Source: Kribbella sp. VKM Ac-2569
GTDB taxonomy: Bacteria > Actinomycetota > Actinomycetes > Propionibacteriales > Kribbellaceae
NCBI RefSeq assembly: GCF_004216905.1
Contig: NZ_SGXJ01000001.1
Location: 744,001-808,000, forward strand
Direction of reading: 5' to 3'
DNA: 64,000 nt
A program made the position numbers and the translations under genes. Position 1 is the first letter of the stretch. Every line of letters begins with the position of its first letter. The notes beneath the pieces were generated by a model. The model was not told where the DNA came from. It did no database searches and saw only the letters and a list, made by a program, of their open reading frames with translations. Shown here one piece after another: positions 1-64,000 of this stretch.

Positions 1-319
1 GGGCGAGCAGGTCGAGATGCTCGGCCGCGGTCAGGTCCGGGAAGAAGTCCAGGTCGTCGAGCAGGGTGGCGACGTCCCGGCGTACCGCCTCGGCGCGCTC
101 GTCGATCGGCAGACCGTCGAGCAGGATCTTCCCGGCCGCCGGCTCGGCCGCGCCGACGATGCACTTCAGCACGGTCGTCTTGCCCGCGCCGTTCGGCCCG
201 ACCAGGGCGATCGCCTGGCCGGCCCGCAACGTGAACGTGAGGCCCTCGATCACGGGACGGTCGCCGTACTTGTGCTGCAGATCCGTCACCGCCAGCCGAG
301 GCGCCGCCTTCTTGCTCAT
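1..319 (-). CDS. ABC transporter ATP-binding protein (3' end outside window)
   Basis: Only the first about 106 residues are present; the gene runs off the left edge. Residues 41-49 read GPNGAGKTT, a Walker A loop of an ABC ATPase, and the flanking sequence (an AVTDLQHKYGDRPVIEGL-type N-terminus, then a KILLDGLPI turn) fits the first half of such a domain. This class powers import or export from the cytoplasmic face of the membrane, but the substrate cannot be read here because the Q-loop, signature and Walker B lie outside. The ATG at 317-319 is 10 bases after the stop of the O-methyltransferase gene upstream, so the two may be co-transcribed. Confidence 0.85.
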   Translation of the reverse strand, partial: MSKKAAPRLAVTDLQHKYGDRPVIEGLTFTLRAGQAIALVGPNGAGKTTVLKCIVGAAEPAAGKILLDGLPIDERAEAVRRDVATLLDDLDFFPDLTAAEHLDLLA

Positions 320-329
320 TTCGCGCGGC

Positions 330-965
330 TCACTTCTTCCGGACCAGGGTCAGCCCGTCGCCGATCCCGAGCATGATCACGTCGACGCGGTCGTCCTTGG
401 CGACGTGCGCGTTGAACTCCTTGCGGTCCGCCGGGCCGTCCGCGTCCACCACCCGGCCGCCGGCCAGCGTGTTGTCGAACAGCAGCAGCCCGTTCGGCCG
501 GATCAGCGGCAGCACCGCCTCGAAGTACTGGATGTACCAGCCCTTGTCGGCGTCGACGAAGGCCAGGTCGAACTCGCCGTCGAGCTTCGTCACCGACTCG
601 TGCGCGTCGCCGATCCGCAGGTCGATCTTGCCCGCGACCCCGGCCCGCTCCCAGTACCTGCGGCCGATCGAGGTCCAGTCCGCGTCGACGTCCAGGCAGA
701 TCAGCTCGCCGTCGTCGGGCAGCCCGCGGGAGATCGCCAGCGCGGAGAAGCCGGTGAAGGTGCCGATCTCGACCGCCCGGCGGGCGCCGATCAGACGGGT
801 CAGCGTGGTCAGCAGACCGGCCTGGTCCGCGGTGGTCAGCATCCCCGCGGCGCTGCCGAGCTTCTCGGTCTCGGCGCGCAATTCGGTCGCGATCTCGTCC
901 AGCGGCATGCCGTGGGCGAGCATGTAGTCGTGCAGTTCCTCGGTCACCGGTACCTGATGGCCCAT
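330..965 (-). CDS. SAM-dependent O-methyltransferase (class I, COMT-like)
   Basis: A 211-residue protein of the O-methyltransferase family 3 (PF01596 type). Motif I, AVEIGTFTGFSALAIS (about 64-79), is the SAM-binding loop, and the FVDADKGWY segment (about 136-144) carries the metal/substrate aspartates typical of catechol or caffeoyl-CoA O-methyltransferases. It probably methylates a small hydroxylated aromatic in the cytoplasm; the actual acceptor is not visible. The start is ATG at 963-965, with GGAGG about 11 bases upstream and a TAATAC -10-like box at 984-989. It is divergent from the adenosine kinase gene. Confidence 0.85.
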   Translation of the reverse strand: MGHQVPVTEELHDYMLAHGMPLDEIATELRAETEKLGSAAGMLTTADQAGLLTTLTRLIGARRAVEIGTFTGFSALAISRGLPDDGELICLDVDADWTSIGRRYWERAGVAGKIDLRIGDAHESVTKLDGEFDLAFVDADKGWYIQYFEAVLPLIRPNGLLLFDNTLAGGRVVDADGPADRKEFNAHVAKDDRVDVIMLGIGDGLTLVRKK

Positions 966-1061
966 GGAAATTCACCCCTCCGTGTATTAGATCGGTCGCC
1001 TGTAGTCTCTATGGGTTGTTCGTTGGACTGACACCCACCCCACCTCGAGGGAGCACCCCGT

Positions 1062-2045
1062 ATGCGCATCGCCGTCGCCGGATCGATCGCGACCGACATC
1101 CTGATGACGTTCCCGGGCCGGTTCAAGGACCAGTTCCTCGAGGAACAGATGCACAAGGTCTCCCTCTCGTTCCTGGTCGACGAGCTGGTCGTCCACCGCG
1201 GCGGCGTCGGCGCCAACATCTGCTACGGCATGGCCCAGCTCGGGTTCCCGTCGCTGCTCGTCGGCTCGGTCGGCGCCGACTTCGTCGAGTACGGCGCGGC
1301 GCTGACAGCGGCCGGCGTGGACATCTCGCACGTCCGCGTCTGCGCGAACGTACACACTGCCCGGTTCACCTGTACGACGGACCTGGACGCGAACCAGATC
1401 GCCTCGTTCTACACCGGAGCGATGGCCGAGGCGCGTGAGCTCGACCTGGGCGCGATCCATCAGGCCGCGGGCGGTGTCGACCTGGTGCTGATCGGCGCCG
1501 ACGACCCGGAAGCGATGCTCAAGCACACCCAGCTGGCCAAGCAGCACGGCATCGCGGTCGCGGCCGACCCGTCGCAGCAGATGGCGCGGATGGACGGTGC
1601 CGACATCCGCACGCTCGTCGACGGCGCGGCGTACCTGTTCAGCAACGAGTACGAGGCCGGGCTGATGGTGCAGAAGACCGGCTGGAGCCACGACGAGATC
1701 CTCGAGCGGGTCGGCGTACGCGTCACGACCCACGGCGGCGACGGCGTCGTGATCGAGGACAGCAGCGGGATCCTCGCGAAGGTCCCGGCGGTGCCCGCGC
1801 CGAACCTGGTCGACCCGACCGGTGGCGGCGACGCCTTCCGGGCCGGCTACCTGACCGGCCGCGCCGCCGGACTCGACCACGAAGCGGCCGCCCACCTCGG
1901 CTGCACGCTGGCGACCACGGTGCTGGAGACGGTCGGCACCCAGGAGTACAGCCTGGACCACCCCACGTTCCTCGACCGGCTCACCAGCACGTACGGCGCC
2001 GACGCTGCCGCCACCGCGAAGCAGGCGCTGAGCGTGATCTCCTAG
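1062..2045 (+). CDS. adoK: Adenosine kinase (PfkB family)
   Basis: A 327-residue PfkB-family sugar/nucleoside kinase. It matches the mycobacterial adenosine kinase (AdoK/CbhK) along its length: an N-terminal AVAGSIATDILM, an HKVSLSFLVDELVVHRGG segment, TARFTCTTD, AADPSQQMARM, and the C-terminal catalytic DPTGGGDAFRAG with its anion-hole glycines and base aspartate. It phosphorylates adenosine to AMP in purine salvage. AGGGAG lies 8 bases before the ATG. The stop lies in the first of two copies of the 10-mer TCTCCTAGGT (2038-2047 and 2053-2062); the second copy carries the stop of the convergent lipoprotein gene. Confidence 0.9.
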   Translation: MRIAVAGSIATDILMTFPGRFKDQFLEEQMHKVSLSFLVDELVVHRGGVGANICYGMAQLGFPSLLVGSVGADFVEYGAALTAAGVDISHVRVCANVHTARFTCTTDLDANQIASFYTGAMAEARELDLGAIHQAAGGVDLVLIGADDPEAMLKHTQLAKQHGIAVAADPSQQMARMDGADIRTLVDGAAYLFSNEYEAGLMVQKTGWSHDEILERVGVRVTTHGGDGVVIEDSSGILAKVPAVPAPNLVDPTGGGDAFRAGYLTGRAAGLDHEAAAHLGCTLATTVLETVGTQEYSLDHPTFLDRLTSTYGADAAATAKQALSVIS

Positions 2046-2056
2046 GTCCCCGTCTC

Positions 2057-2518
2057 CTAGGTAGAGGTGATCCGGTCGATCGTGAAGGTGGCCTGTTTGC
2101 TGTTCGCGATCCCGACCCGGATCCGGTAGCCGCCGATCGCCGCGGACTTCTTCGGCCCGAGCGTGACGTGCTTGTTGCCGACGTAGAAGGTGATGGCGGT
2201 CTTGTGCCGCTCGTACCCGACCATCTGCCCGCCGTTGCAGGTGAAGCCCTGGTCGGAAATGAAGATGTTGCTGCCCGAGAAGTTGAACCTGCCGTCCTTG
2301 AACGACCCGGTGCAGTCCGCCTCCGGCACAACCGGCTTGGGCTTCACCGTCGGCTTCGGCGTCGGCTTCGGAGTGGGCCGCGGGGTAGGCGTGACGATGG
2401 ACGTCGGCGTACTGCTGACCGGCGTCGCCCCACCCTGCGACCAGTTCCCGGACTCACCGCTGCACCCGGCCAGCACCAGCGCCACACTCACCACGCCCAA
2501 CCACCGCATCTGACCCAT
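2057..2518 (-). CDS. Putative lipoprotein, Pro/Lys/Thr-rich linker
   Basis: A 153-residue predicted lipoprotein of unknown function. A short hydrophobic signal is followed by a lipobox LAGC with the lipidated Cys at about residue 19. Next comes a flexible stretch of repeated TPKPTPKP-like units (about 40-65), which probably spans the cell-wall space, and then a small C-terminal domain of about 85 residues containing two Cys that could form a disulfide. No family is recognised. It faces adenosine kinase tail to tail and may be the last gene of the minus-strand transcript that includes the GntR gene. The start may be the ATG at codon 1 or codon 4. Confidence 0.7.
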   Translation of the reverse strand: MGQMRWLGVVSVALVLAGCSGESGNWSQGGATPVSSTPTSIVTPTPRPTPKPTPKPTVKPKPVVPEADCTGSFKDGRFNFSGSNIFISDQGFTCNGGQMVGYERHKTAITFYVGNKHVTLGPKKSAAIGGYRIRVGIANSKQATFTIDRITST

Positions 2519-2571
2519 ACCGCCAGCGTCCCAACGATCCGGGTGTCAGGGCGCAGAGTGGCCGCAACCTG

Positions 2572-3252
2572 TCACGACGACCGGGCCCACAGTCCTCGGA
2601 CGTGGCCGATGTGGCGGCGCATCAGTTGCTCGGCGCCCTCGCCGTCGCCGGCCTCTACCAGGTCCAGCAGTTCGTGGTGTTCGGTGGCGGACGGGACCAG
2701 GCGGCCGCTCTCGACCAGTGGAGTGAGGCCGAGCAGGCGCGTCTGCGAGCGCAGGTCCGACACGACGTCGACGAGTTTCTGGTTGCCGGAGTACGCGAGC
2801 AGCGTCACGTGGAAGACCCGGTCGGCCTCGATGTACGCGATCAGGTCGCCGGCCTGGGCAGCCACCACGATGTCCTCGGCCAGCCGCCGCAACCGCGGGT
2901 AGTCCTTCGCCGGGATCGCGGGTACGACGTCCCGGATCGTCGGCGGCTCGATCAGCTGGCGGAGCGCCGCCAGGTTGTCGAGGTCCTCGTCGGACACGTC
3001 GGTGACCCGGAAGCCCTTGTTCCGCAACGAGATCACCAGGCCCTCGCGGACCAGGTCCAGCATCGCCTCGCGGACCGGCGTCGCGGAGACCCCGAACCGC
3101 GCGCCGAGCGTCGGCGCCGAGTACACCTCCCCCGGCTTCAGCTCGCCGGAGATCACCGCCGCCCGCAGGGCATTGGCGACGCTGTCGCGCAGGTTCTCGC
3201 GTTGCGCCAGCCGCCGTACGCTCGGCAGCGGCCCGATCGAATCGGCAGCCAT
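2572..3252 (-). CDS. GntR-family regulator with FCD effector domain
   Basis: A 226-residue FadR-subfamily regulator. The N-terminal winged helix (about 20-85) contains APTLGARFGVSATPVREAMLDLVREGL, the usual GntR recognition helix, and the C-terminal FCD domain (about 95-215) keeps the D/H metal-ligand pattern (D..H.., then H in EHHELLD and H in RRHIGHV). Such proteins are usually repressors relieved by a carboxylate or sugar acid. It sits 43 bases downstream of the proline iminopeptidase gene, at the end of the GH127/peptide-transporter operon, so it may control that operon. GGAGG lies close upstream of the ATG. Confidence 0.88.
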   Translation of the reverse strand: MAADSIGPLPSVRRLAQRENLRDSVANALRAAVISGELKPGEVYSAPTLGARFGVSATPVREAMLDLVREGLVISLRNKGFRVTDVSDEDLDNLAALRQLIEPPTIRDVVPAIPAKDYPRLRRLAEDIVVAAQAGDLIAYIEADRVFHVTLLAYSGNQKLVDVVSDLRSQTRLLGLTPLVESGRLVPSATEHHELLDLVEAGDGEGAEQLMRRHIGHVRGLWARSS

Positions 3253-3295
3253 GGTTCACCTCCTGGGGTCGCCGCCTATTGTGAAGCACCGGTCA

Positions 3296-4573
3296 TCAGC
3301 GATGAGGGATGCCACCCCCGATGGAGGCGACCAGCTCGGTGAGCCGCTCGAAGACCCGCTGCGTGCTCAGCCCGTCGTGCTCGTACTCGTTCGTCACCCA
3401 CGCCTGCACGTTGCCGACCCGGTGCGCGGTGTCCAGCTGCAACCCGGAGTCGACGTACATGTCGTCGAAATACACCGCAGCCGCCACCGGTACGTCGTTC
3501 GCGGCCAGCCGCTCGAGGTCGTACAGCTCCGGCCACCGCGGCCGCTGCGCCAGCACCTCGACCGCGCCCTGGAACGGCCGCAGCCCGCGGATCTCCTCGA
3601 ACATCCAGGGGTACATCATCTCGCCGGTGAACAGCAGCGGCCGCGCGTCCTCGGCGAACTCGGGATGCCGCGCCCGCTCCGCCTCGGCCGCCCACCCGGT
3701 CGCCCCGTCACCGGATCCGTAGATGCTCTCCTGCAGCGCGGCGAACAGCGGTCCGCCGACGTACGACGACGCTCCCAGCACCTGGCCGAGGAAGCCGTCG
3801 GACAGTTCGTCGCCGTCGAAGGCCTCGTCGATCAGCCAGTGGATGCGCTCGTACCCGGGCTTCATCCCGAAGTCGATCCCGAGCGACTGCAACCGCCGTA
3901 CCGTCAGCCGATCGCCGTCCGGCAGCAGTACTTCGGACTCTGCCAGCCGGTCCGCGATCCGGCCGATCCGCTCCTCGTTGTGCGGGTACCGCCGGTAGAA
4001 CTCCCGGTTCTTGGCCGCCACCCGCGGATAGGTCCGCCGGTACACCTCGGCCGCCGACGGGTCGATCGACGCGAGCCCACCGGTCACGTAGCACGCGGTC
4101 AAGGCATCCGGCGCCTTGGACAAGTAGGTGAGCGTGAGGAAACCGCCGTAGCTCTGGCCGAGTGTCGACCAGCGGCGGCCGCCGAAGACCTTGTTCCGCA
4201 GCTGCTCGGCGTCCGAGATGATCGAGCCCGCCCGGAAACACGCCAGGTAGTCGGCGCCTTCCTCGGCCGACATCGACGCCATCCGCCGCCCGCTGACCGG
4301 CGTACTCCGGCCCGTGCCGCGCTGGTCCATCAACACGACCCGGTAGTTCTTCAGCGCGTGCTCGATCCACCCCGACACCCCGGTCGGTCGCGGGCCCTTC
4401 CCACCGGGTCCGCCCTGCAGGAACAGCAGGCACGGCAGGTCCTCGTCCTTCCGCGTCGGATCGATCAGCTCCCGCGCGAACACGGTGATCGACTCGCCCG
4501 GGTCGGACCAGTCCAGCGGCACCGAAACCTCGTGCTCACGAACATGCATCCCCGGAATCGTGTAGCTCGTCAT
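3296..4573 (-). CDS. pip: Proline iminopeptidase (peptidase S33)
   Basis: A 425-residue alpha/beta hydrolase of the long proline iminopeptidase type (Aeromonas-like, also about 425 residues). Visible landmarks are LLFLQGGPGG (oxyanion loop, about 50-58), DQRGTGRSTP, the nucleophile elbow GQSYGG (Ser about 141), FTGEMMYPWMFE, the acid Asp in YFDDMYVD (about 370) and the His in TNEYEHDG (about 398). It removes N-terminal proline, and in some homologues hydroxyproline, from peptides in the cytoplasm; no signal peptide is seen. The ATG overlaps the stop of the upstream ATPase gene (ATGA), so it is translationally coupled to the peptide importer. Confidence 0.9.
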   Translation of the reverse strand: MTSYTIPGMHVREHEVSVPLDWSDPGESITVFARELIDPTRKDEDLPCLLFLQGGPGGKGPRPTGVSGWIEHALKNYRVVLMDQRGTGRSTPVSGRRMASMSAEEGADYLACFRAGSIISDAEQLRNKVFGGRRWSTLGQSYGGFLTLTYLSKAPDALTACYVTGGLASIDPSAAEVYRRTYPRVAAKNREFYRRYPHNEERIGRIADRLAESEVLLPDGDRLTVRRLQSLGIDFGMKPGYERIHWLIDEAFDGDELSDGFLGQVLGASSYVGGPLFAALQESIYGSGDGATGWAAEAERARHPEFAEDARPLLFTGEMMYPWMFEEIRGLRPFQGAVEVLAQRPRWPELYDLERLAANDVPVAAAVYFDDMYVDSGLQLDTAHRVGNVQAWVTNEYEHDGLSTQRVFERLTELVASIGGGIPHR

Positions 4574-5394
4574 GAAGCCTTCTTCCCCCTGCGTCTGGCG
4601 TCCCATTCCGGGTTGATCCGCGGTACGGCGGCCAGCAGCGTCTTCGTGTACTCGTCCTGAGGATCCCCGAACACCTGGTCCCGTGTCCCCACCTCGACGA
4701 TTCTGCCTCGGTTCATTACCGCGACCCGCTGTGAGATCTGCCGTACGACGGCCAGGTCGTGCGCGATGAAGACGTAGCTGAACCCGCTCTCCCGCTGCAG
4801 CCGCATCAGCAGCTCCAGCACCTGCGCCTGGATCGACACGTCGAGCGCCGACACCGCCTCGTCGCAGATCACCAGCTTCGGGTTCACCGCGAGCGCCCGG
4901 GCGATCCCGATCCGCTGCGCCTGGCCGCCGGAGAACTGCGCCGGGTACCGCCGGCAATGGTCCGGGTTCAGCCCGACCCGCTCCATGAGCTCCTGCGTGA
5001 ACGCCCGCCGCCCGCCCTTCGGCGTGATCCCCTGGTACGTCAGCGGCGCAGTGACGATCCCCTCCACCGTGTACCGCGGGTTCAGCGACGAAAACGGATC
5101 CTGGAACACCACCTGCACGTTATTCCTGAACGACGCCAGTTCCTTGCCCCTGGCCCTCGTCACGTCCTGCCCGTCGAACACGACCGCCCCGGCGGTCGGC
5201 TCGAGCAACCGGGCCGCGATCCGCGCGGTCGTGGACTTGCCACTGCCCGACTCCCCCACGATCGCGAGCGTCTCACCGAGCTCCACCTCGAAGCTCACGT
5301 CGTCGACCGCCGTGAACACCGACTTGCGAGCCATCGTCCCTTCGCCCCTGGTGACGAACTCCTTCGTCACCCCGCGCACCTCAAGCAAAGTCAC
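4570..5394 (-). CDS. Oligopeptide ABC transporter ATPase, DppF/OppF type
   Basis: A 274-residue ATPase that energises peptide import with its DppD-like partner. Walker [10 protein letters not shown] (about 49-57), the Q-loop [11 protein letters not shown], the signature [15 protein letters not shown], Walker [14 protein letters not shown] and the H-loop IAHDL are all intact. The C-terminal extension after residue 230 ([25 protein letters not shown]) is the oligopeptide/dipeptide-specific OppF/DppF tail. Translation starts at GTG (5392-5394), which overlaps the preceding stop (GTGA), and the gene's own stop overlaps the ATG of the iminopeptidase gene. Confidence 0.92.
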
Positions 5395-6194
5395 AGTGCC
5401 ACCTCGTCATCGATCCGCGGTACGGCGTCCAGCAGCATCCGCGTGTACTCGTGCCGCGGATCCGAGAACACCTGCTCCGCGGTCCCGTACTCGACCGGAT
5501 CACCCGACTGCATCACCAGCACCCGCTGGGCGATCGAGCTGATCACCGCGAGATCGTGGGTGATGAACATCATCCCGGTCCCGGTCGTGGACTGCAGCTC
5601 GCTGAGCAGCTCCAGGATCTGCGCTTGCACGGTCACGTCCAGCGCGGTCGTCGGCTCGTCCGCGATCAGCAACGACGGCGAACAGCACAACGCCATCGCG
5701 ATCATCACGCGCTGCCGCATACCGCCGGAGAACTGGTGTGGGTAGTGGTCGACCCGGCGCGCCGCATCCGGGATGTGCACTCGCTCCAGCGCCTCGATCG
5801 CGACCCGCCGGGCGGCCCGTCGCGTTCCACCGCGATGCGTCCGGTACATCTCCTCGATCTGCAAACCGACGGTGTAATAGGGATTCAGCGACGACAACGG
5901 GTCCTGGAACACCATCGAGATCGCGTTGCCACGCACGGATTTCAGGTCGCGATCCGAGCGCCCTAGCAACTCGGCACCGTCCAGCCGGACGCTGCCCGAC
6001 GTACGGGCGCCACGTGGCAGCAGCCCGAGTACGGCGAGGGCGGTCATCGACTTGCCCGACCCGGACTCGCCGACGATCCCGACCGTCTCGTCCCGGCCGA
6101 CCGTGAACGACACGTTCTTCACCACGTCGACCGGTCCGCGGCTCGTCGGCAATGTGACAGTCAGATTGTCGACAACGAACAATTCGTCACTCAT
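5391..6194 (-). CDS. Oligopeptide ABC transporter ATPase, DppD/OppD type
   Basis: A 267-residue ATPase with Walker [11 protein letters not shown]-loop [11 protein letters not shown], signature [15 protein letters not shown], Walker [14 protein letters not shown] and the switch His in FITHDLAV, followed by the DppD-type tail [17 protein letters not shown]. It forms the heterodimeric motor with the next gene product. The frame is open further upstream, but the ATG at 6192-6194 ([13 protein letters not shown]) is chosen because it overlaps the stop of the permease gene as ATGA and gives the normal family start. Confidence 0.92.
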
Positions 6195-7174
6195 GACGAC
6201 ACCACCCGTACCCGCGGATCGAGGGCCGTGTACAGCAGGTCCACCACGACGTTGCCGATGACAACAAAGAAGGCGGCGAGCAGGGTGACCGCCATGATCA
6301 CCGGCTGGTCGTTCTTGGCGATCGAGTCGGCGGCCATCTTGCCGATCCCGTTCAGTCCGAACACGGTCTCGGTGATCAGCGCGCCGCCGAGCAGGCCGGC
6401 GAAATCCATCCCGAAGATCGTGGTGATCGGCGTCAGCGCGGGCCGCAACGCGTGCCGGCGCATGATCAGCGCGCCGCTCAGTCCCTTGGCCCGCGCGGTC
6501 CGGTAGTAGTTCTCGGCCAGCGTGTCGATGACATTGCTCCGGGTCAGCCGTGCGTACAGACACGCGTAGCCGACGGCGAGCACGACCCACGGCATCAGGT
6601 ACGACTCGAGCCACAGCAGCGGGTCGTCCGCGAACGGCACCGCCGACGGGAACGGCAGCAGTTGCAGCTTTACGACGAGCACGTACTGCAGCACCAACGC
6701 GAGCACGTAGTTCGGCACGCTCACACCGCCGAGCGCAAGGCCCATCGCAGACCGGTCCCACCACGTGCCCTGCTTGACCGCGCTGACCAGACCACCGATC
6801 ACGCCGACGAGCAGCCACAGTACGGCGGCACCCACAGCGACCGTGATGCTCACTGGCAGCCGCGCGGTGATCATGCTCCACACCGACTCGTTGGTCTGGA
6901 AGCTGTACCCGAGACACGGCGCCGAGCAGTGCACCGAGCCGTAGTCGCGGCCCGCGAAGATCCCACTCAGGAAGTCCCAGAACTGCGTGAGGAGCGGCTG
7001 GTTGAGCCCGAGCACGTCACGGATCGAGTCGATGCGCTCCGGCGTACATGTCTTGCCGCAGATCATCACCGCGGGATCCGGTGAGAGCTTGAAGAAGATC
7101 AGGTACGTGAACAGGCAAACGGCCAGCAGGATCAGGACGACGCCCCCAAGGCGGCCGAGGACATAGCGCATCAT
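6191..7174 (-). CDS. Oligopeptide ABC transporter permease, DppB type
   Basis: A 327-residue inner-membrane permease. A first transmembrane helix at about 9-30 is followed by a long extracytoplasmic loop with four Cys (MICGKTCTPE and VHCSAPCLGY), then five more helices. The EAA loop, YYRTARAKGLSGALIMRRHALRPAL (about 222-247), docks with the ATPases. Six helices and the SVPNYVLALVLQY segment are typical of DppB. The paired Cys in the outer loop are more than usual and might form disulfides. Start and stop overlap the neighbouring genes by 4 bases each. Confidence 0.92.
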   Translation of the reverse strand: MMRYVLGRLGGVVLILLAVCLFTYLIFFKLSPDPAVMICGKTCTPERIDSIRDVLGLNQPLLTQFWDFLSGIFAGRDYGSVHCSAPCLGYSFQTNESVWSMITARLPVSITVAVGAAVLWLLVGVIGGLVSAVKQGTWWDRSAMGLALGGVSVPNYVLALVLQYVLVVKLQLLPFPSAVPFADDPLLWLESYLMPWVVLAVGYACLYARLTRSNVIDTLAENYYRTARAKGLSGALIMRRHALRPALTPITTIFGMDFAGLLGGALITETVFGLNGIGKMAADSIAKNDQPVIMAVTLLAAFFVVIGNVVVDLLYTALDPRVRVVSS

Positions 7175-8118
7175 GCGGCTTCTCCTTGGTCGATGAGGGT
7201 TCGGATCTTGTCGCCGAGGACGGTCAGGGAGAGCACGGTGAGGAACAGGAACAGGCCGGGGATCGCGAAGAACATCGGGTCCACCGAGTACCAGCTCACC
7301 GAGCTCGAAATCATCTGGCCCCAGGAAGCGGTCGGCGGCGAGACACCGACGCCGAGGAAGGACAGGCCCGCCTCGGTGCCGATGTAGCCGGGGATCGCGA
7401 GCGTCGTCATCACGACGATCGAGCCGCGCAGGTTCGGCAGGATCTCCCGGAACACCACCTGCGAGTCCTTCGCCCCGGACGCCCGCGCCGCCTCGACGAA
7501 CTCGCGGTTCGCCAGCGTCATCGTCTGGCCGCGGATCACCCGCGCCAGGTACGGCCAGCCGAACGCACTGATCACCACGACCAGCAGCACCGGCCGGTTA
7601 CCCGACGGCAGCGACGACAGGATCGCGATCATGAAGATCAGCGCCGGGAACGCCATCAGGAAGTCCATCAGCCGGGAGATCACCTGGTCGACCCAGCCGC
7701 GGTAGAACCCGGCGAGCATGCCGAGCACGACGCCGAGGATCCCGGTCAGCAGGGTCGCCGAGAGCGAGATCGTGATCGACACGCGCGCGCCGTACACGAT
7801 CCGCGCGAACAGGTCGCGGCCGTTCTGCGGCTCGACGCCGAACCAGTGCGAGCCGCTGATCCCGCCGAGCGAACCGTGCGGTACGCCGCCGAGGTCGGAG
7901 TTGATCGCGGCCGAGTCGAACTGGTACGGCCCCCAGCCGCTGAGCTTGGTGATCAGCGGCGCGGCGACCGCCATCAGGACCACGATCGCCAGGAACACCA
8001 GGCACGCGAGCGCGCCCTTGTCCCTGGTGACCGCGGTGAGGATCCGCCGGCCCGAGGTGGGCGGTGCCGACGACGGCACCACCTCCTCGACTTCGGCAAG
8101 GGTCGGACTTGTTGTCAC
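7171..8118 (-). CDS. Oligopeptide ABC transporter permease, DppC type
   Basis: A 315-residue permease with the short cytoplasmic N-terminus and OppC-type N-terminal region (to about 110), then the binding-protein-dependent transport domain. The EAA motif, FVEAARASGAKDSQVVFREILPNL (about 218-241), is clear. The GVEPQNGRDLFARIVYGARVS segment before the second helix is diagnostic of DppC/OppC. It starts at GTG (8116-8118), sharing GTGA with the stop of the binding-protein gene, and ends in ATGA with the DppB gene. Confidence 0.92.
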   Translation of the reverse strand: MTTSPTLAEVEEVVPSSAPPTSGRRILTAVTRDKGALACLVFLAIVVLMAVAAPLITKLSGWGPYQFDSAAINSDLGGVPHGSLGGISGSHWFGVEPQNGRDLFARIVYGARVSITISLSATLLTGILGVVLGMLAGFYRGWVDQVISRLMDFLMAFPALIFMIAILSSLPSGNRPVLLVVVISAFGWPYLARVIRGQTMTLANREFVEAARASGAKDSQVVFREILPNLRGSIVVMTTLAIPGYIGTEAGLSFLGVGVSPPTASWGQMISSSVSWYSVDPMFFAIPGLFLFLTVLSLTVLGDKIRTLIDQGEAA

Positions 8119-9809
8119 TTGCTGCTGTCCTTGAGTCCGACCGACACCAGGTCGATGCCGCCCGAGAACCCGTCGTGCAGGTAGGCGCCACCAATGTTGC
8201 TACCGACAAGCATCAGGACCTTCTCGTACAGCAGCGGGACGACCGGCGCCAGCGCCATGATCTGCTTGTCCAGTTCGCCGTACGCCGCATTCGCAGCCTT
8301 CACATCGGTCAGCTTGGCGATCTCGTCGATCTTCGCGTTCACGCCCGGGTCGTTCAGCTGCGCCAGGTTGCTGTTGCCCTTCGGGGTGATGTTGCGGCCG
8401 TCGAACAGCGGCGGCAGGAAGGTCGCGCCGGACGGCCAGTCCGGGCACCAGCCGGTGATCGCCGCGTCGTGCTGCTGCGACGTCGTACCGATGACCTCGT
8501 AGTACGTCGCGGTGTCGATGGTGTTGATCTTCACGGTGATCTTCAGCGGCTCGAGCGCCTGCTGGATCGCGACCGCCATCGCCTGCATCTTCGGTTGCGC
8601 GCGAGTGTCGAGCGTCATGGTGAAGCCATTGGCGAAGCCGGCCTCGGTGAGCAGCTTGCGGGCGCCGTCGACGTCACCCTTGTGGTCCGGGCTCGGGTAC
8701 GGGTCGTAGTCCACCCGGCCGGCAATGGTCGGCGGCTGGATGCTGGTGGCGATCTCCGCGAGGGTCGATCCGCCGACCGCGTCGCGGACGGTCTGCTTGT
8801 TGACCGCGAGGTTGATCGCCTGCCGCACCTTCACGTTGTCGAGCGGCTTCTTCGTGGAGTTCAGCCCCATGTACGTCGTACAGCCGCCGAGACCGCTCAT
8901 CGTGCGCTCCTTGAGCTGCGGCGTCTGGATGCGCGCGACCGAAGCGGCCTGGATGGTGCCGGCGATCGCGTCGGCGTCGGTGCCCTGGCCGGCGATCATC
9001 CGCTCGTCGATCGTCGCCGGGTCGAGGCCGAAGGTCCACTGGAACGCGTCCGGGTTGGCCGTCCGCACGTCGTCGGTCTTCTTGTCCCACTTGTCGTTGC
9101 GGACCACCTTGAGCGACGCGCCCGGCTTGTTCTCGGAGACCTTGTACGGCCCGGACGCGATCGGCTTGCTGTCCAGCGAGTTGCCCGCGCCCTGTCCCTT
9201 CGGCACCGGCGTGAAGGTGTTCTGCGCGACTACGCTGCCGAAGTCGGCGTACGGCTTCTTCAGGTGGAACACGATCGTCTTGGCGTCCGGCGTCACGATC
9301 GTCGGCAGGTCACCCGACTTGTAGGGCCCTTGGTACGACGCGGGCGCGGCGATCAACTGCTTCGCGTACGGCGAGCCGATGCCGATCTCCGGATCCCAGG
9401 CACGCGAGACACCCCACTTCACGTCGGCACTCGTGATCGGCGCACCGGTCTCGAAGAACAGGCCGTCCTTCAGCGTGAACGTCCAGGTCTTGCCGCCGTC
9501 GGAAGGCTTGCCCGTGTCGGTCGCGAGGTCCGGCACGATCTTGGTGCCGTCGGCCCCCGGCGCGGCGCCCTGGGTGGTGAGCGTGCGGTAGATCAGCCGG
9601 TAGAAGTTGTTGACGCCACCGTCGAAACCGCGGGCCGGGTCGAGGTGCGAGAACGCTGCGTTCGCGAGCACCTGAAGCGTGCCGCCCTGCGCGGCCTTGG
9701 CGCCGGGGCCGGCGGATTCACCTTTAGCGCCGGAACTGTTGCCGCCGCACGCGGTCAGCGCGAGCGCCGCCGATGCCACGAGCCCCACCAGCATGGAAGT
9801 TCTCTTCAT
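8115..9809 (-). CDS. Peptide-type ABC transporter substrate-binding lipoprotein (family 5)
   Basis: A 564-residue extracytoplasmic solute-binding protein of the SBP_bac_5 family (DppA/OppA/nickel/glycopeptide binders). The signal peptide ends in lipobox LTAC with Cys21, followed by a Gly/Ser/Ala linker. The mature protein opens with TLQVLANAAFSHLDPARGFDG and contains the family's YTFTLKDGLFFETGAPITSADVKW-like segment. It would present the ligand to the DppBC pore. The frame is open upstream, but ATG 9807-9809 gives the signal peptide and overlaps the stop of the GH127 gene by one base (TGATG). The ligand cannot be read from sequence; the neighbouring glycosidase and iminopeptidase suggest an arabinosylated peptide. 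Confidence 0.9.
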   Translation of the reverse strand: MKRTSMLVGLVASAALALTACGGNSSGAKGESAGPGAKAAQGGTLQVLANAAFSHLDPARGFDGGVNNFYRLIYRTLTTQGAAPGADGTKIVPDLATDTGKPSDGGKTWTFTLKDGLFFETGAPITSADVKWGVSRAWDPEIGIGSPYAKQLIAAPASYQGPYKSGDLPTIVTPDAKTIVFHLKKPYADFGSVVAQNTFTPVPKGQGAGNSLDSKPIASGPYKVSENKPGASLKVVRNDKWDKKTDDVRTANPDAFQWTFGLDPATIDERMIAGQGTDADAIAGTIQAASVARIQTPQLKERTMSGLGGCTTYMGLNSTKKPLDNVKVRQAINLAVNKQTVRDAVGGSTLAEIATSIQPPTIAGRVDYDPYPSPDHKGDVDGARKLLTEAGFANGFTMTLDTRAQPKMQAMAVAIQQALEPLKITVKINTIDTATYYEVIGTTSQQHDAAITGWCPDWPSGATFLPPLFDGRNITPKGNSNLAQLNDPGVNAKIDEIAKLTDVKAANAAYGELDKQIMALAPVVPLLYEKVLMLVGSNIGGAYLHDGFSGGIDLVSVGLKDSSK

Positions 9810-11653
9810 CAGTCTTCTCTTTCCGTTCGCAGCCATACACGCATGGCCAGGGCCTGACGGTTTCCCCAGAGGAAGTACGGCACGAACGTCACCGGTACCT
9901 CGTCGATGGCGGATCCTGGGGTCTGTTCGGTGAGCACGGGATAGAGCTCGGGAGGCGGCGCCGGCGCGATACCGGCGGTCAGTTCCAGCACGAGATGGTC
10001 GTCCTGGCGGCGCGCGATCGCCTTGGTCACGGCGGTCGGCGTGAGCAGCAGGTCGTCGACCGGTGCCGCGGAATCTTGTTGCTCGACGCAATAGACCAGC
10101 GGTCCGCGGGCGACGGCGATCGCGCCTCGGGTCGCATCGAGGTACGGGTGCGATCCGTGCGCTCTCGGTGCCATCGGCAACGTCAGCCGCAGTACGTCGC
10201 CACGCTTGAAGTTTCGGGTTGTCACGGCCCAGCCGGCGTCTACGGACTGTCCGTCGAGCTGCGCATCCGAAGCCCATCGCGGGATGCGGAGGGCGATCGC
10301 TCGCTCCTCCGCCGGTGCGTCCTCGACGGTCAGCGTGATCTCGCCGTCCCACGGGTAGTTGGTGGTGACGGTGACGGTGAGATCCTCGGTGGTGACGCGG
10401 GCGTCCGCGTAGATGCCGACGTACAACGTGTCGTCGCGGTGGAGCGCGACGTGGTCCTGGAGTTCGGACATCCAGCGGATGATGTTCGGCGGGCAGCACG
10501 GGCAGCCGAACCAGGACCGGCGGAGAAGTTCGCCGCCGTCCTCGGCGCCGGAGCGCTGCTCGTGGTCCGGGCGGCGCTGCAGCGGGTTGTCGTAGAAGAA
10601 CGCCGTACCGTCGGCCGAAAGCCCTACGGCGTAAGCGTTGTAGAGCACGGTCTCGTACACGTCGAGGTACGACGCCTTGCCGGTGGCGCGGAACATCCGC
10701 CAGGCCCACTGCATCGTCGCGATCGCCGCGCATGTCTCGGCGTACGCCCGCTCGGACGGCAGCTCGTACCGGTCGCCGATCGCCTCGTCGGAGTGCCGGC
10801 TGCCGAGCCCACCGGTGAGGTACAGCTTGGTCGCGACCATGTCGTCCCACAGCCGCTCCAGCGCTGCCAGCAGCGTCGGGTCGCCGGTCTCCAGGTGTAC
10901 GTCAGCCGCACCCGCCGCGAGGTACGCCATCCGTACGGCGTGACCGGTGACGGACGGCAACTCGCGGAACGGCACGTGGTCCTGGAAGTACTCCCCCGGG
11001 AAGATCGTGTGCTTGAGCTTCCCCCGACCACGCCGGTCGACGAACAGCCGGGCCTGCGTGAGGTAGTCCTCGTCGCCGGTTTCACGATAAAGCTCGACGA
11101 GCGCCATCTCGACCTCGGGATGCCCGTCGACAACCTCCTCGCCGTGGTCGCCGTACTTCTCGACGACGAGATCCGCGAACCGCCGGGCGATTGTCAACAA
11201 TCTTCCATCGGACAATCGGCGCCGCGCTGCGACGGCCGCCTGGATGAGGTGGCCGAGGTTGTACAGCTCGTGACCCCAGCCGAGGTCGGACCAGGGCTGC
11301 TTGGGCTGGTCCGGGTCCTGGAAGTACGAGTTCAGGTAGCCGTCGTCGGCCTGCGCCTGCTCGAGCAGTTCGACGACCTCGTCGTAGAACTCCCGCGCAC
11401 CGGCCGGCGCGTCGTCGCGATCGACCTCGTAGGCGAGGCCCTCCAGCGTCTTGTAGAGATCGGTGTCCAGGAACGGGTACCGCCCGCGGTACGGCCCGAC
11501 CGACGGGTCGGCCAGCCGCCGGAGGTTCTCCAGGTTCCCGGCCTTGCGCAGCTCCGTGATCGCGTGCGGGATCGTCGCCTGCCGGTTCCGCTGCTGCCAG
11601 TCGTGCAGCAGTCCACCGGTCAGCTCCACGCTCAGCTCTGTACCGTGTGACAT
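9809..11653 (-). CDS. GH127 beta-L-arabinofuranosidase
   Basis: A 614-residue glycoside hydrolase of family GH127 (HypBA1 type, formerly DUF1680). The (alpha/alpha)6 barrel carries the zinc/nucleophile set in order: Glu306 and Cys308 in AYAETCAA, then Cys386-Cys387 in GCPCCPPN, matching Glu338, Cys340, Cys417 and Cys418 of the Bifidobacterium enzyme. The family releases L-arabinofuranose from beta-1,2-linked arabino-oligosaccharides, including those on hydroxyproline; a few members act on other pentoses. There is no signal peptide, so it works inside the cell on imported material. The start at ATG 11651-11653 has AAGG 8 bases upstream; GTG at codon 9 is an alternative because the ATG lies inside an inverted repeat. 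It heads the coupled peptide-transport operon. Confidence 0.9.
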   Translation of the reverse strand: MSHGTELSVELTGGLLHDWQQRNRQATIPHAITELRKAGNLENLRRLADPSVGPYRGRYPFLDTDLYKTLEGLAYEVDRDDAPAGAREFYDEVVELLEQAQADDGYLNSYFQDPDQPKQPWSDLGWGHELYNLGHLIQAAVAARRRLSDGRLLTIARRFADLVVEKYGDHGEEVVDGHPEVEMALVELYRETGDEDYLTQARLFVDRRGRGKLKHTIFPGEYFQDHVPFRELPSVTGHAVRMAYLAAGAADVHLETGDPTLLAALERLWDDMVATKLYLTGGLGSRHSDEAIGDRYELPSERAYAETCAAIATMQWAWRMFRATGKASYLDVYETVLYNAYAVGLSADGTAFFYDNPLQRRPDHEQRSGAEDGGELLRRSWFGCPCCPPNIIRWMSELQDHVALHRDDTLYVGIYADARVTTEDLTVTVTTNYPWDGEITLTVEDAPAEERAIALRIPRWASDAQLDGQSVDAGWAVTTRNFKRGDVLRLTLPMAPRAHGSHPYLDATRGAIAVARGPLVYCVEQQDSAAPVDDLLLTPTAVTKAIARRQDDHLVLELTAGIAPAPPPELYPVLTEQTPGSAIDEVPVTFVPYFLWGNRQALAMRVWLRTERED

Positions 11654-11681
11654 TGCACAGACCTTAAGTGCAATGTCACAC
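11645..11681 (-). promoter_or_regulatory. Perfect inverted repeat over the GH127 start: probable double operator
   Basis: GTGTGACATTGCA (11645-11657) is repeated exactly inverted as TGCAATGTCACAC (11669-11681) with an 11-base spacer. Each arm region is itself a GTG-N6-CAC quasi-palindrome (GTGACATTGCAC at 11647-11658 and GTGCAATGTCAC at 11668-11679), with centres 21 bp apart, that is two helical turns. This suggests paired binding of two regulator dimers. In RNA the 13-bp stem would hide the ATG and put the AAGG ribosome site in the loop. The regulator is unknown; the GntR protein encoded at the operon's end is one candidate. Confidence 0.7.
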
Positions 11682-11771
11682 CTTGCCAACCCCCAACCAC
11701 AGACGTTTACACACCGGAAACGATCCGACCGGTCAGCATGCGATGGCCCTCCGCAGCGAGATCGTGTTCCG

Positions 11772-12404
11772 GTGACCGCCCAGCGCCTCGATCTCCGCCG
11801 TCCGCCGACCAGGCCCGCCGCCGGCAATCTCTTCCGCGTCACGGCCGCCGTGAGCTTCCTCAGCATTCCCCTGCTCTGGGTCGCCTACTTGGTCGTCCCG
11901 CCTGAGGAGATCCCTTGCCAGGACCACGCCTGCCCGCCGTCGGTCGACGTGGTCAGACGTACGGTCGAACCGTGGGTGGTCGTCGTCGCGGCCGCGGGCG
12001 CCGAGCTCGTCGTGATCGCCTGTTATCTCGTCCTGGCCGCGGCGCGCGGGACCCTCGACCTACGCACCGGTCTGCGATGGTCACCTACAGCGGTCGCCAT
12101 CGTGGCGCTCTCCGTCGGCAGCTTCGGCTGGCTGATGGACAACGGCGCAGGGCTCAGCTTCGACGCCGCAGAACTCACCTTCTTGCTCTTGCTGGCCGCC
12201 TGGCTGCTCACGCCGCTGGTCCTGTACGCCGTGCATCGGGGCGACCGGCGCGCCGTGCTCCCCGTCGTGGTCGGCCTCGCCCCAACCGCCCTCGGCAACG
12301 CGGTCCTGATCGCGAACGACCCGCTCGTCGCGCCCATGGGGCTGCCCGCGATCATGCTCGTGGTCGGCGTGATCACCGTCCTCGTCGTTCGCCGGCGGCG
12401 GTGA
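11772..12404 (+). CDS. Membrane protein of unknown function
   Basis: A 210-residue protein with about five hydrophobic segments (near residues 20-40, 58-80, 95-115, 125-145 and 185-205) and a short Arg-rich C-terminus (VVRRRR), so its tail is probably cytoplasmic. No family is recognised. The GTG at 11772-11774 is the best in-frame start before the first helix but has only a weak ribosome site. It converges on the RNA-repair operon, with one base between the stop codons, and is divergent from the GH127 gene. Confidence 0.65.
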   Translation: MTAQRLDLRRPPTRPAAGNLFRVTAAVSFLSIPLLWVAYLVVPPEEIPCQDHACPPSVDVVRRTVEPWVVVVAAAGAELVVIACYLVLAAARGTLDLRTGLRWSPTAVAIVALSVGSFGWLMDNGAGLSFDAAELTFLLLLAAWLLTPLVLYAVHRGDRRAVLPVVVGLAPTALGNAVLIANDPLVAPMGLPAIMLVVGVITVLVVRRRR

Positions 12405-12405
12405 G

Positions 12406-14928
12406 TCAGAGGCGCGGGTCGATCGGTTCGGATTCGAGGGCCAGTACGGCGAAGACGCATTCGTGGATGCGCCACAGCGGTTCGCCGCGGGCTGCGCGGT
12501 CGAGGGACTCCAGGCCGAGGGCGTACTCGCGGAGGGCCAACGAGCGTTTGTGGCCGAGGTTGCGGTCGCGGAGGCGGGTGAAGTTCTCGGGCTCGGTGTA
12601 GTCGGGGCCGTAGATGAGCCGCAGGTACTCCTGCCCGCGCACCTTCAACCCCGGCTGGGCGAGACCCTTCGCCGTGCGAGTCAGGTTCGCGGCAGGCTTC
12701 ACCACCATGCCCTCTCCCCCGGCCCCGGTCAGCTCCTCCCACCACGCGACCCCGGCGTCCCAGTTGTCCGCATCCACGAACAGCCGCCGTGTCTGCGTGA
12801 CCAAGTCCGGGCCCGCGGCAACCATCCGGTCCGAGATACCGAGGTGCCAAGCATGCGGTCGTTCCTGATACGTCGTCCCTTCGGACGCAAGCACCTGGAA
12901 CGGCGCGACCCGCACCCCGTCGAGCCCGTCGGTCGGCCAGCAGTACCGTCGGTACGCCGCGGTGAACCGCTCCGCATTCGCCGTACGCCGCTCGGCCGAC
13001 GCCAGCAGATCGCCGACGTCCAGGCCGGCCGCCTGGGCAGACCGTAGCGCAGCGGTTGCTGCGGGCAACGACGTACGAGCGGCCGCTCCGACGGCGGCGT
13101 ACTGGTTCCGGAGCAGGTCCTCGGCCTTCGCGCTCCACGGCAACAGTTCGGCGTCGAGCAGCAGCCAGGACGTGTCGAGTTCATCGAAGACACCAGCATC
13201 GGAGGCGACCGCACGCAGGCGGAGCAGCAGCTCGTCGGTGAGTTCCGCGTCGAAGAACGACCGTCCGGTGCGAGTGTGGATCGCGCCGCGGCCGGCCAGA
13301 CCGAACCGCTTCTCGGCCACGTCGTCGTCCCGCGTCAGCAGCACGACCGCCCGCGAACCCATGTGCTTCTCCTCGCACACCAGCTCGGTGACACCCTGGC
13401 CCCGGAACGTCTCGAACGCCTGCCGCGGGTGCTCCAGCAGCCCCGGCTCCGGCGAGGTCGCGACCGGGCTCATCGTCGGCGGCAGGTACAGCAGGAAGCG
13501 CGGATCGATCGCGAACCGGCTCATCACCTCCAGCGCCGAGCCGGCCTGCTCGGCCCGGATGCTCAGCCGCCCGTGGGCAGCGGTCTCGATCACCCGGCGA
13601 CCGGTCACGTCGGTCAGCTCGAGTACGTCGGGCTCGCGCGGCGGCGCCGTTGCCACATGCAACGGTTTCGCCGGCGCGTAGTACTCCTCGGCCGCCTCCA
13701 CCGCCACGAGTTCCCGCTCCGGGTAGCGCAGCGCGGTCAGCGATCCGCCGAAGACGCAGCCCGTATCGAGGCAGATCGTGTTGTTGATCCACTCCGGCTC
13801 GGGCGTCGGAGTGTGGCCGTAGACGACCATCGCGCGACCCCGGTAGTCGTTCGCCCACGGGTAGCGCACCGGCAGCCCGAATTCGTCGGTCTCCCCCGTC
13901 GTCTCGCCGTACAGGCAGAACGAGCGGACGCGGCCCGACGTACGACCGTGCATCCGTTCGACGAGGCCGGCGTGCGACACGACCAGCTTGCCGTCGTCGA
14001 ACACGTAGTGCGAGATCAGCCCGTCGATGAATGCCGCGACCTCATCGCGGAACTCCGAAGGCTCAGCGGCCAACTGCTCGAGCGTCGTCTCGAGGCCGTG
14101 GCTGATCTTCACGTTCTTGCCCCGCAGCGCACGCAGCAGCTTGTCCTCGTGGTTGCCAGGGACGCAGTAAGCGTTGCCGGCCGCAACCATTCCCATCACG
14201 AGCCGGAGTACGCCGGGAGAGTCGGGACCGCGGTCGACGAGGTCACCGACGAAGATCGCCCGCCGGTCCTGGTGTACGGCGTCGACCGGCCGTCCGGCGT
14301 CGTCGCGTGTCAGCGTGTAGCCGAGGTCGGTGAGCAGCCGCTCGAGTTCGGGACGGCACCCGTGCACGTCGCCGATGATGTCGAACGGGCCGTGACGGTC
14401 GGTCAGATCGTTGTACAGCCGCGTCCGTTCGATGCTGACGGCATCGATCTCCTCGACGCTTTCCAGCACGTGAACCGTCCGGAAGCCTTCACGCTTCAGG
14501 CTGCGCAGGCCGCGCTTCAACTGCGAGCGCTGCCGCGTGATCACCTTCGACCCGAACTGCCGGTCCGATCGCTGCTCGTTCCGCTCGACGCACACACGCT
14601 CCGGCGGGTCGAGCACGATCGCGACCGGGAGTACGTCGTACTCGCGGGCCAGATTCACGAGCTCCTTGCGGGCCTCCGGCTGCACGTTGGTGGCGTCGAT
14701 CACCGTCAACCGCCCGGCGGCCAGCCGCTTCCCGGCGATGAAGTTGAGAACCTCGAAGGCGTCCTTCGTCGCGGCTTGGTCGTTCTCGTCGTCCGAGACG
14801 AGCCCGCGGCAGAAGTCGCTCGAGATCACCTCGGTGGCCAGGAAGTGCTGACGCGCGAACGTCGACTTGCCGGAGCCGCTGGCACCGACCAGCACGATCA
14901 GGGAGAGAGCTGGTACGTCGATCTTCAT
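12406..14928 (-). CDS. pnkp: Bacterial polynucleotide kinase-phosphatase-ligase (RNA repair)
   Basis: An 840-residue three-domain RNA-repair enzyme. The N-terminal kinase has P-loop GASGSGKST (15-23). The central calcineurin-like 2',3'-phosphatase has GDVHG (186-190), GDLVDRG (228-234) and GNHE (258-261). The C-terminal ligase-like adenylyltransferase has the nucleophile motif EEKHMGSR with Lys521. The enzyme heals broken RNA ends (5'-OH phosphorylation, removal of 2',3'-cyclic phosphate) and is activated for sealing by Hen1. Its ATG overlaps the hen1 stop (ATGA), giving the classic hen1-pnkp pair. All three active-site motifs look intact. Confidence 0.95.
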   Translation of the reverse strand: MKIDVPALSLIVLVGASGSGKSTFARQHFLATEVISSDFCRGLVSDDENDQAATKDAFEVLNFIAGKRLAAGRLTVIDATNVQPEARKELVNLAREYDVLPVAIVLDPPERVCVERNEQRSDRQFGSKVITRQRSQLKRGLRSLKREGFRTVHVLESVEEIDAVSIERTRLYNDLTDRHGPFDIIGDVHGCRPELERLLTDLGYTLTRDDAGRPVDAVHQDRRAIFVGDLVDRGPDSPGVLRLVMGMVAAGNAYCVPGNHEDKLLRALRGKNVKISHGLETTLEQLAAEPSEFRDEVAAFIDGLISHYVFDDGKLVVSHAGLVERMHGRTSGRVRSFCLYGETTGETDEFGLPVRYPWANDYRGRAMVVYGHTPTPEPEWINNTICLDTGCVFGGSLTALRYPERELVAVEAAEEYYAPAKPLHVATAPPREPDVLELTDVTGRRVIETAAHGRLSIRAEQAGSALEVMSRFAIDPRFLLYLPPTMSPVATSPEPGLLEHPRQAFETFRGQGVTELVCEEKHMGSRAVVLLTRDDDVAEKRFGLAGRGAIHTRTGRSFFDAELTDELLLRLRAVASDAGVFDELDTSWLLLDAELLPWSAKAEDLLRNQYAAVGAAARTSLPAATAALRSAQAAGLDVGDLLASAERRTANAERFTAAYRRYCWPTDGLDGVRVAPFQVLASEGTTYQERPHAWHLGISDRMVAAGPDLVTQTRRLFVDADNWDAGVAWWEELTGAGGEGMVVKPAANLTRTAKGLAQPGLKVRGQEYLRLIYGPDYTEPENFTRLRDRNLGHKRSLALREYALGLESLDRAARGEPLWRIHECVFAVLALESEPIDPRL

Positions 14929-16325
14929 CGAGCCTCCTCCCGGCGGAACAGCGCGAGCTGCGTCGGCGGTCCCACCTCAGGGTCGTCGGCGCCGACGGGC
15001 CGGAACTGCACGGTGTAGCCGAAGCGGTCTGCGATCTGCTGGGACCAGGTCCGGAACTCCGCGCGGGTCCACTCGAAGCGGTGGTCCGGGTGGCGGAATT
15101 TGCCGGCCGGGAGGGACGGGAAGCGCACGTTGTACTCGCTGCTCGGGGTGGTGACGACGACCGCGGCAGGGCGTGCCGCACGGAAGACCGAGTCCGCCAG
15201 AGCCGGCAGCCGTGGCGGGTCGACGTGCTCGACGACCTCCATCAGCACGACGGCGTCGAGCCCGGCGAGCCGCTCGTCGGCGTATGTGACCGACGACTGC
15301 AGGAACTTCAGCCGGTCCCGCTGGCGATCCGGCAGGTCGTCGTAGTGCAGCCGCCGCTTGGCCCTGATCAGCGCCCGCGCCGACACGTCGGTCGCGATCA
15401 GCTCGCCGATCATCGGGTCCTTCAGCAGTTCGCCGACCAGCGCGCCCTCACCACATCCGATGTCCGCGATCCGCCGTGCACCGAGCTCCCGCAGTACGTC
15501 GGCCACCGTCGTACGCCGTTCGACGGCCAGCGACACCGAGCCCTCGTCCGACGTCTCCTCCGCGAGCTCGAGCCCGTCCGCCTCGGCCAGCCGTTCGAGG
15601 ACGGCGTCGGCCAGGTAGCGCCGGTGCGCGAGGTAGCGGTGCGAGATCAGGTCCTTCTCGGGATGCGCGGCCAGCCAGCCCTCGCCGGCGCGGACGAGTT
15701 TGTCCACCTCGTCCGATCCGACCCAGTAGTGCTTGGCGTCATCGAGGACCGGGAGCATCACATACAAGTGCTTGAGTGCATCGGCCAGCCGCAGTACGCC
15801 GGTCAGCCGCAGGTCGACGTACCGCGAGTCACCCCAGGCCGGGATCTCCGGGTCGAGCGGCACGGGGCGGGCGTCGACGGTCCAGCCGAGCGGCGCGAAG
15901 AACCGCTCCGTGAGGTCGGCGCCGCCGTTGCACGGGAGCGCCGGGACGTGGACCTCGAGCGGGATCGGGCGCACGGCGAGGTCCGGGTGGGCGTCGCAGC
16001 GGCCGTTCATCGCCGTACGGAAGAGCTTTCCGAGCGCGACGGCGAGCAGGCTGGAGGCGGCGTACGGGCGGTCGTTGACGTACTGGCCGAGCGTGAAGCC
16101 TTCGGCCGCCTTGCCGCGGCCGGCCTTCACCAGGCCGATCGGGTCGATCTCGAGCAGCACCGCCGCCGTACAACGCTCGGCGGTCGCCTCCGGGTAGAAG
16201 ACGTGGGCCGATCCTCCGGTGACGTCGATCGCCTGCGGACGGGCCGGGTTCTTGTGCAACAGGAACCCGAAATCACTCGCGGGCGCGTCTACTCCGGCCA
16301 GATCGGTACCAATCGTCAGGAACAC
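14925..16325 (-). CDS. hen1: Hen1 3'-terminal RNA ribose 2'-O-methyltransferase
   Basis: A 466-residue bacterial Hen1. The N-terminal half (about 1-245) is the domain known to activate Pnkp ligation. The C-terminal half is the SAM-dependent methyltransferase: ADIGCGEGALVGELL (about 288-302) binds SAM, and MEVVEHVDPPRL holds metal-ligand Glu/His residues. It 2'-O-methylates the 3' end of cleaved RNA before Pnkp seals it, which protects the repaired junction from repeat cleavage by the same ribotoxin. It starts at GTG (16323-16325), is followed directly by pnkp, and no third gene belongs to the unit. Confidence 0.94.
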   Translation of the reverse strand: MFLTIGTDLAGVDAPASDFGFLLHKNPARPQAIDVTGGSAHVFYPEATAERCTAAVLLEIDPIGLVKAGRGKAAEGFTLGQYVNDRPYAASSLLAVALGKLFRTAMNGRCDAHPDLAVRPIPLEVHVPALPCNGGADLTERFFAPLGWTVDARPVPLDPEIPAWGDSRYVDLRLTGVLRLADALKHLYVMLPVLDDAKHYWVGSDEVDKLVRAGEGWLAAHPEKDLISHRYLAHRRYLADAVLERLAEADGLELAEETSDEGSVSLAVERRTTVADVLRELGARRIADIGCGEGALVGELLKDPMIGELIATDVSARALIRAKRRLHYDDLPDRQRDRLKFLQSSVTYADERLAGLDAVVLMEVVEHVDPPRLPALADSVFRAARPAAVVVTTPSSEYNVRFPSLPAGKFRHPDHRFEWTRAEFRTWSQQIADRFGYTVQFRPVGADDPEVGPPTQLALFRREEAR

Positions 16326-16543
16326 CGTGGTATTCGATCACGGGTCGAGGATTGAGACACGCGGATTCAGGTCTGGCGTGTTCGGGGGGTTTGGTTCTAG
16401 CTTGTTTTGAGAAGATGAGTCGCTACAGACCGTCCTTCCCCGCTGACAGTCGGTACATGTCCCCGGTTTGTGGCGAGAGCCCAACTACGCCGCTACGGGG
16501 AAAGGATCATGGCAGCTCTTACACGCCACACGGGGTGTCGCCG

Positions 16544-16867
16544 GTGAAGCCCCAGACGTTCGAACTCGTTCGTTACACCGACATCAGTGGGGTTTCCGGA
16601 ACCGGCGTCGTCGCCGAAGGTTGTGTCTTCACCGACGGCTCGGTCGCCCTGCGCTGGCACGGCGCGAACCCGTCGACGGCCGTCTGGCCGGACCTGGACT
16701 CCATCCTCGCCGTTCACGGCCACTGCGGCGCCACCGTCGTGCGCTGGCTGGACGTCTCCGAGATGGAACCAGTACCGGGCACCGACCTCCTGCCCGGCGA
16801 GCTCACGCACATCCTGGCCACCGGTCGCCGCACCCACCACCACCCGTCGGCCGCCGCGTCGGCCTAA
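16544..16867 (+). CDS. Small protein of the GVSGTGVVAEG family, copy 1
   Basis: A 107-residue protein. Its core, TFELVRYTDISGVSGTG followed by VVAEGCVFTDGSVALRW (about residues 5-38) and AVWPDLDSILAVHGHCGATVVRW, is shared almost word for word with the protein encoded at 24113-24469. It is probably a small cytoplasmic beta-rich domain; similar short proteins occur widely in actinobacteria, but I know no assigned function. The chosen start is GTG 16544-16546, giving MKPQTFEL, with a GGGGTG ribosome site about 8 bases before; the frame is open upstream. The His/Ser/Ala-rich tail (TGRRTHHHPSAAASA) differs from copy 2. The 218 bases between hen1 and this gene hold no other gene I can support. Confidence 0.65.
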   Translation: MKPQTFELVRYTDISGVSGTGVVAEGCVFTDGSVALRWHGANPSTAVWPDLDSILAVHGHCGATVVRWLDVSEMEPVPGTDLLPGELTHILATGRRTHHHPSAAASA

Positions 16868-16890
16868 CTGAAAACTTCGTCTGGCTGCCC

Positions 16891-17502
16891 TTACGGGGTG
16901 AGGCCGGTCAGCGCGAAGAACTCCTGCCGCGAACTGGGGTTGCCACGCAGGATCCCGTGCAGCGAGGACGTGACCGTCCGCGAGCCTGCCGCACGGACGC
17001 CGCGCAACGACATGCACTGATGCTCGGCCTCGATCACCACGCCGACCCCCTTCGGGTCGAGGTGATCCTGGAGCCAGTCGGCGACCTGCTTCGTCAGCCG
17101 CTCCTGCACCTGGAAGTCGCGCGCGAACAGCTCCACCACCCGGGCCAGCTTCGAGAGCCCGAGGATGCGGTCGCCGGGCAGATACCCGACATGGGCGACG
17201 CCCTGGAACGGCAGCAGGTGGTGCTCGCACAGCGACTGCACCGGGATGTCCTTGGCCAGGACGAGCTCGTCGTACCCCTCGTCGTTCGGGAAGGTGGTCA
17301 GCTCGAACTCCCGCGGCGTCAGCATCTCCGCGTACGCGTTCGCGACCCGGCGCGGGGTGTCCGCCAGGTGCGCGCTCTGCGGGTCCCGCCCGAGCGCGGT
17401 CAGCAGGTCCGCGACCGCCCGCTCCGCGGCGGGCATATCGATCTCCGCCCGGCGCGCGACGATATGGAGGGGCACGGACTCGAGGTCGGCCGAGATCGCC
17501 AT
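16891..17502 (-). CDS. folE: GTP cyclohydrolase I
   Basis: A 203-residue GTP cyclohydrolase I (type IA), making dihydroneopterin triphosphate from GTP for folate and pteridine synthesis. The zinc ligands and active site are clear: SLCEHHLLPF (Cys and His about 108-111) and EAEHQCMSLRGV (second Cys about 178-180), plus the GTP-binding ERLTKQVADWL segment. ATG at 17500-17502 is preferred over the GTG six bases upstream because AGGGAG lies 7 bases before it. It is divergently transcribed from a Cys-containing HTH regulator gene, outside any folate operon. Confidence 0.95.
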   Translation of the reverse strand: MAISADLESVPLHIVARRAEIDMPAAERAVADLLTALGRDPQSAHLADTPRRVANAYAEMLTPREFELTTFPNDEGYDELVLAKDIPVQSLCEHHLLPFQGVAHVGYLPGDRILGLSKLARVVELFARDFQVQERLTKQVADWLQDHLDPKGVGVVIEAEHQCMSLRGVRAAGSRTVTSSLHGILRGNPSSRQEFFALTGLTP

Positions 17503-17534
17503 CTGCACACTCCCTGAGGTATCAACGAACTGAC

Positions 17535-17571
17535 ATCATACTGTTTGACCAACCGAAGTTGTCGATAGAAT
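17535..17571. promoter_or_regulatory. Divergent promoters for folE and the HTH regulator gene
   Basis: On the plus strand TTGACC (17545-17550) and TAGAAT (17566-17571) are 15 bp apart, and TAGAAT lies 6 bases before the GTG of the regulator gene, implying a leaderless mRNA. On the minus strand TATGAT (17535-17540) is the likely folE -10. Between them is the palindrome CAAC-CGAA-GTTG, a possible operator for the regulator itself. Confidence 0.5.
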
Positions 17572-17577
17572 CATTCC

Positions 17578-18255
17578 GTGGACATGTCCTGGGACGCCGC
17601 CGTACAGGCGGTCGCCGTACTCGAGGAGCCGACCCGTCGCCGGCTCTACGAGTACGTCGTCGGGCAGCCCGGCCCCGTGAGTCGGGACGACGCGGCTAGT
17701 GCACTCGGGCTGCCGCGGACCACGGTCGCGTTCCACCTCGACAAGCTCACCGAAGAGGGTCTGCTCGACACCTGCTACGAGCGCCGCACCGGCCGCACCG
17801 GCCCGGGCGCGGGACGGCCCGCGAAGCTGTACCACCGCTCCGACCGCGAGATCGAGATCACCCTTCCCGAACGCCAGTACGCCGTCGCCGGCCACCTCCT
17901 CGCCACTGCCATCCAGGACGCCGAAACCACCGACCTCACCCCCCGCGAGGCAGTCAACCGCCGAGCCCACGAGTACGGCGAGGCCCTAGGCCGAGCCGCT
18001 CGGGACCGCGGTGAGGGAGACCCGTTGGTCGAGGTGCTCGAGGCGCATGGGTTCGAGCCGCGGCCTGAGGAGGACGGGATCGCTTTGGCCAACTGCCCGT
18101 TCCGGCGACTCGCGAAGGACCACCCGCAACTGGTCTGCAGCATGAACCTGCACCTCGTCGCCGGCCTCCTCACCAGCCTCGACTCCCCACTCGAAGCCGA
18201 ACTCGCCCCCACCCCGGGCCACTGCTGCGTCCGGATCACCAACAGTTCTCACTAA
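17578..18255 (+). CDS. HTH regulator with C-terminal Cys cluster (SufR-like)
   Basis: A 225-residue ArsR/DeoR-like winged-helix protein. The N-terminal DNA-binding domain (about 10-75) contains SRDDAASALGLPRTTVAFHLDKLTEEGLL. The C-terminal part has NCPFRRLAKDHPQLVCSMNLHLVAGLL (Cys about 170 and 184) and PTPGHCCVRI (Cys about 217-218). This spaced Cys set resembles SufR-type Fe-S sensing repressors, where cysteines hold a 2Fe-2S or 4Fe-4S cluster; whether a cluster binds here is inference. No suf operon is nearby; the divergent neighbour is folE and the next gene is ybaK. GTG 17578 is reached by a leaderless promoter. Confidence 0.75.
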   Translation: MDMSWDAAVQAVAVLEEPTRRRLYEYVVGQPGPVSRDDAASALGLPRTTVAFHLDKLTEEGLLDTCYERRTGRTGPGAGRPAKLYHRSDREIEITLPERQYAVAGHLLATAIQDAETTDLTPREAVNRRAHEYGEALGRAARDRGEGDPLVEVLEAHGFEPRPEEDGIALANCPFRRLAKDHPQLVCSMNLHLVAGLLTSLDSPLEAELAPTPGHCCVRITNSSH

Positions 18256-18264
18256 GCTCTCCCC

Positions 18265-18750
18265 GTGGCGAAGAAGCAGAGTCAGGGAACACCCGCGACC
18301 GTTGTGCTGACGAAGGCGAAGGTCGAGTTCACGACGCATGCGTACGAGCACGACCCGGCGGCGAAGTCGTTCGGGCTGGAGGCCGCCGAGGCGCTCGGGC
18401 TGGCGCCGGAGCAGGTGTTCAAGACGCTGCTCGTCGAGGTCGACGGGAAGCTCACGGTCGGCGTCGTACCGGTCGGCAAGCAGCTCGACCTGAAGGCGAT
18501 CGCGGCCGCGGCCGGCGGGAAGAAGGCGGTGATGGCCGACCCGGCCGCCGCCGAGCGCACCACCGGGTACGTCGTCGGCGGCATCAGCCCGATCGGCCAG
18601 AAGCGCGCCCTGCCCACGGTCGTCGACAGCACCGCCACCGACCACCCGACCGTCTACGTGTCGGGCGGCCGGCGCGGCCTCGACATCGGCCTGTCCCCCG
18701 CGGACCTGATCACCGTCACCAAGGCACGCACCGCGGCTATCGCCAGATAG
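18265..18750 (+). CDS. ybaK: Cys-tRNA(Pro) deacylase YbaK
   Basis: A 161-residue YbaK/EbsC protein that hydrolyses Cys-tRNA(Pro) mischarged by prolyl-tRNA synthetase. Family landmarks are the early catalytic-face HAYEHDP, QVFKTLLVEVDG, the VVPVGKQLDLKAIA segment with the conserved Lys, and YVVGGISPIGQKRALPTVVD. The start is GTG 18265, and a TAAGCT box (18253-18258) lying on the stop codon of the upstream gene would give a second, leaderless transcript. Its 3' end overlaps the convergent GH32 gene by 14 bases. Confidence 0.92.
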   Translation: MAKKQSQGTPATVVLTKAKVEFTTHAYEHDPAAKSFGLEAAEALGLAPEQVFKTLLVEVDGKLTVGVVPVGKQLDLKAIAAAAGGKKAVMADPAAAERTTGYVVGGISPIGQKRALPTVVDSTATDHPTVYVSGGRRGLDIGLSPADLITVTKARTAAIAR

Positions 18751-20065
18751 ACCTGAGCCGATGGATGGTGAGCGTGTCGAGGTGTATCCGACCCTCGGCG
18801 ACGAGCTCTGGCTCAGCTGAACGAATGTTGTAGCTCTGATAGACCGCGCCGTCATTACCGAACACATCTAGCTGATCGCGGTCGACGAGTAGCTGCAGCT
18901 TGATCTTCCCGTCGACCGTCCGCAGCTTGGCGCCGTCCAGGGTCTCCTGCTCAGCGTCGTACACCACCTCGCGACCGACTCTCAGACTGAACTTCCTCGC
19001 CTCTCGGACGTCGACGGTCGCCTCGAGCTCGTAGGTAGTCCCAGCTGGAAGCTGCTGTACGTCGTCTTCAACTGTCAGGCTCTCCCAGGTCCGCGTGCTT
19101 TCGCGCAGAGTTGCGAGCTCTGGGACCGGGGTGCTGAAGACGCGGAGGCCGTCGTCGGTGTGGTGCAGGGTGAAATCCACCGGGAAGGTTGCGTTGCCGG
19201 TCCAGATCGATCCCTTGTTCTCGCCCTGCCAGGCCATCGACACGACCCGGTCGTTCGGCAGGTTCGAGAAGTTGAGTGCCGCGTAGTATCCGCTGCCGGC
19301 GTACGTGTCGGTCTGATTGATCTTCTGCGGTCCGGTCCAGTCGGTGTGAAACGCCGTACCGTCCCACTCGCCGATCTGATACTCACCGCTCCCGCCGTGC
19401 AGGAGCCAGCGGTATCCGCCGTCGATCGGCATCCGGATCATGTTCGGGCACTCGAACAACCAGTCCGCTCGGTACCGCGACGCGAACGTCCAGTCGAGCA
19501 GGTTGGTGGACGTGTAGAAGTTGACGCCGTTGCCGCCCTCGTCCGACCACACAACCATGCCCCAGTGCTTCGACACCGGATCCCAGAACACCTTCGGGTC
19601 GCGGCTCGTGCCGCCGGGCGTCACGACCTTCTTCCCGTCGGCGTACGTCGTGAACGTGTTGCCGCCGTCCAGGCTGTAGAAGACCGTGACGCCGTTCGTG
19701 CCGGAGTAGACGACGATCGGGTCGTCGTCGCCGTTCTTCAGACCGCTCGCGTTCTCGGTGTCGACCACGCCGCCGCCCGACCACAGGTCGCCAGGATGGA
19801 CGTGCGGGTCGAGAGCGATCGGTTGTTGCGTCCAGTGCACGAGGTCGGTGCTGGTCGCGTGGCCCCAGTGCATGGTGTCCCAGACCAGGCTGAACGGATT
19901 GTGCTGGTAGTAGAGGTGATACACGCCGCGGTAGTACAGCGGCGCGTTCACGTCGTTCATCCAGCCGCCGCGGGTACTGAAGTGGAACTGACCCCGGTTG
20001 TCCTCCTGGTAGTTCGTCGCCGGGTACGGAAAATCCCTCGGTACGTCGGTGTGTGCGCTCACCAT
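18737..20065 (-). CDS. GH32 fructan/sucrose hydrolase
   Basis: A 442-residue glycoside hydrolase of family 32 (levanase/inulinase/invertase). The five-bladed propeller has the nucleophile in WMNDVNAP (usual form WMNDPNG; here Val replaces Pro), the transition-state Asp in SRDPKVFW and the acid/base Glu in FECPNM, followed by a C-terminal beta-sandwich from about residue 330. It cleaves terminal beta-fructofuranosides. No signal peptide is visible, so a cytoplasmic site is likely unless the N-terminus is longer. It lies 20 bases after the phospholipase C gene and is probably co-transcribed with it. Confidence 0.88.
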   Translation of the reverse strand: MVSAHTDVPRDFPYPATNYQEDNRGQFHFSTRGGWMNDVNAPLYYRGVYHLYYQHNPFSLVWDTMHWGHATSTDLVHWTQQPIALDPHVHPGDLWSGGGVVDTENASGLKNGDDDPIVVYSGTNGVTVFYSLDGGNTFTTYADGKKVVTPGGTSRDPKVFWDPVSKHWGMVVWSDEGGNGVNFYTSTNLLDWTFASRYRADWLFECPNMIRMPIDGGYRWLLHGGSGEYQIGEWDGTAFHTDWTGPQKINQTDTYAGSGYYAALNFSNLPNDRVVSMAWQGENKGSIWTGNATFPVDFTLHHTDDGLRVFSTPVPELATLRESTRTWESLTVEDDVQQLPAGTTYELEATVDVREARKFSLRVGREVVYDAEQETLDGAKLRTVDGKIKLQLLVDRDQLDVFGNDGAVYQSYNIRSAEPELVAEGRIHLDTLTIHRLRSIWR

Positions 20066-20085
20066 TACAACGATGACATAGCGCT

Positions 20086-22191
20086 TCAGCCGGTGATGCT
20101 CGGCTTGCCCGTTTCCAAGTGGCCGGAGAGGCGACGGCGGTATGTCGGGTCGTCGGGGGTCGTGGCCTCGACGTCGTACCAGCCGCTGTCGGTCGGCCAG
20201 AAGATCGGGCGGGACTGCTTGCCGCGGAGCTCGATCGTCGTGGTCTTGCTGCCGTAACCGCGAGCCTTCAGCTTCACGGTCAGCGGTTTCCTCGAGGCGT
20301 TGACCAGGTGCAACTGGAGAGCGCCGGCGCGGTTCTCGATGCGTACGTCGAGGCCCGCCGCAGGGCCGGAGGACGAACCGGCGACCTCCGCCCAGAACCG
20401 GTTCGGGCCCTGGACCGCGAGTTCGAACGGACCGTCGACGGGAATCGCGACCGCCGTCGGGGTATCCCCCGGAGTCTTGTCCGCGTGCGTGTGGTGGACG
20501 TCGAAGTGCGCCGGCGCCGGGAGTTCGCCCCCGTACGGATAGACGGTGAAGTGCGCCGACTGTGCGCCGTAGTTGCTGAGGGCAAGCATCAGCTTGCCGT
20601 CGGCCACTGATCCCGAAACCGCCGGCCCGTAAGGGAGTGCGCGGGCGGGGCGCCGGCCGGGTTCCTGCGCGGGGACAGCCTGGTCGGTGGGCGGTGCCGG
20701 GTGCCAGCGGTTGATGGGCGCCGGGACCGGGCCGGGCTTGTCGACAGACGGCTGCCGGTAGCTGCGGTCGAAGTCGAACGTCGACGTCAGGTCACCGCAG
20801 ACCGTCCGCCGCCAGGAGCTGATGTTCGGTTCGCGGACGCCGGTCCAGAGTTCGAGGAACCGCAGTACCGAGGTGTGGTCGAAGACCTGCGAGTTCACGT
20901 GACCGCCGACCGTCCACGGTGACACCACGGTCATCGGGACGCGCGGGCCGAGCCCGATCGGCTTCCCGGCGTACCAGTCGTCGCCCTCGCCGGACGGCGG
21001 CCGCGGCGCGACCGGCGGCGGGACGTGGTCGAAGTACCCGTCGTTCTCGTCGAAGTTGATCAGCAGCACGGTCTTCGACCAGGTCTCCGGGTCGGAAGCG
21101 ATCGCGTCGAGCACGTCGTAGATCAGGTTCGCGCTGCCGACCGGCGTGGACGAACCGGGGTGCTCGGAATCGACCGCGGAGGGGACCAGCCAGCTCACCT
21201 TCGGCAACGTGCCGGCCTTGATGTCGGCGCGCAGCCGTGGCACCAGCGACTCAGGCTCGGACCGGTACATCGCCTTGCGGAACAGCTCCTGCTCGTCAGC
21301 CGAGAGCTTCCCCACCGCCGCGTCGAGCTGCTGCAACGCGACAGTCCGCTCGGCCTCGGTCTTCGCGAACAACTTGTCGTAGAACTCCTCGGTCGTCCGG
21401 TAGCCGCCCGGTACGTTCTCGAGGATCCGGTGCCCGATCTCCTTGAAGGTCTTGAAGTACTCGACCGCGTTGTCGGTGAAGTTGTCCCACTCCTGGTAGA
21501 TCTGCCAGGAGACATCGGCCTGCTCCAGCCGTTCCGGGTACGCCGTCCAGTCGTAGCCCTCGTGGTCATACGAGTACGCCGCGTTCGTCACCGCGCGCTG
21601 CGTCGTACCGGGCTCGTAGCCGACCGTGCCGGACCACAGGTAGTTGCGGTTCGGGTTGGTCGAACCGTTGACCGAGCAGTGGTACGCGTCGCAGATCGTG
21701 AACGTCTCGGCGAGCTCGTACTGCAGCGGGATGTCGCGGCGGTCGTAGTAGGTCATCGTGGCGGCCGTCTTGGCCTGCACCCAGTCGTCGTTCCAGCCGC
21801 CCGCCCAAGCCTGCGTGGCGTCGCCGTACCCGTGGGCCAGCGCGCCGAGGTACTGGATGTCGTCCGGGTTGCGGCCCGCGTCGGCGGCGGCCTTCCGGAG
21901 CGAGAACGGCAGCACCTCGCCACCGCCCGTCTTCGGCTGGTGGAAGATGCTCTTGCCGTTGCGCAGCCGCAGCGGCTGCCGGTCGCCGTACCCGCGGATT
22001 CCGCGCAGCGCGCCGTAGTAGTGGTCGAACGAGCGGTTCTCCTGCATCAGCACGATCACGTGCTCGATCGCGCGCAGACCACCACGCCTCACAGGTTGCG
22101 CCATCGCGGTGTGCAGTGACGGTGGAAGCAGCGAGACCGCTGCCCCACCCGCCACCGAACCGAGCACCAGACGCCGGGAGATCTCAGTCAT
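20086..22191 (-). CDS. Phosphocholine-type phospholipase C, Tat-exported
   Basis: A 701-residue acid phosphatase/phospholipase C family protein. The N-terminus MTEISRRLVLGSVAGGAA is a twin-arginine signal, ending near AMAQP (about 32). The catalytic domain opens with EHVIVLMQENRSFDHYYGALRG, containing the metal-ligand Asn/Glu and the Thr/Ser-Phe-Asp set of this superfamily, and two C-terminal beta domains (about 500-700) match the layout of bacterial non-haemolytic PLCs. It hydrolyses phosphatidylcholine or similar lipids outside the cell, probably for phosphate or choline. The length is normal for the family. A GH32 gene follows closely. Confidence 0.9.
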   Translation of the reverse strand: MTEISRRLVLGSVAGGAAVSLLPPSLHTAMAQPVRRGGLRAIEHVIVLMQENRSFDHYYGALRGIRGYGDRQPLRLRNGKSIFHQPKTGGGEVLPFSLRKAAADAGRNPDDIQYLGALAHGYGDATQAWAGGWNDDWVQAKTAATMTYYDRRDIPLQYELAETFTICDAYHCSVNGSTNPNRNYLWSGTVGYEPGTTQRAVTNAAYSYDHEGYDWTAYPERLEQADVSWQIYQEWDNFTDNAVEYFKTFKEIGHRILENVPGGYRTTEEFYDKLFAKTEAERTVALQQLDAAVGKLSADEQELFRKAMYRSEPESLVPRLRADIKAGTLPKVSWLVPSAVDSEHPGSSTPVGSANLIYDVLDAIASDPETWSKTVLLINFDENDGYFDHVPPPVAPRPPSGEGDDWYAGKPIGLGPRVPMTVVSPWTVGGHVNSQVFDHTSVLRFLELWTGVREPNISSWRRTVCGDLTSTFDFDRSYRQPSVDKPGPVPAPINRWHPAPPTDQAVPAQEPGRRPARALPYGPAVSGSVADGKLMLALSNYGAQSAHFTVYPYGGELPAPAHFDVHHTHADKTPGDTPTAVAIPVDGPFELAVQGPNRFWAEVAGSSSGPAAGLDVRIENRAGALQLHLVNASRKPLTVKLKARGYGSKTTTIELRGKQSRPIFWPTDSGWYDVEATTPDDPTYRRRLSGHLETGKPSITG

Positions 22192-22244
22192 GGTCCGGAC
22201 CTTAGGGTCCGCCCGTAGCCGAAGCGAGACCTCGAGGTGAACAG

Positions 22245-23327
22245 CTATCCGCGCCGGGCCACCACCGCGTCGCGGAGCTTCTCTAGGACTGCCTCGGTCG
22301 TTTCCCAGCTCATGCAGGCGTCGGTGATCGACTGGCCGTAGACCAGCTCCCGGGTCGGGTCGAGGTCCTGGCGACCCTCCTGCAGGAACGACTCCAGCAT
22401 CACGCCGACGATCGCCTGGTTGCCGGCCGCGACCTGCGCGCCGATCTCCTCGGCCACGACCGGCTGCCGGCGGTGGTCCTTGCGGCTGTTGCCATGGCTG
22501 GCGTCGATGACGACCCGCTCGGCCAGGCCGGCCTTGCGCAGCAGCTCCTGCGCGCCAGCAACGGACTCGGCGTCGTAGTTCGGGCCGCTGTCCGAGCCAC
22601 GAAGTACCAGATGGCAGTCCGGGTTGCCGCGGGTGTGCAGGATCGCGGGCGCACCATCGTGATCGATGCCGGTGAAGACATGCGGTACGGCGGCCGCCTT
22701 GATCGCGTCGACGGCCGTGGCGATCGATCCGTCCGGACGGTTCTTCATCCCGATCGGCATCGACAGGCCCGACGACAGCTGCCGGTGGACCTGGCTCTCC
22801 ACGGTCCGGGCACCGATCGCACCCCAGCCGACGGTGTCCGCGATGTACTGCGGGGTGATCGGGTCGAGGAACTCGCAGCCGACCGGAAGCCCGAGCTCGC
22901 TGACCTGCACGAGCAGCTGACGGGCGATCCGCAGACCGCGGTTCACGTCACCGGAGCCGTCGAGGCCCGGGTCGTTGATCAGGCCCTTCCAGCCGAGGGT
23001 CGAGCGCGGCTTCTCGAAGTACACCCGCATCACGACGAGGAGCCCGTCGGACAGCCGCTCGGCGACCGGGCGGAGTCGTTCGGCGTACTCGAGGGCCGCG
23101 TCGGCGTCGTGGACCGAGCACGGGCCGACGACGACCAGCAGACGGTCGTCGACGCCGTTCAGTACGTCGGCCACCGCCTGGCGGCCGTCCGCCACGGTTC
23201 GGGCGACGTCGTCGCTGAGCGGGAACTCGTCGTGCAGGGCGAGCGGGGTGACCAGCGGGACTGTCTTCTCGATACGTCGGTCGACGACTCGGGACTGCTG
23301 TTCGCTCGGTTTCGGGAGGGTGTTCAT
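22245..23327 (-). CDS. aroG: 3-deoxy-7-phosphoheptulonate synthase, class I
   Basis: A 360-residue AroFGH-type DAHP synthase that joins phosphoenolpyruvate and erythrose 4-phosphate, the first step of aromatic amino acid synthesis. Landmarks are VVGPCSVHD (about 63-71), MRVYFEKPRSTLGWKGLINDP, VGCEFLDP, GARTVESQVHRQLSSGLSMPIGMKN, and IDASHGNSRKDHRRQ with metal and PEP ligands. Most actinobacteria use the class II enzyme, so a class I copy is notable. The start is ATG 23325-23327, with GGAAAGG 8 bases upstream. A leader peptide and terminator precede it. Confidence 0.93.
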   Translation of the reverse strand: MNTLPKPSEQQSRVVDRRIEKTVPLVTPLALHDEFPLSDDVARTVADGRQAVADVLNGVDDRLLVVVGPCSVHDADAALEYAERLRPVAERLSDGLLVVMRVYFEKPRSTLGWKGLINDPGLDGSGDVNRGLRIARQLLVQVSELGLPVGCEFLDPITPQYIADTVGWGAIGARTVESQVHRQLSSGLSMPIGMKNRPDGSIATAVDAIKAAAVPHVFTGIDHDGAPAILHTRGNPDCHLVLRGSDSGPNYDAESVAGAQELLRKAGLAERVVIDASHGNSRKDHRRQPVVAEEIGAQVAAGNQAIVGVMLESFLQEGRQDLDPTRELVYGQSITDACMSWETTEAVLEKLRDAVVARRG

Positions 23328-23380
23328 TGTGGGGACCTTTCCGCCGGTCCGCATGCGTGCGACGCAGTCAGCCGGCTGGG

Positions 23381-23414
23381 AACGAGAAAAGGCAAGGACG
23401 GTTGTCCTTGCCTT
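23381..23414 (-). terminator. Attenuator terminator in the DAHP synthase leader
   Basis: AAGGCAAGGAC and GTCCTTGCCTT form a perfect 11-bp stem (23389-23399 with 23404-23414) with a 4-base loop, followed on the minus strand by TTTTCTCGTT. This is an intrinsic terminator lying between the leader peptide and the aroG start. An upstream GTGCCGG in the leader can pair with CCGGCAC just before the terminator stem, a possible part of an alternative fold. Confidence 0.8.
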
Positions 23415-23444
23415 CGTGCCGGCTCTGGTGTCTGCGGGTGGGCG

Positions 23445-23513
23445 TCAGCAATCGGCTGAGTCGCCCGGCACCAGGGCCGGCCACTCAAAAAATCGCCAAT
23501 AGCTGCGCTTCAC
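23445..23513 (-). CDS. Aromatic-residue leader peptide (attenuator) for DAHP synthase
   Basis: A 22-codon reading frame starting at GTG 23511-23513 and reading VKRSYWRFFEWPAL before ending ...DSADC. Six of eleven consecutive codons are aromatic (Tyr, Trp, Phe, Phe, Trp plus the nearby aromatic context), as in ribosome-mediated attenuators. Stalling at Tyr/Trp/Phe codons when these amino acids are short would stop the downstream terminator from forming and raise aroG expression. A TATTGT box lies just upstream of the GTG codons (23519 or 23513), suggesting a leaderless start; an ATG at 23532-23534 in the same frame is an alternative. Counted strictly, the aromatic codons are five: Y5, W6, F8, F9 and W11. 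Confidence 0.8.
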   Translation of the reverse strand: MKRSYWRFFEWPALVPGDSADC

Positions 23514-23532
23514 GTGCACGACAATATCACCC

Positions 23533-24048
23533 ATGAACATCCGTACCGCCCAGCGAGACGAGCTCCCCGCACTCCAGGAGCTCGAGGTTGCTGCCGGCGT
23601 GCTCTTTCGCAACATCGGTATGACGGACGTCGCGGAGCATCCGCCGCCCGCCTTGGAGATCTTCGAGCAGTCCTGGGAGGCCGGGCAGCTGTGGGTGTCG
23701 GTCGACGACGCGGACAAGCCGACCGGCTTCGTCTTCGTGAAGCTCGTCGACGGCGGCGTACACATCGAGCAGGTCAGCGTGCACCCGGATCATCAGGGAC
23801 ACGGGATCGGCCGGCAGCTGATCGAGTACATCGGTACGTGGGCCGCCGAGCAAGGGTTTCCGGTGCTGACGCTGAGCACGTTCCGGAGCGTGCCGTGGAA
23901 CGCGCCGTACTACGCGCGGCTCGGGTTCACGGAGCTGCCGGCCGCGGAACTCACGCCCGGGCTGACGGAGATCCTGGCCGTCGAGACGGCATTCGGACTC
24001 GACCCCGCGGAGCGCATTTTCATGCGTCGGCCGGTTGCTCGCGAGTAA
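23533..24048 (+). CDS. GNAT-family N-acetyltransferase
   Basis: A 171-residue GNAT acetyltransferase. The acetyl-CoA pyrophosphate loop is VSVHPDHQGHGIGRQLIEY (about 82-100), preceded by the beta-4 strand HIEQVSV and followed by LSTFRSVPWNAPYYARLGF, the usual beta-5/alpha-4 and YARLGF ending. The acceptor is unknown. Its ATG overlaps, head to head, the possible start of the aromatic leader on the other strand, so the two transcripts share a short divergent promoter area. Confidence 0.88.
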   Translation: MNIRTAQRDELPALQELEVAAGVLFRNIGMTDVAEHPPPALEIFEQSWEAGQLWVSVDDADKPTGFVFVKLVDGGVHIEQVSVHPDHQGHGIGRQLIEYIGTWAAEQGFPVLTLSTFRSVPWNAPYYARLGFTELPAAELTPGLTEILAVETAFGLDPAERIFMRRPVARE

Positions 24049-24112
24049 CCACCTGATGGGTGGCTTCGTTGATCGCTGCAAGACCGGATCGAGACATCGG
24101 GGAGTGCAGCAG

Positions 24113-24469
24113 GTGGTGAGGCCGCGAACCTTCGAGTTGGTTCGGTACCGAGATCCCAGTGGCGTGTCCGGGACCGGCGTGGTGGCGGAAGGGTGTGAGT
24201 TCACCGACGGCTCGGTGGCCCTGCGCTGGCGCGGCGACAACCCGGCGACGGCCGTCTGGCCGAACGTCGACGCGATCCTGGCCGTGCACGGCCACCAGGG
24301 CGCGACCGAGATCCGCTGGATCGACGCGCAGACCTCGCCGGCGGCTCCACGGGCCGGCCTCGACAACCTGTTCGACGAGCCGCACCAGGTGCGGCCGCCG
24401 ACGTCCTTGACCGACTCGCCGCCGCCCGGCCACACCCGTGGATGGGCGGGGGCCAGACATCTCAGGTAG
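24113..24469 (+). CDS. Small protein of the GVSGTGVVAEG family, copy 2
   Basis: A 118-residue protein whose first about 70 residues (FELVRYRDPSGVSGTGVVAEG, then EFTDGSVALRW and AVWPNVDAILAVHGHQGATEIRW) closely match the product of 16544-16867. The C-terminal 45 residues are Pro/Thr-rich and unrelated to copy 1. GTG 24113-24115 is chosen because GGGGAG lies 8 bases before it. It lies 64 bases after a GNAT gene and ends 38 bases before the histidine phosphatase start. Function unknown; the conserved Gly/Val core suggests a small beta-barrel or SH3-like fold (inference). Confidence 0.65.
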   Translation: MVRPRTFELVRYRDPSGVSGTGVVAEGCEFTDGSVALRWRGDNPATAVWPNVDAILAVHGHQGATEIRWIDAQTSPAAPRAGLDNLFDEPHQVRPPTSLTDSPPPGHTRGWAGARHLR

Positions 24470-24471
24470 AA

Positions 24472-24525
24472 CATGCCCGTGACGCAGATCCACTCCCGGC
24501 CACGCCCATGCCCGTGACGCAGATC
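24472..24525 (+). repeat. 19-bp direct repeat duplicating a start region
   Basis: CATGCCCGTGACGCAGATC occurs at 24472-24490 and again at 24507-24525. The second copy holds the real start of the histidine phosphatase gene. The first, 35 bp upstream and out of frame, begins a 14-codon reading frame (MPVTQIHSRPRPCP) whose TGA lies just inside the real gene. Confidence 0.85.
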
Positions 24526-25062
24526 TACCTCGTCCGGCACGGTGAGCCGGACTACGAGCCGATCGACTCCCGCGGCTGGCCAGGAATGGCGGCCGACTCC
24601 GCGCCACTCACCGCCCTCGGGACGAAACAGGCCGAGGAGCTCGCGGACCTGCTCGGCGGCATCCGCGCGACGTACCTGGTCAGCTCCCCGTTCACCCGGG
24701 CTCTGCACAGCGCCGCGATCGTCGGCCATCGGCTCGCACTCGGCGTCAAGGTCGACTACGACCTGCGCGACTGGTTGCCGGACCACACCGGTCGGTGGCG
24801 CAGCGCCGCCGACGTCCGCGCGGCGCAGGCCGAGTTCGAGACGTACGACGGCGAATGGCCGGACGGCATCCAGCGACCCTGGGAGCCGCTGTCCCGGGTC
24901 CGCGAACGCGCCCGCGCCGCCCTCGCCCGGCACACCGCCAGCACCGACGGACCGGTCCTGGCGATCACGCACGCGACAGTGATCCGGGCCCTGACCGGCG
25001 AACGGAACACACCCCATGGAGCCCACGAGTACTACCGATTCGACCCGGAGATCGGTGCCTGA
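24508..25062 (+). CDS. Histidine phosphatase family protein
   Basis: A 184-residue phosphoglycerate-mutase-like phosphatase. The phosphohistidine motif LVRHGEPDYE (about 8-17) comes first, then SSPFTRALHSA (about 64-74) and the second catalytic His in AITHATVIRAL (about 156-166). Such enzymes dephosphorylate small metabolites or proteins in the cytoplasm; the substrate is not evident. The start at ATG 24508 lies in the second copy of a tandem duplication. A near-perfect palindrome TCTGCACGTGCAGA follows the stop (from about 25068) and may act as a weak terminator. Confidence 0.85.
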   Translation: MPVTQIYLVRHGEPDYEPIDSRGWPGMAADSAPLTALGTKQAEELADLLGGIRATYLVSSPFTRALHSAAIVGHRLALGVKVDYDLRDWLPDHTGRWRSAADVRAAQAEFETYDGEWPDGIQRPWEPLSRVRERARAALARHTASTDGPVLAITHATVIRALTGERNTPHGAHEYYRFDPEIGA

Positions 25063-25098
25063 GGCATCTGCACGTGCAGACGAACTTGCACCGTTAAA

Positions 25099-25122
25099 GT
25101 GACTCATGTCACATCAGGTGAT
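25099..25122. promoter_or_regulatory. Adjacent palindromes upstream of the whiB gene
   Basis: GTGAC-TCAT-GTCAC (25099-25112) is followed directly by ATCA-GG-TGAT (25113-25122). They lie about 95 bp ahead of the likely whiB promoter, in a gene-free stretch of 228 bp (25063-25290). The pair looks like regulator binding sites, but no regulator can be named. Confidence 0.4.
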
Positions 25123-25215
25123 GACGTGAACACACCTGCCGCCTGAAATCCGCCGATCACCGGCCGCGACGGCACGCGGCGATAACGAATGGCCCGAACT
25201 TCGAGACAACAAGGG

Positions 25216-25244
25216 TTGAACTCGCTCTGAGATGAGCATAGTTT
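25216..25244 (+). promoter_or_regulatory. Promoter of the whiB gene
   Basis: TTGAAC (25216-25221), a 17-bp spacer and TAGTTT (25239-25244) form a housekeeping-like promoter about 45 bp ahead of the WhiB start. A strong AGGAGG ribosome site precedes the ATG. Confidence 0.5.
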
Positions 25245-25290
25245 TCACCGAGCGCCCGTCCGCGCTTACGGTGAGTCATAGGAGGTTGCC

Positions 25291-25584
25291 ATGTCGAGAG
25301 GGATGCCTCGTCTGCCCCGCCCGCTCATGGATCTGTGGGACTGGCAGTCGCAAGCCGCATGCCGGGACGTCAACCCGGAACTCTTCTTCTCACCCGAATC
25401 GGAGCGTGGCGTTCGCAAACGCGCCCGCGAGATGGTGGCCAAGTCGCTGTGCGGCACCTGCCCGGTCCAGCCCGAATGCCGCCAGCACGCCCTCGCCGTC
25501 GGCGAGCCGTACGGCGTCTGGGGCGGCACCACGGAGTCCGAGCGCGACAACACCCTCCTGCCCGAGCACCGGAAGTCCGCCTAG
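25291..25584 (+). CDS. WhiB-family Fe-S regulator, WhiB3/WhiD-like
   Basis: A 97-residue Wbl protein. The four cluster ligands are Cys24, Cys54, Cys57 and Cys63 (C-X29-C-X2-C-X5-C), followed by GVWGGT, the Wbl turn that contacts the sigma factor. The start WDWQSQAAC, ESERG spacing and ALAVGEPYGVWGG put it with WhiB3 of mycobacteria and WhiD of Streptomyces rather than WhiB1 or WhiB2. Wbl proteins bind a 4Fe-4S cluster and region 4 of the primary sigma factor, and act in redox response or sporulation. The C-terminus after the turn is short, with only a few basic residues. Confidence 0.9.
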   Translation: MSRGMPRLPRPLMDLWDWQSQAACRDVNPELFFSPESERGVRKRAREMVAKSLCGTCPVQPECRQHALAVGEPYGVWGGTTESERDNTLLPEHRKSA

Positions 25585-25610
25585 CTGCTCGCAGCCGGCG
25601 AACCGCGTCG

Positions 25611-25638
25611 TAAGGCCTGTGTGAAAACTCAGGCCTTA
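25611..25638. terminator. Hairpin between convergent whiB and PLDc_N genes
   Basis: TAAGGCCTG (25611-25619) and CAGGCCTTA (25630-25638) form a perfect 9-bp stem with a 10-base loop containing AAAA. It can work in both directions; its right arm covers the stop codon of the minus-strand gene. Confidence 0.65.
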
Positions 25639-26042
25639 CCGTCGTCGGTCTCGGACGGGGAGTCCTCGGATCCCTTCGGTTCCTTCGGTTCCTTCGGTTG
25701 CTTCGGCTCGTCCGCCGGGTCCTCGGGCTCGGGCGGCTTCACGGTCGTGCGCGGGTCCCGGTAGCGGTCCAGTGACTTGAGGAAGTCCGGATCGTCATCC
25801 GGCGCCGTCGGCCGCGCAGGCGGCTTCGACGGTTCCCGCCGTACGACGCTCTCCTGACGATTGGCGTGCGCCCGCGACATCAGCAGCCAGACGATCGGCC
25901 CCGCGAACGGGACGAACACGATCAGGACGATCCACAGCAGCTTCGGCAGATGCGGCACGTCTTCGTCGGGTGTCTGGATGCACGAGAACAGCGCGTAGAC
26001 AGTGAGCACCAGGCTGATCAGGAACGGCAGAAATCGGACCAC
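25629..26042 (-). CDS. PLDc_N-type small membrane protein
   Basis: A 137-residue protein. The first 60 residues form two transmembrane helices (about 4-22 and 33-55) of the phospholipase D nuclease N-terminal type, ending in the usual FVPFAGPIVWLLM. The remaining cytoplasmic tail is low-complexity and charged, with DPDFLKSLDRYRDPRT and a repeated PKEPKEPKG stretch. This family is often a membrane anchor or of unknown role; no catalytic HKD motif is present. It lies downstream of the sulfonate transporter permease gene and may be read through from it. Confidence 0.8.
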   Translation of the reverse strand: MVRFLPFLISLVLTVYALFSCIQTPDEDVPHLPKLLWIVLIVFVPFAGPIVWLLMSRAHANRQESVVRREPSKPPARPTAPDDDPDFLKSLDRYRDPRTTVKPPEPEDPADEPKQPKEPKEPKGSEDSPSETDDGKA

Positions 26043-26077
26043 GTTCCAACAGTACGGCTAGTTCGGGCACAGGTTGG

Positions 26078-26950
26078 TCAGTGAGCGGACGAGGTGAGTC
26101 CCCGGGCGCGGAGCACCGAGTTCTCCAGCGGCCGGAACACCAGCAGTTCGATGCCGACGCCGACCACGAAGATCAGCACGATCCCGGCGAACACCATCGA
26201 GATGTCCGACAGCGACATGCCGTTGTGCAGGAACTGCCCGAGGCCCTCGCCGAGCTCCGGCGAGGTCGCGATCAGCTCAGCCGCCATCAGCGACCGCCAC
26301 GAGAACGCCCAGCCCTGCTTGAGACCGCCGAGGAACCCGGGCAGCGCGGCCGGCAGCAGGATGTACCGGATCCCGCCGAAGCGGCCCGCCCCGAGCGCCT
26401 TGCCGACCCGCGGCAGGATCGGCGGCACCTGGTCGAGACCGGACACCAGCCCGTTCGCGATCGACGGCACCGCGCCGAGCAGCACCACCCAGTAGATCGC
26501 GCGGTCGTTCAGCCCGAACCACAGGATCGCCGCCGGCACCCACGCCACCGAGGGCAGGCTCTGCAGCCCCGAGACGAGCGGCCCGATCCCCCGCCGTACG
26601 ACGCGGATGTTCGCGATCGCCAGCCCCAGCGGTACGGCGATCAGCAGCGAGATCGCGAACCCGATGACGGCCCGGTGCACGGATACCCAGAACAGCTCGA
26701 GGATGTCGCCGCTCGTCACCAACTGCCAGATCTGACCCCAGACGGCCGCCGGCGAGGGCAGTTTGAACTCGGGCCAGAACGCTGCGGCCCACAACGCCTG
26801 CCAGATCGCCACCAGGACGACGATCGCTCCGACCGGCGGCAGTACTCGCGCGGCGATCCGCCGTACCCGCGATCCCTCGGGCGCGTTGACGGGCGTGTCG
26901 AGGGCGTCCAGGCCGGCCTCGACGGATCCTTCCTGGACATCAAGCGGCAT
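26078..26950 (-). CDS. ABC transporter permease, SsuC/TauC type
   Basis: A 290-residue permease of the nitrate/sulfonate/taurine importer class. About six transmembrane helices follow a soluble N-terminus of about 30 residues. The EAA loop, KALGAGRFGGIRYILLPAALPGFLGGL (about 185-211), is the ATPase contact. The FKLPSPAAVWGQIWQLVTSG opening and LQSLPSVAWVPAAILWFG are typical of SsuC. It overlaps the ATPase gene by 11 bases, and sulfur substrates are implied by the TauE gene and leader upstream. Confidence 0.88.
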   Translation of the reverse strand: MPLDVQEGSVEAGLDALDTPVNAPEGSRVRRIAARVLPPVGAIVVLVAIWQALWAAAFWPEFKLPSPAAVWGQIWQLVTSGDILELFWVSVHRAVIGFAISLLIAVPLGLAIANIRVVRRGIGPLVSGLQSLPSVAWVPAAILWFGLNDRAIYWVVLLGAVPSIANGLVSGLDQVPPILPRVGKALGAGRFGGIRYILLPAALPGFLGGLKQGWAFSWRSLMAAELIATSPELGEGLGQFLHNGMSLSDISMVFAGIVLIFVVGVGIELLVFRPLENSVLRARGLTSSAH

Positions 26951-27710
26951 GACTGCTGATCACCTTGCGCAGCGCGGTGTTGATCTCGTCAACTGCATCA
27001 GGAGCATCATCCACATCCCATTCCTGCACGACGCGCCCGGGACGCGACGACAGCAGTACGACGCGTTGCCCGAGCCGCACCGCTTCGCGGACGTCGTGCG
27101 TGACGAACAGGATCGCCGTACCGGTCGCACGCCAGATCCGCAGCAGCTCACCCTGGAGAACGTCGCGGGTGATCGCATCCAGCGCCGAGAACGGCTCGTC
27201 CATCAGCAGCAACGACGGCTTGCCCGCGTCGGCACTATCAGTGGTTGACGCCAGAGCCCGAGCGAGAGCGACCCGCTGCCGCATGCCACCGGACAGCTCG
27301 TGCGGCCGTTTGTCGCCGAGACCGGCGAGCCGCACCAACTCCAGCAGCTCCGCGGCCTTGGCCCGCCGTTGCGCCTTCGGTACGCCGGCCATCCGCAGCG
27401 GCAGCTCGACGTTCCCGGCCGCGGTCAGCCACGGCATCAGCGCGGCCTCCTGGAAGACGACGGCCGGGCGCGACGAGTTCAGCTCGATCCGGCCGCTCGT
27501 CGGCCGGTCCAGACCGGCGACCAGGTTGAGCAGTGTGGTCTTGCCGCACCCGGAGGCGCCGAGCAGGCAGACGAACTCGCCGGCACCGACCTCGAGGTCG
27601 ACACCGTCCAGCGCGACGACCGCCTTCCGGCCGCTGCCGAACGCCTTCCCTACTTGGTGAAACCGCACCGGGGTGAGCTGGTCGGGCGGCGCGTCGACAA
27701 TGGCGGTCAT
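26940..27710 (-). CDS. ABC transporter ATPase, SsuB/TauB type
   Basis: A 256-residue ATPase with Walker A GASGCGKTT (about 53-61), Q-loop VVFQEAALMPW, signature [15 protein letters not shown], Walker B SLLLMDEPFSALDAITRD and H-loop FVTHDVREAV. The VFQEAALMPW and PFSALDAITR forms are those of nitrate/sulfonate/taurine importers. It couples ATP hydrolysis to the permease encoded by the overlapping next gene. Confidence 0.9.
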   Translation of the reverse strand: MTAIVDAPPDQLTPVRFHQVGKAFGSGRKAVVALDGVDLEVGAGEFVCLLGASGCGKTTLLNLVAGLDRPTSGRIELNSSRPAVVFQEAALMPWLTAAGNVELPLRMAGVPKAQRRAKAAELLELVRLAGLGDKRPHELSGGMRQRVALARALASTTDSADAGKPSLLLMDEPFSALDAITRDVLQGELLRIWRATGTAILFVTHDVREAVRLGQRVVLLSSRPGRVVQEWDVDDAPDAVDEINTALRKVISSHAA

Positions 27711-27732
27711 CGGGCTCTCCTCTACTTGACTA

Positions 27733-28800
27733 CTACTTGGCGTCCAGGCCGGCGGCGTCGACTGCCGGCTTGCCTGCCTGGGTGAGGACCTCGTTCAGCG
27801 GTCCCAGGTCCGCGAAGCCGGCCACGTTCGGCGCCTGCTTCGCGATCCCCGCGGTGACCTGGTCCTTGGCCAGCTGCGGGAAGGTGGCGGCGATCGGGTC
27901 TGCGGTGATCTTGATGTGCTCCCACGCCCGGTCGATGACCGCAGGCTTCAGCGCCTTGCCGGTCGCCGCCTTGAGCTGGTCGTTCACCACGGTCTTCGCC
28001 TGTGCGGCATCCGACGTGCTGAAGTCGATCGCCGCGTTCAGGCCCTTCAGCAGCGCCGTCACCGTTGCCGGGTGCTCCTTCAGGAATTGGGTCCGGACGA
28101 TCAGTACGGTCGTCGGGAACTGCCCGTTCGGCCACAGCGTCGCCTCGTCGAGCAGCACCTTCGCGCCCGCATCCAGGACCAGGCGGGACGACCAGGGCTC
28201 GGGCAGCCAGGCCGCGTCCACGTCGCCCTTCTTGAACGCGTCCAGCGTCTGCGCGTTCTCCAGGTTGGTCACCTTGACCTTGCCGGTCAGCTGGTTGTCG
28301 GCGAGCCACTTCTTCAGCGACACGTCCTGCGTGTTGCCGAGCTGCGGCGTGACGACGGTCTTGCCGACCAGGTCGGCCGGCTTGGTGATCGTCGGCTTGA
28401 CGACGAGCTGCGCGCCGCCGGACGTGGCGCCGGCGATCAGCCGGACCGCCTCGCCGTTCGACTTCGCGTAGGCGTTGATCGCCGGGCCGGAGCCGATGAA
28501 GGAAGCGTCCAGCGAGCCGCCGAGCAGCGCGCCGACGGCCTCCGGGCCGGCGTTGAACTTCGTCGGCACCAGCTTCGTGCTGCCGAGCTCCTTGGTGAAC
28601 AGGCCCTTGCCGAGACCGACCAGTGCGGCGGCGTGGGTGACGTTCGGGAAGTAGCCGAGCCGCAGCTCGGTGGCGGGACCCTTGTCGCTCGACGCGGCGG
28701 GCGACTCGTCGCTGTCGGCGCGCGAGCAGCCGGCGGCAGCAACGGTCAGGGCCAGGGCGGCAGCGAGCAGGCGGAACGGACGAGTGGCGGAGATGCTCAC
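27733..28800 (-). CDS. Sulfonate/nitrate-type ABC substrate-binding lipoprotein
   Basis: A 355-residue NMT1/SsuA-like binding lipoprotein. The signal peptide ends at lipobox AAGC (Cys about 25). The mature part starts LRLGYFPNVTHAAALVGLGKGLF (the usual SsuA strand-helix opening, about 46-68) and has GSGPAINAYAK, LVGKTVVTPQLGNTQDV and WLPEPWSSRLV. It delivers an aliphatic sulfonate or similar anion to the permease. The start is GTG 28798-28800; the frame stays open far upstream, but only this start gives a signal peptide. It sits between the tauE-like and ATPase genes. Confidence 0.88.
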   Translation of the reverse strand: MSISATRPFRLLAAALALTVAAAGCSRADSDESPAASSDKGPATELRLGYFPNVTHAAALVGLGKGLFTKELGSTKLVPTKFNAGPEAVGALLGGSLDASFIGSGPAINAYAKSNGEAVRLIAGATSGGAQLVVKPTITKPADLVGKTVVTPQLGNTQDVSLKKWLADNQLTGKVKVTNLENAQTLDAFKKGDVDAAWLPEPWSSRLVLDAGAKVLLDEATLWPNGQFPTTVLIVRTQFLKEHPATVTALLKGLNAAIDFSTSDAAQAKTVVNDQLKAATGKALKPAVIDRAWEHIKITADPIAATFPQLAKDQVTAGIAKQAPNVAGFADLGPLNEVLTQAGKPAVDAAGLDAK

Positions 28801-28832
28801 AAGAAGACCTTTGTCTTGGCGGAAGGTGAAGC

Positions 28833-29741
28833 TCAGGAAGCGGGCTCGAGCTCGGTTTCGTCGAGCAGTTGTTCGGCCTCGCGGACGGTACGGCGGGCCG
28901 CGGCGCGGACGCCGTACGTGACGATCGCGGCCCAGCCCAGGACGAGGGCCGTGTAGACGGCGTACCGCGGGCCGGTGGTGACGTCGAGGCCGTTCAGCAC
29001 GGTGCGGGCGTTGGTCAGGATCAGCACCAGGCCGACCCCGACCCCGAGCCAACGAGTGGCCAGCCGGGACACCAGCCAGGCGGCGAGCGGGGCCGCGATC
29101 ACGCCGCCGATCAGCAGCGCGGCGACGATGCCGAACGGCAGGTTCTTCCCGCCCAGCCCGAACAGGAACCCGATGCTGGCGGCGACCGAGACCAGGAACT
29201 CGGCAGCGTTCACCGAACCGACCGCCCGGCGCGGCGCCAGCTTGCCGCTGGACAGCAGCGCGGAGTTCGCGACCGGGCCCCAGCCGCCACCGCCGGTGGC
29301 GTCGATGAAGCCGGCCACCAGACCGAGCGGGCCGAGGAACCTCCCGGCCGGGCGGCCCTCGATCACCGCCCGGACCTTCCCGGTGCCGAACCGGACCAGG
29401 ATGTACACGCCGAGCAGGAGCAGCAGGCCGGCGACCCACAGGGACGCCGATTCGGTCGAGAGGCTGGAGAGGAATGTCGCACCGGCGAACGCTCCGACCG
29501 CGCCGGGAGCCCCGATCAGCGCGACGACGCGCCAATCCACGTTGCCGAACCGCCAGTGCGACAGGCCGGAGGCAAGCGTCGTGCCGACCTCGGCCAGGTG
29601 GACCGAGGCGGACGCGACAGCCGGGGTGATCCCGGTGATCAGCAGGGCGGTACTGGCGGTGACGCCGTACGCCATGCCGAGGGTGCCGTCGACGAGCTGG
29701 GCGATCGAGCCGAGCAGCGCGATCAGGACGAGGCGACGCAT
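28833..29741 (-). CDS. TauE/SafE family sulfite/sulfonate permease
   Basis: A 302-residue membrane protein with about eight to nine helices and the two family repeats; AQLVDGTLGMAYGVTAST (about 14-31) and GFIDATGGGGWGPVANSALL (about 143-162) are the matching Gly-rich loops. TauE/SafE proteins move sulfite, sulfoacetate or related anions, usually outward. Sitting first in the sulfonate importer operon, it may dispose of sulfite made from the imported sulfonate. AGGAG lies 7 bases before the ATG and can be masked by CTCCT just upstream. Confidence 0.88.
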   Translation of the reverse strand: MRRLVLIALLGSIAQLVDGTLGMAYGVTASTALLITGITPAVASASVHLAEVGTTLASGLSHWRFGNVDWRVVALIGAPGAVGAFAGATFLSSLSTESASLWVAGLLLLLGVYILVRFGTGKVRAVIEGRPAGRFLGPLGLVAGFIDATGGGGWGPVANSALLSSGKLAPRRAVGSVNAAEFLVSVAASIGFLFGLGGKNLPFGIVAALLIGGVIAAPLAAWLVSRLATRWLGVGVGLVLILTNARTVLNGLDVTTGPRYAVYTALVLGWAAIVTYGVRAAARRTVREAEQLLDETELEPAS

Positions 29742-29748
29742 GGATGTA

Positions 29749-29769
29749 CTCCTACGGAACGGGGAGGAG
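29749..29769 (-). promoter_or_regulatory. Ribosome-site-masking hairpin ahead of the tauE-like gene
   Basis: On the minus strand CTCCT (29765-29769) is complementary to the ribosome-binding AGGAG (29749-29753), with 11 bases between. It lies directly after the leader peptide, so translation or stalling in the leader could open or close the tauE ribosome site. Confidence 0.5.
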
Positions 29770-29793
29770 ACGGGCAGGAAGGTACGCCGTCGT

Positions 29794-29880
29794 TCAACAA
29801 CCCGAGGAGTTCACGCGCAGCAGATCGACGTGCCGGCGCCGGGTGAGGGCGTCTCCGGGCGCGTTCGCGATGATCTGCAT
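29794..29880 (-). CDS. Sulfur-gene leader peptide (RRRHVDLLRV type)
   Basis: A 28-codon reading frame, ATG 29878-29880 to TGA 29794-29796. It begins MQIIANAPGDALT, contains RRRHVDLLRV and ends NSSGC with a Cys codon right before the stop. Short peptides with this RHVDLLRV core and a Cys-containing end are found in front of sulfur-assimilation genes across actinobacteria and act as cysteine-responsive attenuators. Its place 52 bases before the tauE/sulfonate operon fits that role. It has only one Cys codon, fewer than the polycysteine leaders studied in mycobacteria. No strong ribosome site is seen, so translation may be leaderless. Confidence 0.8.
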   Translation of the reverse strand: MQIIANAPGDALTRRRHVDLLRVNSSGC

Positions 29881-29997
29881 AGGACCATGAAAGCGGACAA
29901 AGTCGAGCAAGATGCTCAGGTTTCAGCATTTGGACCTACGAATCACGAATCGAGACGAACGATCAGATTCGATCATCGGCCAGATCTGGTCACACGG

Positions 29998-30027
29998 TTG
30001 AAAGCCACGGCGACCGCTGCCTACGGT
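29998..30027 (+). promoter_or_regulatory. Leaderless promoter of the GH78 gene
   Basis: TTGAAA (29998-30003), an 18-bp spacer and TACGGT (30022-30027) end 7 bases before the GTG at 30035, so transcription should begin at or next to the start codon. Confidence 0.6.
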
Positions 30028-30034
30028 CCTGTGC

Positions 30035-32617
30035 GTGCTGACTCCCCGCTCTTTGAAGACCGAGTACGCCGCCCAACCGCTCGGCGTCGAGGTCCCTCGG
30101 CCGCGCTTCAGCTGGATTGCCGTCGCCCCCGGGTACGGCGCGACGCAGACGGCGTACCAGATCCTGGTCGCCTCCGCGCCGGAGCTGCTCACGCCGGAGA
30201 GCGCCGACGTGTGGGACTCGGGCAAGGTCGAGTCGGCGCGGACCTTCGGGATCGAGTACGACGGTCCGACGGCGGCGCGGACGCGGTACCACTGGACTGT
30301 CAGGTTGTGGGACGACCAGGGCGGTGAGTGGGCTGCACCAGAATGGTTCGAAACCGGAGTGCTCGACGAGGGGTTCGGGGCCGCGCAGTGGATCGGTGGC
30401 GCGACCGACAGCGCACCGCTCCTCCGGCGCGCGTTCGCCGTGGACGGCACCGTCCGGCGCGCCCGGCTCTACGCGAGCGGTCTCGGGTACGCCGACCTGC
30501 GGCTCAACGGGCACGCGGTGAGTGACGCCGTACTCGATCCGGGCTTCACCGCCTACGACCGCACCGTTCTCTATGTCACGCACGACGTGACCGAGCTCCT
30601 GCAGGCCGGCGACAACGTGGTCGGCGCCGAACTCGGGCGTGGTTTCTTCGGACTGACCTCGGTGAACGTCTGGCGCTGGCACGACACCCCGTGGACCGCT
30701 GACCCGCGGCTGATCGCGCGACTGGTGGTCGAGTACGACGACGGCCGGGTGGACGAGGTGGTCACGGACGAGACGTGGCGGATCTCGGGCGGTCCGACGC
30801 TGTCGGACTCGCTCTACACCGGTGAGACGTACGACGCCCGGCGGGCGCTGCCCGGCTGGGACGCGGCTGGGTTCGACGACTCCTCCTGGTCCGCGGCATC
30901 GGCCGTCGAGGCGCCCAAGGGGAAGCTGACCGCGCAGGCCCACGAGCCGATCCGGGTGGTCGAGACCGTCGACCCGGTCGAGGTCACCGAGGTTCGGCTC
31001 GGCGTGTGGATCGTGGACTTCGGGCGGACCGTGGCGGGCTGGACGAGGCTGTCCACCACCGCGCCGGCCGGGACGACGATCAGCCTCACGCATGGCGAGA
31101 CGGTTGCCGACGGCAACGTGGCGGCGTGGAACGTGCACGTCGACGGCGACCGGATCCAGCGCGACGAGTACATCGCGGCCGGCACCGGGGTGGAGACGTG
31201 GGAGCCGCGGTTCTCCTACAAGGGCTTCCGGTACGTGCAGATCGAGGGCGCGGCCGCCGATCTGCAACTGCGGGTGGTGAACTCGGACGTTCCGTCGGTG
31301 ACCCGGTTCTCGTCGACGCAGGCGCCGTACGAGCAGTTCGAGCGGGCGATGCGGCGCACGATCCTGAGCAACCTGCACGGGATCCCGACGGATACGCCGT
31401 ACTTCGAGAAGAACGGGTGGACCGGCGACGCGCAGGTCGGCGCGCCGACGATGCTCGCGACCCTCGATCTGGCGCGGTTCTTCACCAAGTGGCTCGGCGA
31501 CATCCGGGACAGCCAGGCGGACTCCGGGCAGCTCCCGGTGATCGTGCCGACCAGCGGCTGGGGTTTCACCGACCTCTCCCCTGCGACCGAATGGCCGACT
31601 GTTTATCCGTTCCTGTTGCGCGAGATGTATCGCTGGTACGGCGACGAGCGGCTGCTCCGCGAGCACTGGGACTCGCTGACGCGCTACCTCGCGTGGGAGT
31701 TGGATCGGGTCGAGGACGGGTTGTCGGTGAGCGTGCTCGGCGACTGGCTGCCGCCCGGGTTCGGGGGCGGTCCGGCGCCGGAGGACCGGCGGCTGACGGG
31801 TACGGCGTACCTCTACCGGGCGCTCGTGGTCGCGGCGGAGATCGGCGAGGTGATTGGGCAGCCCAACGAGTACCGGAAGGCGGCGGACGGGCTCGCCGAC
31901 GGGCTGAACCGGACGTTCCTGGATCGCGCCGAAGGCCGGTACCGGTCGGCCGACGACCCGGACTACCGGCAGACGTCGAACGCCGTACCGCTGGCGTTCG
32001 GAATCGTGCCGGACGAGTTCGTCGAGCAGGTCGCGGCCGGGTTGGCAGCCGACGTCGAGGCTCGTGGCTTCCACCTCAACACGGGCTGCCTGGGCGTCGG
32101 CGTACTGCTGCCGGTGCTGACCGCGCACGGGTACGGCGACGTGGCAACGAAGGTCGCGCTGCAGCGGAGCTATCCGAGCTGGGGCTACTGGTTCGACCTC
32201 GGCGCGGACACCATGTGGGAGAAGTGGGAGGACGATTCGCGGTCGCGCAACCACTACTTCCAGGGCACGGTCGTGCAGTGGATCTTCGAGAACGTCGCCG
32301 GGCTGCGCGTCGTCGACGCCGGCAGCGAGCGGATCGTCGTACGGCCGGATGCCCGCGACGAGGTGGACTCGGCGAGCATCCGCACCGAGACGATCCGCGG
32401 GCGCGTGGCGGTCTCATGGAAGAAGACGGCACGGGTCCTGTCGCTGGACGTCCAGGTGCCGGTCGGCACGACGGCTGAGGTTCATGTGCCGTCGGAGCGA
32501 GCAGCGGATGTCGACGCCGTACCGCAGGCGTTCGCCGGCTCAGCGACGTACGACGAGGGCTACACCATCTACACCGTCGGCGCCGGACTGTGGTCGTTCA
32601 CGAGCCGGTCGGCTTAG
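30035..32617 (+). CDS. GH78 alpha-L-rhamnosidase
   Basis: An 860-residue rhamnosidase. It has the N-terminal beta-sandwich (about 5-125, RPRFSWIAV..YQILVAS), the lectin-like Bac_rhamnosid_N domain (about 135-300, ARLYASGLGYADLRLNG and GRGFFGL), then the (alpha/alpha)6 barrel (about 420-760). The barrel carries the catalytic carboxylates in PTDTPYFEKNGWTGDAQV (acid) and, later, WEKWEDDSRSRNHYFQG (base), and a C-terminal sandwich closes the protein. It removes alpha-linked L-rhamnose from plant glycans or glycosides. There is no signal peptide, so it acts on imported substrate. Its stop overlaps the convergent trmB stop. Confidence 0.92.
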   Translation: MLTPRSLKTEYAAQPLGVEVPRPRFSWIAVAPGYGATQTAYQILVASAPELLTPESADVWDSGKVESARTFGIEYDGPTAARTRYHWTVRLWDDQGGEWAAPEWFETGVLDEGFGAAQWIGGATDSAPLLRRAFAVDGTVRRARLYASGLGYADLRLNGHAVSDAVLDPGFTAYDRTVLYVTHDVTELLQAGDNVVGAELGRGFFGLTSVNVWRWHDTPWTADPRLIARLVVEYDDGRVDEVVTDETWRISGGPTLSDSLYTGETYDARRALPGWDAAGFDDSSWSAASAVEAPKGKLTAQAHEPIRVVETVDPVEVTEVRLGVWIVDFGRTVAGWTRLSTTAPAGTTISLTHGETVADGNVAAWNVHVDGDRIQRDEYIAAGTGVETWEPRFSYKGFRYVQIEGAAADLQLRVVNSDVPSVTRFSSTQAPYEQFERAMRRTILSNLHGIPTDTPYFEKNGWTGDAQVGAPTMLATLDLARFFTKWLGDIRDSQADSGQLPVIVPTSGWGFTDLSPATEWPTVYPFLLREMYRWYGDERLLREHWDSLTRYLAWELDRVEDGLSVSVLGDWLPPGFGGGPAPEDRRLTGTAYLYRALVVAAEIGEVIGQPNEYRKAADGLADGLNRTFLDRAEGRYRSADDPDYRQTSNAVPLAFGIVPDEFVEQVAAGLAADVEARGFHLNTGCLGVGVLLPVLTAHGYGDVATKVALQRSYPSWGYWFDLGADTMWEKWEDDSRSRNHYFQGTVVQWIFENVAGLRVVDAGSERIVVRPDARDEVDSASIRTETIRGRVAVSWKKTARVLSLDVQVPVGTTAEVHVPSERAADVDAVPQAFAGSATYDEGYTIYTVGAGLWSFTSRSA

Positions 32618-33309
32618 AACTTGGTGTAGATCAGGTCGCGGACCTCGCGGCCCTCGGCTTGCGCGCGGGACTCGAACTTGGTGACCGGGCGCCACTCGGG
32701 CCGCGGGGCCCATCCGCCGTACTCGTTGTGCAATGAGGGTTCGGCTGCGCAGACCTCGAGCATGCGGTCGGCGTAGTCCGTCCAGTCCGTTGCCAGGTGC
32801 AACGTCCCGCCCGGCTGCAGGCGGTCGGCGATCAGGCCGACGAACGGCGCCGTGACGAGCCGGCGTTTGTGGTGCCGCTTCTTCGGCCACGGGTCCGGGA
32901 AGTAGATCCGTACGCCGGCCAGCGCGCCGGGGGCGACGTGATCACGCAGGAAGTCCAGCGCGTCGCCCTGCAGCAGGCGGACGTTGTCGAGGTCGTACTT
33001 CTCCACCCACAGCATCAGCTGACCGAGCCCGGCCGGGTAGACCTCCGCGGCCACGTGGTTGACCTCGGGCGCGGCGACGGCGAGCTGCGCGGTCGCCTCC
33101 CCCATCCCGGAGCCGATCTCCAGCACGGTCGGCGCCGTACGGCCGAACCAATCCACCAGATCCAGCTCACCGGTCGGCAGATCCTCCTGCGTCCGGCCGA
33201 GCTCCGGCCACCGTGTCTCCCAGACGCGCTTTTGCCCGACCGTCATCCGCACGCTGCGGCGGACGGTGCTGAAGACACCGACTTGCCGGACCTGATCTGT
33301 TGCTCCCAC
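32614..33309 (-). CDS. trmB: tRNA (guanine-N7-)-methyltransferase
   Basis: A 231-residue TrmB that makes m7G46 in tRNA variable loops. The SAM site is VLEIGSGMGEATAQLA (about 60-75), YFPDPWPKKRHHKRRLV (about 133-149) is the catalytic and tRNA-binding signature, and TDWTDYADRML follows. The GTG at 33307-33309 is used because FSTVRRSVRMTVGQKR upstream of the first ATG belongs to the conserved N-terminus. A TAGAAT box 7 bases before that GTG suggests a leaderless mRNA. It converges on the rhamnosidase gene with a 4-base overlap. Confidence 0.93.
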   Translation of the reverse strand: MGATDQVRQVGVFSTVRRSVRMTVGQKRVWETRWPELGRTQEDLPTGELDLVDWFGRTAPTVLEIGSGMGEATAQLAVAAPEVNHVAAEVYPAGLGQLMLWVEKYDLDNVRLLQGDALDFLRDHVAPGALAGVRIYFPDPWPKKRHHKRRLVTAPFVGLIADRLQPGGTLHLATDWTDYADRMLEVCAAEPSLHNEYGGWAPRPEWRPVTKFESRAQAEGREVRDLIYTKF

Positions 33310-33316
33310 CAGGTGA

Positions 33317-33341
33317 ATTCTAGGGGGTGTCAGACACCCCC
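33317..33341 (-). promoter_or_regulatory. trmB -10 box with adjoining 19-bp palindrome
   Basis: TAGAAT (33317-33322 on the minus strand) is followed upstream by GGGGGTGTC-T-GACACCCCC, a perfect palindrome at 33323-33341 that ends right at the stop of the SRPBCC gene. It may be a terminator hairpin for that gene (no T-run follows) or an operator at the -35 position of trmB. Confidence 0.5.
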
Positions 33342-33788
33342 TCAGGAGAAGGTGATCTCCAGGGTTCGGTTGGTCTCCAGGTAGGTCTTCAGGTTGGCGA
33401 GGATCGGGGCCCAGCCGTTCCGCCAGCCCTCGACGGTGTCCTCGGCGATCTCGTCGTGCACGACCTGCAGTTTCACCACGTTCTTGCCGGCCGGCTCGAT
33501 GGTGAACGTCACCCGACCGGGGGCTTCGTCGGCGCGGGCCTCGAGGAACTCGTTCTTGAACGTGTACGCCAGCGTTTTCGGCTCGTCGTACAGCAGGACC
33601 TCGCCGGAATCGGTCAGGCTGTCGTCTGCGCTGTCGTAGAAGCGCACCGGCGAGCCGACCGTCCAGTCCGACTCGATCCGGCGACCGAACCAGTACAGCT
33701 GGGTGAACGCTCCCGACGTGAGCGCCTCCCACAGCTTCTCGGGGGTGGTCTCGATGTAGGTCACGTGGATCATTGCCGGCTTGCTCAT
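33342..33788 (-). CDS. SRPBCC/AHSA1-type ligand-binding protein
   Basis: A 148-residue START-like (AHSA1/Aha1 C-terminal) protein. It opens with IHVTYIETTPEKLWEALTSGAFTQLYWFG, has a WTVGSPVRFYD strand and ends with VHDEIAEDTVEGWRNGWAPILANLKTYLE, the long C-terminal helix that closes the pocket. It probably binds a hydrophobic small molecule in the cytoplasm. The ATG overlaps the stop of the ArsR regulator gene (ATGA), a very common pairing in actinobacteria where the two are expressed together. Confidence 0.85.
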   Translation of the reverse strand: MSKPAMIHVTYIETTPEKLWEALTSGAFTQLYWFGRRIESDWTVGSPVRFYDSADDSLTDSGEVLLYDEPKTLAYTFKNEFLEARADEAPGRVTFTIEPAGKNVVKLQVVHDEIAEDTVEGWRNGWAPILANLKTYLETNRTLEITFS

Positions 33789-34096
33789 CTTTCCTCCAAA
33801 GCTGCCTTGAGCGCGCTGAGCGCACGCAACTTGTCGCGTTCGTAGTTGCTCAGCCACCGTTCGGCGATCTCGTTGATCGGCACCGGGTTCAGGTAGTGGA
33901 GCTTGTGGCGTCCGCGCTTGACCGTGACCACGAGGTTCGCGTCCTCGAGGATCCGCAGATGCTTGGTCACGCCCTGCCGGGTCAGGTCCGGCAGCAACTC
34001 ACACAACTCCTGCAGGCTCTGCCCGTTGCGCTCCCGCAGGGCGTCCAGCAGCTGCCGCCGGCCCTCGTCGGCCAACGCCTTGAACACCAGCTCCAC
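33785..34096 (-). CDS. ArsR-family repressor paired with the SRPBCC protein
   Basis: A winged-helix repressor of about 103 residues. ELVFKALADEGRRQLLDALRERNGQSLQELCELLP leads to the recognition helix LTRQGVTKHLRILEDANLV (about 40-58) and the wing KRGRHKLHYLNP. No metal-binding Cys cluster is present, so it is not a classic arsenic sensor; members paired with AHSA1 proteins usually sense organic ligands. GTG 34094-34096 is chosen because a -35/-10 pair ends 7 bases before it; a TTG 18 bases further up would extend the protein by six residues but lies within the promoter. Confidence 0.85.
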   Translation of the reverse strand: MELVFKALADEGRRQLLDALRERNGQSLQELCELLPDLTRQGVTKHLRILEDANLVVTVKRGRHKLHYLNPVPINEIAERWLSNYERDKLRALSALKAALEER

Positions 34097-34103
34097 ACGT
34101 TCG

Positions 34104-34133
34104 ACGATAGGCAACTAAAAGGTTGCCTGTCAA
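34104..34133 (-). promoter_or_regulatory. Autoregulated promoter with ArsR operator
   Basis: On the minus strand TTGACA (34128-34133), an 18-bp spacer and TATCGT (34104-34109) form a near-ideal promoter ending 7 bases before GTG. The spacer is filled by the inverted repeat AGGCAAC-N6-GTTGCCT (34109-34128), so a bound repressor would block the polymerase. The arrangement shows direct self-repression of the ArsR/SRPBCC pair. Confidence 0.75.
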
Positions 34134-34134
34134 C

Positions 34135-37119
34135 CTAGTCGTCCCAGAACAGACGGGCGACGGTGTTGTGGGCCCGGCGGGTGGTGCGGAGGTAGTCGTC
34201 GGAGAAGCGGCCGGATTCGCCAGGTGGGTAGCCGCAGATCTGGGCCACGGCCGCCAGGTCGCGCGGATCGCGCGGGAGCGAGTCGCCGGGGCGGGCGCGG
34301 ACGAGCATGATCGCGTTCCGGATCCGGGTGGCCAGCACCCAAGCCGCTTGCAGCGTCTCAGCCTCGGTGGGGTCGACGAGGTTGGCCTCCACCCCGGCTC
34401 GGAGCGCGGTGAGCGTGCGCGTCGTACGGAGACTGGGAACGCGGTGCGCTTCGCGGAGTTGCAGGAGCTGAACGGTCCACTCGATGTCGGCCAGACCGCC
34501 GCGGCCGAGCTTGGTGTGCGTGCTCCGGTCGGCGCCGCGCGGCAACCGCTCGGCGTCGACGCGCGCCTTGATCCGGCGGATCTCCATCACGTCGCGTTCG
34601 CTCACACCGTTCACCGGGTAGCGCAGCGGGTCGATCAGTTCGCGGAACGACTGACACAGGTCTGCGTCGCCGCACAACGGGTCGGCGCGGAGCAACGCCT
34701 GCGCTTCCCACACGGCCGACCAGCGCGCGTAGTAGGAGGCGTACGACGCCAGCGTCCGTACCAACGGTCCTTGCCGGCCCTCCGGGCGCAGGTCCGCATC
34801 GATCGCGACGGCTGGATCGGCGCCGGGCAACGACAGCATCCGGCGCAGCTCGGTCGCCGCCTGGGTCGCGAAGTCCGTCGCCTTCTTCTCGTCTGCGCCC
34901 GGGAGCGGGTCGTGCACGAACATCACGTCCGCGTCGCTGCCGTACCCGAGCTCGTGACCACCGAACCGGCCCATCGCGACGATCGACATCCGGGTCGGTT
35001 CGGGCTCCCCCTTGGCGACCGCCTTGCGTGCGACTTCGAGCGCGGCCGTCAGTGTTCCGACGGAGATATCGGTCAGCCCGTCGCCGACGGTCTCGACGTC
35101 CAGCAGGCCGGACAGGTCCGCCGCGGCGGTCCGGAACAGTTCACGGCGTCGTACGGCGCGGATCGCCGCGACCGCGGCCTCCGGCGAATCCTGCCGCCGG
35201 GCCGCCGCGGACATCTCGGTGAGCAGAGCCTCCTGGGTGCGCGGCGTCAGCTCTCGCTCGTCGGCGAACATCGCGGTCGCTTCCGGGGCGCGCTGCAACA
35301 GGTCGACGGCGTACCGGCCGCTGGCCAGCAGGTGCGCCAGCCGCTCGGCTGACGCGCCCTCGTCGCGCAGTTGGCGCAGGTACCAGGGCGTCGAGCCGAG
35401 GGCGTCGGAGATCGTGCGGAACGCGAGCAGACCGGCGTCCGGATCGGGTGATTCGGCGAACCAGCCGAGCATCGCGGGCAGCAACGCCTTCTGGATCGAC
35501 GAACGCCGCGAGACCCCTTCGGACAGTGCTTCGATGTGCCGCAGCGCCGACGCCGGATCGGCGTACCCGAGGGCTGTCAGCCGCTGCTTCGCCGCCTCGG
35601 GAGTCAGGCGTACTTCGTCGCCCGGGATCCGCGCGACCGCCGCGAGCAGCGGGCGGTAGAACAGCTTCTCGTGCAGGCGCCGTACCTCGAGCGCGTGCTT
35701 CTTCCACGCGGCGGTGAGATCGGTGACCGGGTTCTTCGTGAAGCCGAGCGAGCGACCGAGCCGTCGCAGGTCGGCCTCGTTGTCCGGGACCTGATGCGTA
35801 CGGCGCAGGCGGAACAGCTGGATGCGGTGCTCCATCGACCGCAGGAAGCGGTACGCATCCGCGAGTACGGCGCCGTCCGTGCGGCCGACGTACCCGCTGC
35901 TCGTCAGGGATTCCAGCGCGACCAGCGTCGTACCGCTGCGGACCGAGTCGTCGCTGCGACCGTGCACGAGCTGCAGGAGCTGTACGGCGAACTCCACATC
36001 ACGCAATCCACCGGGACCGAGCTTCAGCTGGCGATCGACGTCCGCTGCCGGGATGTGGTCGATGACGCGTCGGCGCATCGCCTGGACGTCGGAGACGAAC
36101 CCTTCCCGGTCGGCGGCGGACCACGTGAGCCGACCGATCTTCTCGGAGTACTCACGACCGAGCTCGGCGTCGCCGGCGACCGGGCGGGCCTTGAGGAGGG
36201 CCTGGAACTCCCAGGTCTTCGCCCAGCGCTGGTAGTACGCGAAGTGGCTGTCGAGGGTGCGGACGAGCGGACCCGACTTGCCTTCCGGCCGGAGGGCCGC
36301 GTCGACCGGCCAGAGCGTGCCCTCGCCGGTGTGCGCCGAGCAGATCCGCATAGCGGCAGCGGCGAGCTGGGTCGCGGTCTTGATCGCCGGAAGCTCCGGT
36401 TCGCCGTCGAGCGGCTCGGCGACGAACAGTACGTCGACATCGCTGACGTAGTTGAGTTCCCGGCCACCACACTTGCCCATGGCAATGATCGCGAGCCGGC
36501 AGTCGGCGGCGGCGGGATGAGCGGCGAAGTATTGGTTGCGGGCGATGTGCAGTGCGGTCTCGAGCGCTCCCGCGGCGAGATCCGCGAGTACGGCGGCGAC
36601 CTCGTCGACGAGCAGCCCCTCGGCGAGATCCCGGGCCGCGAGCCGGAGCAGCAGGCGGCGGTACTCGACCCGCAGCGCGTCGACCGGGTTCTCCGCGTCG
36701 ACGGCGGACGCGAGCTTGGCCGCGACATCCTCCACCGACGGCCGCGCACCCGCGAGCGCGGGGTCGGCGAGGTCGTACCAGTGCCGTGGATGTACGCCGA
36801 GATGCCGCCCGAGCGCCTCGCTCGCGCCGAGCACGTACACGAGCCGGCGACGGAAGCCCTCGTCCATCTCGAGCGTGCGGGCGAACGCGGCGAGATCGTG
36901 CTTGTTCCGGTGCAGCGCCTCGGCCATCGCGCAGAGACTCTGCAGCGCGAGATCGGGATCAGCCGACTCCGAGAGCGTCGTGATCAGCTGCTCGGTGGCC
37001 AGCGGACTGTGCGAGTCCAGCGCGTCCAGGTCCTCGAGGATGCCGGCCGCCCGCCGCGGGTCCTCGAACCCCAGCCGAACCAGCCGCCCCTCCCAAGACC
37101 CCCTACGCCCGTCAGCCAC
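34135..37119 (-). CDS. glnE: Glutamine synthetase adenylyltransferase/deadenylase
   Basis: A 994-residue bifunctional enzyme that adenylylates GlnA when nitrogen is plentiful and removes AMP when it is scarce. Two nucleotidyltransferase halves are visible. The N-terminal adenylyl-removase has GKCGGRELNYVSDVDVLFV (about 212-230), and the C-terminal adenylyltransferase has GRFGGHELGYGSDADVMFV (about 718-736); both keep the G-G-x-E-L-x-x-x-S-D-x-D pattern. PII-binding and GS-contact helices surround them. The length is normal for the family. Translation starts at GTG 37117-37119. It lies near the glnA2 gene, as in many actinobacteria. Confidence 0.95.
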   Translation of the reverse strand: MADGRRGSWEGRLVRLGFEDPRRAAGILEDLDALDSHSPLATEQLITTLSESADPDLALQSLCAMAEALHRNKHDLAAFARTLEMDEGFRRRLVYVLGASEALGRHLGVHPRHWYDLADPALAGARPSVEDVAAKLASAVDAENPVDALRVEYRRLLLRLAARDLAEGLLVDEVAAVLADLAAGALETALHIARNQYFAAHPAAADCRLAIIAMGKCGGRELNYVSDVDVLFVAEPLDGEPELPAIKTATQLAAAAMRICSAHTGEGTLWPVDAALRPEGKSGPLVRTLDSHFAYYQRWAKTWEFQALLKARPVAGDAELGREYSEKIGRLTWSAADREGFVSDVQAMRRRVIDHIPAADVDRQLKLGPGGLRDVEFAVQLLQLVHGRSDDSVRSGTTLVALESLTSSGYVGRTDGAVLADAYRFLRSMEHRIQLFRLRRTHQVPDNEADLRRLGRSLGFTKNPVTDLTAAWKKHALEVRRLHEKLFYRPLLAAVARIPGDEVRLTPEAAKQRLTALGYADPASALRHIEALSEGVSRRSSIQKALLPAMLGWFAESPDPDAGLLAFRTISDALGSTPWYLRQLRDEGASAERLAHLLASGRYAVDLLQRAPEATAMFADERELTPRTQEALLTEMSAAARRQDSPEAAVAAIRAVRRRELFRTAAADLSGLLDVETVGDGLTDISVGTLTAALEVARKAVAKGEPEPTRMSIVAMGRFGGHELGYGSDADVMFVHDPLPGADEKKATDFATQAATELRRMLSLPGADPAVAIDADLRPEGRQGPLVRTLASYASYYARWSAVWEAQALLRADPLCGDADLCQSFRELIDPLRYPVNGVSERDVMEIRRIKARVDAERLPRGADRSTHTKLGRGGLADIEWTVQLLQLREAHRVPSLRTTRTLTALRAGVEANLVDPTEAETLQAAWVLATRIRNAIMLVRARPGDSLPRDPRDLAAVAQICGYPPGESGRFSDDYLRTTRRAHNTVARLFWDD

Positions 37120-37148
37120 CCCCGCAGGCTACCCAACCCACTCCGGCC

Positions 37149-37211
37149 AGACTTTGAGAACCCACCGACCACGTTCCGGCCGGCGAAATGGTCGGTGGCT
37201 TCTCAAAGTCT
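37149..37211. repeat. Long imperfect palindrome upstream of glnE
   Basis: AGACTTTGAGAA-C-CCACCGACCA (37149-37171) pairs with TGGTCGGTGG-C-TTCTCAAAGTCT (37189-37211): 23-base arms with one mismatch and a 17-base loop that itself contains CCGGCCGG. With one bulge the stem extends another seven pairs outward. It lies 29 bp upstream of glnE and 81 bp upstream of the divergent small gene. Nothing coding is seen in it. Confidence 0.8.
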
Positions 37212-37292
37212 CGGCTGGATCGCGGATGGATTGCGGTGAATACACGGTGTCGTGTAGCGAACTCGCTCAGTAGTCGGGCATGATGACTGTCC

Positions 37293-37787
37293 ATGGTCAT
37301 GATGACGGGGACACTCGCCGTGCGCGGCACGGTGGTGTGGTTGACACCGCAGCAGGGCGGACGGGTCTCCGGCCCGCCGGAGCCGGACTACGACTACGAC
37401 TACACGGCGACCGCGTACCTCCCGCCCCGCACCCCCGAGGACGGCCAGGCCGGGATCGCCCTGCGCCACTTCTCGCCGGGCGCCTGGCGGACGCCGGCCG
37501 ACGCAATTCTCGTTCCTGCCAAGGGAAATCGGGCCCAGCAGGTGATCCCCGGCTGCATCGTGATCATCACCGAAGGCGTCCGCCCCGTCGGCCTTCTCAC
37601 GGTCGAGGAAGTCAACGCGCTCGCCCCGGACGGTACGCCGGTGGTCACCACCGCCCCGTCATTCGAGGCGACTGTCGAGGCCACCCCGCTCTCCACCGAG
37701 CCGCCGTACCGGCACTCCACGGCAGCCGCGCGCTGGACCTCCAAGCACGCCTCCGATGACTCCCCCACCCAGCCCGCCGGAGTCTGA
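37293..37787 (+). CDS. Stand-alone EF-Tu C-terminal-like beta-barrel protein
   Basis: A 164-residue protein of unknown function. Its first 110 residues resemble a single EF-Tu domain 3 barrel: TGTLAVRGTVVWLTPQQGGRVSG recalls the EVYVLSKEEGGR strand-turn, then YTATAYLPP, a long loop, VIPGCIVIITEGVRPVGLLTVEEV recalling the PGD..V.VEL and GRTVGAGVV ends. No GTPase domain is present. The C-terminal 50 residues are Pro/Thr/Ser-rich. The role is not known; binding of a small ligand or protein partner is a guess. The start could be any of three closely spaced ATG codons (37293, 37299, 37302). Confidence 0.6.
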   Translation: MVMMTGTLAVRGTVVWLTPQQGGRVSGPPEPDYDYDYTATAYLPPRTPEDGQAGIALRHFSPGAWRTPADAILVPAKGNRAQQVIPGCIVIITEGVRPVGLLTVEEVNALAPDGTPVVTTAPSFEATVEATPLSTEPPYRHSTAAARWTSKHASDDSPTQPAGV

Positions 37788-37875
37788 GCACAGGCCCGTC
37801 CGGGATTTGTGCTGACGGACCCCCAACGTCGCCGTCCGGTTGTTCGTCTATACCGGTAAGAGGACGGACGGTGGT

Positions 37876-38376
37876 GTGGTGGCTGACTGGGAGCATGCGT
37901 TCCGGGTGTTGCTGGCTACGCGCGGCGCTGCACTGCGCAGCTACGCCTATCTGTTGACCGGTGACCCGGCAACAGCCGGCGACCTGGTGCAGGAAGCGCT
38001 CACGCGGGTGTTCGGCCGCCGCCGGATCGGCGAGGACATCGATCAGCTCGAGGCGTACGTCCGGCGAGCGATGCTGAACCAGTACGTCGACGGCCGCCGG
38101 CGACTCGCGCGGTGGAACGCGACCCGCCATCTGCTGGTCGACGTGCCACACCACGACGACGACCAGGTTGCGGTGGCGGACGAGGTCCGCAGGGCGCTGG
38201 GCACCCTGTCGCCGAGGCAGCGGGCGTGCGTTGTTCTGCGCTACTACGAAGACCTGACCGTTGCCGAGGTCGCGGCCGAGCTCGGCTGTGCCGAGGGCAC
38301 CGTGAAACGTCACCTGGCCGACGCCAGAGCCAAGCTCGCGACGCAGCTCGGCATCACCGAGGAGAGTGCCCGATGA
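37876..38376 (+). CDS. RNA polymerase sigma factor, ECF/SigE-like
   Basis: A sigma-70 family factor of about 166 residues with region 2 (AALRSYAYLLTGDPATAGDLVQEALTRVF, about 18-46) and region 4 (LGTLSPRQRACVVLRYYEDLTVAEVAAELGCAEGTVKRHLADARAKL, about 108-154). The layout and the AYLLTGD..DLVQEALTR wording are those of the actinobacterial SigE-type ECF group. It directs polymerase to a small regulon. GTG 37876 or 37879 is likely; a TATACC box (37849-37854) lies before them, with GAGGA between as ribosome site. The next gene overlaps (ATGA) and may encode its antagonist. Confidence 0.82.
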   Translation: MVADWEHAFRVLLATRGAALRSYAYLLTGDPATAGDLVQEALTRVFGRRRIGEDIDQLEAYVRRAMLNQYVDGRRRLARWNATRHLLVDVPHHDDDQVAVADEVRRALGTLSPRQRACVVLRYYEDLTVAEVAAELGCAEGTVKRHLADARAKLATQLGITEESAR

Positions 38377-38921
38377 ACGACCTACGAGAACTGCTCCGGG
38401 CCACCGCCGCCGAAGGCAGCGAGGCCGTTGACCTCGCCGAGGACCTGGTGGCCGAGCGCATCCGGCATCGCCGGACCCGCAACAGGCGATTCGCGGTCGG
38501 GGGTACGGCGCTCGGCGCCGCCGCGGTGATCGCCGGGACCGCGTGGATCGTCCGGCCCGGCGACGGACAACCGCCGGCAGCAAGTGGGCCGGCCCCTCGA
38601 ATCGTCAGGTCCGACTCGGACTACTCCAGTGGAATGGAGGCCCTGTTCCGAACCACCTTGACCGTCGACGCGAACGGGTGCGTCCAGGCCGGCCCGGACC
38701 ATCCCGCGGTAACCCTCGTGTGGCCACGCGGGTACACCGTCCGCGGTGATGCGAAGTCCTTCGAGATCCTCGACCCAGCGAACAAGGTCGTCGCACGGTC
38801 GGGCGTACCCCTCGACATCGGCGGTGGCGGCGCCGACAGCTTCAAGGACACCTGGACGGGACGGGACTGCAGGAACGGCCGCGCGGTGTGGTTGGTCGGT
38901 CACGTCGGACCCAGGCGATAG
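38373..38921 (+). CDS. Membrane protein coupled to the sigma factor (possible anti-sigma)
   Basis: A 182-residue protein with a cytoplasmic N-terminus of about 40 residues (MNDLRELLRATAAEGSEAVDLAEDLVAERIRHRRTRNRR), one transmembrane helix (about 41-60) and an external domain of about 120 residues holding two Cys (NGCVQAG and GRDCRNG). This single-pass design, and the ATGA overlap with the sigma factor gene, are those of sigma/anti-sigma pairs, but I see no ZAS zinc motif, so the assignment is by context only. It converges on glnA2. Confidence 0.7.
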   Translation: MNDLRELLRATAAEGSEAVDLAEDLVAERIRHRRTRNRRFAVGGTALGAAAVIAGTAWIVRPGDGQPPAASGPAPRIVRSDSDYSSGMEALFRTTLTVDANGCVQAGPDHPAVTLVWPRGYTVRGDAKSFEILDPANKVVARSGVPLDIGGGGADSFKDTWTGRDCRNGRAVWLVGHVGPRR

Positions 38922-38933
38922 GACGTCGGCGTA

Positions 38934-40274
38934 CTACAGGACCGGGAGCAGCTTGTTCAGCTCGAACGGGGTGACCTGGCGGCGGTAGTCCTGCCATTCG
39001 GCGCGCTTGTTGCGGAGGAAGAAGTCGAAGACGTGCTCGCCGAGGGTCTCGGCGACCAGTTCGCTGTCCTCCATCGCGCTGATGGCTTCGGCGAGGCTGC
39101 CGGGCAGAGGCTTGATGCCGAGCGCCTTGCGTTCGCGCGGCGTCAGGGACCAGATGTCTTCCTCGACCTCGACGGGCAGCTCGTAGCCTTCCTCGATGCC
39201 CTTCAGACCGGCGGCGAGCATCAGCGCGAAGGCGAGGTACGGGTTCGCGGCCGAGTCGAGCGACCGGAACTCGACCCGCGAGGACTGTCCCTTGTGCGGC
39301 TTGTACATCGGCACCCGCACGAGCGCGGACCGGTTGTTGTGACCCCAGGAGACGAACGACGGCGCTTCGTCCCCGACCGCGAGGCGCTTATAGGAGTTCA
39401 CCCACTGGTTCGTCACCGCGGTGATCTCGGCCGCGTGCTGCAGCAGGCCGGCGATGAACGCCCGCCCGGTCTTCGACAGCTGGTACTGCGCACCGCCCTC
39501 GAAGAACGCGTTGCGATCCCCCTCGAACAGCGACATGTGGGTGTGCATGCCTGACCCCGGCTGGTCCGACAACGGCTTCGGCATGAACGACGCGTAGATC
39601 CCCTGCGAGAGCGCAACCTCCTTCACCACGACGCGGAACGTCATGATGTTGTCGGCGGTCGACAGAGCGTCGGCGTACCGCAGGTCGATCTCCTGCTGCC
39701 CCGGGCCGCCCTCGTGGTGGCTGAACTCGACCGAGATCCCCATCGACTCGAGCATCGTGATCGCCTCGCGGCGGAAGTCGTTGCCGATGCCCTGCGGCGT
39801 GTGGTCGAAGTACCCGGACGAGTCGACCGGCTCCGGCGTCGTACCGGGGGCGCCGCTGAGCGACTTGAACAGGTAGAACTCGATCTCCGGATGCGTGTAG
39901 AACGTGAACCCGAGATCGGCCGCCTTCGACAGGGTGCGCTTCAGCACGTGCCGCGGGTCGGCGAACGACGCCGAGCCGTCGGGCATGTTGATGTCGCAGA
40001 ACATCCGCGCGGTGCCCATCGTCTCGCCCCGCCAGGGCAGGATCTGGAACGTCGACGGGTCCGGTTTGGCCAGCATGTCGGCCTCGGTCACCCGGGCGAA
40101 GCCCTCGATCGCCGACCCGTCGAACCCGAGTCCTTCCGCGAACGCGCTCTCCAACTCCGCCGGCGCGACCGCGACCGACTTCAGGAACCCGAGCACGTCG
40201 GTGAACCAGAGCCGCACGAAACGTACGTCGCGCTCCTCCAGCGCGCGCAGTACGAACTCCTGCTGCTTGTCCAT
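38934..40274 (-). CDS. glnA2: Glutamine synthetase, GlnA2-like
   Basis: A 446-residue type I glutamine synthetase, the same length as mycobacterial GlnA2 and shorter than GlnA1. Visible are FTDVLGFLKSVAV, GFDGSAIEGF, the metal/Glu site HPEIEFYLF, EFSHHEGGPGQQEIDLRYAD, the SGMHTHMSLFEGDRNAFF segment, NNRSALVRVP and the RVEFRSLDSAANPYL loop. The adenylylation Tyr loop found in GlnA1 is not obvious, as is usual for GlnA2, so GlnE may not act on it. ATG 40272-40274 has a GAGAGGTGG ribosome site; the frame continues 12 codons upstream through a repeat. Confidence 0.9.
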   Translation of the reverse strand: MDKQQEFVLRALEERDVRFVRLWFTDVLGFLKSVAVAPAELESAFAEGLGFDGSAIEGFARVTEADMLAKPDPSTFQILPWRGETMGTARMFCDINMPDGSASFADPRHVLKRTLSKAADLGFTFYTHPEIEFYLFKSLSGAPGTTPEPVDSSGYFDHTPQGIGNDFRREAITMLESMGISVEFSHHEGGPGQQEIDLRYADALSTADNIMTFRVVVKEVALSQGIYASFMPKPLSDQPGSGMHTHMSLFEGDRNAFFEGGAQYQLSKTGRAFIAGLLQHAAEITAVTNQWVNSYKRLAVGDEAPSFVSWGHNNRSALVRVPMYKPHKGQSSRVEFRSLDSAANPYLAFALMLAAGLKGIEEGYELPVEVEEDIWSLTPRERKALGIKPLPGSLAEAISAMEDSELVAETLGEHVFDFFLRNKRAEWQDYRRQVTPFELNKLLPVL

Positions 40275-40293
40275 CAGTCCACCTCTCACCGGA

Positions 40294-40318
40294 ACATCTC
40301 TCAGGGACATCTCTCAGG
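40294..40318 (-). repeat. Two tandem 12-bp repeats in the glnA2 leader
   Basis: ACATCTCTCAGG occurs at 40294-40305 and 40307-40318 with a 13-bp period, 20-45 bases before the glnA2 start. On the transcribed strand it reads CCTGAGAGATGT twice, followed by the related GGTGAGAGG that holds the ribosome site. Confidence 0.7.
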
Positions 40319-40354
40319 CACATCACGGGGTCTCTCACAGTGTGCCCCGCCCTT

Positions 40355-40370
40355 GTTAAGCAGACGTTAC
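40355..40370 (-). promoter_or_regulatory. Candidate GlnR-type site upstream of glnA2
   Basis: On the minus strand GTAAC-N6-TTAAC matches the GTnAC half of the actinobacterial GlnR box perfectly and the GAAAC half at three of five bases. It lies about 80-95 bp before the glnA2 start. Weak but well placed. Confidence 0.35.
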
Positions 40371-40416
40371 GTGGCTGGGCGGACTTGACCGCATTCAGGG
40401 CCTAGCGTGTCCCTTT

Positions 40417-40824
40417 GTGCAGACGATCTTCCACGCCGCCCTGACCGTGGCCGCGATCCTCTGCCTCAGCGACCTGATCGTCAGTACTGCCCGCTTCGCG
40501 CAGTCGCTGCGGCGTAAGCGACCTGCCGAACGGGACGTGCTCGGGCGCCGCTGGCTGCCGATCCCGGAGCTCGGGTTCGGCATGTGCGCGTTCTGCTGCC
40601 CGGGCCTGGTCACGCTCGGGCTGACGCATCACAACGCCGACAACCTGCCGACCCTCCAGATCCTGCTCGCCGCCCTGGTCTTCGGGTACGCCGGCGCCGT
40701 ACTGTCCCGCGTCGTCCGGACCCCGGGCCCCGGCGGGCGCCGCTTCAAGCTACGCGCCGGCCTCCTGCTCGGCCTGCCGGCCGTGTTCGGCCTGGTCTTC
40801 GGCCTTTCCGGCATCGCGGTCTGA
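40417..40824 (+). CDS. Small membrane protein of unknown function
   Basis: A 135-residue protein with three to four hydrophobic segments (about 3-22, 53-70, 80-98 and 112-133) and a basic loop (SLRRKRPAERDVLGRR, about 30-45). No family is recognised. The GTG at 40417 follows a TAGCGT -10 box (40403-40408) by 8 bases, so the mRNA may be leaderless. Its last 75 bases overlap the convergent HTTM-type gene, and both reading frames are needed to reach their stops. Confidence 0.65.
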   Translation: MQTIFHAALTVAAILCLSDLIVSTARFAQSLRRKRPAERDVLGRRWLPIPELGFGMCAFCCPGLVTLGLTHHNADNLPTLQILLAALVFGYAGAVLSRVVRTPGPGGRRFKLRAGLLLGLPAVFGLVFGLSGIAV

Positions 40825-41658
40825 ACGGCGCGCCTGGAACCACGGAGCGATGCGTTCGAGTGGCGCGAACGCGAGCCAGCAGACGACTGTCGGCAGGAAG
40901 TGGATCAGCAGGATCGCGGTGTTCGCCGCATGGAACCCGAGGAAGAACAGCGCCCCGAACAGCTGCCAGCGCCCCTTGAGCCACAGGATCACCGGCGAGC
41001 AGAACTCCCCGATGATGCCGACCCACTGCATCACGTGCAGCACCCACGGGTAGTGCAGCAGCCACTCCCCGACCGGGTGCGGCCGCCGCACGATCGCCCA
41101 CGTCAGTACGGCGCTGCCCGGCCAGCTCAGCACCCATCCGGCACTGCGCAGTTTCGCGACCGCGGACAGGAAGTACGTCGCGATCACGCAGATCTGGATG
41201 CACCGGATCGCCCAGCCGGCCGCTTCCGATCGAGTTTGGTCGCCGTACGACGTGATGCCCCGGCTGCCCGCCTTCACGGTCGGCAGGACCCACAGGGCGA
41301 TCACCAGCGCGAGGTGGTCGTGGTCGACCTTGCCGTCGCTCATCCCGATCAGCACCCACCAGGTGAACGCCGGCGCGACGATCCAGCCGGCCACGCGGGG
41401 GAAGTAGTTCGTCGCCCCGATCAGGCACGCGACGATGAGGACGACATACAGAATTGTCGTGTTCGCGACCGATGGTTTCGGTAGGTCGAGGAGGCGGGCG
41501 AGGAGCAACGGCTCGTACAGCCCGGGGTGCTCGCCCTTGTCGCGGGTGTCGCGGACGAACGCGTGCATGTCGAGGATGACGAACAGGTACAGGACCGTCC
41601 GCAGCCAGGCGATCCGCGCCAGGGCGATCGTCGGTGTGAACCAGTTGGCGATCTTCAT
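40750..41658 (-). CDS. HTTM-type multi-pass membrane protein
   Basis: A 302-residue integral membrane protein resembling the HTTM (horizontally transferred transmembrane, vitamin-K-carboxylase-like) group. It has about seven helices with conserved-looking LYLFVILDMHAF, a HDHLALVIALWVLP segment with acidic/His residues, ATYFLSAVAKLRSAGW, and GIIGEFCSPVILWL. The catalytic role in such short actinobacterial members is unproven. The cytoplasmic tail (last 30 residues) is charged and low-complexity and lies in the part overlapping the opposite gene. It forms a coupled pair with the gene at 41655-42128. Confidence 0.72.
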   Translation of the reverse strand: MKIANWFTPTIALARIAWLRTVLYLFVILDMHAFVRDTRDKGEHPGLYEPLLLARLLDLPKPSVANTTILYVVLIVACLIGATNYFPRVAGWIVAPAFTWWVLIGMSDGKVDHDHLALVIALWVLPTVKAGSRGITSYGDQTRSEAAGWAIRCIQICVIATYFLSAVAKLRSAGWVLSWPGSAVLTWAIVRRPHPVGEWLLHYPWVLHVMQWVGIIGEFCSPVILWLKGRWQLFGALFFLGFHAANTAILLIHFLPTVVCWLAFAPLERIAPWFQARRSDRDAGKAEDQAEHGRQAEQEAGA

Positions 41659-42128
41659 CGGCGTACCTCCCAGGTTGCGAGCACCTGGGACGTCGGCGGT
41701 CCTTCGACCTTGCCTTTCACGAGCTGGGTCGTGTCGCGGATCAGTTCGAGCTTCACGTACTTCGGCTGGTCAGGATGCTTGCGTGCCCACCCGTCCGCGA
41801 CCTGCTGCAACAACGACGGGTCCTTCACGATCTCCCCGGCCCGCGCCTCGATCTCGGCCCGCGCCACCCCGGCGCCTTCGATGTTCAGCGGTACGTCGAC
41901 CGTCGTGCCGGCGTCCGTCACCGCGCTGACCCTGGTGTAGTCGATCTTGGCATCGTCCGGCACCGACATCGCGTACTGCGACATCGGACCGAACGGCCAG
42001 GCGTCGTCGCTGGCGCGCACCGAACCGTTGATCAGCAGGCCGATGCCGGCTACCGCGACGAGCACCCGCACCGCCTTACCGACCCGCCCCACCCGCACCA
42101 CATCCGGCGCCTGACTCTGTGTCACCAC
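41655..42128 (-). CDS. Membrane-anchored partner of the HTTM protein
   Basis: A 157-residue protein: a short cytoplasmic end, one hydrophobic anchor (about 20-38), then an external domain with PFGPMSQYAMSVPDDAKIDYTRVSAVTDAG and a C-terminal helix/strand region (PKYVKLELIRDTTQL). Genes of this shape commonly sit directly ahead of HTTM genes, and here the stop/start overlap is ATGA, so the products probably form one complex. No enzymatic motif is visible. The function is unknown. Confidence 0.68.
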   Translation of the reverse strand: MVTQSQAPDVVRVGRVGKAVRVLVAVAGIGLLINGSVRASDDAWPFGPMSQYAMSVPDDAKIDYTRVSAVTDAGTTVDVPLNIEGAGVARAEIEARAGEIVKDPSLLQQVADGWARKHPDQPKYVKLELIRDTTQLVKGKVEGPPTSQVLATWEVRR

Positions 42129-42181
42129 GTCATTAGATCATTCCGGTTTGGGGCACTCGTTGGTAGGGGATTTTCTATAAC

Positions 42182-42847
42182 ATGACCGCCCCAGAAAATT
42201 TCCAACATGCCCGGGTGTCCCGGCGTACCGTCCTCGGCGCAACCGCCGGCGGCGTACTGCTCGGTGGCATCACACTCCCGACAGCAGCGCACGCCGCCCC
42301 CGCGCCGCGCTGCTACACGCGCACCGAGTGGTCGGCGCGCCCTCCCAAGTCCGCGACGCAGGTGATCGCCAAGCCCGATCACATCGTCATCCACCACACC
42401 GCGAGCCCGAACGTCACCGACTACTCGCTCGCCGCGGCGTACAAGGTCCAGCACTGGATCCAGGACCTGCACATGGACACCAACGGCTGGATCGACATCG
42501 GCAACCAGCTCACGATCAGCCGCGGCGGGTTCCTGATGGAGGGTCGGAGCAAGTCGCTGTCGTCGATCAACAACGGGCAGAACGTGCTCGGCGCGCAGAC
42601 CGCGAACAACAACAGCCACACGATCGGTATCGAGCACGAAGGCATCTACGTGACCGAGAACGTGCCGGTCGCGCTGTTCGACATGTCGGCGCTGACGTGC
42701 GCGTGGTTGTGCACGAAGTACGGTCTGGACCCGCAGGTGGCGATCGTCGGGCACCGGGACTACAACACGACACAGTGCCCGGGTGACGTGTTCTACGCGC
42801 GGCTCCCGGAATTGCGGGATCGCGTGTCCGAGATCGTCTTGGGCTGA
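42182..42847 (+). CDS. N-acetylmuramoyl-L-alanine amidase/PGRP-type, Tat-exported
   Basis: A 221-residue amidase_2 protein. A twin-arginine signal (VSRRTVLGATAGGVLLGG, ending after AHAAP near 40) leads to a zinc amidase domain with ligands in HIVIHHTASPN (His about 75-76), GIEHEG, and HRDYNTTQCPGD (His about 191, Cys about 199). It cleaves the bond between N-acetylmuramic acid and the peptide in peptidoglycan outside the membrane. ATG 42182 comes directly after a TATAAC box, which would place transcription start beyond it, so the GTG at 42215 (giving MSRRTVLG) may be the true start. Its end overlaps the convergent DUF418 gene by 55 bases. Confidence 0.85.
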   Translation: MTAPENFQHARVSRRTVLGATAGGVLLGGITLPTAAHAAPAPRCYTRTEWSARPPKSATQVIAKPDHIVIHHTASPNVTDYSLAAAYKVQHWIQDLHMDTNGWIDIGNQLTISRGGFLMEGRSKSLSSINNGQNVLGAQTANNNSHTIGIEHEGIYVTENVPVALFDMSALTCAWLCTKYGLDPQVAIVGHRDYNTTQCPGDVFYARLPELRDRVSEIVLG

Positions 42848-43980
42848 TACGTGATCCTTCGGATCAGGAGCTCGAACGGTCCGCGGTAGCTGGCGCGTCG
42901 CATCCGGTCGGCGAGCAGTACGGTCGCCAGCCAGGTCGCGACGGCGAGCAGGGCTGTCGTGGTCGTGGTGAGCGTGTCCGACAGGTCGAGCAGGTACGGC
43001 GTGAACACGGCCGCCCAGACGACGGACTGGGCCAGGTAGCACGTCAACGATCGTTGTCCGACGGCGGCGATCGCCACGGTCACACGGCCCTGGCGGTCGC
43101 CCATCCGGTGTGCGATCAGGACGATGAGGGCGGCGTACCCGAATCCGCCGAAGACGCCGGTTGCGTCGTGCAACGGTCCGAGGATGGTCACCGCGTGATC
43201 GCTGGGCCGGGTGAGTACGCCGCCGACGATGAGCGAGATCGGGAGGGCGCCGAGGATCGCGATCGTGAGGCCGAGCAGGGCCGTCGTACGGAGCAGGGTG
43301 AGGTGTTCGGCCGGGCGTTCGAGGATCCGGCGGCGGCCCGCCCACAGGCCGATCAGGAACGGGGTGACGAAGCCGATCCAGCCGAGTCCGGCGATGAACG
43401 GCTGCACGACCAACCGGTCGGGGAACTGGCCGAGGAAGGTTGCCGGGAGCATCGAAGGATCGGGGCCATCGGCGGAGCCGGCGAGGGAGTCGTCGCTGGG
43501 CAGTGCGGTGAGGACGAGGACGGCCGCGGCGACGACGAATAGCCAACGGTCCTTCCAGCGCAGGGCCCAGACGCCGAGGAACAGGAGTACGCCGTACGCC
43601 GCGAGGATGTCGCCAACGTAGAGCAGCATCGCGTGCAGGAAACCGAGCACGACCAGCACGAGGCTGCGGCGCCACAGCAGTTTGCGGATCGGCCACCACT
43701 CCTTGCCGGATTCGCGTTGGCGGCGGACGATCTGCGCGACGCCGTACCCGAAGAGGACGCCGAACATCGGGAACGCGCGACCGTCTACGAGGGTCGAGAT
43801 CAGCAGGCCGAGCACGTGGTCGACGGGCGATCCGGCGGTCGGGAATCCGCCGAAGTACTCGTGGCCGGCGATGAAGTAGTGCGAGTTCGCCAAGGCGATG
43901 AAGAGCAGCATGAAGCCGCGGGCGAGGTCCGGGCCCAAGGCGCGTTCACTGAGTCCGGTCGGTCCGCCCTGGGTGGTCAT
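42793..43980 (-). CDS. DUF418 multi-pass membrane protein
   Basis: A 395-residue membrane protein of the DUF418/YeiB group with about nine helices. The N-terminus (GPDLARGFMLLFIALANSHYF) is the acyltransferase-3-like start seen in this family, and the last third (GRVTVAIAAVGQRSLTCYLAQSVVW and the RGPFELLIRRITYQ ending) is the DUF418 domain proper. A transport or transacylation role has been suggested for relatives, but the function is not established. The 3' end overlaps the amidase gene on the other strand. Confidence 0.85.
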   Translation of the reverse strand: MTTQGGPTGLSERALGPDLARGFMLLFIALANSHYFIAGHEYFGGFPTAGSPVDHVLGLLISTLVDGRAFPMFGVLFGYGVAQIVRRQRESGKEWWPIRKLLWRRSLVLVVLGFLHAMLLYVGDILAAYGVLLFLGVWALRWKDRWLFVVAAAVLVLTALPSDDSLAGSADGPDPSMLPATFLGQFPDRLVVQPFIAGLGWIGFVTPFLIGLWAGRRRILERPAEHLTLLRTTALLGLTIAILGALPISLIVGGVLTRPSDHAVTILGPLHDATGVFGGFGYAALIVLIAHRMGDRQGRVTVAIAAVGQRSLTCYLAQSVVWAAVFTPYLLDLSDTLTTTTTALLAVATWLATVLLADRMRRASYRGPFELLIRRITYQPKTISDTRSRNSGSRA

Positions 43981-44065
43981 GGTTCCCAGTCAATCCGTGC
44001 GGCGTCGGCGGCACATCCGACGAAAGTCCCTGCCGAGTGAACCTTCGTCGCTGTTCGATAGTTGC

Positions 44066-44707
44066 ATGCACGACGAGGCCCTGAGTCGTTGGCAGCGTGG
44101 GTGGTCCGCCTCCCGCGGGTGGACCGACTTCCAACGCGTCGACGACGTCACGGTCGTCCGGATCGGCGAGCCGGAGCGGCGGGTCGAGTACGTCGCGGCC
44201 GAGCAGCACGCCACCGCCGCGGCGCATCTCGCGCTGACCGACTGCAATCCGCCCGGTACGTCGTGGCTCACGATCACCGGCGCCGCGGATCGCGTCGCCG
44301 CCGACCTCAGGCCGCTCGAGATCGTCCGCACCGAATGGCTGATGACCGTCCGGCTGGTCGACCAGGTGTCGTATCCCGTTCCCCCGCCGTACTCCCTCGA
44401 ACTCTCCGCCACGCCGTCCGTGGTCGAGGCACAGGTCTGCGGGTACGGCGAGGTCGCCGCCACCGGACGGATGGCGGTCCTGCACACCGGCGCCGTCGCC
44501 GACATGATCCAGACCGATCCCGCCCATCGCCGCCGCGGTCTCGCGCGGGCCGTCATGACCGCCCTCGCCCACGCCGCCCGATGCCGCTCCGCCACCACCG
44601 CCTACCTCGCCGCCTCCCCCGAGGGCCGCCGCCTCTACAAGTCCCTCGGCTGGACCACCCTCACCCCCCTCGTGGTAGCCCGCACCTCGCTAACGTCATC
44701 ACGGTGA
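44066..44707 (+). CDS. GNAT-family N-acetyltransferase
   Basis: A 213-residue protein whose C-terminal third is a GNAT domain: ADMIQTDPAHRRRGLARAVMTALAHAA (about 155-181) is the acetyl-CoA loop, then TAYLAASPEGRRLYKSLGW. The N-terminal 130 residues are a divergent half with no motif I recognise, so it may be a double-GNAT protein with one dead half. ATG 44066 is the first start that fits the upstream spacing. Its stop overlaps the GTG of the next gene (GTGA). Confidence 0.8.
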   Translation: MHDEALSRWQRGWSASRGWTDFQRVDDVTVVRIGEPERRVEYVAAEQHATAAAHLALTDCNPPGTSWLTITGAADRVAADLRPLEIVRTEWLMTVRLVDQVSYPVPPPYSLELSATPSVVEAQVCGYGEVAATGRMAVLHTGAVADMIQTDPAHRRRGLARAVMTALAHAARCRSATTAYLAASPEGRRLYKSLGWTTLTPLVVARTSLTSSR

Positions 44708-45225
44708 AGCAGATCATCGCGTTCACCGGACTGCCGGGAACCGGAAAGTCGACGCTGGCCGAACAGTTGGCCACCGAAACCGGAGTCCCGGCTTTCGCCG
44801 GCGACTGGTTGCTCGGAGCCCTCAGACCGCACGGCGTCCTCGGCGGCCTCGACCGTCCGGCGTTCCTGGCGATGTACTACGACCTCCTCGGGACGCTCGC
44901 CGAACGGCAGCTGATGCTCGGGCAGTCGGCGATCGTGGACTGTCTGGTCAACGAGGAGATCGCGGAGCGGTGGGGCGAACTGGCCGCGAGGTACGACGGG
45001 CGGTTGCGGATCGTGGAGTGTGTCTGCAGCGATGAAGGCGAGCACCGCCGGCGGCTCGAAGGGCGGCGGCGTGGGATCCCCGGGTGGCACGAGGTGGGGT
45101 GGGATCACGTGGTGCGGATGCGGAGTGAGTATGCGCAGTTGGGGGGTGAGCGGCTGACCGTGGATGCGATGGAGACGGTGGACGGGAACCTCGATCGGGT
45201 GCGGAGTTTCCTTCGGCATTCGTAA
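44704..45225 (+). CDS. P-loop kinase (AAA/zeta-toxin-like), substrate unknown
   Basis: A 173-residue P-loop protein. Walker A FTGLPGTGKSTLA (about 6-18) is followed by an NMP-kinase-like fold, with a possible Walker B/acid near SAIVDCLVN and a lid with Arg residues, RRRLEGRRRGIPGW (about 117-130). Small cytoplasmic kinases of this type phosphorylate sugars, nucleosides or antibiotics. It is translationally coupled to the acetyltransferase gene before it (GTGA), a pairing that sometimes marks resistance or modification modules, but nothing here proves that. Confidence 0.75.
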   Translation: MKQIIAFTGLPGTGKSTLAEQLATETGVPAFAGDWLLGALRPHGVLGGLDRPAFLAMYYDLLGTLAERQLMLGQSAIVDCLVNEEIAERWGELAARYDGRLRIVECVCSDEGEHRRRLEGRRRGIPGWHEVGWDHVVRMRSEYAQLGGERLTVDAMETVDGNLDRVRSFLRHS

Positions 45226-45277
45226 GAGGTTGGCGATGCACGTGGGGTCGGGCCGGGGGAACCAGTAATGTGCTCTC

Positions 45278-47050
45278 GTGCCTCAGCTTCGGGTAGCGCT
45301 TGCTCAACTCAATGTGACCGTGGGTGATATCGACGGGAACACCGACAGGATCGTCGCGTGGACCCGGAACGCGGTCGAGCGAGGTGCGCACGTGGTCGCG
45401 TTCCCGGAGCTCGGACTGACCGGTTATCCGGTGGAGGATCTCGCCCTGCGCGCGTCGTTCGTGGACGCCTCGCAGCACCGGATCCACTCGCTCGCCAAGC
45501 GGCTCGCCGACGAAGGACTCGGCGACATCGTGGTGATCTGCGGGTACCTCGACCGGGCCGGCGGTACGGCGATGGGCATCGACCGCCTCGGCCGTCCGAA
45601 GGGCTCCCCCACGAACGCCGCCGCGGTCATCCACCAGGGCCGCGTCGTCACGAGTGCCGTGAAGCACCACCTGCCGAACTACGGCGTCTTCGACGAGTTC
45701 CGGCACTTCGTCCCCGGCAACACGTTGCAGGTCGTCCGCATCCACGGCGTCGACGTCGCCCTGGTGATCTGCGAGGACCTCTGGCAGGACGGCGGCCCCG
45801 TCGCGGTCACCCGCGAGGCCGGTGCCGGACTCCTGCTCGTCGTCAACAGTTCGCCGTACGAGGCCAACAAGGACGACGTCCGCGGTGATCTCGTACGGCG
45901 CCGCGCCCGCGAGGCCGGCTGCGCGCTCGCGTACGTGAACCTCGTCGGCGGCCAGGACGAACTGGTCTTCGACGGCGACTCGCTGATCGCCGATGCCGAC
46001 GGCAAGATCTTCGCCCGCGCACCGCAGTTCGAGCAGGGCAGCATGGTCGTCGACCTCGACCTCCCGGCGGCCTCGGGGACGCCGTCCGGCACCCACGAAG
46101 GCATCGAGATCGTGCACACCGTTCTCCAGGACGACGAGCTCCCGTCGTACGAGGCGATCGAGTCGAACATCGCACCGCGGCTGTCCGACGAGGCCGAGAT
46201 GTACGGCGCGATCGTCACCGGGCTGCGCGACTACGTGCAGAAGAACGGCTTCAAGTCGGTGCTGCTCGGGCTGTCCGGCGGCATCGACTCCTCGCTGGTC
46301 GCCGCGATCGCCTGCGACGCGATCGGCGCCGAGCACGTGTTCGGGATCTCCAACCCGAGCGTGTACTCCAGCGACCACTCCAAGGACGACGCCGCCGACC
46401 TCGCCGCGCGGACCGGCCTGAACTATCGCGTCGTACCGATCCAGCCGATGGTGCAGCCGTTCCTGGACACGCTCGGCCTGACCGGGCTCGCGGAGGAGAA
46501 CCTGCAGGCCCGGGTCCGCGCGGTGATCTGGATGGGGCTGTCGAACGCCGACGGCCACCTGGTACTTGCCTGTGGCAACAAGTCTGAGCTGTCCGTCGGC
46601 TACTCGACGATCTACGGCGACGCGGTCGGCGGGTACGCGCCGCTGAAGGACGTCCCGAAGACAGTCGTCTGGCGGCTCGCGAAATGGCGGAACGAGGACG
46701 CGAAGGCTCGCGGCCAGCAGCCGCCCATCCCGGCGAACTCGATCGCCAAGCCACCGTCGGCGGAGCTTCGCCCGGGTCAGCAGGACACCGACTCGCTGCC
46801 GCCGTACGACCTGCTCGACGACATGCTGGACGACTACGTCGAGCAGGACCGCGGCAGTGCGGAACTGGTCGCCGCCGGGTTCGAGACCGGGCTGGTCACC
46901 CAGGTGATCCAGCTCGTCGACCGAGCGGAGTACAAGCGCCGGCAGTACCCGCCGGGCCCGAAGATCACCCACAAGGCGTTCGGCCGGGACCGTCGGTTGC
47001 CGATCACCAACGCGTGGCGTGAGGATGCACGAAAGGCGGCCGAGCACTGA
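45278..47050 (+). CDS. nadE: Glutamine-hydrolysing NAD+ synthase
   Basis: A 590-residue two-domain NAD synthetase making NAD from deamido-NAD with glutamine as nitrogen donor. The N-terminal nitrilase-like amidase has the triad Glu44 (FPELGL), Lys129 ([11 protein letters not shown]) and Cys165 (VICEDLW). The C-terminal synthetase has the PPi loop SGGIDSS (333-339) and [12 protein letters not shown]. It starts at GTG 45278, with TAATGT (45266-45271) 6 bases before it, so it is probably leaderless. The stop overlaps a CTG that may start the panB reading frame. Confidence 0.95.
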
Positions 47051-49467
47051 GCGACTCCTGGCGGTACCGACCGTCCCAGCCCGACCCCTGGGCTCAGGAC
47101 CAGCCGTGGGGCTCCTCTGAGGAGACCCACGACCGCTCTGGCCTGCCCAAAGAGAGTCACCCCGACGATGTGAGCGATCGCTCACCCACAGGCGGTGGCG
47201 CTCACCCTCCGCATCGGTGGGACGATGAAGGCATGGTTGACAACTTCCTGTCGGCCGGTACCCAGGGTGACGACGAGGAGTTGCCCTCGCCGTACGGGAC
47301 CGGACCGGCGAACCGGGCAACCGAGGAACACCGCCGCTCGGACTACGACAACGACACCTGGCGGGACCGCGACTCAGGTACCTCTGGGTGGGGTCTCGAC
47401 CCGTCACCGTCGCTGCCGAACGCGCCGCGCACGTACGAGCGCGGGCCGGTCCCGCAGCAGCCGTACGTGCCGAAATCGCCATACCTTCCCAGTGCGCCAC
47501 CTCCTCCGCAGGAGTCGTACGGGCGGGAGCACCAGGAGCAGAACCCGTTCCGGCAACAGCCGCCGGCGCAACAGCCTCCGCAGGCACCGCCGCAGGGGCG
47601 GCCTAGTCCGTTCGGGCCTGGGTCCAACGGTGCGGCAGGTGCGGCCCAGCCGCGGCCGGCCCAGCCTCCAGTACCTCCGGCGCCTCAGGCTCCGGGTGGA
47701 AGCGGTACGCCGCAGCGCCCACCGCAGCCGTCCAACGGCAGCACGAACTGGGGCAGCCCGGCACCACAGCCGAACCCGTTCGTCCCACAGCCGCCGTCAC
47801 CCGCTGCGAACAACGGCACCAGCAACGGACTGAACCACGGCTCGAGCAACGGGCTCAGTAGCAATGGGTCGAGTAATGGGTCGAGCAACGGTTTGAGCAA
47901 TGGGTCGAGTGCGCAGCAGCCGCCGCGGCCTCCGCAGCGTCTCCAACCACCGGACGCACCACGAGCCCAGGAGCCCGGCCGCGGCCAGGAACCACCCCGC
48001 CGCTACGAGCCGGGCCCGGGTCCAGAACCGATCTGGAGCCACGACCGCGTCCCCGAACCACCCCGCACACCCGAGCCGCCCCGTCAGGAGGGAGACACCC
48101 AGCGACGCGAGGACGCTGAACGCCGCCTGGAAGCTTTGCGGCGTCAGGACGCTGAGCAACGCGAAGCAGCTCGGCGACGCGAAGAGGCCCGACAGCGCGC
48201 GGAGGCTGAGCGGCGGCAGGGTGGTGGTGACGAGACTCGGCCTCAGGAGATTCGGCCTCGGCCGTCGCAGGAGGCAGCTCCTGGTGTGCGGGACAACGGG
48301 TATCTGTCGGACCCGAGTGCCGAGTACGAGAGCAACGCACCGGTCAACGACGCCAGCGAGCAACCGCACGTACCTGGTGCAGCCCGCCCGCTCGGCGCCC
48401 GCCGACGCGCGGGCGTCCAGCAGGACGCCCCCAGCCAGATCACCCCAGAACAAGCCACCTCACACCGAGCCGGCCGTCGCGCCCAACCAACCACGAGCGA
48501 CACCGCAGGTCCGTCTGCGACCAAAACACAGGCCGCCGACACATCCCCGAGCAGTGCAGCTCCGGCAGCTGCAGGTGCAGTCGCGGGTGGTGAGGCGGAG
48601 ATTTCGCCGTACGGCGGAGGTGCAGGGAAGCAGGCTCCGGAAGGCGCGGCTCCTGGTGACGGGGTGAAGCGGCCGCGGCGGTATCGGATTCATCATCTGC
48701 GGGACTTCAAGAGCCGTGGTGAGAAGTGGGCGATGCTGACGGCGTACGACCAGTACACCGCCGAGATCTTCGACCAGGCCGGTATCCCGGTGCTGCTCGT
48801 CGGTGACTCCGCCGCGAACAACGTGTTCGGCTACGACACCACCCTCCGGGTGACGGTCGACGAGCTCATCCCGTTGGCGCGTGCGGTTGCCGGGGCGGTC
48901 GAGCATTCGCTGGTCGTCGCGGACCTGCCGTTCGGTTCGTACCAGGCGTCGCCGGAGCAGGCGTTCCACACGGCAGTGCGGTTCATGAAGGAAGCCGGCG
49001 TTCACGCGGTGAAGCTCGAGGGCGGGCGGACCGTCGTACCGATGGTCGAGAAGCTCACGCAGTCCGGCATCCCGGTGATGGCGCATATCGGTTTCACGCC
49101 GCAGAGCGAGCACAGCATCGGTGGGTACCGCGTCCAGGGCCGGGGTGATCAGGCAGCCGGTCTGATCGACGACGCCGTGGCGCTCGCCGAGGCCGGTGCG
49201 TTCTCGGTGGTGCTGGAGATGGTCCCGGGCGACGTCGCCGCGGAGATCACGAAGCGCATCCCGATCCCGACGATCGGCATCGGCGCCGGCCGCGACACCG
49301 ACGCCCAGGTGCTGGTGTGGCAGGACATGGCGGGCCTCCGCTCCGGCACCATGCCCCGCTTCGTCAAGCAGTACGCCGATCTCCGCGGCATCCTCACCAA
49401 CGCCGCCACGACGTACGCCTCCGAGGTCGCCTCAGGAGCATTCCCAGGAGACGAACACACCTTCTGA
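47047..49467 (+). CDS. panB: Ketopantoate hydroxymethyltransferase with long disordered N-terminal extension
   Basis: The last about 265 codons (from about 48664) encode a complete Pan[36 protein letters not shown] (metal Asp), VKLEGG and [10 protein letters not shown]. It adds a hydroxymethyl group to 2-oxoisovalerate for pantothenate/CoA synthesis. The same frame is open without a stop for over 480 codons upstream. First comes an acidic, Gly/Pro-rich region, then Pro/Gln-rich, then NGSS repeats (about 47840-47910), then an Arg/Glu/Ala-rich coiled-coil-like stretch (about 48105-48230). Composition and codon third positions stay coding-like back to CTG 47047, which overlaps the nadE stop as CTGA with AAAGG upstream; GTG 47170 and ATG 47233 are conventional starts. 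GTG 48664 would give a normal 267-residue PanB. Confidence 0.8.
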
Positions 49468-49479
49468 CAACCCACGCGT

Positions 49480-49579
49480 CGGCAGCTCGACAGTACGTAT
49501 ACGCCCACTACCGATCCGCGCGGACGCACGCACGCCTGTCACCCAGGCCAACCAGCAGACACCTCCTGTCGAGCTGCCG
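49480..49579. repeat. 100-bp element bounded by 14-bp inverted repeats
   Basis: CGGCAGCTCGACAG (49480-49493) is exactly inverted as CTGTCGAGCTGCCG (49566-49579), with 72 bases between. It lies in the 151-bp gap between convergent panB and an aldo/keto reductase gene. It could be a terminator with a large loop or a small non-autonomous mobile element; no target-site duplication is clear. Confidence 0.65.
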
Positions 49580-49618
49580 GCCCACCGGCCCTGAGCTAGC
49601 TGGGTTTGGGCGTCGCGG

Positions 49619-50518
49619 TCAGATCCAGGGGAGCGATGAGCGTTCGGTCCAGTACTCCTCTGGTTGCTGGGTGAACTCGGTGAGTGGGCCGTCGGTGCGG
49701 TAGGCGAGGTTGCTGGCTAGTTGGGCCGTCGTGGTTGCTCCGCTGAGGACCACGTCGGCCCACGGTTGAGCGACGGCCGCGCCGACGGCCAACGCGTCAG
49801 GTGCGACGCCGTGCTGGTGGGCGAACTCGTTGAACGGCGTCTCGCCCGCGCGGGACGTGAGGCGGCCGTTGGCGACGGCCTCCTTCACGACGACGAACCA
49901 GCCGGCGTCGTGCGCCTCCACGAGTGCGGGACCGACTGACGTCTCCAGGACGTTCCAGGTGGCTTGTACGGCGGAGAACGGCGTACCGGAGGACAACGCC
50001 TTCCGCAGTGTCTCGGCCTGTCGTGGACCGCTTGTGGAGAGCCCGACGCGGACACCGGAGTCCGCGAGTTCGCGCAGCCGATCGAGCAAGCGCTTGTCCT
50101 CAAGCGCGGGGCTGTCCGACGTGAGGCTGTGCACGAGGTAGAAGTCCGGCGGTCCACCAAGCGCTTGCAGGGTCTCCGGCCATTGGCGTTCGAACGTCGC
50201 GAGGCTGTGGTTCTTCACCTCGTGCGTGTCCACGTCGTGCCGCCAGTCGGCGACGTACGTGTAACCCCATTTCGACCCGACAGTCATCGCGGTACGGCGT
50301 TCCGGTGTGATCCACTCTCCGAGGAACTGCTCGGCAAGACCGTACGAACGCGCGGCGTCGAAGTACCGAACACCTGCCTGCCAGGCCTGCTCCAGCAGCT
50401 CGTGCGTCCGCACCCGCAGGTCCTCGACCGCACGTCGCGGCGGCAGGTCCTCGTCGTGCCCGAGATTGATGTACCCGGGACGCCCGAGCGCTGCCAGTCC
50501 CAGACCGATGCTTGCCAT
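49619..50518 (-). CDS. Aldo/keto reductase
   Basis: A 299-residue (alpha/beta)8 NADPH-dependent reductase. The catalytic tetrad is suggested by YFDAARSYGLAEQFLGEW (Asp, Tyr, about 52-69), SKWGY (Lys about 82) and FYLVHS (His about 125). The NADP site near the end (AVGAAVAQPWADVVLSGATTTAQLASNL) is of the aldo/keto type. It acts on small carbonyls; substrate unknown. ATG 50516-50518 is supported by a TACGAT box 6 bases upstream (leaderless); an ATG 33 bases further up in frame is possible. It is divergent from a Nudix gene. Confidence 0.88.
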   Translation of the reverse strand: MASIGLGLAALGRPGYINLGHDEDLPPRRAVEDLRVRTHELLEQAWQAGVRYFDAARSYGLAEQFLGEWITPERRTAMTVGSKWGYTYVADWRHDVDTHEVKNHSLATFERQWPETLQALGGPPDFYLVHSLTSDSPALEDKRLLDRLRELADSGVRVGLSTSGPRQAETLRKALSSGTPFSAVQATWNVLETSVGPALVEAHDAGWFVVVKEAVANGRLTSRAGETPFNEFAHQHGVAPDALAVGAAVAQPWADVVLSGATTTAQLASNLAYRTDGPLTEFTQQPEEYWTERSSLPWI

Positions 50519-50606
50519 GTTTCGATCGTAGGTGTCCACAGCAACCATGTGAGACGCGCCGCAGCACCCGACGCGGAACATGCACTGTCCTTTAGCGTTT
50601 TGTGGT

Positions 50607-51104
50607 GTGAGCGAATCCCAGTTGCCACCACGAGGAACGGTCCGGCACCGTACGACGGCCCGCGTGCTGCCGGTGCGTCCGGACGGCAAGGTGCTGCTGC
50701 TGCACGGCTGGGATCCGCTGAAGCCGCAGACGCCGTACTGGTTCACGATCGGCGGCGGCGTCGAATCCGGTGAGACGGTCGCGGAAGCGGCCGGCCGCGA
50801 ACTGCGCGAGGAGGTCGGCATCGTGCTGCCGATCGACGCGCTCGGAACACCGGTGGCGACGAACACGATCGAGTTCGAGTGGGGCGGGTGCCGGATCGTC
50901 CAGCACCAGACGTTCTTCGCGGTCGCGGTGGACCGCGTCGACGTGACGTTCGCGAACCAGGAGGAGCTGGAGCTGCAGACCATCAGCGCGCACGGCTGGT
51001 GGTACGGCGACGACCTCGAGGCGACCGGTCAGGCCGCGCACGCCACGATCCCCGGAATGCTCCGGCGAGCAGCGGACGTCATCACACTGCGCCGAGCTTC
51101 GTAA
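50607..51104 (+). CDS. Nudix hydrolase
   Basis: A 165-residue Nudix protein. The Nudix box reads GGGVESGETVAEAAGRELREEVGI (about 48-71), with the REx2EE core in RELREEVG intact. It hydrolyses nucleoside diphosphates linked to another group; the substrate is not apparent. GTG 50607-50609 gives the normal N-terminus; a TAGCGT box lies 8 bases before it, so it is probably leaderless. It has its own promoter, divergent from the aldo/keto reductase gene. Confidence 0.88.
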   Translation: MSESQLPPRGTVRHRTTARVLPVRPDGKVLLLHGWDPLKPQTPYWFTIGGGVESGETVAEAAGRELREEVGIVLPIDALGTPVATNTIEFEWGGCRIVQHQTFFAVAVDRVDVTFANQEELELQTISAHGWWYGDDLEATGQAAHATIPGMLRRAADVITLRRAS

Positions 51105-51105
51105 G

Positions 51106-51273
51106 TCAGCGCTTGCGGGCTTCCTTCAGGACCTTCTTCGGGACCTTCTTGTCCACCTCGTAGTGCACGCGATCGAGCCGCTCGGCGCAGCCTGCCTTGG
51201 ACAGGCGCAGCAGGACGACCGGGCACTTCTTGCACCTCGGCTTGTCCTTGCAGCATTTCTTCTTCGCGGTCAT
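51106..51273 (-). CDS. Cys/Lys-rich miniprotein with upstream iron box
   Basis: A 55-residue protein. The N-terminal half reads MTAKKKCCKDKPRCKKCPVV, with four Cys in CC-x5-C-x2-C spacing, and a fifth Cys follows at about position 31 (KAGCAE). The C-terminal half is basic (DKKVPKKVLKEARKR). The Cys pattern suggests metal or Fe-S binding; the lysines could contact nucleic acid or acidic partners. I recall similar tiny proteins in other actinobacteria but no function. A DtxR/IdeR-type box lies 19-37 bases ahead of the ATG, so expression should rise when iron is short. The frame is short but has coding-like third positions. Confidence 0.75.
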   Translation of the reverse strand: MTAKKKCCKDKPRCKKCPVVLLRLSKAGCAERLDRVHYEVDKKVPKKVLKEARKR

Positions 51274-51291
51274 CGACGGCACGCAGGGAGC

Positions 51292-51310
51292 GTAGGTGAG
51301 GCATGCCTAA
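51292..51310 (-). promoter_or_regulatory. Iron box (DtxR/IdeR/DmdR type)
   Basis: On the minus strand the 19 bases read TTAGGCATGCCTCACCTAC, against the Streptomyces iron-box consensus TTAGGTTAGGCTCACCTAA; both outer arms agree and the centre AGGCATGCCT is a perfect palindrome. It sits between the metal-receptor-like gene and the Cys-rich miniprotein gene, in the promoter position of the latter. Confidence 0.65.
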
Positions 51311-51345
51311 CTCGTCCAGAGGTCGGGCGGTGATCGTGGCGGACG

Positions 51346-52092
51346 TCACGCGAGCTGTTCGCTCAACAGGTCGCGCGCCTCGACGAGTGACGGTCCGTAC
51401 CAGGTCAGATGCCGCCCGGATACGCAGCGCGCGGGTTTCGTGAACGCCTCCGGACCGTCGTCGGGAGAAAACGGATAAGGCTCGTCGGGCAGCACCACGA
51501 TGTCGTAGTCCGGTAACACGTCGAGGTCGATCCGCGGATAACGTTCACCGGATTGTCCAAGGACGTTGTCGATACCGATCCTCGACAACAGATCGCCCGC
51601 GAACGTGTCCCGGCCGAGCGCCATCCACGGCCGCCGCCAGATCGGTATCACGGCCCGCCGGCGCATTCCGTCGTACGGCGTACTCCACACCTCGCGCGCA
51701 TCGTGCAGCCACTGCGGTTCGCCGCCGATGATCGCGGACAGCATGCGACCGAGCGAGTCGAGTGATTCGGGCACCGTCGTCGGCGCGGTCACCCAGACCG
51801 CGATTCCACTCGTTCGCAACGCGTCGAGATCGGCCGCGCGATTCTCCTCGGCGTTCGCGACGACGACGTCCGGTGCGAGTGCGCGGATGCGATCGAGGTC
51901 GGGATTCTTGGTACCGCGAAGACGTACGACGTCGAGGTCCGCGGGATGCGTACACCAGTCGGTGGCACCAACGATTTCGGCCGGATGCGTGACCGCGATC
52001 GACTCCGTCAACGACGGCACGATGCTCACCACACGACGCACCTCGCCGGGTAGTTCGACGACGTTGCGCAGGTCGTCGTACGCACTCTTCAT
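51346..52092 (-). CDS. Helical-backbone metal-receptor-like protein (BtuF/TroA type), no signal peptide
   Basis: A 248-residue protein of the BtuF/FepB-like periplasmic-binding fold. VVSIVPSLTESIAVTHPAEIVGATDWCTHPADL (about 22-54) is the N-lobe with its conserved S..E and WC turn, then GTKNPDLDRIRALAPDVVVANAEENR, a long connecting helix and a C-lobe (LDVLPDYDIVVLPDEPYPF). Relatives bind vitamin B12 or siderophores outside the cell, but this protein has no signal or lipobox, so it may be cytoplasmic; such forms are known as cobalamin-binding-like proteins. ATG 52090-52092 is used; GTG 18 bases upstream is possible. It ends 36 bases before the iron box. Confidence 0.78.
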   Translation of the reverse strand: MKSAYDDLRNVVELPGEVRRVVSIVPSLTESIAVTHPAEIVGATDWCTHPADLDVVRLRGTKNPDLDRIRALAPDVVVANAEENRAADLDALRTSGIAVWVTAPTTVPESLDSLGRMLSAIIGGEPQWLHDAREVWSTPYDGMRRRAVIPIWRRPWMALGRDTFAGDLLSRIGIDNVLGQSGERYPRIDLDVLPDYDIVVLPDEPYPFSPDDGPEAFTKPARCVSGRHLTWYGPSLVEARDLLSEQLA

Positions 52093-52387
52093 CTGCTCGT
52101 TGCACCTCACGTTCGCAGGACGTTGCCGAGGACAACACTCGTCGATCGGGGCGTTTGAGGCCCAGATTGTGCGCGTGTCGCCAAGAAATTATTCTGCCTA
52201 TCCGGCATGCTCGGGGCGCGGCGGAATCCCTTCTGCACAAGGATTTTCGGCATTTGCCTGCCAGTACGCCGCCAGTTCTCCTTAACCTGCGGACGTTTCC
52301 GGTGCTTTACGTAGCGCACAAGTGTTGTCATCATCATGACGACGAGGAATCCACCGTGGTTTTCCTCAGCCGCACCAAGGAGGCAGA

Positions 52388-52999
52388 GTGCCAGCCAAGA
52401 AGGCAGCCGCAGGGAAGGCGACAGCCAAAAAGGCTTCTCCCGCCAAGAAGACTGTCGCGAAGAAGACCAGCGCCGCGAAGACGACCACCGCGCGCAAGGT
52501 CAGCGCAGCAAAGAAGACAGCGACGAAGAAGGTGAGTGCGGCCAAGAAGACCGCCGCCAAGAAGACGGTGGCGAAGAAGGCGCCGGCCAAGAAGACCACC
52601 GCCAAGAAGGCCCCCGCGAAGAAGGTCGCGGCGAAGAAGGCTCCGGCGAAGAAGGTCACGGCCAAGAAGACCGTCGCGAAGAAGGCGCCGGCGAAGCGCG
52701 CGACCGCTGCGAAGAAGACGACGGCAGCGCGGAAGACGACGGCCAAGAAGACTGTCGCGAAGAAGACCGTCGCCAAGAAGGCGCCGGCGAAGAAGGCTCC
52801 GGCCAAGAAGGTCGCCGCCAAGAAGGCGCCGGCCCGCAAGGTCGCCGCCAAGAAGGCTCCCGCGAAGCGCGTCGCCGCGAAGAAGGCGCCGGCCCGCACC
52901 GCCGCGAAGAAGTCCGCGGTGAAGAAGACGGCTGCGAAGAAGGCACCGGCACGCAAGGCGCCGGCCCGGAAGACCGCGGCCAAGCGAGTAGCCCGCTGA
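52388..52999 (+). CDS. Histone H1-like Lys/Ala-rich DNA-binding protein
   Basis: A 203-residue protein made almost wholly of Lys, Ala, Thr, Val, Pro and Arg in short repeats of the types [16 protein letters not shown] and ARKVAAKK. It has no folded domain and no acidic residue that I can see. It resembles the C-terminal tails of histone H1 and of actinobacterial HupB/Lsr2-associated proteins, so it very likely coats DNA or RNA through charge. GTG 52388 follows AAGGAGG by 4-6 bases. The upstream 295 bp (52093-52387) hold only a weak promoter candidate, TTTACG-N17-CATCAT at 52306-52334. A strong hairpin follows the gene. Confidence 0.88.
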
Positions 53000-53028
53000 C
53001 CTTCACGTCAGCAGAAGTCGGTAACTGT

Positions 53029-53063
53029 CGAGGGGCACCACCCGGGTCGGGTGGTGCCCCTCG
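53029..53063. terminator. 16-bp perfect hairpin between convergent genes
   Basis: CGAGGGGCACCACCCG (53029-53044) pairs fully with CGGGTGGTGCCCCTCG (53048-53063) across a GGT loop. There is no T-run, as is common for actinobacterial terminators. It serves the H1-like gene on one strand and the SPOR-like gene on the other. Confidence 0.8.
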
Positions 53064-53084
53064 GCACGTCGTCGGAGCCGGACC

Positions 53085-53273
53085 TCAGTCGTCGTTCCAC
53101 TTCGGGTCGTTGTCCCAGTCCTCGTTGCGTTCCTGGGCCTTCTCCAGGGCGCGGGCGGCCTCCTCGGGCGAGCTGTACGGCCCCAGCCGGTCGCCCGACT
53201 TCGCACCCTGGTACGGCTCGACCTTGCCGGTCCTTGTGTTGTAGTACCACTCGTTGCTGTGATCGTCGCTCAT
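53085..53273 (-). CDS. SPOR-like small protein
   Basis: A 62-residue acidic protein beginning MSDDHSNEWYYNTRTGKVEPYQGAK-like, with GDRLGPYSSPEEAARALEKAQERNEDWDND. The aromatic start and the GPYxxxEEAxxAL turn-helix are those of short actinobacterial SPOR-domain-like proteins. The partner is unknown; it has no signal peptide and is probably cytoplasmic. ATG 53271-53273 has GGAGGTGG 8 bases before it. It is divergent from map. Confidence 0.8.
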   Translation of the reverse strand: MSDDHSNEWYYNTRTGKVEPYQGAKSGDRLGPYSSPEEAARALEKAQERNEDWDNDPKWNDD

Positions 53274-53326
53274 CTGGATGACCACCTCCTGGGAGTCTTG
53301 TCGCAGCTCTCTAGAATGATCTCACC

Positions 53327-54175
53327 ATGTCTGTCCTTACCTCTGGCGTCATTTCGCCGCGCCGCGACGTACCTGCTTCCATTCCGCGTCCGGAGTACGT
53401 CGACAAGCCGGCGCCGACGCCGTACGACGGGTCCTATGTGACGTCGCCCGAGCTGATCGAGAAGATGCGTGTCGCGAGCAAGCTCGCGGCACGTGCGTTG
53501 CAGGCGGTCGGTGCAGCGGCGAAGCCCGGCGTGACCACGGACGAGCTCGACAGGGTCGGCCACGAGTACCTGGTGGAGCGCGGCGCGTACCCGTCGACGC
53601 TCGGCTATCGCGGTTACCCGAAGTCGTTGTGTACGTCGGTGAACGAGGTGATCTGCCACGGCATCCCCGACGACCGTCCGCTCGAGAACGGCGACATCGT
53701 CAACGTCGACATCACGGCGTACCTGGACGGCGTGCACGGTGACACCAACGCGACGTTCCTGGTCGGCGACGTCGACGAAGAGAGCAGGCTGCTCGTCGAG
53801 CGCACTCTCGAGGCACTGAACCGCGGCATCAAGGCGGTCAAGCCCGGTCGTCAGGTGAGCATCATCGGCCGCGTGATCGAGTCGTACGCGAAGCGCTTCG
53901 GGTACGGCGTGGTTCGCGACTTCACCGGCCACGGCATCTCGACGTCGTTCCACTCCGGCCTGATCATCCCGCACTACGACGACGAGCGTTTCGACGACGT
54001 GATCGAGCCCGGGATGACGTTCACGATCGAGCCGATGCTGACACTCGGCACGTACGAGTACGACCTGTGGGACGACGGCTGGACCGCGACCACGAAGGAC
54101 AAGTCGCGTACGGCGCAGTTCGAGCACACGCTGGTAGTCACCGACACCGGCGCCGAAGTACTCACCCTCCCGTGA
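53327..54175 (+). CDS. map: Methionine aminopeptidase, type I
   Basis: A 282-residue methionine aminopeptidase that removes the initiator Met from new proteins. The five metal ligands are present: Asp128 (NVDITAY), Asp139 (GVHGDTN), His202 (FTGHGI), Glu235 (FTIEPM) and Glu266 (QFEHTL). The N-terminal 40 residues ([18 protein letters not shown]) form the SH3-binding-like linker common in actinobacterial MetAP1c. A TAGAAT box (53312-53317) ends 9 bases before the ATG, implying little or no leader. The stop overlaps the start of an acetyltransferase gene (GTGA). Confidence 0.95.
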
Positions 54176-54552
54176 CCGTCACGCAGTACCAGGAGACCCA
54201 CCTCCCGGGCATCCTCGCAATCTGCGAAGCCGAGAACTGGCCAAGCCTCCCCGCCGATCCTGCTCGCGCACACGCGGTCTTCACGGCTCCCGGCGTGACG
54301 ACCGTCGTCGCACTCGACGGCGACCAAGTCATCGGCTTCGCCTACCTACTGAGCGACGGCCTCATCCAGGCCTACCTCGCCCAGATGGCCGTCCACAGCG
54401 CATACCGCCGCAAGGGCATCGGCCGCGCCATCCTCGAGTACGCCACTCCCCTGACCGGCGCCCAACGCGTAGACCTGATCACCGACACCGCCGAAGACTT
54501 CTACGCGTCCCTGGAGCACCGAACCTTCTCGGGCTTCCGGATCTACCCGTAG
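54172..54552 (+). CDS. GNAT-family N-acetyltransferase
   Basis: A 126-residue, compact GNAT protein. The acetyl-CoA loop is [20 protein letters not shown] (about 70-89), preceded by the AYLAQ strand and followed by [21 protein letters not shown] 54172 overlaps the map stop, so the two are co-translated. Given that neighbour, an N-terminal protein acetylation role is conceivable, but the sequence does not show it. Its last 10 bases overlap the convergent HNH gene. Confidence 0.83.
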
Positions 54553-56078
54553 CCGTTCCCACGCTGCCAAGCTACGGCCGGCATGAGATCGCGGTCTTCA
54601 GATATCAGAGAATCCTGGATGGGGGGTGGATCGGTCGAGGGATCGCCACGGACTGCGAAGCGGGCGGCTTCCTGCATCGTGGCTTCGTCGGCGGACCACC
54701 GGCCCGAACGCTGACTGCGCACCGCAGGTCCCGTGGCGGCATTGCCATCTGGCCGCGGGGCGGTTGCCGCGAGGAGGGCTGAGACGGGTGGCCTTGGTTG
54801 GGGTGGTGGGTCTGCCCAGCTCGGGCGGGACACCTGGACTTCTCCGTCGACGATGGTGATGACCCAGTGGCCGTCGTGGAGGGCCCGGTGGTGTGCTCGG
54901 CAGAGGAGAACCAGGTTGTGGATCGCAGTCTCGCCGCCGTCGATCCACGACCGGAGATGGTGGGCGTCGCAGTGGTTCGGCGGCGCACCGCACACCACGC
55001 AGCCCTTGTCGCGGACGTTCAACGCACGACGCATCACCCGCGTCACCAGGCGTTCGGCCCGTCCGACGTCGAGTGGCTCGGAGTTCGAGCCGAGCACCAG
55101 CGGGATGATCTTCGCGTCGCAGGCCATCCGGCGGATCGCCGCGGCTGAGAGACCATCGCCGTACACCAGGTCGCCGGTCGCGTCGGCGACGGCAGACTTC
55201 AGGTCCTCGAAATCGATGGTGACAGTGATGTTCGCCTTCGCACCGAACCCGGGCAGCCACCTCTCCGCGCCGGGCGCCGCCGCATCGTCGAGAGGAAGGG
55301 CACCGTCGAGAGGAAGGACCTCGGCGCCCGCCGCGGGACGGTTGTCGCCGATCGGTGGCTTGAAGCCGGTGTCTGTCGCTGCCGCGGCGATCGTCAGGGT
55401 GGAGGTGAGCGCGTCCGCTTGGCGCTTCTCGCGGGATCGCGGGTCGAGCTCACCGTCGACGGTCTTGTGCGGTCGAGCCGCCGCGTGGACGCGGGACCGG
55501 AGCAGCTCGGCGTTCTCGTTGGCCAGGTAGCCGCGGAACTTCACGCCGTTCTCGGCCTCGATCAGGGTCAGCGATTCCCGCTCGTACGCCGCGTTCTCGT
55601 CGGGTTCGGGGCCGTCGGAGTCCAGCAGGTCACAGATCTCCTTGGCAGCCTTGGCAAGCTCACCTGGGCACAGGTGACCGGCGAGGTCGACCAACTGTTC
55701 CTCTGCGACATCGAGGTCTGCTATCGGGACTCTGGACCGAACCCGCTCCAGCGCGGTGACGATCGCGTTCGCCTGGGCCGGACGCAGCGGCCGGGTCTCG
55801 TCGGTGAGGGCTGTCGACACGGCGCCGTATTTCGGCAATCTCCGGGCGAGCTTCAGGTCGCGGTGGGCCTCGCGGCGGTCGATGCGGTGGCGCATGGCAA
55901 GCAACTCGGCAGTGTCGCGAGCGCCAAGTTCTTCGGCAAGACCGGTCTCGTCGACGCGAGCGACCAACTGCAGGCGGTAGGTGAGCAACGAGGCGACGGC
56001 TGCGTCTACCTGGTCGAGAGTCGGCAGCAGCTCGCCGTCGCTCATCGACCAGACCGGCCGCTCGCCCAGAAGTTCCAT
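54543..56078 (-). CDS. DUF222/HNH endonuclease (13E12 repeat family)
   Basis: A 511-residue protein with an N-terminal DUF222 helical region (about 20-330) and a C-terminal HNH nuclease domain: CVVCGAPPNHCDAHHLRSWIDGG (Cys pair, His-His) followed by NLVLLCRAHHRALHDG (about 365-420), with zinc and catalytic His/Asn residues intact. These 13E12-type genes are multicopy in mycobacteria and other actinobacteria, are linked to recombination and phage attachment, and have no proven function. ATG 56076-56078 is chosen from four near starts because a -35/-10 pair ends 7 bases before it. Confidence 0.88.
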   Translation of the reverse strand: MELLGERPVWSMSDGELLPTLDQVDAAVASLLTYRLQLVARVDETGLAEELGARDTAELLAMRHRIDRREAHRDLKLARRLPKYGAVSTALTDETRPLRPAQANAIVTALERVRSRVPIADLDVAEEQLVDLAGHLCPGELAKAAKEICDLLDSDGPEPDENAAYERESLTLIEAENGVKFRGYLANENAELLRSRVHAAARPHKTVDGELDPRSREKRQADALTSTLTIAAAATDTGFKPPIGDNRPAAGAEVLPLDGALPLDDAAAPGAERWLPGFGAKANITVTIDFEDLKSAVADATGDLVYGDGLSAAAIRRMACDAKIIPLVLGSNSEPLDVGRAERLVTRVMRRALNVRDKGCVVCGAPPNHCDAHHLRSWIDGGETAIHNLVLLCRAHHRALHDGHWVITIVDGEVQVSRPSWADPPPQPRPPVSALLAATAPRPDGNAATGPAVRSQRSGRWSADEATMQEAARFAVRGDPSTDPPPIQDSLISEDRDLMPAVAWQRGNGYG

Positions 56079-56085
56079 GCCCACA

Positions 56086-56115
56086 ACGATAGACATGCCC
56101 ACCGACAGTTATCAA
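56086..56115 (-). promoter_or_regulatory. Leaderless promoter of the HNH gene
   Basis: On the minus strand TTGATA (56110-56115), an 18-bp spacer and TATCGT (56086-56091), then 7 bases to the ATG. It fixes the start at 56078. Confidence 0.65.
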
Positions 56116-56166
56116 ACCGGAATCTCCTTGTTTTCAAGGAGATTCGGTTGTCCACAGATGGAAAGA

Positions 56167-56622
56167 TCATCCGTCGCGGAAGCCCAGATCACGATACAGT
56201 TCGAGTGCGGGCACGTTGCCGTCATCGACTCGCAAAGCAACAGTTGTCGCCGCACAGCAGGCCAGCAAAAACCGCGCGATCCCCCGCCGACGGTGCGAGC
56301 GGGCGGTGAAGAGTTCGATGATGAAAGCGCAGTCCGGGGTGTCGGGCCAAGGGGCGCGTTCGACGACCAGGAGTGCGCCGACCAACGTCTCGTCTTCCCA
56401 GGCGAGGCGGCTGAGGTTCGGCGCCAGTACGCCGTACTCCCCCGCGAACGTGAGCTCGATGTCCTCGAGTGCTTCCTGTTCCGTGGCTGCGGCAACGCCC
56501 GCGTCGTACGCCTCGAAGTACAGCTTGCCGAGCGGGATTGCGTCCTCGACCGCCGGTGGACGCAGTACGACGCCTGGGACGGCCGGCGTCTGTACTGCGT
56601 CTGCGCGGCGGATGAGGATCAT
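56167..56622 (-). CDS. GNAT-family N-acetyltransferase
   Basis: A 151-residue GNAT protein. The acetyl-CoA loop is ELFTARSHRRRGIARFLLACC (about 103-123), and the end RVDDGNVPALELYRDLGFRDG is the usual N..A..LY..LGF closing. Its ATG overlaps the stop of the S10 peptidase gene (ATGA), so the two are co-translated. The acceptor is unknown. Confidence 0.85.
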   Translation of the reverse strand: MILIRRADAVQTPAVPGVVLRPPAVEDAIPLGKLYFEAYDAGVAAATEQEALEDIELTFAGEYGVLAPNLSRLAWEDETLVGALLVVERAPWPDTPDCAFIIELFTARSHRRRGIARFLLACCAATTVALRVDDGNVPALELYRDLGFRDG

Positions 56623-58112
56623 CGGTTGGACGATGCGGTGATGAAGGTGCCGAGGTCGGCGGACTGTTGGATGCGGGACTGGTCGTGGATGTACATCATG
56701 TGGCCGGCTGGGTAGTACTTCGTTTCGATGTTGGTGGTCAGCTCGGCGGGGATCTGGAGGCGGGCGAGGGTGTGCTCGGTGGCGAAGTACGGCGTCGCGC
56801 CGTCGTAGTGGCCGGACGCGACGTGCACCTTCAGGTGCGGATTGACGCGCATCGCCTCGGCGAGCTTCTCCGCGACCGAGATCTGCGTGCCCTCGAACTC
56901 CTTGAACGACCAGTTCTTCGCGGCATCCATGTTGATGACCTCGTACGGCAGGTCGTTCTCGTAGCCGAGCTCGACGCGGACGTAGTGGTTGAGCGCCGCG
57001 GAGTACGGCCCGGTGATCGCGTTCATCGACGGGTCGCGGTCCTGCCGTTCACCGGCCGCGTCCGGGTCCCATCCGGTGAAGCGGCCGTCGAGCCGGCCGA
57101 CAACCAGCCGACGGGCACGCAGCAGTTCGGCGAAGAAGCGGCCGTGCTCGATCCGCAGGTTCACGCGATCGATGTAGTCCTCGCTCAACCCGGTCAGCGA
57201 GGCCAGCCGGGTGACCACCTCGGCGCGGTAGTCCGCCGGGATTCGATTGCCCTGGGCAAGCGCATTCGGGTACCGGCCGGCCGCGAACCGTTCCGCGTCC
57301 GCGAGCACCTCCTCCAGCGACTGATCCGGCACAAGACCGTGGTAGTGCGCAATCGCGGCGTACGACGGAAGGAACAACGTGTACGGCAGGTCGTTGCCCG
57401 GCGTGAAGTCGAGCGTGCCGAACTCCAGCACCACCGAGATCAGCATGACGCCGTTGAGGTACATCCCGTACCGCTGCTGCAGATGCGCGGCCAGCCCCGC
57501 GGCGCGCGTCGTACCGTAGGACTCGCCGGCCAGGAACTTCGGCGACATCCATCGCCCGTTCCGCGAGGTCCACAGCCGGATCACCTCACCGACCGACTCC
57601 AGGTCGCGCGTGAACCCGTGGTAGTCCCCCGGCTTCTCCCCCTCCGCGGCCCGCGAGAAGCCAGTCGACACCGGGTCGATGAACACCACGTCGCTGTACT
57701 TCAGCAACGTCTCCGCGTTGTCGACGATCGAGTACGGCGGGGGCGCGAGCTCACCCACATCGCCGGAGACCACGCGGCGCGGGCCGAGCAGACCGAGGTG
57801 CAGCCAGATGCTCGACGATCCCGGCCCGCCGTTGAACGCGAACGTCACCGGACGGTCCTCGGCGTCCGCGTCGTCCAGCGTGTACGCCGTGAGGAACACC
57901 TCCGCCTTCGGCTTCAGCCCGTCGAACTTGCCGTCGGTGACCACCTCCTCGCGGAGCACGATCCGTCCGGTGGTCGCCGTGTACCGCAACTCCTGCCCGT
58001 CGACCGTCAGCGTGTGCTGCGTCGTCACCAGGTCGTCGACCGGCTTCGCGGGCTTGGTCTCCGGCTTGGTCTCGGGCTTGGTCTCGGGGTCGGTGTGCTC
58101 CTCGTTGGCCAT
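56619..58112 (-). CDS. S10-family serine carboxypeptidase-like protein
   Basis: A 497-residue alpha/beta hydrolase of peptidase family S10. FNGGPGSSSIWLHLGLLGP (about 94-112) is the oxyanion region, FLAGESYGTTRAAGLA (about 195-210) holds the nucleophile Ser, and the Asp/His of the triad are expected in NWSFKEF..VASGHYDGATPY (about 430-447) and YPAGHMMYIH (about 470). It has an N-terminal acidic tail with three PETK repeats and no signal peptide, so it is probably cytoplasmic, unlike eukaryotic S10 enzymes. It may trim peptides from the C-terminus. A TAAGGT box 7 bases before ATG 58112 gives a leaderless start. Confidence 0.88.
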   Translation of the reverse strand: MANEEHTDPETKPETKPETKPAKPVDDLVTTQHTLTVDGQELRYTATTGRIVLREEVVTDGKFDGLKPKAEVFLTAYTLDDADAEDRPVTFAFNGGPGSSSIWLHLGLLGPRRVVSGDVGELAPPPYSIVDNAETLLKYSDVVFIDPVSTGFSRAAEGEKPGDYHGFTRDLESVGEVIRLWTSRNGRWMSPKFLAGESYGTTRAAGLAAHLQQRYGMYLNGVMLISVVLEFGTLDFTPGNDLPYTLFLPSYAAIAHYHGLVPDQSLEEVLADAERFAAGRYPNALAQGNRIPADYRAEVVTRLASLTGLSEDYIDRVNLRIEHGRFFAELLRARRLVVGRLDGRFTGWDPDAAGERQDRDPSMNAITGPYSAALNHYVRVELGYENDLPYEVINMDAAKNWSFKEFEGTQISVAEKLAEAMRVNPHLKVHVASGHYDGATPYFATEHTLARLQIPAELTTNIETKYYPAGHMMYIHDQSRIQQSADLGTFITASSNR

Positions 58113-58156
58113 GTCGAGCACCTTAATCCACCGCCGTAACCACTAGCGTTGGGTTC

Positions 58157-58525
58157 ATGGCGACGATTCTGCACATCGCGTTCGTGGACCAGTGGGAGGC
58201 TGCGGTAGGGGCCGGAAGCTACCGATGGTCGACCCGCGGCAAGAGCCTCGACGACGGCGCGACGTTCATCCACGCATCCCGCCCCGACCAGGTCGCGATG
58301 GTCGCGAACTTCGCGTACGACGACGTGACCGAGCCACTGTGCCTGCTGGTGATCGACACCGCCCGGCTGGTGTCCGCGCTGTGCGACGAGGACCTGGACG
58401 GGACCGGGATGAGCTTCCCGCACATCTACGGGCCGCTGAACCTGGACGCGGTGGTCGACGTACGCCCGTACCTCCGGGGTCCCGACGGCCTGTGGCCCGA
58501 GGTGACCGCCGAGGCCGTATCCTGA
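58157..58525 (+). CDS. DUF952 protein
   Basis: A 122-residue DUF952 protein: ILHIAFVDQWEAAVGAGSYRWSTRGKSLDDGATFIHASRPDQV (about 4-46), then LLVIDTARLV and FPHIYGPLNLDAVVDVRPY (about 86-104). The conserved His and Arg residues suggest a small nucleotide-like ligand, but no function is proven. A TAGCGT box (58144-58149) lies 7 bases before the ATG, so it is probably leaderless. It ends 6 bases before rnpB. Confidence 0.88.
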   Translation: MATILHIAFVDQWEAAVGAGSYRWSTRGKSLDDGATFIHASRPDQVAMVANFAYDDVTEPLCLLVIDTARLVSALCDEDLDGTGMSFPHIYGPLNLDAVVDVRPYLRGPDGLWPEVTAEAVS

Positions 58526-58531
58526 TCGTAC

Positions 58532-58934
58532 GGAACGGGTCGGTCGGGCGATCGCGTCGTCCTTTGCAGAGGACGCCGAGGAAAGTCCGGACTCCACAGG
58601 GCAGCGTGGTGGGTAACGCCCACCCGGGGTAACCCGCGGGACAGTGCCACAGAGAACAGACCGCCAGCGGCTCCGATGAACCCCGTGGTTCGTCGGAGTG
58701 CGGGTGAGGGTGAAACGGTGGTGTAAGAGACCACCAGCTCCGCAGGTGACTGCGGAGGCTAGGTAAACCCCACGTGGAGCAAGGCCAAGAAGGGCGGTGG
58801 GCAACCACCACCCGCGCGAGCGTCCGAGGGCGGCCCGCCCGAGCTCGCGGGTAGGCCGCTAGAGGTGTCCGGCAACGGCCACCGTAGATGGATGATCGCC
58901 ACCACAGAATCCGGCTTACAGACCGGCCCGTTCC
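58532..58934 (+). ncRNA. rnpB: RNase P RNA, bacterial class A
   Basis: The catalytic RNA that matures tRNA 5' ends. The ends pair as helix P1: GGAACGGGTCGGTC (from 58532) with GACCGGCCCGTTCC (to 58934), one G-U. The universal core is present: GAGGAAAGTCCGGACTCCAC near the start, GTAAACCCCACGTGGAGCAAG in the middle, GCCGCTAGAGGTGTCCGGCAA and the final ACAGAATCCGGCTTACAG. The length and loops fit the actinobacterial type A. It begins right behind the DUF952 gene; a TATCCT box (about 58518-58523) may be its own -10. Confidence 0.97.
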
Positions 58935-59076
58935 CCCACCCGGCGATTCCTCCCCCGCGAGTTGAGTGGGGTCGAGGCCTGGCGACGGCCGGGGTTTGGT
59001 GCGAATGTGCTCCCAGGGGTCACAGGCAGGTCACGGGTAACGCTTGTGTGGGGTTCATGGGATGGGGGATCGGACA

Positions 59077-62000
59077 ATGCTGTCTTGGATCAGGAAGCTC
59101 GGTGTCATCGGGATCGCGGGGGCGGTTGCGGTCGCGATGGTCGGGGTGGCGCCGGCCGCCGCCGACCCACCACCACAGCACAAGAAGGAACTTGGCTACG
59201 CCGCCAAGGCGCTGTTGCAGAAGGCAAGGTCGAAGGGCCAGACGTCGGTCACGCTGCTCGTCGCCGCCGACAAGGGACAGAGCGGCAATGTGGCGCAGCG
59301 GCTCGTCAAGCTCGGCGGCACCATCGAGAAGCGCACCGACTCGGTCGGGTACCTGCGCGTGAAGATCAACATCGACAAGGCCCAGGACGTCGCGAGCCTC
59401 GCAGGCGTGACCGCCGCGGACGTCGACGACGTGATCCCACTCGAGGATCCGCGCCCGCACGGCAGCACGGACCCGAGTCCACAGCCGGCGCCGAACGCGT
59501 CGACCCCTCGGGTCAACCCGTATATGCCGACGGGTGACACCGGTGCCGCACAGTTCGTCAACGCCAATCCGGCGTGGGACGGCCGCGGCGTCACGGTCGG
59601 CATCCTCGACACCGGTGTCGACCTCGGGCACCCGTCGCTGAACACGACCTCGACCGGCGAGCGGAAGATCACCGACTGGGTCACCTACACCGACCCGGCG
59701 TTCGTCGGCACTACCAACGCCGACAACGACCCGACGTGGATCCACATGACCGCGCAGGCCGCCGGCTACCCCGCGCAGTTCCGTCAGGGCACGTTCAACG
59801 AGCGCGACGCACGCCTCGGCGGCGAGGTCGGCAACGACGTCAACCGCGACGGCAACCCGGCGGGATCGTCAGGGCTGTTCGGTGTCCTCTGGGACACGGC
59901 CGCCAACACCGTCTGGGTGGACACCAACCAGAACGGCACGTTCGCCGACGACCAGCCGATGACCGACTACAAGGTCCACTACGACGTCAACCACTTCGGT
60001 ACGGACAACCCGGCCACGCCGATCAGCGAGTCGATGCCGTTCGTCGTCCAGACCGACCCGGCGAACCAGGCCGTGAACATCGGCATCGTCTCCGGCGCGC
60101 ACGGTTCGCACGTCGCCGGCATCGTGGCCGGTAACAAGCTCTTCGGTGGGAACATGAGCGGCGCGGCGCCGGGCGCGAAGCTGGTGTCGGTGCGGGTGTG
60201 CCTGTTCATCGCCGGATGCACGAACCACGCGCTGCTCGAGGGCATGATCTACGCGGTGACCGTCGCGCACGTCGACGTGGTCAACATGTCGATCGGCGGC
60301 CTGCCGGCACTGAACGACGGCAACAACGCCCGCGCGGTGGTCTACAACCGGCTGATCAACGAGAACGGCGTACAGCTGTTCATCTCGGCCGGTAACAGCG
60401 GCCCGGGGATGAACACCGTCGGCGACCCGTCGGTGGCGTCCCAGGTCGTCAGCGCCGGTTCGTACATCACCCGCGCCACCTGGCTGTCGAACTACGGCTC
60501 GACGACCGGCCCCGCCGAGAACTTGCACCCGTTCTCGTCGCGTGGTCCCGCCGAGGACGGCGCACTCAAACCGGAGATCGTCGCACCGGGCGCCGCGGTC
60601 TCGGCCGTGCCGACCTGGCAGGCGGGTCAGCCGGTCGCCGGCACGTACACCCTGCCGCCGGGCTACGGCATGTTCAACGGCACGTCGATGGCCTCGCCGC
60701 AGATGGCAGGGGCCGGCGCGTTGCTGCTCAGTGCCGCGAAGGCCAACGGGCAGGCGGTCACACCGGCGCAGCTGCGCAAGTCGCTGTTCTCGACGGCACG
60801 GTTCCTGACGAACTACAGCGCGTACCAGCAGGGCAACGGTCTCGCCAGCGTCGGCGACGCGTGGAACCTGCTGAAGAAGAACTCACGGACCGACACCGTT
60901 AGTGCCAAGGTTCCGGTCAGCACCGCGCTGTCCGGCTTCCTGGCGACGCCTGGCGTCGGTATCGGCATCAACGACCGCGAGGGCGTCGTCCTGGGTACGG
61001 AGTACACCCGCACGTACACGCTGCGTCGTACCTCCGGCCCGGCCGGCATCGTGAAGTACAAGCTGTCCTGGCTCGGCAGCGACGGCACCTTCGTCACCGC
61101 CGGCAACGTGATGCTGCCGCTGAACACGGACGTCCCGCTGCCGGTCCTGGTCAAGGCCAAGTCCGTCGGCGCGCATTCGGCGCTGCTGCAGTTCGACGAC
61201 ACCAGTACACCGGGGATCGAGTTCCAGACCCTGAACACGATCGTGGTGCCGTACACCCTGGCGCAGGCCACGCCGTCGCGGACGGTCAGCGGCTCCATCG
61301 GCCGCAACCAGACGACGAGCTACTTCTTCCGGGTTCCCGCGGGTGTCGCCGCGTTGAAGGTGGACCTGTCCGGCCCGAACGGCACGGCCGGTACCGGTCA
61401 GGCACGATTCCTTCGGTTCAGCCCGTACGGCTTGCCGAGCGAGTCCGCCGAGACCAACAGCCTGTACTGCTACAGCCCGCCGGTCGCCGGTGGGACCTGT
61501 GGGGGCGATCCGCTCAGCCGGACCGTCATCAACCCACTGCCCGGGGTCTGGGAGATCACCGTCGAGGCCCGGCGTACGTCGGACGTCTTGAACACTCCCT
61601 TCACCCTGACGGCATCGCTGCTCGGCGTATCGGTATCGCCGAACCCGGACATCATCCCCTCGGCAACTCTCGGGACGCCGCAGTCCCGCTCGTACACCCT
61701 GACGAACCAGCAGGGACCGTTCACGGGCAGGGCTGTAGGGACCGCACTGGGCAGCGCGAAGCTGTCGACGCCCTCGATCGCGGACGGCGCGGGGCAGCAG
61801 TTCCAGGTCAGCGTCACGCCAGGAACGACGCAGCTCCGGGCGTCGATCGGGGGCGCGAGTGACATCAACGCGGACCTCGACCTGTTCCTGTACAACTGCA
61901 CTACCGGAAGCTGCGTCCTGGCGGCGCAGAGCGCGGGCAGTACCGCCGAGGAGGCGGTCACCGTGAACAACCCCGCGGTCGGCGTGTGGGTCGCGCTCGT

Positions 62001-62256
62001 CGACGGGTACGCCGTGCCTTCGGGAACGACGACGTACAACTACCGCGACGTACTCGTCAATCCCGTCTACGGCTCGATCGCGGTGGCAGACGCCAACGCG
62101 CTGAGAGCGACGGGCGCACAGTGGACCGTCTCGGCTGCGGTGACCGCCACCGCGGTACCCGCCGCAGGGCGGGTGCTCCTCGGCAACGTAGAGGCCCGGA
62201 CCGACGCGAACGTCCTCATCGGCCAAGGAGACGTGATCATCCAATCCGTGAGCTAG
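59077..62256 (+). CDS. Secreted S8 subtilisin-like serine protease
   Basis: A 1059-residue exported subtilase. It has a signal peptide (WIRKLGVIGIAGAVAVAMVG, cleaved near APAAA), then an I9-like prodomain to about residue 130. The catalytic domain has Asp178 (GILDTGVD), His342 (GAHGSHVAG) and Ser537 (NGTSMASP), with the oxyanion Asn in SAGNSGPG. An insertion of about 120 residues between Asp and His (VGTTNADNDP to FVVQTDPA) is typical of TPPII/PopC-like subtilases. The C-terminal 450 residues are beta-sandwich repeats with VSVSPNPD and YNCTTGSC-type P-domain-like strands. ATG 59077 is preferred over 59044 and 59062 because GGGGGAT lies 8 bases before it. Its stop shares CTAG with the convergent gene. 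Confidence 0.92.
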   Translation: MLSWIRKLGVIGIAGAVAVAMVGVAPAAADPPPQHKKELGYAAKALLQKARSKGQTSVTLLVAADKGQSGNVAQRLVKLGGTIEKRTDSVGYLRVKINIDKAQDVASLAGVTAADVDDVIPLEDPRPHGSTDPSPQPAPNASTPRVNPYMPTGDTGAAQFVNANPAWDGRGVTVGILDTGVDLGHPSLNTTSTGERKITDWVTYTDPAFVGTTNADNDPTWIHMTAQAAGYPAQFRQGTFNERDARLGGEVGNDVNRDGNPAGSSGLFGVLWDTAANTVWVDTNQNGTFADDQPMTDYKVHYDVNHFGTDNPATPISESMPFVVQTDPANQAVNIGIVSGAHGSHVAGIVAGNKLFGGNMSGAAPGAKLVSVRVCLFIAGCTNHALLEGMIYAVTVAHVDVVNMSIGGLPALNDGNNARAVVYNRLINENGVQLFISAGNSGPGMNTVGDPSVASQVVSAGSYITRATWLSNYGSTTGPAENLHPFSSRGPAEDGALKPEIVAPGAAVSAVPTWQAGQPVAGTYTLPPGYGMFNGTSMASPQMAGAGALLLSAAKANGQAVTPAQLRKSLFSTARFLTNYSAYQQGNGLASVGDAWNLLKKNSRTDTVSAKVPVSTALSGFLATPGVGIGINDREGVVLGTEYTRTYTLRRTSGPAGIVKYKLSWLGSDGTFVTAGNVMLPLNTDVPLPVLVKAKSVGAHSALLQFDDTSTPGIEFQTLNTIVVPYTLAQATPSRTVSGSIGRNQTTSYFFRVPAGVAALKVDLSGPNGTAGTGQARFLRFSPYGLPSESAETNSLYCYSPPVAGGTCGGDPLSRTVINPLPGVWEITVEARRTSDVLNTPFTLTASLLGVSVSPNPDIIPSATLGTPQSRSYTLTNQQGPFTGRAVGTALGSAKLSTPSIADGAGQQFQVSVTPGTTQLRASIGGASDINADLDLFLYNCTTGSCVLAAQSAGSTAEEAVTVNNPAVGVWVALVDGYAVPSGTTTYNYRDVLVNPVYGSIAVADANALRATGAQWTVSAAVTATAVPAAGRVLLGNVEARTDANVLIGQGDVIIQSVS

Positions 62257-62984
62257 TGGCAGTGGTCGTCAGGTGACTCCAGGCTGCGGCCTTCGGGCTT
62301 CTCCCAGGGCTCCTGGCGACCCAACGCGGTGAGGTCCAGGGCGGTGGCGGTGAACGTCATCGCGTCTGGGCCTCGGCCGTACGTCGAGTAGGTGTGGTAG
62401 ACGTTCTCGTCGACGCGGAGGAAGCAGCTCAGGCCGTGGAGGTCGAAGGGCTGCTGCGTCTGGGTGTGCTCGTTGTTCAGCAGCACGTCCCACTCGGCCT
62501 TGGTGCGGTAGTTGTACTCGAACGGTACGACGGACTCGTCCAGCGTGACGTGGTAGTCGTAGTTGAAGTCGCTCCCGTACGACGAGAACCACGGGTACTC
62601 CCACCCACGCGTCTCCCGGTACGCGGCGAGCTTCTCGTACGGCGCCCGCGAGACCAGCGCGAACGTGGTGTTCGCTTCGTTGAGCAGCCGCGTCGACCCG
62701 ATGTCGTCGACGAACCCGGTGCAGTTCGGGCACCCGGCATCCCACTCCGGCTGAAACATGAAGTGGTACACAACCAGCTGGTCCCGCCCCTCGAACAGCT
62801 CGATCAGCCCCACCGGACCGTCGACCCCGTTGAACGCATACCCCTTCTCAACCAACACCATCGGCAGTTCACGCCGACGCGTGTTCAACGCATCCCGCTC
62901 CTTGGTAAACGCCTTCTCCGCAGCCAACAGCTCCCGCCGAGCCCCCAACCACTCATCCCGCGACACCACATCCGGCAAGCTCAT
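62253..62984 (-). CDS. DUF899 thioredoxin-like protein
   Basis: A 243-residue DUF899 protein with a thioredoxin-like fold. LPDVVSRDEWLGARRELLAAEKAFTKERD is the family's N-terminal helix, and YHFMFQPEWDAGCPNCTGFVDDIG (about 113-136) carries a CPNC active-site pair in the thioredoxin position. Later, YHTYSTYGRGPD is the conserved C-terminal block. It probably acts as a cytoplasmic oxidoreductase; the partner is unknown. ATG 62982-62984 has AAGGAG 5 bases before it. It converges on the protease gene, sharing the CTAG stop. Confidence 0.88.
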   Translation of the reverse strand: MSLPDVVSRDEWLGARRELLAAEKAFTKERDALNTRRRELPMVLVEKGYAFNGVDGPVGLIELFEGRDQLVVYHFMFQPEWDAGCPNCTGFVDDIGSTRLLNEANTTFALVSRAPYEKLAAYRETRGWEYPWFSSYGSDFNYDYHVTLDESVVPFEYNYRTKAEWDVLLNNEHTQTQQPFDLHGLSCFLRVDENVYHTYSTYGRGPDAMTFTATALDLTALGRQEPWEKPEGRSLESPDDHCH

Positions 62985-63081
62985 CCCAACTCCTTCCTCA
63001 ACCAACAGAACACCCGAAACGTCGGAACCACCTCGCCCACTTCGACATCCTGCCGCCAACAATCGCCGTACGATCGAACCC

Positions 63082-63429
63082 GTGGCCGACAACTCGAACC
63101 ACACGCCGTACCTGACTGTCCAGGAACGGCCGGCGCGCAACATGGCGGCGCGACTCGAAGGAACACTCATGGTCGACGAGCGCACGAACTGCGTGGTCGT
63201 CCGGAAGAGCGATTACCTCATCGAGGTGGCGTGGCCGCCAGGATGCTCGGTCGTCGCGCGTGGTGTCTCGTTCGCAGTACTCGACGCCGACGGCCGCACA
63301 ATCGCCGCGCTCGGCGACACTGTGGTCCTGGGAGGCGGCTACGTGCTGCCCTCGGCCGCGCACACAACTTCCCGCACCGGCAGCACAAAGGTGTTCGCCG
63401 TCGGCGGAGGCTACGGGCTCCCGAACTGA
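63082..63429 (+). CDS. Small protein of unknown function
   Basis: A 115-residue protein, mostly beta by look: NCVVVRKSDYLIEVAWPPGCSV, then FAVLDADGRTIAALGDTVVLGGGYV and KVFAVGGGYGL. The repeated LGGGYV/VGGGYG segments are Gly-rich. No family is recognised and no signal is present. GTG 63082-63084 is supported by a TACGAT box (63069-63074) 7 bases before it, so it is leaderless; the frame is open upstream. It is divergent from the DUF899 gene. Confidence 0.6.
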   Translation: MADNSNHTPYLTVQERPARNMAARLEGTLMVDERTNCVVVRKSDYLIEVAWPPGCSVVARGVSFAVLDADGRTIAALGDTVVLGGGYVLPSAAHTTSRTGSTKVFAVGGGYGLPN

Positions 63430-63431
63430 TC

Positions 63432-63525
63432 CTGCCGCCGAGTCGTGGGGATTGGTTGGCGGGGTGTTTCTCGAGTCGTGGATTGTGGTGGGTTTTCGGC
63501 GCCGATTCTCACGACTCGGCGGTGG
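63432..63525. repeat. Long hairpin with a second, competing arm
   Basis: CCGCCGAGTCGTG (63435-63447) is exactly inverted as CACGACTCGGCGG (63510-63522), and with G-U pairs the stem runs on inward to 63456/63501. A second CGAGTCGTG at 63472-63480 can pair with the same right arm, giving two alternative folds. It lies between the small unknown gene and the alpha/beta hydrolase gene, a 137-bp gap with no coding frame I can support. Confidence 0.7.
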
Positions 63526-63566
63526 TACGGCGGGGTGTTGGCCGCGCGGGGTGAGAAAGTGGGGGT

Positions 63567-64000
63567 ATGCGGAGGCGAGTGCGGACTGGGGTCGTGTTTT
63601 TCCTCCTGGTTGTGCTTGTTGGTGGGGCTGGGTATGTGGGGTGGGTGTTGGTGCAGCGGTCGGAGCCGGTGGCGTTGCCGGAGACGACCGGGAGTTTTCA
63701 GGTCGGGCGGCGGACGTACGAGTGGACCGACACGCCCCGCCGCGACCCGTACTCGAACGGCCCGCGCCGCCTCGCCGTCTGGCTCTGGTATCCGGTCGCC
63801 AAGGAGACGACCGGCCGCCGCGTGCAGTACGCGCCAGGTGACTGGAGCGGGCTGCACCTGAAAGCCCCGATCTCCTTGTTCCAAGGACCGTTCGACACTC
63901 TCCAGGATCGCGCTCTCGACCGCGTCGCCGTCGCACCCGGGCGGTTCCCGGTCGTCGTCCTGATGCCCGGTATGGGCCTGTCGGCTCCGATGTACGCCGC
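63567..64000 (+). CDS. Alpha/beta hydrolase, platelet-activating-factor-acetylhydrolase-like (3' end outside window)
   Basis: The first about 144 residues are present. An N-terminal signal anchor (VFFLLVVLVGGAGYVGWVLV, about 10-29) is followed by FQVGRRTYEWTDTPRRDPYSNGPRRLAVWLWYPV (about 48-81), the opening strand pair of bacterial PAF-acetylhydrolase/dienelactone-type hydrolases, and FPVVVLMPGMGLSAPMYAA at the edge, the oxyanion strand before the nucleophile. The catalytic Ser, Asp and His lie beyond the window. It is probably membrane-anchored with the enzyme outside. ATG 63567 has GGGGGT just before it. Confidence 0.75.
   Translation, partial: MRRRVRTGVVFFLLVVLVGGAGYVGWVLVQRSEPVALPETTGSFQVGRRTYEWTDTPRRDPYSNGPRRLAVWLWYPVAKETTGRRVQYAPGDWSGLHLKAPISLFQGPFDTLQDRALDRVAVAPGRFPVVVLMPGMGLSAPMYA

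Follow-up and report, generated by a model that had tools for sequence, protein, structure and literature searches.

A conserved Kribbella operon joining a GH127 glycosidase, a Dpp/Opp-type importer and an iminopeptidase-like hydrolase: a likely system for uptake of arabinosylated hydroxyproline peptides

Results

The window analysed here, a 64,000-nucleotide stretch of the Kribbella sp. VKM Ac-2569 genome (NZ_SGXJ01000001.1, positions 744,001 to 808,000), contains a minus-strand run of seven genes (3296-11653) in which successive genes overlap by 1, 4, 4, 4, 4 and 4 bases (Table 1). The initial annotation had described seven consecutive overlapping genes, and this description is borne out by the coordinates, the overlaps, the coding-like codon-position G+C of all seven genes, and Pfam, which backs the family assignment of every operon gene. 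Its gene labels also stand, with the exception of the two permeases, which had been exchanged; because the gene at 8118-7171 has PF12911 OppC_N and the gene at 7174-6191 has PF19300, DppC comes first and DppB second. An eighth gene on the same strand, encoding a GntR-FCD regulator, lies 43 bases downstream of the iminopeptidase-like gene and adjoins the block in all 20 other same-genus loci fetched. Pfam identified no GH121, GH43 or secreted protease among the eight genes.

Table 1. Genes and promoter features of the operon (window positions)
Feature	Position	Strand	Remarks
Predicted -35, TTGGCA	11684..11689	-	17 bases before predicted -10
Inverted repeat (perfect), left arm GTGTGACATTGCAC	11668..11681		between predicted -35 and -10
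Predicted -10, TAAGGT	11661..11666	-	7 bases before ATG
Inverted repeat, right arm GTGCAATGTCACAC	11645..11658		conserved motif; contains GH127 start codon
GH127, predicted beta-L-arabinofuranosidase, 614 aa	9809..11653	-	PF07944 + PF20736 + PF20737
Family-5 solute-binding lipoprotein (SBP), 564 aa	8115..9809	-	PF00496; lipobox LTAC by eye
DppC/OppC-type permease	7171..8118	-	PF12911 OppC_N + PF00528
DppB/OppB-type permease	6191..7174	-	PF19300 + PF00528
DppD/OppD-type ATPase	5391..6194	-	PF00005 + PF08352
DppF/OppF-type ATPase	4570..5394	-	PF00005 + PF08352
Alpha/beta hydrolase, proline-iminopeptidase-like, long (425 aa)	3296..4573	-	
GntR-FCD regulator, proposed to regulate operon	2572..3252	-	PF00392 + PF07729

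The PF07944 catalytic domain of the window GH127 scores 310.8 bits against a cut-off of 24.9. Residues E322, E338, C340, C417 and C418 of Bifidobacterium longum HypBA1 are kept as E290, E306, C308, C386 and C387; in HypBA1, a Cys is the nucleophile and a Glu the acid/base. The HypBA1-type zinc site is Cys3-Glu, and the substrate-site residues H142, Y145, H194 and R273 (PMC10850190) are kept as H128, Y131, H178 and R241. By sequence, all nine checked catalytic, zinc and substrate-site residues are retained, and these residues, with the family, support the earlier assignment as a HypBA1-type enzyme, a predicted beta-L-arabinofuranosidase. Among solved structures, 6ex6 is the best match, 4qjy the second and HypBA1 the third (264 bits). 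The sole NCBIfam model matched is that of aceric acid hydrolase (NF049879), whose equivalog cut-off of 950 bits is missed at 384.5. A signal peptide is not obvious by eye.

The importer set is complete by Pfam, comprising an SBP_bac_5 binding protein, two BPD_transp permeases and two oligo_HPY ABC ATPases. The best NCBIfam models of the ATPases are OppD for the DppD type (315.1 bits, below the cut-off of 575) and a dipeptide ATPase for the DppF type (306.3 bits, below 408). By sequence, the solved chain nearest to the binding protein is 2wok (OppA2 from the clavulanic acid cluster); by fold, its predicted model (mean pLDDT 69.8) is nearest to 2wop and 2wok, both OppA2, and the same model gave no useful view of the binding pocket. 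In both comparisons, of sequence and of predicted fold, the closest protein is a peptide binder. OppA2 structures have been solved with bradykinin and with arginine, which is a lead only on the ligand. Another GH127 of the same genome (L058) has a GH2 enzyme and a Dpp-type importer nearby, and Dpp-type genes are also found near a PF07944 gene (L059). For this reason the Dpp label alone was rejected as support for peptide import. The binding proteins of these two loci give only short, weak matches to that of the window.

Among solved structures, the 425-aa hydrolase is closest to a plant protein, Arabidopsis DM3 (AT3g61540), to which it is similar over its whole length and which we take to be a long prolyl aminopeptidase. 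The hydrolase misses the NCBIfam proline iminopeptidase cut-offs (NF045948, 42.8 against 500; TIGR01249, 38.7 against 259.75; TIGR01250, 35.6 against 167.65). A Serratia prolyl aminopeptidase has high activity for acetylated hydroxyproline, according to the title of a reference cited in PMC9147577.

How widely is this arrangement kept? The initial annotation had called for a search for the gene order in other genomes, and every one of the 35 loci in the same GH127 clade, the window included, has GH127-SBP-DppC-B-D-F. Of these loci, 21 come from the 38 same-genus genomes (20 besides our own), one comes from a genome in a different family, 12 are named loci spread over six further genera, and one was drawn from a phylum sample. 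The order is kept beyond chance, and its recurrence across these groups led us to reject an accident of one strain. In a midpoint-rooted tree with a long-branch warning among the other GH127s, a 100/100 branch separates the 34 operon GH127s from 23 others; L059 and L060 are absent from this tree (no match at the cut), and L056 is represented by its larger piece only. Only two of 396 phylum genomes reach E 1e-160, our own and one other, so the operon is rare and scattered.

The link between the operon and hydroxyproline comes from neighbouring genes in other genomes rather than from the window. Among 14 loci outside the genus, the iminopeptidase-like gene is present in 12, an Xaa-Pro aminopeptidase in 12, a DHDPS-type gene in 10, an epimerase-family gene in eight (in one as two pieces covering about 40%) and a D-amino-acid-oxidase type in six. 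At least one of the last three, which are trans-4-hydroxyproline pathway families, occurs in 11 of the 14; the stretches examined at L098, L109 and L132 contain none. One genome, G108, has PF05544, PF01266 and PF00701 (epimerase family, D-amino-acid-oxidase type and DHDPS type, respectively). Among relatives, an Aldedh gene, a candidate 2-oxoglutarate-semialdehyde dehydrogenase, was seen at two loci only, Promicromonospora L106 (by Pfam) and L107 (by eye); no NCBIfam cut-off was reached. None of 20 control loci around GH127 paralogues (40-47% identity) has an Xaa-Pro aminopeptidase, hydroxyproline-pathway or iminopeptidase-like gene within about 8 kb on each side of GH127, a reach shorter than that of the positive loci (up to 10 kb or more), which would mostly cover the iminopeptidase and Xaa-Pro aminopeptidase and might miss the epimerase. 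Three of these controls show weak matches (27-35%) to the ATPases alone.

In our own genome, epimerase, oxidase, DHDPS and Xaa-Pro aminopeptidase genes lie together at a locus separate from the operon (C6; PF05544, PF01266 and DHDPS-type kin at 53%). The epimerase scores 351.1 against the NCBIfam 4-hydroxyproline-epimerase cut-off of 376, and 358 against 556 for proline racemase. Epimerase P0002 is likewise below the former cut-off, at 355.6, and both Cys motifs that we take to be those of the epimerase active site are visible in it. Within the genus, the epimerase is present in 36 of 38 genomes and the operon in 21, so presence and absence do not tie the two together, and genus-wide co-occurrence was rejected as support.

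An operator-like motif, as judged from sequence matches, is common to the operon and to hydroxyproline-pathway genes in part of the loci. Because the predicted -10 stands so close to the ATG, the GH127 mRNA is predicted to be leaderless; the -35 is seen by eye in most same-genus loci. Of the 20 other same-genus loci, 15 retain the inverted repeat (L047 and L051-L054 do not), and the right-arm core is present in the window, in all 20 of these loci and in G108. Our own genome contains the 12-base core exactly twice, both times at the operon promoter. With at most one mismatch, 14 loci (L055 and L098-L110) contain 12 core matches in total, eight before GH127 and four before a DHDPS-type gene. When an operator matrix was trained solely on sites upstream of GH127, it gave scores of 20.7-26.4 ahead of hydroxyproline-pathway genes in four loci (L100, L101, L104 and L108), and its reversed controls reach at most 9.5 (seven loci). 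Middling matrix scores are not taken as evidence, because a match inside the L054 binding-protein gene scores 16.0; hence site 4872 of L055 (13.1) enters the count solely through its single mismatch to the 12-base core. No operator was found in our own hydroxyproline locus (L095), where the best matrix score, 11.1, falls inside a coding region.

Two further matches were observed. One (L096 10894; 16.8) lies near the second proline-racemase-family gene of our own genome. The other, which is strong (L104 9566; 24.8), lies about 340 bases before the GH127 site.

Discussion

What might this operon be for? Plant cell walls hold a large pool of hydroxyproline arabinosides that is hard to digest, and these arabinosides also mark several plant peptide hormones. 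We propose that the operon likely serves the uptake of arabinosylated hydroxyproline peptides from plant hydroxyproline-rich glycoproteins. In many relatives, predicted hydroxyproline-breakdown genes adjoin it, partly behind the same motif, and it is on these grounds that the operon likely lets the bacteria feed on sugar-decorated Hyp peptides. The initial annotation had arrived at such uptake from the gene content of the operon, and the Xaa-Pro aminopeptidase and hydroxyproline genes beside it in relatives, together with the shared motif, argue for that reading.

The proposed route would begin outside the cell, where other enzymes would cut an extensin-like glycoprotein into short peptides. 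Second, the lipoprotein and DppC-B-D-F would import Hyp peptides still carrying one or a few beta-L-arabinofuranoses; we infer that the glycopeptide enters intact. Third, GH127 would remove the arabinose inside the cell. The iminopeptidase-like enzyme would then remove N-terminal Pro or Hyp, and the Xaa-Pro aminopeptidase, encoded in the same locus in most outside-genus relatives and at a separate locus in the window genome, would remove the residue preceding Pro or Hyp, an activity that would suit Ser-Hyp(n) repeats. Finally, free trans-4-hydroxyproline would be epimerised, oxidised, deaminated and burnt via the 4Hyp pathway, whose genes many relatives keep beside the operon and the window genome keeps at C6. 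The GntR protein would likely act as a repressor through a GTGCAATGTCAC-type operator overlapping the promoter, with a Hyp-derived inducer. More tentatively, the system might be a Dpp-type importer dedicated to intact O-glycopeptides, taking up arabinosylated hydroxyproline peptides whether they are pieces of cell-wall extensin or plant peptide hormones, so that the sugar would be stripped inside, pentose and hydroxyproline burnt, and plant peptide signals eaten or silenced.

The best-surviving alternative, which we consider unlikely, is scavenging of hydroxyproline and proline peptides that enter sugar-free, with GH127 acting on arabinose oligomers from another importer. Bare peptides would suit the iminopeptidase, the Xaa-Pro aminopeptidase and the Hyp catabolism equally well, and B. 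longum imports arabinobiose, not a peptide (PMC7263609). However, GH127 stands first in the co-directional run at all 35 loci, and there is no sugar-type importer among the eight genes. Less probable still is a plant-oligosaccharide operon, acting for example on pectic beta-L-arabinofuranosides or aceric-acid side chains, in which the Dpp-type importer would carry sugars and the alpha/beta hydrolase would be an esterase. The GH2 enzyme and Dpp-type importer near another GH127 of the genome are in its favor, but the binding proteins at L058 and L059 resemble that of the window only weakly; the aceric acid hydrolase model, although the only NCBIfam match of GH127, is missed by far; and the relatives' Xaa-Pro aminopeptidase and hydroxyproline genes would have no place. 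It is very improbable that the operon is really directed at arabinosylated peptide hormones of plants (CLE-type and others), eating or silencing these signals, since extensins are far more abundant and the amino-acid catabolism genes in the same locus of relatives indicate feeding. The sequence holds nothing against a hormone target, and beta-L-Araf linkages do occur on peptide hormones as well as on hydroxyproline-rich glycoproteins (PMC7263609).

Uptake of arabinosylated peptides for feeding, the reading we favor, can be set beside known systems. In the B. longum HypBA1/HypBA2/HypAA system (GH127, GH121 and GH43), the glycosidase is of the family seen here, where every active-site residue checked is retained; it works inside the cell, next to an ABC importer and on the plant material proposed for the window enzyme. 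In that system a sugar importer likely takes up the disaccharide beta-Ara2 (PMC7263609), whereas the window importer is of the Dpp/Opp type (SBP_bac_5/OppBC), GH121 and GH43 are missing from the eight genes, and loci of the window type include peptidases and, in relatives, hydroxyproline-pathway genes. The XeHypBA1/BA2/AA locus of Xanthomonas euvesicatoria is alike in arabinosyl-Hyp degradation and in having an adjacent peptidase gene; XeHypBA1 is a GH146 enzyme (PMC10850190), the peptidase gene (a predicted prolyl oligopeptidase) is a pseudogene, and the main text of the paper on that locus does not contain the word "transporter" (PMC6085000). Dpp/Opp importers, OppA2 included, share the binding protein, two permeases and two ATPases, but the window set stands in a single run with GH127 and the iminopeptidase-like gene. 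Finally, trans-4-hydroxyproline clusters (4HypE, D-amino-acid-oxidase and DHDPS types, aldehyde dehydrogenase) share enzyme families with the genes that adjoin the operon in relatives or lie at C6 in our own genome, the aldehyde dehydrogenase being seen only at L106 and L107. The pathway as described begins with free Hyp (PMC4113996), whereas here a glycosidase, a peptide importer and peptidases adjoin its genes. No published description of this gene combination appeared, by title or abstract start, among the matches listed in a search that left most subscription journals outside. The parts are known; their combination is, by that search, a new form of plant hydroxyproline-glycoprotein use.

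In the B. longum route the sugar is stripped outside and imported alone. If our proposal is correct, the locus would instead exploit both peptide and sugar, coupling removal of the sugar to import of the peptide, to Pro/Hyp peptidases and to catabolism of hydroxyproline, and its regulator, operator, binding protein and enzymes can each be tested individually.

Results

What distinguishes this GH127 gene from its paralogues? The seven consecutive minus-strand genes of the initial annotation were confirmed, with overlaps of 1, 4, 4, 4, 4 and 4 bases and coding-like base composition in all seven. A family search returned the families it had named, with the permease labels reversed: the first permease is of the DppC type and the second of the DppB type. 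A gene for a GntR-FCD regulator lies 43 bases downstream of the block (genome assembly, 8.4 Mb in 13 contigs). Features with coordinates are collected in the table.

Features located in the window and in loci of other origin
Sequence	Positions	Strand	Feature	Basis
Window	3296-11653	-	GH127, binding lipoprotein, DppC, DppB, DppD, DppF, iminopeptidase-like hydrolase	family search
Window	12406-16325	-	two overlapping genes (840 aa, 466 aa) upstream of GH127	by eye
Window	18737-20065	-	GH32-like gene	by eye (WMNDVN...)
L056 (genome G018)	3080-5227		GH127 aligning as two pieces	alignment
L058 (window genome, contig C5)	6359-18719		another GH127, GH2 beta-galactosidase-like gene, different Dpp-type importer	
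L104 (named genome)	7108		operator-like palindrome before sodium:alanine-symporter-family gene	matrix, 21.5
L105 (named genome)	18895-21603		second PF07944 gene	closest structures GH146
L108 (named genome)	4834		operator-like site before second proline-racemase-family gene	matrix, 17.0

Conservation of the block

Among 117 genomes searched for a close GH127, the window genome counted in, 20 others of the genus encode one at 74-94% identity, as does one genome of another family, G108, at 61%. The order GH127-binding protein-DppC-DppB-DppD-DppF-iminopeptidase is kept, in the same orientation, in all 21 stretches fetched (20 same-genus and G108); the GntR gene is next to the block in 20/20 other same-genus loci and farther away in G108. 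The two pieces of the G018 GH127 lie ~300 bases apart inside one 868-aa open frame, an in-frame insertion. Farther upstream, the 840-aa gene lies within ~3 kb of GH127 in 19 of the 20 same-genus operon loci outside the window, with L051 as the exception, and the 466-aa gene was seen in 10/20, the remaining stretches mostly ending too soon; by eye, we take the two to resemble a Pnkp/Hen1 RNA-repair pair.

Searching named genomes with the GH127 protein of G108 yielded 13 loci, from Phytoactinopolyspora, Streptomyces (three), Nonomuraea (three), Microbacterium, Promicromonospora (three), Specibacter and Oerskovia. The importer block stands beside GH127 in 12 of these, in six genera; the Oerskovia locus is without it, and its GH127 is the most distant of the 13 (45%). 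A phylum sample (n=396) gave one further case, G340, also with the block. The initial annotation had proposed looking for the same gene order in other genomes, and we find GH127 with the importer block in 35/35 loci of this GH127 clade, the window counted in. A tree built from 57 GH127 proteins, that of G340 not among them, separates the 34 operon members from all others by a 100/100 branch.

Neighbouring genes and control loci

In G108 the block continues into genes for an Xaa-Pro aminopeptidase, a DHDPS-family protein, a proline-racemase/4-hydroxyproline-epimerase, a GntR regulator and a D-amino-acid-oxidase-type protein, and farther on come genes for two proteins, one small and one of FAD type, that match the fused 2Fe-2S/FAD protein encoded elsewhere in the window genome, at a separate locus of contig C6 where the epimerase, oxidase and DHDPS-type genes stand together with one for an Xaa-Pro aminopeptidase. 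Excerpts of PMC4113996 place the DHDPS, epimerase and D-amino-acid-oxidase types among the families of the trans-4-hydroxyproline pathway. Across the 14 outside-genus loci (L055 of G108, L098-L109, and L132 of G340), an iminopeptidase-like gene is present in 12 (absent from L098 and L105), an Xaa-Pro aminopeptidase gene in 12 (absent from L099 and from L107, whose stretch ends soon past the iminopeptidase), a DHDPS-type gene in 10, an epimerase gene in eight (that of L100 in two pieces covering ~40%, those of L101 and L108 cut by the stretch end) and a D-amino-acid-oxidase-type gene in six. At least one of the last three types occurs in 11/14; L098, L109 and L132 have none in the stretch examined. 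In Promicromonospora the hydroxyproline genes are transcribed away from GH127, with an upstream region common to both. The second PF07944 gene of L105 lies downstream of the Xaa-Pro aminopeptidase gene, and L106 has a 24% match to its protein in the same place.

Genes for iminopeptidase, Xaa-Pro aminopeptidase, DHDPS, epimerase and D-amino-acid oxidase were found within ~8 kb in none of 20 control loci around GH127 paralogues of relatives (40-47% identity), three of which gave weak matches, to ATPases only. These peptidase and hydroxyproline-pathway genes were likewise absent from the window genome's four further PF07944 loci. At one of these, L058, GH127 is beside the GH2-type gene and near an importer whose binding protein is unlike that of the window operon; proximity of GH127 to a Dpp-type importer is therefore not special in itself. 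It is the peptidases and hydroxyproline genes that distinguish this GH127 clade.

Enzymes and binding protein

The operon GH127 keeps nine residues of B. longum HypBA1, five catalytic and zinc and four substrate-site residues, the zinc site and the substrate-site residues being those given in excerpts of PMC10850190. Its structure matches are 6ex6 (353.6 bits), 4qjy (344.9 bits) and HypBA1 (264 bits), and its score with the aceric-acid-hydrolase model is far from the cut-off. Arabidopsis DM3 is the nearest solved relative of the 425-aa hydrolase, whose scores stay below the NCBIfam iminopeptidase cut-offs; we therefore only infer that the hydrolase may be specific for Pro/Hyp. Both sequence and fold, the fold taken from a predicted model of middling confidence, place the binding protein nearest to OppA2, which has been solved with bradykinin and with arginine.

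Promoter and operator-like motif

Upstream of GH127, the window has an inverted repeat of two perfectly matching 14-base arms, separated by a spacer of 9 bases; its place is between the first GH127 codons and a predicted -35 (TTGGCA). The predicted -10 (TAAGGT) falls within the spacer and leaves only 7 bases up to the ATG, so a leaderless messenger is predicted. Of the 20 other same-genus loci, 15 retain the repeat, while the right arm by itself is present in all 20 and in G108; variants precede GH127 in the 12 named loci, those of L098 and L104-L107 being more diverged and aligned by eye. In L047 and L049 the motif ATG, which in the window is the GH127 start itself, opens a nine-codon frame (read by eye) ending immediately ahead of a later GH127 start, possibly a leaderless upstream frame.

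A 12-base core has exactly two copies in the window genome, both arms of this repeat. With at most one mismatch it gives 12 matches in 14 loci (L055 and L098-L110), all before GH127 (eight) or a DHDPS-type gene (four: L055, L100, L101 and L108). A matrix trained on GH127-upstream sites only, some from the same genomes as the tested loci, scored 20.7 (L100), 21.6 (L101), 26.4 (L108) and 23.9 (L104) before hydroxyproline-pathway genes, the L104 site preceding the D-amino-acid-oxidase-type gene. L104 also has a match of 24.8 ~340 bases before its GH127 site, and the strong palindrome before its symporter gene suggests that this gene may also belong to the regulon, with free hydroxyproline as a possible substrate. 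Seven reversed control sequences scored at most 9.5; since middling matches occurred in a coding region (16.0) and in an unexplained setting (16.8), only scores above 20 are relied on. No second site was found in L099, L102 and L103, which contain hydroxyproline-pathway genes, and the matrix search gave no such site at the C6 locus of the window genome. Judging from its company, the GntR regulator is the presumed binder of the motif.

Discussion

Gene order and its conservation, neighbouring Xaa-Pro aminopeptidase and hydroxyproline genes in relatives, a motif common to part of them, and a conserved GH127 active site are established. We propose that the importer ligand would be an arabinosylated hydroxyproline peptide, as the initial annotation had suggested, that this peptide would enter the cell intact, and that GH127 and the peptidases would act on it in the cytoplasm, with GntR repressing via the operator-like motif. 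Ser-Hyp4 repeats, which bear 1-4 arabinoses on Hyp according to excerpts of PMC6085000, would fit a pair of Xaa-Pro aminopeptidase and iminopeptidase.

How does this compare with known systems, as far as excerpts of their descriptions go? In B. longum, arabinobiose is cut off outside the cell and likely imported as sugar (PMC7263609), whereas the window operon has a peptide-type importer, for which we propose an intact peptide. In Xanthomonas, the prolyl oligopeptidase gene next to the arabinosyl-Hyp degradation locus is a pseudogene (PMC6085000). For Latescibacteria, GH127 use of extensins has been proposed, with oligopeptides and sugars each entering by an importer of their own (PMC4454575). 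The present gene combination is not described among the literature matches listed, and the operon is a variant form of plant hydroxyproline-glycoprotein use that is new with respect to those matches.
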